This document shows positions 1-20,630 of a DNA stretch of 20,630 nt, piece after piece; the first letter of the stretch is position 1; each line of letters starts with the position of its first letter. Source of the stretch: a virus; IMG/VR virus record IMGVR_UViG_3300024348_000301, positions 1-20,630 of that record; one strand, given 5' to 3'. The notes beneath the pieces are model-generated. The model saw nothing but the letters and a program-made list of their open reading frames with translations, was not told where the DNA came from and did no database searches. The position numbers and the translations under genes were made by a program.

Positions 1-1087
1 AGTTGGCTGCGCCATTCGAGATGGCAACGTTTGCTCCACCAGATGTTAACGAGAGAGTAAAGCCGGTTGTATTCGCTCCAGTAATGAAGTACGATGTACC
101 TTCTGATAAACCTTGAATGCTATTCGCGGTCGAAGAAGAGCCCTTTGCATACCATACTGCATCGCCATTCGTAAAGAGTGTATTTGCGGTTGCAAGAGAG
201 ATAAAGTTAGCTGATACGCCATTGGATCCAACTGTTCGTGCTGTCACAGCAGATGCTACGCGATCTGCGAAATCGTCGTTAGACCATACGAAGACAACGT
301 TAGCAGTATTGCTGCCGACTGAAATCGATACATTCGCTGATGTAAGATCTGCAAGAGCATATGCGTTTGCAGTTGTTGAACCGTAAGAAGTATTGGTTTC
401 GAAAGTGATAGTTTCAGCGTATTGTCTATCACTGTCGCACATTGAAACTTTCAGAGAGTTACCGAGTGCACCAGGATAACGAGCTACAAACTCTGTTCCT
501 GTAAATGTTGCATTCGCTGCACCTTTGTTTTCGAATTCTTCGGAGTTTCTAACAACTACGTTTGATGCAACGACTGCAGCTGTATCACCAGCATAAGCAG
601 AAAGAGTCGTAGTGTTTGCAAAGAATGAAAGAACCGCAGAAGCGCTTGTAGTAGCTGCTCTCGAAATAGTAGTAGTGGTATTGGAAACCGCCGTAACGAA
701 GGTATCATCTGGAATGCCATCGCCTTGTACGCGATTACCAACTGTAAGGCCAAGAGCCGCGCCGTTCGATGTGGCAAGCGTAGTATTACTACTAAGAGTA
801 ACAGTCGCTGTATTAGAGAAACCTGTTGTATTGGCAGCACGCGAAACATATAGAGCATTGCCATAAGAAAGGAAGTTTGCTGCTGTATAGAACGTTTCGT
901 AGTTGTCCGAGGTCGGTTTACCGAAGCGATTTGCGAGTGTATTTTCTGAATCTACAAGAACGAACTTTCCGACTGGTCCCCAACGAAATACTCCGCCAAA
1001 ACCTCCGACAGTAGTCGCAAGTGCTGGAACAGTAGTTGTAAGATCAATTTCGGAAACATTGATTCCTGGGCTGACTTGAAACGCCAT
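1..1087 (-). CDS. 18: Tail sheath protein (T4 gp18 family), N-terminal part, runs off the window
   Basis: This is the contractile tail sheath subunit, which polymerises around the tail tube and drives injection. The ATG lies at 1085-1087 and the frame stays open to base 1, so about 362 codons are present of a protein that is 659 residues in T4. The N-terminus begins MAFQVSPGINVSEIDLT and continues with GGVFRWGPVG and FGKPTSDNYETF, which are typical of gp18 in T4-like marine myoviruses. After about residue 85 a Thr/Ala/Asn-rich insertion follows. It contains a VGNRVQGDGIP..T.V..VSNTTTTIS segment, resembling small beta-rich modules seen in phage surface proteins, so it is probably an exposed sheath domain. 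A late promoter lies 45 bp upstream. The family call is secure; the role of the insertion is inference. Confidence 0.94.
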   Translation of the reverse strand, partial: MAFQVSPGINVSEIDLTTTVPALATTVGGFGGVFRWGPVGKFVLVDSENTLANRFGKPTSDNYETFYTAANFLSYGNALYVSRAANTTGFSNTATVTLSSNTTLATSNGAALGLTVGNRVQGDGIPDDTFVTAVSNTTTTISRAATTSASAVLSFFANTTTLSAYAGDTAAVVASNVVVRNSEEFENKGAANATFTGTEFVARYPGALGNSLKVSMCDSDRQYAETITFETNTSYGSTTANAYALADLTSANVSISVGSNTANVVFVWSNDDFADRVASAVTARTVGSNGVSANFISLATANTLFTNGDAVWYAKGSSSTANSIQGLSEGTSYFITGANTTGFTLSLTSGGANVAISNGAAN

Positions 1088-1131
1088 TGTTATCTCCCTT
1101 TAAAGGTTAGTCATGTAAGTTGCATTTACTT

Positions 1132-1139
1132 TATTTATA
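1132..1139 (-). promoter_or_regulatory. T4-type late promoter for the sheath gene
   Basis: The minus strand reads TATAAATA, an exact match to the T4 late promoter -10 box read by the gp55/gp33/gp45 system. It lies 45 bp upstream of the gene 18 ATG. The TAA stop of the upstream Coq4-like gene (1135-1137) is embedded in the box, so one short sequence ends a gene and starts a transcript. Confidence 0.85.
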
Positions 1140-1839
1140 ACTTCAAAAAATTAGGGTATTTGTTTATGAAAACACGAGGCAAACGTATGTTTAATCGTTC
1201 CCTAGCAGAATCTAGATTTTCAGATAGTAGTTTATCATAATCTTCGGCTAATAGAAACTTAGCCTTTTTGCCATTTCGATAAGCTTCATACACCATTCGA
1301 AGCCGAGTAAAAGCTTCAGAAGGATGTCTTATTAAAAGCGTGAATAAGATACTTAAACTAATTACTAACCACGCAAGCGACCGGGTTTGTGCATAAGAAA
1401 ACATTATCATACACATTTCTCCTTCTGCAGTTGTAGGATAATTAGTTAAAATATGCCATATATCATGAGTATCGCGGTATCTTCTTGCCATCCAACTGTA
1501 AGGATGTTTAACTTCAATCCATTGATCAGCGGCGTTTTTTCTACTCATTGCTACAATAGCTAATCGATGGTGCTGAAAACAATCAGCAGCTGCTTTACCA
1601 ACAGATTTTTCAGGTCTATTCACAAGACCTGGCAAATATTCTGATATTTCTTCAGACTTATATGCCATCTCTCCGCCTGTTCGAGTTTCGAGCATCTTTT
1701 TATACGTATATTTTAAAGAAGGTCCACTGCCATGGCGTACTACTTGTAAAATAAAAATTAAGGCTTTCCCAGGATTATTCAGTGCATACTTCATAGGTTT
1801 AATTAATTTTCTGAGATTAAGTCCGTATTCATCTTTCAT
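1135..1839 (-). CDS. coq4: Coq4-family (ubiquinone biosynthesis) protein, phage-encoded
   Basis: The protein has 234 residues and resembles Coq4 along its length. The metal-site signature HDxxH(x)11E is complete: HDIWH at about residues 124-128, then ILTNYPTTAEG, then E. The preceding RYRDT and the following hydrophobic helices (MCMIMFSYAQTRSLAWLVISLSI) also fit the family, which is usually about 220-260 residues. Eukaryotic COQ4 organises the CoQ complex and is reported to support C1 oxidative decarboxylation of the quinone head group. I chose the ATG at 1837-1839, one base after the terminase stop and preceded by AAGGA (1850-1854). An in-frame TTG at 1857 lies inside gene 17. The position between 17 and 18 is unusual, because these are adjacent in T4. 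Whether the phage protein acts in quinone synthesis or has been repurposed cannot be read from sequence. Confidence 0.87.
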   Translation of the reverse strand: MKDEYGLNLRKLIKPMKYALNNPGKALIFILQVVRHGSGPSLKYTYKKMLETRTGGEMAYKSEEISEYLPGLVNRPEKSVGKAAADCFQHHRLAIVAMSRKNAADQWIEVKHPYSWMARRYRDTHDIWHILTNYPTTAEGEMCMIMFSYAQTRSLAWLVISLSILFTLLIRHPSEAFTRLRMVYEAYRNGKKAKFLLAEDYDKLLSENLDSARERLNIRLPRVFINKYPNFLKL

Positions 1840-1840
1840 A

Positions 1841-3514
1841 TCAAAAGTTTCCTTCAAAAAACCCTCGCTTTTGTGCTACCCAAAAATCATCTCTTGGACC
1901 ACCGTCAAAGAGTGGTTCGTTGACTTCTTCGTCATGTATATCATCGCCTGTACTCATTAATCCGAATGGTAGCATTTGTTGCTCAAGCATTTTCTCGTTC
2001 TGCTCGTAGATTTGCATACGAATATCGATATTTGTAATTTCTTTCAGATATGGTTGTGTAGTTAACCAGGCAAAGAGAACACAACACATGGCCATATCAT
2101 CGTTACCATCTTCTGCTTCGTAAGACTGATTCCCTTTCAAGGTGTTCTTGAGTGAGAAACGACTTAACTCATAGATGGTATCATAATCATAGATCAAGAA
2201 CTTGTCGGCCTCGACGAGAGTCTTGAGTGTGGCACAACCAATTCTCTTGACTTGTTTTGATGTTTTGACTCCATAATGTGTAGTGGTAGCAAAACCACCT
2301 GATAAACTTTGTCCTGTTCTACCATTATTGGCAGTCACAAGAACTCCGTCATATTCAAGATCATAGTGTAAGATGTCAGCCACTTGCTGACCAATATCAT
2401 TTGTTTCGACGAGAACAAGAGCATCATTGTATTTGACTGCAGCTCCATAGATAATGTTTGGATATATCAATGGAGATATTAGATTATTTCGAAATGCGGC
2501 CACTTGACGATATGGCATCGTCGATACGTTGACGACAATAAAAGCAGAATAGTCGGCTCCGGCTCCTCGAGCAGTATCAACCACAATCGCATAAATGGTA
2601 TCTGGTTCTGGTTCTTCGTAGATCTTCAATCCACCATCAGCCTGAGCAATTGGATTTTTATAAACCATATTACGAAGTTTGGTAGGATGAATCAGTGTAT
2701 TCGAAGATCCAAGGAATTCGCACTCATATTCTTGTCTAAACTGATCTTCAGACGTATTGCTGATCGTCTGTTCTTTCCATGCATCATCGCGGCCTGGAAT
2801 TTGTGACCAGTGAACGTCAACACGAGCATAAGCATTTCTACCTTCTTCAGACTCTGTCCAGATACGATAGAACATGTTCATGCCATTCGGTGTCGAAGTA
2901 ATCAGAACCTTCGAACTTTGACCAGATGAAATGGTAGGATAAACCGAAGCGAAGAACTCATCTTGAATGTTGGTCGGAACGAAGGCAAACTCGTCAAGGT
3001 AAACCATGTTCTGAGAAGTACCACGAATCGCAGAAGATGAGGTAGCCGAGGCAAGGATTTCAGATCCATTCTCGAGCTTAATGTTACCTTTATTCCATTC
3101 AGTCACGCCCATCTGAAGCCACTTCGGAAGATGCTCGAACATCAACTGAATACGTCCAAGGATTTCTCGAGCTTGTCTGTCTTTGTTGGCCAGAATAGCA
3201 ATCGAGTATTCTTCGTTGAATACGATCTTCCAAAGTAAGTAAGCGGCAACAGTCGTCGTCTTACCGACCTGACGAGGCATCTTACAGATAACAAATCGAT
3301 TCTCTTCGAAGGCGAGGATCATTTCTTTCTGAAATTCCCAGAGCGGGAACATGATCAAACCTTTGTCAATGTTGACAATCTTACAGTAAGTTAAGATAAA
3401 GTAGATCGGATCCTCAGAGCACTTGATATACTCGGCAACCTGCTCTGGAGTATACTCGACTTTTGTGTCGGCTCTTTTTAATCGAGGATTACCTAAATAA
3501 TTTTCACTCGCCAT
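1841..3514 (-). CDS. 17: Terminase large subunit (T4 gp17 family), packaging ATPase and nuclease
   Basis: This DNA packaging motor and headful nuclease docks on the portal. The ATPase domain shows the Walker A motif MPRQVGKTT (residues 79-87) and Walker B MVYLDE (170-175, with D174 and catalytic E175). A coupling-type STP segment follows near residue 207. The C-terminal RNase H-like nuclease shows its acidic residues in VVDTARG (D313), LVLVETND (E370) and AEDGNDDMA (D472/D473). The length is 557 residues against 610 in T4. The start ATG at 3512-3514 overlaps the 3' end of gene 16 by 11 bases, which suggests translational coupling. The C-terminus leads directly into the Coq4-like gene with one base between stop and ATG. 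I see no intron or intein. Confidence 0.97.
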   Translation of the reverse strand: MASENYLGNPRLKRADTKVEYTPEQVAEYIKCSEDPIYFILTYCKIVNIDKGLIMFPLWEFQKEMILAFEENRFVICKMPRQVGKTTTVAAYLLWKIVFNEEYSIAILANKDRQAREILGRIQLMFEHLPKWLQMGVTEWNKGNIKLENGSEILASATSSSAIRGTSQNMVYLDEFAFVPTNIQDEFFASVYPTISSGQSSKVLITSTPNGMNMFYRIWTESEEGRNAYARVDVHWSQIPGRDDAWKEQTISNTSEDQFRQEYECEFLGSSNTLIHPTKLRNMVYKNPIAQADGGLKIYEEPEPDTIYAIVVDTARGAGADYSAFIVVNVSTMPYRQVAAFRNNLISPLIYPNIIYGAAVKYNDALVLVETNDIGQQVADILHYDLEYDGVLVTANNGRTGQSLSGGFATTTHYGVKTSKQVKRIGCATLKTLVEADKFLIYDYDTIYELSRFSLKNTLKGNQSYEAEDGNDDMAMCCVLFAWLTTQPYLKEITNIDIRMQIYEQNEKMLEQQMLPFGLMSTGDDIHDEEVNEPLFDGGPRDDFWVAQKRGFFEGNF

Positions 3515-3893
3515 CTTTATGCTGCTTTAGATATTTTTGTAATTCTGCAGTCGACCCGACGAACAAATTATTTGTGACTTGTTGAGCGGTAGCAGTTGGA
3601 TCATCTTCCATCAGTTTTTTCTTTTTGACTTGTAAATCCAGAAGATCTTTGCTCGCTCCAACCATGGTGTTCATCATTCCAGCAAGTACTTCATATGCTC
3701 TTGGATGTTGACTTTGTTTCGCTACATCCATCAGATCAAAGAGAGCTTCTTGCCCTTTATTAATGACTTCCATCATATTCTCGCGAGCAAATTCAAAGTC
3801 AGCCGAGACTTGTGTGCTCATCTTCTTTTCGATCACAGCCGGAAGAGTTTCGCCTGCGGCGATGTTTAAAAATTTATCAAGTTCATTGCTCAT
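3504..3893 (-). CDS. 16: Terminase small subunit (T4 gp16 family)
   Basis: The small terminase subunit forms a ring that recognises DNA and stimulates the gp17 ATPase. The 129-residue protein has the family core around residues 33-90: FEFARENM..VI.KGQEAL, then HPRAYEVLAGM, then KDLLDLQ followed by a lysine-rich stretch. These are the central oligomerisation helices of gp16. It is shorter than T4 gp16 (164), as is common in marine T4-like phages. It shares the ATG/TAG junction with gene 15 on its upstream side and overlaps gene 17 by 11 bases. Order and neighbours match T4 exactly. Confidence 0.93.
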   Translation of the reverse strand: MSNELDKFLNIAAGETLPAVIEKKMSTQVSADFEFARENMMEVINKGQEALFDLMDVAKQSQHPRAYEVLAGMMNTMVGASKDLLDLQVKKKKLMEDDPTATAQQVTNNLFVGSTAELQKYLKQHKDGE

Positions 3894-4723
3894 TAGATAT
3901 TCTCAGTAATTGTATTAATAATGCTATAGTTATCTGTACTTATAATATCTTCGTATGAAATACTTAAAGCAGTGTTGGTAGTAGGTTGTCCATTTGCTGT
4001 CAGTCCAGGACGTGAAGTCACTACTATCGTATTCGCCGTGCTATTAGTATTTCCGGTCGCGACATCTTCTGGAAATCTAAATACAGTTTCAGCATGTTTA
4101 ATTAGTTTTGATTTCTTCGATGGTCCGTACAACCAACCTTTCAATGTAAAGTTGAGTGTCCATATTAAAGCTCTTCTTTGTTCGAAGCTGCCTTCATATT
4201 GATCTTGAGAAGAGATGCTATTTAAAATAATAGGAATATCGCGAGCACTATCGACTTCTGGTACAACATTCACGCTCACAGTAAAAGCAGGTGTAAAGTA
4301 AGGTACGATCTGTTCTACTATTCTTGTGCCATCTTCGGCGTTCTTCACTAAGATATTCATCTCAAACTGCATATCATACGGAACAGGTTGATATTGATAT
4401 TTGACTTCATCGTCTGTGCCTGCAGTGGCAGATTGTTTCGTCAGTTTATTCAAAGTATTTAACTTACGAGTAGGATCATATTCTAAAGTCGTCATTTCAA
4501 AAGAAATGCGAGGAAGAATAATACCAACTTGATTATCGAGTCTCGGGCTTTGTTCAAGTCTCGAAAGTATTTTGTCTTTTGGACCGTACGTTAAAGGAAC
4601 TTTCAGAGTCTGAAGTACTTCTCCGGTCGAGCTGAGTCGATTGATATAGATATCGTTGAAGACAGTTCCGAATACAATGATGTATTTTCTTAGACTGTCA
4701 TGGTTCCATGTTCTTCCAAACAT
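3893..4723 (-). CDS. 15: Tail completion and sheath stabiliser protein (T4 gp15 family)
   Basis: The protein caps the head-proximal end of the tail and sheath and joins it to the neck. The 276 residues match the family length (272 in T4). The N-terminus has the expected form: MFGRTWNHDSLRKY, then FGTVFNDIYINR, then a VPLTYGPKDKILSRL segment. The middle holds R-SFEMTTLEYDPTRKLN, also typical of gp15. Near the C-terminus the chain becomes Thr/Asn-rich. It abuts gene 14 by a one-base stop/start overlap and gene 16 likewise, consistent with one late transcript from the promoter upstream of gene 13. Confidence 0.93.
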   Translation of the reverse strand: MFGRTWNHDSLRKYIIVFGTVFNDIYINRLSSTGEVLQTLKVPLTYGPKDKILSRLEQSPRLDNQVGIILPRISFEMTTLEYDPTRKLNTLNKLTKQSATAGTDDEVKYQYQPVPYDMQFEMNILVKNAEDGTRIVEQIVPYFTPAFTVSVNVVPEVDSARDIPIILNSISSQDQYEGSFEQRRALIWTLNFTLKGWLYGPSKKSKLIKHAETVFRFPEDVATGNTNSTANTIVVTSRPGLTANGQPTTNTALSISYEDIISTDNYSIINTITENI

Positions 4724-5451
4724 TATACTTGTCCCTCACTAAACGGATCTATCTGCGTCCAGTCAAGGATAGTGTCCCCGTCTGTTTCAAACTCGACATT
4801 ATCTTCGAATGCATCTCCGGCTTGTGTACCAAAATCATAGCTGCCTTGTATGATTGGATTTCCTTCTTGAGTAACCAGAAGTAAATTGTCATTTGTCAAG
4901 ATTCCAAAGGCATCGAGGCTGAGACTACTTAATTTCTCAATACTGTCAATGGCTTCAATGCCAGTATTTAACTTCTCACTTCCATACTCAAACATCTCGC
5001 AGACGAGATCATACATCTGAATAGCGCCCATCTGATAAAAGACAGGAGTTTTATTGACATACTTGACATACATCAAACGATCAGCCATGGCAAGATAAAT
5101 CAAATCACCTTCTTGTGGACGATCGATCATTTCTACTGAACCAATCTCGTTCATGAAGTTACGAACAGAGACAGTAAATGTAACTTGATCTCGAATCTCA
5201 AGACCAAACTTCGATAAGAATTGTCCGTCACCTTCATAGCTTTCATAGCTACGAATATACATGTCAATTAAATAATTACTGTTGTACTGTGATAATGAAT
5301 CTTCTTCATAAACTTCGTCTTTTTCTATTAAAGTACGAGGACAATAGAATACATCATGACCATATATTTGAATAGACTCAAGAACCAGATCTTCAATTAA
5401 GATCTGCTCTTGACTATTCGTAAAGTTGTTGAAATAGAAATTGGTCGACAT
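4723..5451 (-). CDS. 14: Neck protein (T4 gp14 family)
   Basis: With gp13 this protein forms the neck that seals the packaged head and accepts the tail. The 242 residues compare with 256 in T4. The N-terminal half carries the recognisable FYFNN.T..QE..LIEDLVLESIQIYG sequence, followed by YCPRTLIEKDE.Y.ED, which is conserved in gp14 proteins of T4-like phages. The central portion (FLSKFGLEI.DQVTFTVS) and LIYLAMADRLMYVKYV are beta-rich. The C-terminus is strongly acidic. It starts three bases after the gene 13 stop codon, so it is probably coupled to that gene. Confidence 0.92.
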   Translation of the reverse strand: MSTNFYFNNFTNSQEQILIEDLVLESIQIYGHDVFYCPRTLIEKDEVYEEDSLSQYNSNYLIDMYIRSYESYEGDGQFLSKFGLEIRDQVTFTVSVRNFMNEIGSVEMIDRPQEGDLIYLAMADRLMYVKYVNKTPVFYQMGAIQMYDLVCEMFEYGSEKLNTGIEAIDSIEKLSSLSLDAFGILTNDNLLLVTQEGNPIIQGSYDFGTQAGDAFEDNVEFETDGDTILDWTQIDPFSEGQV

Positions 5452-5454
5452 GTA

Positions 5455-6198
5455 TTATCCAATCATATCGAGAACCGGCAGAGAATAAGAAGAAATCATC
5501 TCATCTTCGAGCTTTCTTCTTTCGGCCACAGCATCATCATAAATTTTCTCTCCGTTGAACTGTACTCCACCAGGTAAAGTCATACCACTAAACTTTGTAA
5601 GATTCGAACCCCATTGTTCTTTAATGAGAGTCGTAGCATAGTTCTGAAGCCACCGATCGTTATAAGCATCTGTAAAAGTTTCTGGATCGACGACCTCATA
5701 AGCTTCTACAAGTAAGAATGAGCCAACAGCAACCGTGTTCCAGTCCATGTCGACATGTAATCGATCTTTATGACGAGAATAGCGAATCGGTTGTTTACCG
5801 ACGAGAAGCTCTGTCATGAGTGCAAGATGTTCCATCACCATATAATATGGAACAAGAGATACGTTTGTGAGAGTATAAATATCATTCAGTGCGATTTGAT
5901 ATCGAATATTGAAAAGATCGTCAGAGCTTATCGAAGGATCTCCCATCGAGAAGATGCTGACAGCGCCGATGATATTTTCTGGAAGAGTAATATACTTGTT
6001 TGTGACATCAGTATCAGTGATCGCATGCTTATAGTATATTTTTTCTGAACCATCAAAGTGATAGTCATACCAGTAACGTAAAGCTTCGTCGATACGATCG
6101 TCGACTTGATCATCATCGACGTTAATCTCAATGACTGGTTTGCCGAGCTTTCGAAGGCAATACTCTTTAAATGTCGCTTTTGTAGTAGGAGTTGCCAT
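5455..6198 (-). CDS. 13: Neck protein (T4 gp13 family)
   Basis: This is the head completion or neck protein that binds under the portal. It has 247 residues (309 in T4; marine relatives are usually shorter). The N-terminus (TFKEYCLRKLGKPVIEINVDDDQVDDRIDEALRYW) is the most diagnostic stretch and matches gp13 of T4-like marine phages. The central hydrophobic segment and the LVEAYEVVDPE and WLQNYATTLIKEQWGSNLTKF regions also fit. It is the first gene of the minus-strand block and has an exact late promoter 34 bp upstream at 6232-6239. Confidence 0.93.
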   Translation of the reverse strand: MATPTTKATFKEYCLRKLGKPVIEINVDDDQVDDRIDEALRYWYDYHFDGSEKIYYKHAITDTDVTNKYITLPENIIGAVSIFSMGDPSISSDDLFNIRYQIALNDIYTLTNVSLVPYYMVMEHLALMTELLVGKQPIRYSRHKDRLHVDMDWNTVAVGSFLLVEAYEVVDPETFTDAYNDRWLQNYATTLIKEQWGSNLTKFSGMTLPGGVQFNGEKIYDDAVAERRKLEDEMISSYSLPVLDMIG

Positions 6199-6231
6199 CG
6201 AATACCTCTTTTACTATATTTATCCTTTAGT

Positions 6232-6239
6232 TATTTATA
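6232..6239 (-). promoter_or_regulatory. T4-type late promoter for the 13-17 block
   Basis: The minus strand reads TATAAATA, 34 bp upstream of the gene 13 ATG. It lies only five bases from the divergent plus-strand box at 6245-6252, and together they form an 8-bp inverted repeat with a 5-bp spacer. Initiation about six bases downstream of each box would put the two starts only some 30 bp apart. Confidence 0.87.
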
Positions 6240-6244
6240 AGCAA

Positions 6245-6252
6245 TATAAATA
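6245..6252 (+). promoter_or_regulatory. T4-type late promoter for the plus-strand island
   Basis: TATAAATA on the plus strand lies 32 bp upstream of the ATG at 6284. It is the only exact plus-strand late box I found in the window and it precedes the only plus-strand genes. This supports the view that the three-gene island is a real late transcription unit. Confidence 0.85.
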
Positions 6253-6283
6253 CAGCCAGTACATGATGAGGACTTGAAATATT

Positions 6284-6835
6284 ATGAATTTAGACTTGAT
6301 GATTATTGATAACTTCTATATCAATCCCGACGCCGTGAGAGCTTTTGCTTTGACTCAAAACTTTGGCGTCATAGGTAACTATCCAGGAAAACGAACACCT
6401 TCATTTTTGACACAAGACGTCAAAGATTGCATTCAGCATTGGATGAATCCAGTCGGAAAGATTTCCAACTGGCACGAAGATTCAGGTTATACTGGCGCCT
6501 TTCAATACGCTACCGCTTCAGATCGAACGTGGATTCATTGCGATCATACGAGCATGTGGGCTGGTGTATGCTACTTGTCACCAGATGCTCCATATACCGC
6601 TGGCACTGCCATGTATCGGCACAAAGAAACGGGCGAATATCGAGCTCCAACGAACGAGCATGAGGCATACGACTATACCAAGTGGGATCGAATCGATGTT
6701 GTAGGCAACAAATACAATCGATTAATTCTCTACAGCGGAGATCTCTTTCATGCTAGCTTAGATTATTTCGGTAAAGATTTGTATGATGGCCGTCTGTTTC
6801 AGACATTCTTCTTTGACACGGAGCATGCACAATGA
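6284..6835 (+). CDS. Putative 2OG-Fe(II) oxygenase (DUF6445-like)
   Basis: A 183-residue protein with the metal-binding layout of 2-oxoglutarate/Fe(II) dioxygenases: H85-C-D87 in TWIHCDHTSMWAG, the distal H156 in YSGDLFHASLDYFG, and R170 in DGRLFQTFFF as candidate 2OG-binding arginine. The N-terminus (IIDNFYINPDAVRAFAL) and the sequence LILYSGDLFHASLDYFG resemble a family annotated as DUF6445 in marine phages and bacteria. Substrate unknown. It has its own late promoter, and its end overlaps the next gene (ATGA-type, 4 bases), so the two are probably co-translated. The enzyme-class call rests on residue pattern; the family name is from memory. Confidence 0.7.
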   Translation: MNLDLMIIDNFYINPDAVRAFALTQNFGVIGNYPGKRTPSFLTQDVKDCIQHWMNPVGKISNWHEDSGYTGAFQYATASDRTWIHCDHTSMWAGVCYLSPDAPYTAGTAMYRHKETGEYRAPTNEHEAYDYTKWDRIDVVGNKYNRLILYSGDLFHASLDYFGKDLYDGRLFQTFFFDTEHAQ

Positions 6836-7584
6836 AAGTTTGTAAGGTAATATGGTCGACCAATCGACTCGAGTATTTGATTCCTACACTCAAATCTCAG
6901 CGAGATATGTTAAACTTTGAAGGTTGCGAAGTCGAAGGCATCTTTTTCGACGATATGCCAAAAGGGCGGCATGACGGTACGATGTTCGAGCTAGCTAAGA
7001 ATTTTGGCTTTACTGAAATCTTCTTACATCAACAGAATATGGGTTTGCCATACGTATGGAATCGAACCTTCGAACTCCTGAGAGAACGAGATTATGATTA
7101 CGTGTATCTATCTGAAGATGATGTGACGTTCAACTGTCCGATTCGAATGCTCGACATGACTCAGATCTTACATGACTATCGTAACGTTTCTCAGGTATGC
7201 TTGACACGACAGAAATGGTATGACTTTGAAGAGGAAACACAAGCTTATGAAACAGACATTACACTTGGAAAATACCGTGGCGAGCTTTCTGAAGCATATT
7301 TTTGGAGTTTGGCAAGTGTTTTTCCGCGTGCCATAGTAGATCTTCCTCATGCCGAATCAGTAGGCGAGAAGAACTTGAGCGAGTATGTTGTAGCAAAATC
7401 ATTGCAGCAACTTGGTATGCAGACATGTAAGCTGAAGACCGAAGAAGGCCATAACATTGTAAATCATATCGGCGAATATAGCATCGGTAAACGAGCAGAA
7501 CCAGGAGATCCTCGCTACGAAGATTTTGCATCATATGATCCTGAAACAAAATACAGTTCAAAGCATGGAACGAAGTGGAGTTAA
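6832..7584 (+). CDS. GT-A-fold glycosyltransferase (GT2-like)
   Basis: The 250-residue protein begins KVCKVIWSTNRLEYLIPTLKSQ, the typical first strand and helix of a nucleotide-sugar transferase. It then has GIFFDD and an N-MGLPYVWNRTFELL helix. The acidic metal/nucleotide motif is YLSEDDV (E95-D96-D97), in the place of the usual DXD. A further ELSEAYFWSLASVF segment could belong to the acceptor side. The donor sugar cannot be inferred. It is flanked on both sides by 2OG oxygenase genes. Its C-terminus, SSKHGTKWS followed by TAA, is echoed at 8198-8227 just beyond the next gene, which suggests a lost paralogue or a recombination event. Confidence 0.75.
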   Translation: MKVCKVIWSTNRLEYLIPTLKSQRDMLNFEGCEVEGIFFDDMPKGRHDGTMFELAKNFGFTEIFLHQQNMGLPYVWNRTFELLRERDYDYVYLSEDDVTFNCPIRMLDMTQILHDYRNVSQVCLTRQKWYDFEEETQAYETDITLGKYRGELSEAYFWSLASVFPRAIVDLPHAESVGEKNLSEYVVAKSLQQLGMQTCKLKTEEGHNIVNHIGEYSIGKRAEPGDPRYEDFASYDPETKYSSKHGTKWS

Positions 7585-7587
7585 GTT

Positions 7588-8199
7588 ATGAACTTAGAAT
7601 TTTCAGAAATAAAACTTTACAATCCGGGGGTTCTTAAAACACGAATTCCAGCTTCTATTTTTGCTGATCTCACTCGAGACTTGCAAAAGCAAGTTGATAA
7701 TAAGCCGAAAAAATACAATGCTTTTTTAATAGGACAAATAGAAACAGAATTTCAGTACGTTATTAACGGACAATTTAGAGATTGTATAGAGCAAACGTAT
7801 CTCGAATATTCAAGAAAATTTAATTTTTATGAAAATCAAAATTATATCATTGATAATGACGCATGGGTCAATTTTCAAAAGAAACACGAATATAATCCAA
7901 TACATTTTCACCACAAAGCTATTTCATGGGTTACATGGATTACAATTCCTTATGATTTAGAAGAGGAATTAAATATGCCAAATGTAAGAGAAGCACATGT
8001 TAAATATGCATCAAAGTTTCAATTTATTTACAACTCATTCGATGGAGGAATTAGCACGACTCAACTAGATATTGATAAGACGTGGGAAGGTTCTCTTATT
8101 ATGTTTCCAAATTATCTCAAGCATCAGGTATATCCATTTCAAACCTCAAACGAATGCCGTATTTCTATTTCTGGTAATATCGATATTAGAAATCAATAG
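7588..8199 (+). CDS. Putative 2OG-Fe(II) oxygenase (2OG-FeII_Oxy_5-like)
   Basis: The 203-residue protein has the layout AWVNFQKKHEYNPIHFHHKAISWVTW followed by GSLIMFPNYLKHQVYPF and NECRISISGNI. This matches the small oxygenases common in marine T4-like phages (Pfam 2OG-FeII_Oxy_5). Candidate metal ligands are H106 and H108 (HFH instead of the more usual HxD) and H179, with R191 for 2-oxoglutarate. The replaced aspartate means hydroxylase activity is not certain. The gene is visibly more AT-rich than the glycosyltransferase gene before it (compare 7801-7860 with 7201-7260) and lies between the two copies of a coding repeat. It probably arrived separately. Confidence 0.68.
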   Translation: MNLEFSEIKLYNPGVLKTRIPASIFADLTRDLQKQVDNKPKKYNAFLIGQIETEFQYVINGQFRDCIEQTYLEYSRKFNFYENQNYIIDNDAWVNFQKKHEYNPIHFHHKAISWVTWITIPYDLEEELNMPNVREAHVKYASKFQFIYNSFDGGISTTQLDIDKTWEGSLIMFPNYLKHQVYPFQTSNECRISISGNIDIRNQ

Positions 8200-8227
8200 T
8201 TCAAAGCGCGGAACTAAATGGACTTGA
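8198..8227 (+). pseudogene. Relic of a glycosyltransferase C-terminus
   Basis: Read on the plus strand, this stretch encodes SSKRGTKWT plus stop. The end of the glycosyltransferase gene (7555-7584) encodes SSKHGTKWS plus stop. The two 30-base segments agree at 24 positions. Three of the six differences keep the amino acid or the stop (ACG/ACT, AAG/AAA, TAA/TGA), one is a conservative Ser/Thr change, and the other two fall in a single His/Arg codon. No start or upstream coding sequence remains. The relic lies in the convergent gene junction and also supplies, in antisense, the last codons of the 8214-8807 gene. It is most simply the tail of a vanished related gene. Confidence 0.6.
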
Positions 8228-8807
8228 GGCTACAGTCGTCCCAGAAATTAATCAACATACTCTTACGTGAGCCTCTTTTGACTTCGTTAATCCAATGATA
8301 GTATCGACTGCCTTCGAAGTATAAGACTGCCCCTTTGGTGGGCTGAAAAGATTCGTGCGTATATTTCAGCAACTCTTCTTTTAAAACTTCTGGCGGATTA
8401 AGTTCTCTTTCGTAATCTAACCAACTTCTTTCGGAAACACAAAATTCTCCGCCTTCAAGATCGATTGCTTCTAAGTAACATGATATGGTAATTGGAGACA
8501 TTAATTCTTTTGGTTGCAACTTTTCTCCAGCATTAATTCTATCTCGAAGTTTCTCATTAAAATCGACATGGGCCCACAAATCGCCGGAACCTTCTTGAGA
8601 CTGAAACCAATATTCGATGTGAGTTTTGTTACAACTAAACTGTTCTCGATCGAGAAACTCGAGTACAGCTTCATCTGTTGCGTTCGTAGGAAAGTTACGA
8701 TCAAAGTAATGTATTTGCGTAGGTCTGTTTAAACCTTCAAGCAATCGTAGTCGAAGATCTTCATCAAGAGTGGATCTACGGATAATCCTCGAGTTTCCAT
8801 GGTACAT
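8214..8807 (-). CDS. 2OG-Fe(II) oxygenase (prolyl-4-hydroxylase-like)
   Basis: A 197-residue dioxygenase, counted from the ATG at 8805-8807. It has AHVDFNE (H80, D82), then the double-stranded helix core ISCYLEA and LEGGEFCVSE, then YYHWINEVKRGSRKSMLINFW (H171, R181). This is a complete HxD...H...R set. The G-A-VLYFEGSRYYHW segment is typical of P4H-type enzymes. In-frame TTG codons up to 8825 lie deeper in the sulfotransferase gene and have no better ribosome binding site; the ATG start still overlaps that gene by 32 bases. It is the last gene of the long minus-strand operon and converges on the plus-strand island. Its final codons come from the antisense of the relic at 8198-8227. Substrate unknown. 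Confidence 0.78.
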   Translation of the reverse strand: MYHGNSRIIRRSTLDEDLRLRLLEGLNRPTQIHYFDRNFPTNATDEAVLEFLDREQFSCNKTHIEYWFQSQEGSGDLWAHVDFNEKLRDRINAGEKLQPKELMSPITISCYLEAIDLEGGEFCVSERSWLDYERELNPPEVLKEELLKYTHESFQPTKGAVLYFEGSRYYHWINEVKRGSRKSMLINFWDDCSLKSI

Positions 8808-9480
8808 TTTCAAATCTTTCAACAATATATTTAACTGCTGCTACATTCTTCGGAGATTTGCCAAAAGTTTTTAAGAAAGAGTTTGGCATTTTCTTAAAAG
8901 AGGAAGCTCCTGTTTTATTATCACATTCTGCTGGATGTCGAGAAATTTTCAACTCGTCGCATATCTTATCGATATTGGCTTGAGTAAAAAAATCCTCATA
9001 AAAGAAGTAGAGTGGATTTGCGAACACACTATCTAAAGCTTCGATAGTTTCTTTATATTTACATGATATGAAATTGCTCATGACAAATCGTGAAGCTAAC
9101 GACCGATTTGGAATTTTGCCACCTCCAAGCGTGTTCCATGCAGACCAACTTCTCCGAATAGGATCTCGCATAATATAAACTGGTACCACTTCGATATCGT
9201 ACTTCAATAAACCGGCTTTTATTAATCGAAAGACGTTCTCGCTCGATCCTTCATAGTGTGTAAAGTCGCCTGTAACTTGATTTATGCTTGAAACTGCACG
9301 AAAGAAAGATTCAATATCTTTTCTATATTCGCCTACATCTTCTAAGACAGGAACTAAATCATCTCTCTGAATGATATTGAGTTCTTTTCCCATATCATAG
9401 AAATCTGGGTGTTCTTTAAAATACTTATATAACCAAGTAGTGCCAGATTTCTCGGCTCCTACATTCAATAGAAACTTCAT
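8776..9480 (-). CDS. Sulfotransferase (PAPS-dependent, P-loop fold)
   Basis: The 234-residue protein opens FLLNVGAEKSGTTWLYKYF. KSGTTW (residues 11-16) is the 5'-phosphosulfate-binding loop. YIMRDPIRRSWSAW (102-115) is the 3'-phosphate-binding site, with R105 and S111 in the expected positions. Conserved Phe/Tyr segments follow, with YFFYEDFF as in Sulfotransfer family proteins. Such enzymes move sulfate from PAPS to hydroxyls of sugars, proteins or lipids. The start overlaps the preceding gene by four bases and the 3' end overlaps the following oxygenase gene. The acceptor is not predictable. Its neighbours (glycosyltransferase, hydroxylases, a second sulfotransferase) suggest a glycan or modified protein. 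Confidence 0.88.
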   Translation of the reverse strand: MKFLLNVGAEKSGTTWLYKYFKEHPDFYDMGKELNIIQRDDLVPVLEDVGEYRKDIESFFRAVSSINQVTGDFTHYEGSSENVFRLIKAGLLKYDIEVVPVYIMRDPIRRSWSAWNTLGGGKIPNRSLASRFVMSNFISCKYKETIEALDSVFANPLYFFYEDFFTQANIDKICDELKISRHPAECDNKTGASSFKKMPNSFLKTFGKSPKNVAAVKYIVERFENVPWKLEDYP

Positions 9481-10031
9481 AGATTTAATTGTATTAATAT
9501 ATTTCTAAAATTTGGTCCGAGAGTTGGAGATTCTACGTCTTCTAAGAGTTCATAGTTTCCAGCATTCGCACGACTTCGTAATGTTTTATGATAGATTGAA
9601 TTTGCAAGAATATTCCTATACAAATGTTTAGTTACACCAATTTGAATATTAAAATTATTTTTGGCTGTTACATTTTCTTGATTAAAAACATAATTTCTAG
9701 AACCGTTTTCATCTGGAGCAGTAAGTAAATGCCTACCATCGAGTGTACCATCTTCAAGTATAAACCCGCTTACAAATCCCAGATCTTTTCCAGTGTCAAG
9801 ATCGACGAATTTTGCCATCACATATCTATCATTTGGACCGTGAGGATTTAATCCTGGCCATTCATTATTTGCGCCGCTTTCAATGAGTGCAATCATTGCG
9901 GCTTTTCGTTCTGCGTCAGTCATTGTTGAACCTGCAGGCCAATTCGCATCAATTGCATCTTTTGATCTTTCATATAAGTCATCAAAATCTACTTCTGATA
10001 AATCATTTATGACAGTATAAACAATATTCAT
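9477..10031 (-). CDS. Protein of unknown function, possibly GNAT-like
   Basis: The 184-residue protein is not confidently recognised. The central part (RYVMAKFVDLDTGKDLGFVSGFILEDGTLDGRHLLTAP) has the alternating strand pattern of a GNAT acetyltransferase core, and GVTKHLYRNILAN could be its acetyl-CoA helix. However, I see no clear Q/R-x-x-G-x-G/A motif, so this is weak. The N-terminus is acidic and helical (SEVDFDDLYERSKDAIDANWP). There is no signal peptide or membrane segment. It sits in the operon between the desaturase and the sulfotransferase with 4-base overlaps on both sides, so it is surely expressed with them. Confidence 0.6.
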   Translation of the reverse strand: MNIVYTVINDLSEVDFDDLYERSKDAIDANWPAGSTMTDAERKAAMIALIESGANNEWPGLNPHGPNDRYVMAKFVDLDTGKDLGFVSGFILEDGTLDGRHLLTAPDENGSRNYVFNQENVTAKNNFNIQIGVTKHLYRNILANSIYHKTLRSRANAGNYELLEDVESPTLGPNFRNILIQLNL

Positions 10032-10753
10032 ATCTTAACTTTCTTTGTAGCTATTATATCTGTAATGGTATTTATCCAACCTTCTTTACTTGTATCAAAT
10101 AGTCGTTCGTGATGTTGTTTATGCATGTGCTCTCCACCACTAATAATTCCATACCAAAATCCCATATCTTTTGGTCCATTCATATCATGATTTAAAGATG
10201 CAATTCCTGTGGACCATATCGACAACGTAAGCGGAACAAAGTAAACAAACAAATACGTAGGAATAGATACGAGCAACAATAAGAATGGTAATAATAACAA
10301 AACCCAGTATTTTTCATGGAAAAAATTAGTGATTTTGTTACGTGTGAGTCTGACTATTGTTCTAAAATTTGCTCGTCCAATGTCATAGTTCCATAAAATA
10401 GGGAAAAGTATTTTCCAACCCTTCAGATGGTAAGGATGTGGATCTTTATCGGTGTCATGATGCGCATGATGATTGTCATGAGAAACGCAAAATTCAAGAG
10501 GAGAGGCAAGAGATCCATAAAATCCGAGGGCAGTGCATATGAATTCCATGATAGGATGCATAGTATGAGTGCGATGATTATGGATTCGATGATATGTAAT
10601 AGATCCGCCAATTACTCTCATCAGAAAGAACATCAATAGAGAAACAAGTATCCATAGAAAAGTTGCGTATTGAATGAGAGCCCACATTGCGATAAATGGA
10701 CTGATCAGTTGTGTTATTGTAAGTAAATATCTTCTATCAATTTTTGCGTCCAT
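10028..10753 (-). CDS. Membrane fatty-acid desaturase (acyl-lipid/acyl-CoA type)
   Basis: A 241-residue integral membrane di-iron enzyme with all three histidine clusters. Box 1 is HRIHNHRTH (residues 55-63), box 2 is HDNHHAHHDTDKDPH (92-106), and box 3 is GEHMHKQHH (207-215). Hydrophobic spans lie before box 1 and between boxes 2 and 3 (about 150-180), as in Delta-9-type desaturases, but the chain is shorter than the usual bacterial length of around 300. It would introduce a double bond in host membrane acyl chains using electrons from a host donor. Lipid desaturases are known auxiliary genes in cyanophages. The ATG at 10751-10753 is preferred to the in-frame TTG at 10765. The 5' end overlaps the small sulfotransferase-like gene. 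Confidence 0.9.
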   Translation of the reverse strand: MDAKIDRRYLLTITQLISPFIAMWALIQYATFLWILVSLLMFFLMRVIGGSITYHRIHNHRTHTMHPIMEFICTALGFYGSLASPLEFCVSHDNHHAHHDTDKDPHPYHLKGWKILFPILWNYDIGRANFRTIVRLTRNKITNFFHEKYWVLLLLPFLLLLVSIPTYLFVYFVPLTLSIWSTGIASLNHDMNGPKDMGFWYGIISGGEHMHKQHHERLFDTSKEGWINTITDIIATKKVKI

Positions 10754-11270
10754 AATACGAATCAATCTCTTTTATAATAGAATCTTTCCCAGGATAAGAA
10801 TCGAGTAGAGGCGTATTGGTATCTTCGATGCCGTAATACTCTTCGTACCATACAATTTCTTTTTGATATTTATTCAGATAAGCTGTTAATGCGCGATAAT
10901 CATTATACATTAAACCAATGTTTAAGCGAATAGCATTTGGCTTCAGTTCAGGATATACCTTTAACATATAGTTTGCTATACTCAGCGCTGCGTTTCTCAT
11001 ATTTTTTCGAAGCATAAAGACGCTTGCCTGATTAGCCAAGAGATATGAATGTTGATTTATGAGTACGATATGTTCACTATGATCTTGTAAAATTTCTGCA
11101 AACGAATCTTCTGTGAAGTTAGTTTGATAGCCAGTTTCATGAGTTTCAGATTTTCTATTATTTCCAATATGAATAGGGTGTATCTCTCCCACAAACTTTA
11201 GCTTTGTTTTTTCTTCAAGATCTAAGCAAAAGCGAGTAGCTCCACAACGTGGGAGAGAACAAACGATCAT
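10737..11270 (-). CDS. Small sulfotransferase-like P-loop protein
   Basis: The 177-residue protein starts MIVCSLPRCGATRFCLDLEE. PRCGATR resembles the PRSGTT phosphosulfate loop of sulfotransferases, but it has Cys for Ser and Ala for the first Thr. A later VFMLRKNMRNAALSIANYM segment sits where the RxxxRxxxS 3'-phosphate motif is expected (R, then R, then S). The lengths between these motifs are compatible with a minimal sulfotransferase of the type found in marine phages. The acceptor is unknown and the altered loop makes activity less certain than for the 8776-9480 enzyme. It overlaps the GT60-like gene by four bases upstream. Confidence 0.65.
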   Translation of the reverse strand: MIVCSLPRCGATRFCLDLEEKTKLKFVGEIHPIHIGNNRKSETHETGYQTNFTEDSFAEILQDHSEHIVLINQHSYLLANQASVFMLRKNMRNAALSIANYMLKVYPELKPNAIRLNIGLMYNDYRALTAYLNKYQKEIVWYEEYYGIEDTNTPLLDSYPGKDSIIKEIDSYYGRKN

Positions 11271-12289
11271 TCTTCATCTTCACTCATAAAAAGAGTTTTC
11301 GGCAATTTGACTTTTTTCTTTGGTTTCTTGGAAATAGCAAGAACGTCGACTTTTCCTGGAAGAACATCAAGACTATAAGTTCGAGCACGCTCTTCAATAT
11401 CGAGGTTAATAAAATCTACACCGAACTCTTGATGAAATTCAGAAAGAAGATCTTCTCTACACGCCTCGAGATAATGTTTCCATTGCCATCTCCCGATCTC
11501 TGCAAGTATTTCTCTTCTTCTTGCAGCCTTTTGATCTTCTGGAGGAGTTTTCGTATGCCAATTACTCGTGTTTTCGAGATGATATGAAACCATCTTACTA
11601 TGATGGAACATCTTATATCCAGCAGCATATGACATCATCGTCATCATGATTTCTTCTCCAACGAAGAAGATTTTTGGATCTAATCCGACATTGTCAATCC
11701 AATCGACGTGTGTAAAGAAGTTTCCTGCCATAATATGAAATGCTGGTCGTGGCATATCAGTTGAAGGAATATTATCTCCGTGTACATCTGGAATGAGAGT
11801 GTCAGGATCAATAGTATAATACTTGACTTGACAAGCATCATTTTCTTCATGACAAGGATAAGTTTTAATTTCTCCGTCTTTTTCTTGAATTACAAATGAT
11901 TTGCAAGATCCAGTGATGATGACTTTATTCGTCTCACACATATCCATGGCTCTCTTATAATCTTCGATCAGAGCACGATCCCAATTCATATCGTGTAACA
12001 TGTGTGAGTCGACTTGATAGATGAAGTCATACTCGTTTGTGATATTTAACATATTAATGTATCTTGCCCAAACACATCCATCAGAATATTCTGGATCGAT
12101 TCTTTTATAGATGACATCGTCTCGACTTACAAGTACCGGTTCTGTGCATGCCAAAGAATCTTCGTAACGAGTTTGTTCGAAGATTGAATAGACTACGTTA
12201 TTTCTATTTGACTTGGTTTGCAACATACTCTTGATGGTGTGTGGAAGCAGAGGATCTTGATACGAGCATACTGAAACAAAAATATTCAT
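11267..12289 (-). CDS. GlcNAc transferase, GT60-like (Skp1 GlcNAc-transferase family)
   Basis: The 340-residue glycosyltransferase begins IFVSVCSYQDPLLPHTIKSML, like 'IFVSIASYRDP' of the Pfam GlcNAc family. It then has GCVWARYINML, FIYQVDSHMLHDMNWDRALIEDY (D94-S95-H96 as the metal motif, W103-D104) and later NFFTHVDWIDNVGLDPKIFFVGEEIMMTMMSY and SYHLE. These blocks in this order define the family that includes Dictyostelium Gnt1, which transfers GlcNAc to hydroxyproline of Skp1. No signal peptide or membrane segment is visible, which fits a cytoplasmic enzyme. It lies in the same operon as a prolyl-hydroxylase-like oxygenase (13754-14347). The acceptor in this phage is not known. The C-terminus is lysine- then acid-rich. 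Confidence 0.8.
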   Translation of the reverse strand: MNIFVSVCSYQDPLLPHTIKSMLQTKSNRNNVVYSIFEQTRYEDSLACTEPVLVSRDDVIYKRIDPEYSDGCVWARYINMLNITNEYDFIYQVDSHMLHDMNWDRALIEDYKRAMDMCETNKVIITGSCKSFVIQEKDGEIKTYPCHEENDACQVKYYTIDPDTLIPDVHGDNIPSTDMPRPAFHIMAGNFFTHVDWIDNVGLDPKIFFVGEEIMMTMMSYAAGYKMFHHSKMVSYHLENTSNWHTKTPPEDQKAARRREILAEIGRWQWKHYLEACREDLLSEFHQEFGVDFINLDIEERARTYSLDVLPGKVDVLAISKKPKKKVKLPKTLFMSEDEE

Positions 12290-13026
12290 TGTTTAATCTC
12301 TTCTTTTTGCATATTAAATTTCTTTTTCATTCCCATAAACTTTCGATAGTATTGCTTATCATCTCCGGGAATTAGATTTGTAGTTTTATCTATCATTTCG
12401 TCTGTTGCTGGACCAACAGAAGCAGTAATATCTTTATTAAGGAAAGGAATCACGTGCAACAAAGGTTCTCCTGCTTTAATGTGAACGTTACATTCTCTCT
12501 TTGGCATACAGATGAAGTTTGTCACATGAAAGTTTTTATAATCTACCAAACCTGGAGTCACATATAAATCATCAAGAAAGGTAGAATGATAGAATGCCGG
12601 CATTAATAGCGCGCTAATATTTTTTTGAGTAAAAATTTTCCAAGGAGATGGAAATAAGATTGCTGCAGGATCGATTCCAACTGGTGTAAATGCTCCTTCA
12701 ATAAACTTTTCATCCATCTTCACTCCGTTATCAAACCCACGGTCTCCTCTCACTCCTCGGTCACCGAGATACCACGAAGTGCCGGCTTTGTTTGCCATAA
12801 TATGAATATCTACCCAGGCAGGAATAATATATCCGAATTGAGCATAGTCTAAAATTCCTGGACAAAATGGCATCAAATGTTTACCATACTTATCTTGCTG
12901 AACTTTACGAGTGTTTGTTGGAACATCAATTGCTCGTTCAACAGAAAAGTTATGATAAGATAACTTTTTAGTATCTACGAATTGAATATCTTTTTTTGGT
13001 TTTAAAAAGGAAAATAAGTCTTTCAT
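12286..13026 (-). CDS. Protein of unknown function, paralogue of its upstream neighbour (DUF6065-like)
   Basis: The 246-residue protein is clearly related to the product of 13023-13760. Both share a K-x(n)-C-P-x(n)-D...GYIIP...D block early on, a later PSPWK or NPWIV segment, a MPAF or APIN beta strand, GLVDY or GLVDT, and a C-terminal P..I.AG.PL...IP. The pattern is beta-rich with no membrane segment or signal. I think it corresponds to the DUF6065 group of marine phage and bacterial proteins, but this is from memory. It is translationally coupled to both neighbours by 4-base overlaps, directly ahead of the GT60-like enzyme. Function unknown. Confidence 0.7.
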   Translation of the reverse strand: MKDLFSFLKPKKDIQFVDTKKLSYHNFSVERAIDVPTNTRKVQQDKYGKHLMPFCPGILDYAQFGYIIPAWVDIHIMANKAGTSWYLGDRGVRGDRGFDNGVKMDEKFIEGAFTPVGIDPAAILFPSPWKIFTQKNISALLMPAFYHSTFLDDLYVTPGLVDYKNFHVTNFICMPKRECNVHIKAGEPLLHVIPFLNKDITASVGPATDEMIDKTTNLIPGDDKQYYRKFMGMKKKFNMQKEEIKQ

Positions 13027-13760
13027 TTTCTCGGCACTCTTAATTCTTTGGTATATACACTTCTTCGAGTATTTTGCATTTTTGATATCATATTAATTAA
13101 ACGGAGTTCATCTTCTTTCATATTCCTAATAGTAGGCTTCGATGGAACAGCATCGCGCTTAATTGGAATGGCAATTACTAGCGGCGTACCAGCAAGTAAA
13201 AGCACGTCGGCATTTGGAGTGTGCCAGATTGCCGGGAAATTTACTTCTTTTGGATATGTATCTGTATCAACTAATCCTGACAGACATGTAAAATGGCTTT
13301 CAAAGTTATTAATCGGTGCTATAAAAAGAGTCGACCAACCTGGAGCAGTTCTTACAATCCATGGATTGACAAACTTGAGAGGAGGTGCAGGAAATCCAGG
13401 AGCAGATCTTTCTCCAAGTTGTCGAATGTCATGAAACTCACATACGTTGATCTGTGGAGAAGACGTGACTTCAATTGTACTGCAGTCGTGATTTGATCTG
13501 ACGGTGAGATCACCGATAAGTGGAATGACATATCCGAGTGACATGGCGTCAATCATTGGCATGCATTTTTTTGCAGTAAAGCTATGCGATCCAGTCCAGT
13601 CACGATCATCTCTTCCATCAGTAATCAACGGTGGAATCTTCTTATACCATTCTGGCATATATTTTCCCGCGGGTTTTGGCTGAGGCAATACTTCGACATC
13701 ATCTCGATGACAATAAAACTCAATGATAGGTTTTTTCTTAAAAGGATTCCAACTTAACAT
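13023..13760 (-). CDS. Protein of unknown function, paralogue of its downstream neighbour (DUF6065-like)
   Basis: The 245-residue protein has an N-terminal IEFYCHRDDVEVLPQPKPAGKYMPEWYKKIPP segment, suited to a start-of-domain beta hairpin, then AKKCMPMIDAMSLGYVIPLIGDLTV. NPWIVRTAPGWSTLFIAPIN, SGLVDTDTYP and LLAGTPLVIAIPI follow. The same blocks occur in the 12286-13026 product, so the two arose by duplication but are now strongly diverged. It overlaps the hydroxylase gene by seven bases upstream. The position between a prolyl-hydroxylase-like enzyme and a GlcNAc transferase suggests a part in the same pathway, but nothing in the sequence shows catalysis. Confidence 0.72.
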   Translation of the reverse strand: MLSWNPFKKKPIIEFYCHRDDVEVLPQPKPAGKYMPEWYKKIPPLITDGRDDRDWTGSHSFTAKKCMPMIDAMSLGYVIPLIGDLTVRSNHDCSTIEVTSSPQINVCEFHDIRQLGERSAPGFPAPPLKFVNPWIVRTAPGWSTLFIAPINNFESHFTCLSGLVDTDTYPKEVNFPAIWHTPNADVLLLAGTPLVIAIPIKRDAVPSKPTIRNMKEDELRLINMISKMQNTRRSVYTKELRVPRK

Positions 13761-14347
13761 TCTCTTTCACCCATTACCCATGCTACAAGACTTTTACGTA
13801 AACCAGAAGTGACCGGCACTACGCGATGTGGCATCCACGAAGCAAAAAATACAACGTCACCTTTATTTGGTTTAAACGAGATTTTTTCTTCAAGATTTCC
13901 ATTATTAATAATCTCTAACTCGCCGCCTTCATATTCATTCGGATCTGAGAGAAGTAATGATGCCGATATCTTTCTTATATATTTTTGCCAACCAAATTCG
14001 ACGTCCCAATGCCAAGTATAGTGTTGATCAGGACCATATTTAGAATACTGAAAAGCTTCGACGCCTTCAATGTTGTACATAAAATGGTCACCGTTGACTA
14101 TTGATATTATTCCAGACATTCTCTGAAATAACCAATCGCTATGTTGGTCGTGATGTATCCATGAGATATCTGAGTCGCGAGTTTCGACTGGAGCCGGAGA
14201 ATTTGAATCTTGTCCAATTCTACCTTTTTCGAATTCTTGAAGCTTTTCGATGTCAATAATTTTATCGACTTCTTCGGGAGTAAATCCTCCTGTCCACACA
14301 GAAAAGCAGTTCAATTGTTTCCCATACTTAGGGATAGTATATGCCAT
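13754..14347 (-). CDS. 2OG-Fe(II) oxygenase, prolyl-4-hydroxylase/PKHD type
   Basis: The 197-residue enzyme has a full catalytic set: HYTWHWDVEFGW (H113, D115), FFASWMPHRVVPVT (H174) and SGLRKSLVAWVMG (R184 for 2-oxoglutarate). The core strand SASLLLSDPNEYEGGELEI is typical of prolyl-4-hydroxylase and PKHD (YbiX/PiuC-like) hydroxylases, where EGGEL precedes the distal half of the jelly roll. The length fits. The ATG follows GAGGATTT at a good ribosome-binding distance. It begins 21 bases after the Pro-rich repeat protein gene ends, on the same strand, and heads the modification operon. A protein substrate with exposed prolines is attractive but unproven. Confidence 0.85.
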   Translation of the reverse strand: MAYTIPKYGKQLNCFSVWTGGFTPEEVDKIIDIEKLQEFEKGRIGQDSNSPAPVETRDSDISWIHHDQHSDWLFQRMSGIISIVNGDHFMYNIEGVEAFQYSKYGPDQHYTWHWDVEFGWQKYIRKISASLLLSDPNEYEGGELEIINNGNLEEKISFKPNKGDVVFFASWMPHRVVPVTSGLRKSLVAWVMGEREC

Positions 14348-14368
14348 AGTAAATCCTCATCAAGTCAC

Positions 14369-15901
14369 TTATTCAATGGTAATATCTATATATCCTCCAG
14401 GCGCTACAGTTACCGAATGTGAAGCGCCATCTGGAAAATCATAGTAGCTTGCCCTCTGATTATTTATCACTGGTGCAGGCGTACCGCCGGCATTTGATCC
14501 AGGGAAAGTAATACCGAGCGCATTTGCTGCATTTCCTGGAACCGCCGGAGTTGGAGCATTAAAGTTCTGAGGACCGTTGGTTGCAGGATTAAAGTTTTGA
14601 GGACCATTTGTAGGTGCATTAAAATTCTGCGGCCCATTTGTAGGTGCGTTGAAGTTTTGCGGTCCGGCAGTTGGAGCATTAAAGTTTTGCGGTCCGGCAG
14701 TTGGAGCATTAAAGTTTTGCGGGCCATTCGTTGGAGCATTAAAATTCTGCGGCCCGTTAGTAGGCGCATTGAAGTTTTGAGGACCATTTGTAGGCGCATT
14801 AAAATTCTGCGGCCCATTTGTAGGTGCATTGAAGTTTTGTGGCCCGTTAGTAGGTGCATTGAAGTTTTGTGGCCCGTTAGTAGGTGCATTAAAATTCTGC
14901 GGCCCATTTGTAGGTGCATTGAAGTTTTGTGGGCCATTCGTTGGTGCGTTGAAGTTTTGTGGGCCATTTGAAGGCGCATTGAAGTTTTGTGGGCCATTTG
15001 AAGGCGCATTGAAGTTTTGAGGGCCATTTGAAGGCGCATTGAAGTTTTGAGGGCCATTTGAAGGCGCATTGAAGTTTTGAGGACCAGGAGATGGAGGCCC
15101 TGGTGCATTATAAAAAGCCGGGGTATATCCAAATTTTGGTGATATAAATGCATTCGTTGCTTTGTTACCTGGAGTACCTGGAGTCGCGTTGTATGTACCA
15201 GTGCCAGTTCCTGCAACAACGTTAAAGCCAGCACCAGTTCCTGCAACAACGTTAAAGCCAGCACCAGTTCCTGCAACAACGTTAAAGCCAGCACCAGTTC
15301 CTGCAACAACGTTAAAGCCAGCGCCAGTTCCTGCAACTTTATTGAATGTACCGGTACCAGTTCCTGCAACTTTATTGAATGTACCGGTACCAGTTCCTGC
15401 AACAATATTGAATGTGCTTCCAGTACCAGGAACAATATTAAATGTGCTTCCAGTACCAGGAACTTTATTGAATGTACCGGTACCGGTTCCTGCAACAATA
15501 TTAAAGTTAGCTCCAGGGCCAGGAACAATATTAAATGTGCTTCCAGTACCAGGAACTTTATTGAATGTACCGGTACCGGTTCCTGCAACAATATTAAATG
15601 TACCTGTGCCAGTTCCTGCAACAATATTAAATGTGCTTCCAGTTCCAGGAACAATATTAAAGGTAGCTCCAGGTCCAGGAATTACGTTGAATGTTCCTGT
15701 TGCATTTCCGGCGACAATATTAAAGTTAGCTCCAGGGCCAGGAATTAATGCGGTTCCAGTACCACCTTGTCCTGAAACAAGAATACTATTCCTACCATAA
15801 GGAATCGCGATATTTCCTGGACTGTTAAACTTCGTCGTACCGACGCCGCTTGCTCTCCAGGTTTTTTCGAGTGTAAATTTAGAACCGCCACCAATACCCA
15901 T
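14369..15901 (-). CDS. Repetitive virion surface protein with two tandem repeat domains
   Basis: The 510-residue protein has a short N-terminal domain (GGSKFTLEKTWRASGVGTTKF, then YGRNSILVSGQGG) seen in structural proteins of marine cyanophage-like myoviruses. Two tandem repeat domains follow. The first has about 18 units of 10-11 residues of the form V-P/A-G-T-G-(S/TG)-T-F-N-I/K. The second has 18 units of the decapeptide GPQNFNAPTN. A Pro/Gly hinge separates them, and a small C-terminal beta domain ends in VTVAPGGYIDITIE. Both repeat types have FN at a fixed place and are compatible with a thin fibre or beta-solenoid. It begins three bases after the stop of the upstream appendage gene. Receptor binding or virion decoration is likely but inferred. 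Confidence 0.78.
   Translation of the reverse strand: MGIGGGSKFTLEKTWRASGVGTTKFNSPGNIAIPYGRNSILVSGQGGTGTALIPGPGANFNIVAGNATGTFNVIPGPGATFNIVPGTGSTFNIVAGTGTGTFNIVAGTGTGTFNKVPGTGSTFNIVPGPGANFNIVAGTGTGTFNKVPGTGSTFNIVPGTGSTFNIVAGTGTGTFNKVAGTGTGTFNKVAGTGAGFNVVAGTGAGFNVVAGTGAGFNVVAGTGAGFNVVAGTGTGTYNATPGTPGNKATNAFISPKFGYTPAFYNAPGPPSPGPQNFNAPSNGPQNFNAPSNGPQNFNAPSNGPQNFNAPSNGPQNFNAPTNGPQNFNAPTNGPQNFNAPTNGPQNFNAPTNGPQNFNAPTNGPQNFNAPTNGPQNFNAPTNGPQNFNAPTNGPQNFNAPTAGPQNFNAPTAGPQNFNAPTNGPQNFNAPTNGPQNFNPATNGPQNFNAPTPAVPGNAANALGITFPGSNAGGTPAPVINNQRASYYDFPDGASHSVTVAPGGYIDITIE
14549..15085 (-). repeat. 18-copy in-frame 30-bp tandem array (decapeptide GPQNFNAPT/SN)
   Basis: Eighteen 30-bp units encode GPQNFNAP followed by SN (4 copies), TN (8), TA (2), TN (2), an AP-to-PA swapped unit and a final TPA. 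Adjacent units are often identical in DNA, for example the four APSN units at the 5' end of the array, while others differ only at third positions. This indicates repeated local duplication under amino-acid constraint. Confidence 0.95.
15188..15750 (-). repeat. About 18-copy in-frame 30/33-bp tandem array (xVxGTGxTFN)
   Basis: Units alternate between 30 bp (VPGTGSTFN, IPGPGANFN or VAGTGAGFN) and 33 bp (VAGTGTGTFN plus one residue). Four near-identical VAGTGAGFN units at 15210-15330 show a recent expansion. The reading frame is preserved in every unit. On the opposite strand the same periodicity leaves long open frames that I do not regard as genes. Confidence 0.92.
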
Positions 15902-15904
15902 ATC

Positions 15905-17671
15905 TTAGCTCGCATTCTTCACTGACAACGAAACAATGTAAGTATTGCCTGCGTCATACGTCATAATCGACCAGATATCGACAGCATTTGCAGTGGTTGT
16001 CGCAGGAGGCGAGACAGCACCCGCGTATTTAGTACCTGTTGGCCATGTGATCGTACGTCCACCTGTAGCATCTTGTTTGGCTACAAGTGTAGCAGAAACC
16101 ATTCTTGTATTCGCTGGAACTCCGGATGGTGAGATTGTCGTGTTTCCAGTAAGTATTAGATCGAAGAAGTTTGCAGTCGAAAAGTCTAGTGTAAATGTAC
16201 CAGTCACTGCCGCGTTTGACACTTCGTGTTCAGAGTAACCTGCTAGCACCGGGCGAGTAATAAAATTGTTCGCCATTACAACGTTGGCAGCGTGAGTAGT
16301 AATGCCTCCTACTTGTAAAGTGGTCGATACGTTTGCAAAGCCAGTTGATGTAATGCCCGTTGAGTTGGCAATGAAGCTAGAACCGACAGTATGCGAAGCA
16401 GCATTGACTGCGCCTTGAAATAAACCACCAGTAAGACTTATTGTTCCAGTAGAATCATTTAGGGTTCCGTTGCCGATAGACAATATTGCCCCTGACGAAC
16501 GAGAAATACCAGCATCATTATTGAATTTTAACACTCCCCCGGCGGCGATATTAATTGAGCCTGTTGTGTCAATTGAATTGGCGGACAAAACAAACCTAGA
16601 AGTGGTATTACCTAATGTCTGCCCTGATGAGTTTGATGTAGGAACAATTGCAGTAGCGTTAATTGTGACGCCGGTAGTAGTAAATGAAGCAGCGTTTACA
16701 GTGCCTGTATGATAGGCACCTGTTGTGTTTGCAATGAATGAAGTGCCGACAGTTAACAATGCTGAGTTGACTGAAACTGAAGCATTAGCAAAACCAGTAA
16801 TCGTTGTGTTACCGGCAGCAAGAGTTGTGACGCCTGATAAAGCTCCACCAAGCGTAAGAGAACTTAAAGTACCAACGGAGGTAAGAGACGATGCAAGAAT
16901 TCCAGTACCTAAAGCTGTAGAGTTAGCAATAGTAGTAGTACCGATCTTATAAACTTTACCGGCCGCAAGATCGATATGTTCGGAAGCGGTCCAGCTGTCA
17001 GTTGCATCAACCCAGTTAAATGTCTTATCGGTAGCACCTTTCAGAGTAATACCGCCGCCATCGGCAGTGACATCACTTGGAGTAGTCACATCACCAAGTA
17101 TAATATTTTTATCTTCTACAAGAAGATTTGTAGAATTTATATTCGTTGTTGTACCATTGATAGTGAGGTTACCAGAAACGGTAATATCACCAGTAATCGT
17201 AGTATTACCGGCAGCGAGTGTCGTAACACCAGAAGCTGCGCCTGCTAACGTAAGAGATGTGATTGATAAGGCTGAGTTCACATGAATGCCGGCAGTATTC
17301 ACAGTGAGTGTCGAACCGGTCGTTACACCGAGTGTACCTGTCGTGGTAATTGTTCCACCAGAAAGACCATTACCAGTTGCGACAGATGTGACTGTTCCTC
17401 CGGCATTGTCATCAGCTGCCCAGTATATCGAAGTACCATTTGAGTGTAATACTTGACCGGCAGTACCGATACCACCGTTCGCTTCAAGTCCGACTGCCGT
17501 ACCGATAGCCACTTTGCTCGTGTTGGCAACAAAGCTAGAACCTACAGTGAGTGAAGCTGAGTTGACGCTGGTGCTGACATTCGCAAAACCAGTAATAGTT
17601 GTATTACCGCCTGCTATTGTAGTGCCTACATTCAGACCTGATTTAACGCGAAAGTTATTTGGTGTAGCCAT
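15905..17671 (-). CDS. Tail fibre or other virion appendage protein with Ser/Thr/Asn-rich repeats
   Basis: The 588-residue protein begins MATPNNFRVKSGLNVGTT and consists of recurring short beta units: [42 protein letters not shown]. One segment reads [26 protein letters not shown] and an SILYWAAD-like YWAADDN segment precedes it; both are common in phage tail fibre and structural proteins. The C-terminal about 110 residues (VSNAAVTGTFTLDFSTANFFDLILTGNTTIS to YDAGNTYIVSLSVKNAS) form a separate beta domain of the type found at the tip of marine phage fibres. Segments are shared with the next fibre gene upstream. A late promoter lies 34 bp before the ATG. The virion location is inferred. Confidence 0.8.
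   Translation of the reverse strand: MATPNNFRVKSGLNVGTTIAGGNTTITGFANVSTSVNSASLTVGSSFVANTSKVAIGTAVGLEANGGIGTAGQVLHSNGTSIYWAADDNAGGTVTSVATGNGLSGGTITTTGTLGVTTGSTLTVNTAGIHVNSALSITSLTLAGAASGVTTLAAGNTTITGDITVSGNLTINGTTTNINSTNLLVEDKNIILGDVTTPSDVTADGGGITLKGATDKTFNWVDATDSWTASEHIDLAAGKVYKIGTTTIANSTALGTGILASSLTSVGTLSSLTLGGALSGVTTLAAGNTTITGFANASVSVNSALLTVGTSFIANTTGAYHTGTVNAASFTTTGVTINATAIVPTSNSSGQTLGNTTSRFVLSANSIDTTGSINIAAGGVLKFNNDAGISRSSGAILSIGNGTLNDSTGTISLTGGLFQGAVNAASHTVGSSFIANSTGITSTGFANVSTTLQVGGITTHAANVVMANNFITRPVLAGYSEHEVSNAAVTGTFTLDFSTANFFDLILTGNTTISPSGVPANTRMVSATLVAKQDATGGRTITWPTGTKYAGAVSPPATTTANAVDIWSIMTYDAGNTYIVSLSVKNAS
16335..16410 (-). repeat. Segment shared with the collagen-like fibre gene (other copy 18199-18274)
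   Basis: This 76-base segment and 18199-18274 differ at about five positions and share an identical core of 35 bases. Both are in frame and encode A-N[16 protein letters not shown] units. Such identity at DNA level in otherwise diverged genes points to recent exchange or duplication between the two fibre genes. Confidence 0.85.
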
Positions 17672-17704
17672 CTGGTTCCCTATCCCACAGATTTTATTCT
17701 ATTG

Positions 17705-17712
17705 TATTTATA
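17705..17712 (-). promoter_or_regulatory. T4-type late promoter for the appendage/modification operon
   Basis: TATAAATA on the minus strand lies in the 70-bp gap between the two fibre genes, 34 bp upstream of the ATG at 17671. From here to 8214 every junction is an overlap or a gap of at most about 21 bases, and I see no other exact late box on this strand. This promoter could drive both structural repeat proteins and the downstream enzyme genes. Confidence 0.85.
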
Positions 17713-17741
17713 ACTTTAAGCTTTTTATTTGTGGTTATTTT

Positions 17742-20426
17742 TTAAATTGACTGTCTGATTACTTTGACTGTTTGTGTTACTGATCCATTTGCAGAAGTTG
17801 ATGTAAAATAGATTTCTACGTTAGCGTTGTTGATGCCCGCGTCGAACGAACCTAGAGAGGTATTAAATAATTGAGCATATTCTGTAATAAGAACGTCGGT
17901 GTTGTCATGTAGTAGTAAGATTTCTGATGTGTGTCTTTCAGTACCAGACGATGGCTTAACTGTTAGAATAAGTTTTCCAAAGCTGTAGTTAGCTTTAGGG
18001 AACGAATCTATAATATTCTGGGTTGTATTAGATACTGTAGCTGTGTTACTGAAGATAGCAGCGTTATCTAAGATAAGCGCTTTAGCAGATACGTTAGCCC
18101 CAGCTGAAACATTGCCAGTAAGCGTTGTTATGCCGGATACCACTAAGTTGCCGGTAATGCTTGAATTACCACTTACGGCAAGAGTAGTACTAATATTAGC
18201 AAAGCCTGTTGATGTAATGCCTGTTGAGTTGGCAATGAAGCTAGAACCGACAGTATGTGAAGCGGCATTCACTGTTCCTGTATGGAATGCACCGAGAGTG
18301 TTGGCAATAAAACTTGTACCGACAGTTAGAAGCGCAGAGTTAACTGATACTGAAGCATTAGCAAAACCAGTGATCGTAGTATTACCAGCCGCAAGAGTTG
18401 TAATGCCCGAAGCTGCTCCAGCAATAGTCAGCGACGAACCACCTTGGATAGTTGTAGTTACGTTAGCAAAACCGGTGATGGTGGTATTACCGACTGCGAA
18501 TGCTCCGTTATAAGTAAGCGCGCCTGCGCCAGTTCTACCAAGTTTTGTCGTTGTGTCTGCGTTACCAAATATAATAAAACCATTATTGGCAGATTGTTGA
18601 CCGCGAATAGATACTGTATCAGCTGTGTTGACGTCTCCAAACCAAGCATCGTCACCGATTGAAATATTAGTACCTGATCCGTTATTACTCGTCAGTAATC
18701 TATCAATCGATAGTGCCGAGTTAACGTGAATACCGGTCGTATTGACTGTGAGTGTTGGCCCAGCAGTTACTCCGATTGTACCACTAGTTGTAATCGTTCC
18801 ACCAGAAAGACCATTGGCTGTCGCGACAGAAGTTACGCCTCCGCCGGTAGCACCTTGAGCGCCTTGTGCACCAGTAACACCTTGAGCGCCTTGAAGTCCT
18901 TGAGTACCTTGCGCTCCTTGAGCACCAGTAGTACCTTGAGCACCTTGCGCGCCAGTATCACCTTGAGCGCCTTGAGCACCTTGGGCACCTTGAGCGCCAG
19001 TAACGCCTTGAGCTCCAGTTGCACCAGTAATTCCTTGCGCGCCAGTATTACCAGTTGCTCCTTGAGCACCAGTTGCACCTTGGGCACCCTGAGCACCCGT
19101 GTCTCCGAGATCACCTGTTCTTGCAAACGTAATAATAATATCTTCAAGGTTTGTAAACGATGATGCAGAACCACTCACATAAGCACAATTAACTGTGAAC
19201 CAACCAGTATTATCTGTCAATGCTGAAATTGTAAACAACGCAAAGTCAGAAGCATCAAGCCGATTAGAGATTCTAAAGTGGCCTTTAATTGTGCTTGTAG
19301 AATCGTCGATGGTGTTTAGAAATGATTGAATATTAGTAGCTGCATCATTTGATGCATCAATATACATCGCGCTTGCTAAAGTAACGTCGGCATTATTAAA
19401 TCTTATCTTACCAGTACCAGGATCAGCTGCGCTTGTGCTTGTATCAAATGTATAATCGAACGTAGCACCGCCAAAGTTACCATCATTGCCTTGAGCGCCT
19501 TGGGATCCAGTAACACCTTGAGCACCAGTTGCGCCTTGGGCACCAGTATTGCCTTGAGCACCAGTAGCACCTTGAGCACCAGTATCGCCTTGAGCACCTT
19601 GAAGTCCTTGAGTACCTTGAGCTCCAGTAGCTCCTTGAGCGCCAGTAGCACCTTGAACGCCTTGAGCTCCAGTTACACCTTGAGCACCTTGAAGTCCTTG
19701 AGCACCTTGAGCTCCAGTAGCTCCTTGCGCACCTTGAGCACCAGTAGCTCCTTGCGCACCTTGAGCACCAGTAACACCTTGTGGACCAGCAACCGATGAA
19801 GCTGCACCTTGAGCACCGGTTGTACCTTGAGCACCTTGAGCTCCAGTTGCACCTTGTGCACCAGTAGAGCCTTGAGCACCAGTTACACCTTGAGCACCGA
19901 GGGTGACGAATGCATTTAAAGTTGTAACTTGGACAACATCACCAGCAATCGCATTCGATGTGAGTGTGAGAACGGTGGTATTTGTTGTGTTATAGTCAAC
20001 TCCGGCAATTTGACGAGAGCCATTAATAAAGACGTTTTCAAGTCCGGCAGTATATATGAATGTGTTTGATGTATCGTCAGTGCCCGTAAACACCGTCGTA
20101 TTCGATGCCACAGTAAACGTGTAGGTATTCATGGTGGCAGCATTTGCTTCGCCGCCTGCACCCCAATAAACGCCTGTTCCATTTGATGAAAGAACTTGGC
20201 CGCCGGATCCAGACGATCCGTTAGCTACAATCGTAACAACAGCGAGAGAAGAGAGATTTGAACCGACTTCGAAGATGGCATTGGCAGCATCTGAAGAGAA
20301 GACTTTACGATCAGTTAGATTAACCGCAAATTCGCCGTTATCAATAAAACCAGAATTTGCTACGTCAGTAGTATTAGCTGTACGACCAGAAATTGTCGTG
20401 CGCTTAAATTGAAATTTGTTTGCCAT
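17742..20426 (-). CDS. Collagen-like tail fibre/appendage protein
   Basis: The 894-residue protein, counted from the ATG at 20424-20426, is preferred to the TTG at 20432 because GAGG stands at the right distance before the ATG. The N-terminal domain ([21 protein letters not shown], then [14 protein letters not shown]) is typical of marine phage fibres. Next come a beta domain, a Gly-X-Y collagen-like block, a roughly 115-residue globular domain ([24 protein letters not shown] to [15 protein letters not shown]), a second collagen-like block, repeated ITGFAN/SSFIAN beta units, and a C-terminal beta domain. GAQ, GAT and GVT triplets dominate; Pro is almost absent. A trimeric fibre is the usual form of such proteins. 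A late promoter lies 51 bp upstream. Confidence 0.87.
18199..18274 (-). repeat. Segment shared with the neighbouring appendage gene (other copy 16335-16410)
   Basis: This is the counterpart of the 76-base segment at 16335-16410. The identical core includes GTTGAGTTGGCAATGAAGCT on the plus strand. It lies in the ITSTGFAN / VGSSFIAN repeat part of the collagen-like fibre gene. Confidence 0.85.
18842..19115 (-). repeat. Collagen-like Gly-X-Y block 2
   Basis: An almost unbroken Gly at every third residue runs from [10 protein letters not shown] to GATGGG, mainly as GAQ, GAT, GVT, GIT and GLQ triplets. The DNA is a degenerate 9-bp tandem pattern (TTGAGCACC and variants on the plus strand). Confidence 0.93.
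19479..19898 (-). repeat. Collagen-like Gly-X-Y block 1
   Basis: The run of Gly-X-Y triplets goes from [10 protein letters not shown] to GNDGN, interrupted once by an AASSVA spacer after GAQGAASS. X is mostly Ala and Y is Gln or Thr. Only one GPQ triplet occurs, so stability must come from means other than hydroxyproline in the Y position. Confidence 0.93.
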
Positions 20427-20476
20427 TCTCAACCTCTATATAGAGCAACGAAGCGGTTATGTAACCCCTAATATTC

Positions 20477-20484
20477 TATTTATA
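20477..20484 (-). promoter_or_regulatory. T4-type late promoter for the collagen-like fibre
   Basis: TATAAATA on the minus strand, 51 bp upstream of the ATG at 20426. The TAA stop of the preceding gene (20480-20482) falls inside the box, the same arrangement as at 1132-1139. Confidence 0.85.
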
Positions 20485-20630
20485 CAGAAGTATCTTCAGC
20501 TTTTTTATTTTTATTTCCGAGTTTTTCAAGATCAACAATTTTTGCTTGAAGACTGGCCATGGCTTTATCAGCCATGACCAGTTTCGTTTCTAGCATTACG
20601 TTCTTACTTGTAAGATCATGTACACTCGCG
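20480..20630 (-). CDS. 3' end of a protein with a C-terminal coiled coil (partial)
   Basis: The last 49 codons of a gene entering from beyond the window are open to base 630 of the last kilobase. They end HDLTSKNVMLETKLVMADKA, then MASLQAKIVDLEKLGNKNKKAEDTSV and stop. The heptad-like Leu/Met/Val/Ile spacing predicts a coiled coil followed by a charged tail. It is too short to be a recognisable family. It is on the same strand as the fibre genes and ends inside their late promoter. Confidence 0.65.
   Translation of the reverse strand, partial: ASVHDLTSKNVMLETKLVMADKAMASLQAKIVDLEKLGNKNKKAEDTSV

Follow-up and report, generated by a model that had tools for sequence, protein, structure and literature searches.

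The locus described here raises the question of what a long tandem-repeat protein encoded among phage tail-fibre genes does, and whether the enzyme genes beside it act on it. The window (the whole analysed stretch of 20,630 bases, virus record IMGVR_UViG_3300024348_000301) carries long open reading frames mostly on the minus strand, in the gene order T4-type tail sheath, terminase large subunit, neck and sheath-stabiliser genes, followed by cargo genes and a tail-fibre cluster. The terminase large subunit matched that of cyanophage S-IOM18 at 57%, and the window is a fragment of a T4-like phage. We found that the repeat gene belongs to a conserved cassette, consisting of a capped repeat gene, a 2OG-Fe(II) oxygenase, DUF6065 protein a, DUF6065-like protein b and a PF11397/GT60 glycosyltransferase, and this cassette is our main result. 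The arrays, which an earlier note on this DNA had singled out, are real and moderately interesting; the cassette next door is the stronger finding.

Other genes of the window were also recorded. A Coq4-like protein (positions 1135-1857, minus strand; PF05019, E 7.7e-17), without a PHROG match, is encoded between the terminase and tail sheath genes; Coq4 is a ubiquinone-biosynthesis family. Positions 6284-11270 hold small cargo genes, including DUF6445, two more 2OG oxygenase-like genes, a sulfotransferase-like gene, a glycosyltransferase-like gene and a desaturase-like gene that was recognised by eye.

Two arrays sharing one frame in a capped protein

The repeat gene (14369..15901, minus strand) is an open reading frame of 510 residues with relatives in 42 IMG/VR loci, and both tandem arrays lie within it, as the earlier note had claimed. 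The N-terminal cap (about residues 1-51; 15749..15901; KFTLEKTW...IPYGRN...GGTGTA) was delimited by the invariant columns of a 14-row alignment, which also defined the C-terminal cap (14372..14545; TPAVPGN...YYDFPDGASHSVTVAPGGYIDITIE); each cap is about 50-60 residues long, and both were kept across the 14 aligned sequences. Between them, on the same strand, tandem repeat finding (TRF), spacing and unit comparison delimited array 1 (15161..15730; 17 units of 10 or 11 residues, [FY]N-[IVK]-V-[PA]-G-x..., such as FNIVPGTGST or FNIVAGTGTGT) and array 2 (14546..15085; 18 decapeptides like GPQNFNAPTN, with 18 [FY]N). TRF reported a 30-bp unit in 17.9 copies at 14549-15085 and in 14.2 copies at 15189-15634, together with higher-order periods of 93, 126 and 219 bp, the last extending to 15744. 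The fixed FN position proposed in that note was confirmed in the wider form [FY]N: the protein contains 38 such pairs, separated by 37 spacings, of which 34 measure exactly 10 or 11 residues; when its residues were shuffled 2000 times, such spacings numbered 0.21 on average and never more than 3.

The description of near-identical units beside variant ones was also right, since adjacent DNA units were more alike than shuffled order gives, both in array 1 (likeness 0.86, P = 0.014, 8 equal-length adjacent pairs) and in array 2 (likeness 0.84, P = 0.002, 16 pairs). The 17 whole units of array 2 comprise 13 distinct DNA sequences encoding only 4 distinct peptides, and because so many DNA forms encode so few peptides while neighbours are most alike, these units appear to be old, with their peptides held by selection and with local duplication. 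That the two arrays are unrelated, as had been supposed, is doubtful. They have the [FY]N frame and the period in common, and their usage of F and Y correlates (rho 0.76, P = 0.006; 11 sequences, kinship not removed, two further sequences without a GPxN array being left out), so the arrays are probably kin, by common origin or by concerted change.

In 23 of the 30 lineages listed, over half the units carried a proline no more than 4 residues after [FY]N; in array 1 of the window it followed [FY]N in 6 of 17 units, with alanine in the other 11 where others carry proline. The N-glycosylation sequon was considered as the cause of the [FY]N frame. N-x-S/T at [FY]N made up only 0-0.25 of the units in all lineages listed except L132 (0.94) and L209 (0.50), and the sequon therefore does not explain the frame.

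Several known repeat classes were compared with the protein. Collagen-like phage tail fibres (PF01391) likewise have long repeats within the tail-fibre cluster, but a collagen-like identity was rejected, as the [FY]N spacing is 10/11, a G-X-Y period is absent and Pfam reported no collagen match for the protein. Caulobacter phage RW gp016, annotated as 'pentapeptide repeat family protein', matched weakly over array 2 (31% identity), and no cassette gene is annotated beside it; a pentapeptide-repeat identity was rejected because the window protein had no such Pfam match at E up to 1, a range in which the HMMER filters drop most matches above about 0.1. The profile of PHROG 22415, a family of unknown function, matched array 2 (residues 278-459, E 2e-14), a score of the kind that repeats inflate.

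A predicted fold for the repeat protein

Structure prediction, suggested in the earlier note as a check, was run with AlphaFold2 on the 14-row alignment, and the resulting weak model (mean pLDDT 57.5, pTM 0.36) was not one of disorder only: array 2 was modelled with a strand every 10 residues, in a beta-solenoid-like arrangement, at pLDDT 60-79 over residues 301-430. Foldseek with this model against BFVD and PDB gave nothing with an E of 0.001 or below. In VIA both arrays aligned with beta-helical proteins, among them the SufB-SufC-SufD complex (Z up to 11.0) and the Sf6 tailspike (Z up to 9.2); these matches were rejected as kinship and reflect only a common beta-helical arrangement. The models suggest, at low confidence, that the arrays are likely to form a beta-solenoid. 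Because three weak VIA rows (Z 2.6-3.3) aligned residues of both protein ends together, the two end caps perhaps form one small beta-domain.

The arrays might instead be a flexible, mostly disordered spacer that parts the caps, with the [FY]N frame as a folding or solubility constraint. The pLDDT of array 1 (mostly 44-53) and the composition of the protein, in which G, N, P, T and A together make up 69%, would agree with a spacer, whereas the regular strands modelled in array 2, the fixed spacing and the aromatic position argue for ordered packing. We consider such a spacer highly improbable.

Array length differs between lineages

The earlier note had further proposed that the arrays evolve rapidly and that fibre length can change without frameshift. 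Length variation of this kind was found between lineages, the full-length array-rich relatives ranging from 394 to 685 residues with 26-57 [FY]N, all in frame. The protein of L022 has 394 residues against 510 in the window, a difference of 116 residues; long DNA blocks beside and beyond the gene are 89-92% identical between the two, one 1.7-kb fibre block is 86.5% identical and about 3 kb is unaligned. The rapid evolution was not borne out. Within one group of 18 near-identical contigs, 17 showed no change in array length (11 span the whole gene and 6 contain part of it, identical throughout), and length change is therefore rare on that scale. The remaining contig, L035, is short of 60 + 30 bp relative to its group and the same at 2500/2500 bases downstream. 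Seven of the 18 contigs end inside the repeat gene, which is above chance (P = 0.006, with contigs treated as independent, although L030 and L031, among the seven, look like the same assembly); short-read assembly therefore appears strained at this gene, and the L035 deletion may be an artefact of it. Copy number, whose invariance across strains the note had set against its own proposal, showed no change in 17 of the 18 near-identical contigs, over the part of the gene each contains, and differs in L035 and between lineages. On these comparisons the proposal appears partly supported: the arrays vary in length between lineages, and no rapid change was seen among near-identical contigs.

One reading of these data is that array length itself sets fibre function and is altered by slippage or recombination, the neighbouring enzymes being irrelevant. 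It would account for the different lengths between lineages, for the likeness of adjacent units and for L035, which departs from its own group by the two short gaps only; the contigs that end inside the gene could be copy-number mixtures, or plain repeat-breaking. Against it stand the 17 contigs without length change and the array 2 peptides, which are kept despite synonymous divergence, and we regard this explanation as improbable.

Enzymes of the cassette

The oxygenase gene (13754..14347, minus strand; PKHD-like) matched PF13640 (E 1.3e-17; 65 bits against a cut-off of 27). Its nearest PDB entries by sequence were PKHD-type hydroxylases, PiuC first (E 2e-6), followed by 5c5t, 'Prolyl 4-hydroxylase' (E 0.002), which we take to be the prolyl 4-hydroxylase of PBCV-1. 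H113xD115, H174 and R184 were invariant in 11/11 alignment rows; by position and family knowledge, H113, D115 and H174 are presumably the iron ligands and R184 the 2-oxoglutarate residue, so that the catalytic residues are as expected. Judged by profile and residues, the protein is a 2OG-Fe(II) oxygenase of the prolyl-hydroxylase type, with peptidyl-proline hydroxylation as its putative activity.

The glycosyltransferase gene (11267..12289, minus strand) matched PF11397 (GlcNAc; GT60 type) at E 3.3e-24 and 86.4 bits against a cut-off of 21, over stretches 2-50 and 94-273 of 352, and none of 14 control genomes matched this profile. A sequence search of PDB gave nothing believable (best E 0.96), and Xanthomonas phage XacN1 was the one entry in 50,697 deposited phage records to match at E 1e-5 (25%). 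The profile match places the enzyme in the PF11397/GT60 family, with GlcNAc transfer to hydroxyproline as a putative activity; PF11397 enzymes may have other acceptors. The first sugar enzyme of the Skp1 pathway, a GlcNAc transferase, is presumably the founder of this family.

Between these two genes lie DUF6065 protein a (13023..13760, minus strand; PF19541, E 6e-13) and its paralogue, DUF6065-like protein b (12286..13026, minus strand), which was recognised by alignment and by phrog_7084 (E 1.3e-19), a family common to both, and which had no Pfam match. The model of protein a alone (pLDDT 76) matched dUTPases in Foldseek (E 4.8e-4, prob 1.00) and in VIA (Z 10.2, rmsd 3.5 over 120 residues), and its predicted fold is dUTPase-like.

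Conservation of the cassette

With the array protein as bait, the IMG/VR scan gave 42 loci, 18 of which are the near-identical group, and all five genes were present in order in 39 of the 42. The exceptions were L075, whose contig ends inside the array, and L076 and L077, which lack GT60 and encode a 215-residue, array-poor relative. The GT60 bait gave 59 loci, and DUF6065b was directly upstream in 19 of the 22 examined; the other 37 loci, like L128 and L129 among the 22, belong to contigs that the array bait had found before. The three loci without DUF6065b upstream (L134-L136) were distant matches (26-27% identical). These three show two GT60-like genes in tandem, 26-28% identical to the window GT60, and no cassette.

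Among the best 80 of 337 loci found with the oxygenase bait, all 26 lineages (at 90%) had a capped protein nearby together with DUF6065a, and GT60 was present in 21. About 1.4 kb separated the capped gene from the oxygenase in 3 of the 26 lineages, and 0.6-0.7 kb separated the oxygenase from DUF6065a in another 3. DUF6065a relatives above 250 bits were pooled from all scans (275 loci, including the best 80 of 104 from the DUF6065a scan), and in all 34 lineages found a capped protein or its C-terminal end lay upstream. Of these lineages, 30 were capped by the N-cap profile and L224 and L266 by eye, while in L222 and L293 the C-terminal end of the capped protein was recognised by eye at a contig break. 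The cassette was re-ordered yet clustered in L192 and L208, where GT60 precedes the capped gene and has a second oxygenase-like gene as its neighbour, and DUF6065b was not found in L209 and L220. Three weak matches of the capped-protein scan (L337-L339) were dropped, since the N-cap profile did not match them and neither DUF6065 nor GT60 exceeded the display threshold there.

Further arrangements were noted in the same scans. L193, L205, L327 and L331 carry two capped repeat genes in tandem ahead of the oxygenase. L047 (about 13630-14985) and its sister contigs of the L005 group carry, on the opposite strand, a further copy of the oxygenase and of DUF6065a (39-40% identical). The 4.4-kb contig L340 (DOMR01000007.1), which is assigned to a Chitinophagaceae MAG, holds all four genes of the enzyme side together with the C-terminal part of a capped gene; it could be a weak pointer to the host or simply a stray contig from a phage.

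The enzymes could also be host-takeover or auxiliary metabolic genes whose targets are host molecules or virion proteins other than the repeat protein, with the fibre locus as a hot spot for cargo. More oxygenase-, sulfotransferase- and glycosyltransferase-like genes do lie nearby, and the enzyme families range beyond the cassette: oxygenase relatives occurred in 274 of the 50,697 deposited phage records, mostly cyanophages, where the N-cap had no credible match (one at E 1 was not believed); DUF6065 relatives occur in a few cyanophages and in numerous tailed viruses of haloarchaea (HF1, HF2), and the three halovirus or cyanophage regions examined held them without the rest of the cassette; and L346, a deposited marine record with an oxygenase relative, had no other cassette gene within the 12.6 kb covered. 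In array-type viruses, however, other cargo turns over while the capped gene, the oxygenase and DUF6065 remain near each other. We consider the cargo explanation unlikely, and a functional link between the cassette and the array protein probable.

GT60 presence and array richness

Capped proteins contained 8-79 [FY]N in lineages with GT60 (n = 20) and 2-12 in those without GT60 in the cassette (n = 10), a significant difference when kinship is ignored (Mann-Whitney, P = 1e-5). The ten lineages without GT60 comprise eight found by profile, L224 and L266; with the eight alone, P = 4e-5. The classes overlap, since L231 has GT60 and only 8 [FY]N, and protein length is confounded with [FY]N number. 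L266, with 12 [FY]N, was counted as without GT60; its contig (159,688 bases) carries a PF11397 gene at 111564-112415, about 34 kb from the cassette. In 14 of 15 contigs (11-184 kb) of lineages without GT60, which may be incomplete, the PF11397 profile found no match anywhere on the contig. The [FY]N counts of lineages with two capped genes (L193, L205) are sums. Left out of the comparison were the lineage of L327 and L331 (951 bp downstream, with a truncated GT60 match at the contig edge), L234 (2057 bp downstream), and L293 (GT60 present) and L222 (no GT60), in both of which the capped gene is incomplete.

On the DUF6065a tree about 5 changes of GT60 were counted, and well-supported branches offered no more than 2 independent pairs; in these the [FY]N class, cut at 12 after the counts had been seen, moved the same way in 1.7 of 2 on average and never the opposite way. 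After kinship is taken into account the link between GT60 and arrays is not significant, the independent changes being too few. Proline content was not supported as the driver of GT60 presence, as the array regions contain 14-31% proline without GT60 and 3.9-20.2% with it.

A proposed hydroxylation and glycosylation of the repeat protein

The place of the repeat protein on the virion is suggested by gene order. Directly upstream lies a gene for a tail-fibre-like protein of 588 residues (15905..17671, minus strand; PHROG tail-fibre matches), and two genes upstream a collagen-like tail fibre (17742..20432, minus strand; PF01391, E 1.6e-31), which also has a T4 gp9/10 C-terminal match in Pfam, below cut-off. 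By BLAST, 25 of 29 lineages have a relative of the 588-residue fibre gene immediately ahead of the capped gene, with the likeness in the C-terminal 100-odd residues in most rows, and this neighbour points to a tail-fibre partner. The array protein contains 63 prolines (12.3%), compared with 9 and 5 in the upstream fibre neighbours (15905..17671 and 17742..20432, respectively).

We propose, with a probability of about 0.5, that the repeat protein is associated with the tail fibre and is hydroxylated and glycosylated by its own cassette; the substrate, the residue, the sugar and the virion location are inferred. The protein would present two long [FY]N arrays between its end caps. The 2OG-Fe(II) oxygenase would hydroxylate many array residues, proline most likely and asparagine possibly, and the PF11397/GT60 enzyme would then put a sugar on the array, probably onto the hydroxyl, while the two dUTPase-like DUF6065 proteins would assist the modification. 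As units are duplicated and lost during evolution, the count of decorated units would change. Asparagine or some other residue could be modified instead of proline, because proline content does not separate the GT60 classes and L213 and L217 are proline-poor (3.9-5.7% in the array region).

A broader form of this proposal is that tailed phages have a complete protein hydroxylation-glycosylation pathway (oxygenase, GT60 and dUTPase-fold helpers) dedicated to one repeat fibre, that array length sets the sugar number, and that the system is a phage counterpart of the hydroxyproline-rich glycoproteins; we hold this tentatively, as doubtful but possible. Extensin-type hydroxyproline-rich glycoproteins likewise consist of proline-rich tandem repeats, but belong to the plant cell wall, unlike the phage protein. 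An extensin identity was rejected, as Pfam Extensin_1, the better of two weak Pfam matches, reached 17.1 bits against a cut-off of 105. To our knowledge, the route of hydroxylation followed by sugar transfer is known only from eukaryotes.

Two known systems resemble parts of the cassette. PBCV-1 encodes a prolyl-hydroxylase, and the title of a 1999 study reports 4-hydroxyproline in viral proteins (cited in PMC9301287); according to the citing article, the use that viruses make of prolyl 4-hydroxylase 'remains cryptic'. The window oxygenase is likewise virus-encoded, but PBCV-1 is an algal virus, whereas the window enzyme is from a phage, is PKHD-like and is encoded alongside DUF6065 and GT60 in a conserved cassette. 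In Skp1 of Dictyostelium and Toxoplasma, according to PMC7864055, prolyl-hydroxylation is followed by glycosylation of the hydroxyproline. The Skp1 pathway resembles the proposed action of the cassette in having a 2OG hydroxylase and a subsequent sugar transfer, and presumably shares PF11397 membership with it; Skp1 is modified at one proline on one cytosolic eukaryotic protein, whereas here the putative target is a phage repeat protein. A literature search by title and the start of the abstract, largely outside subscription journals, returned no paper describing this cassette in a phage.

The conserved cassette offers the phage oxygenase a concrete and testable substrate in its fixed partner protein, and gives DUF6065 a predicted fold and a genomic context. 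If the proposal is true, it bears on the origin of cytosolic hydroxyproline glycosylation, and phages of this kind would sugar-coat their fibre, with a bearing on receptor binding and virion protection. Some water-dwelling phages may thus hydroxylate and sugar-coat their own surface fibre.
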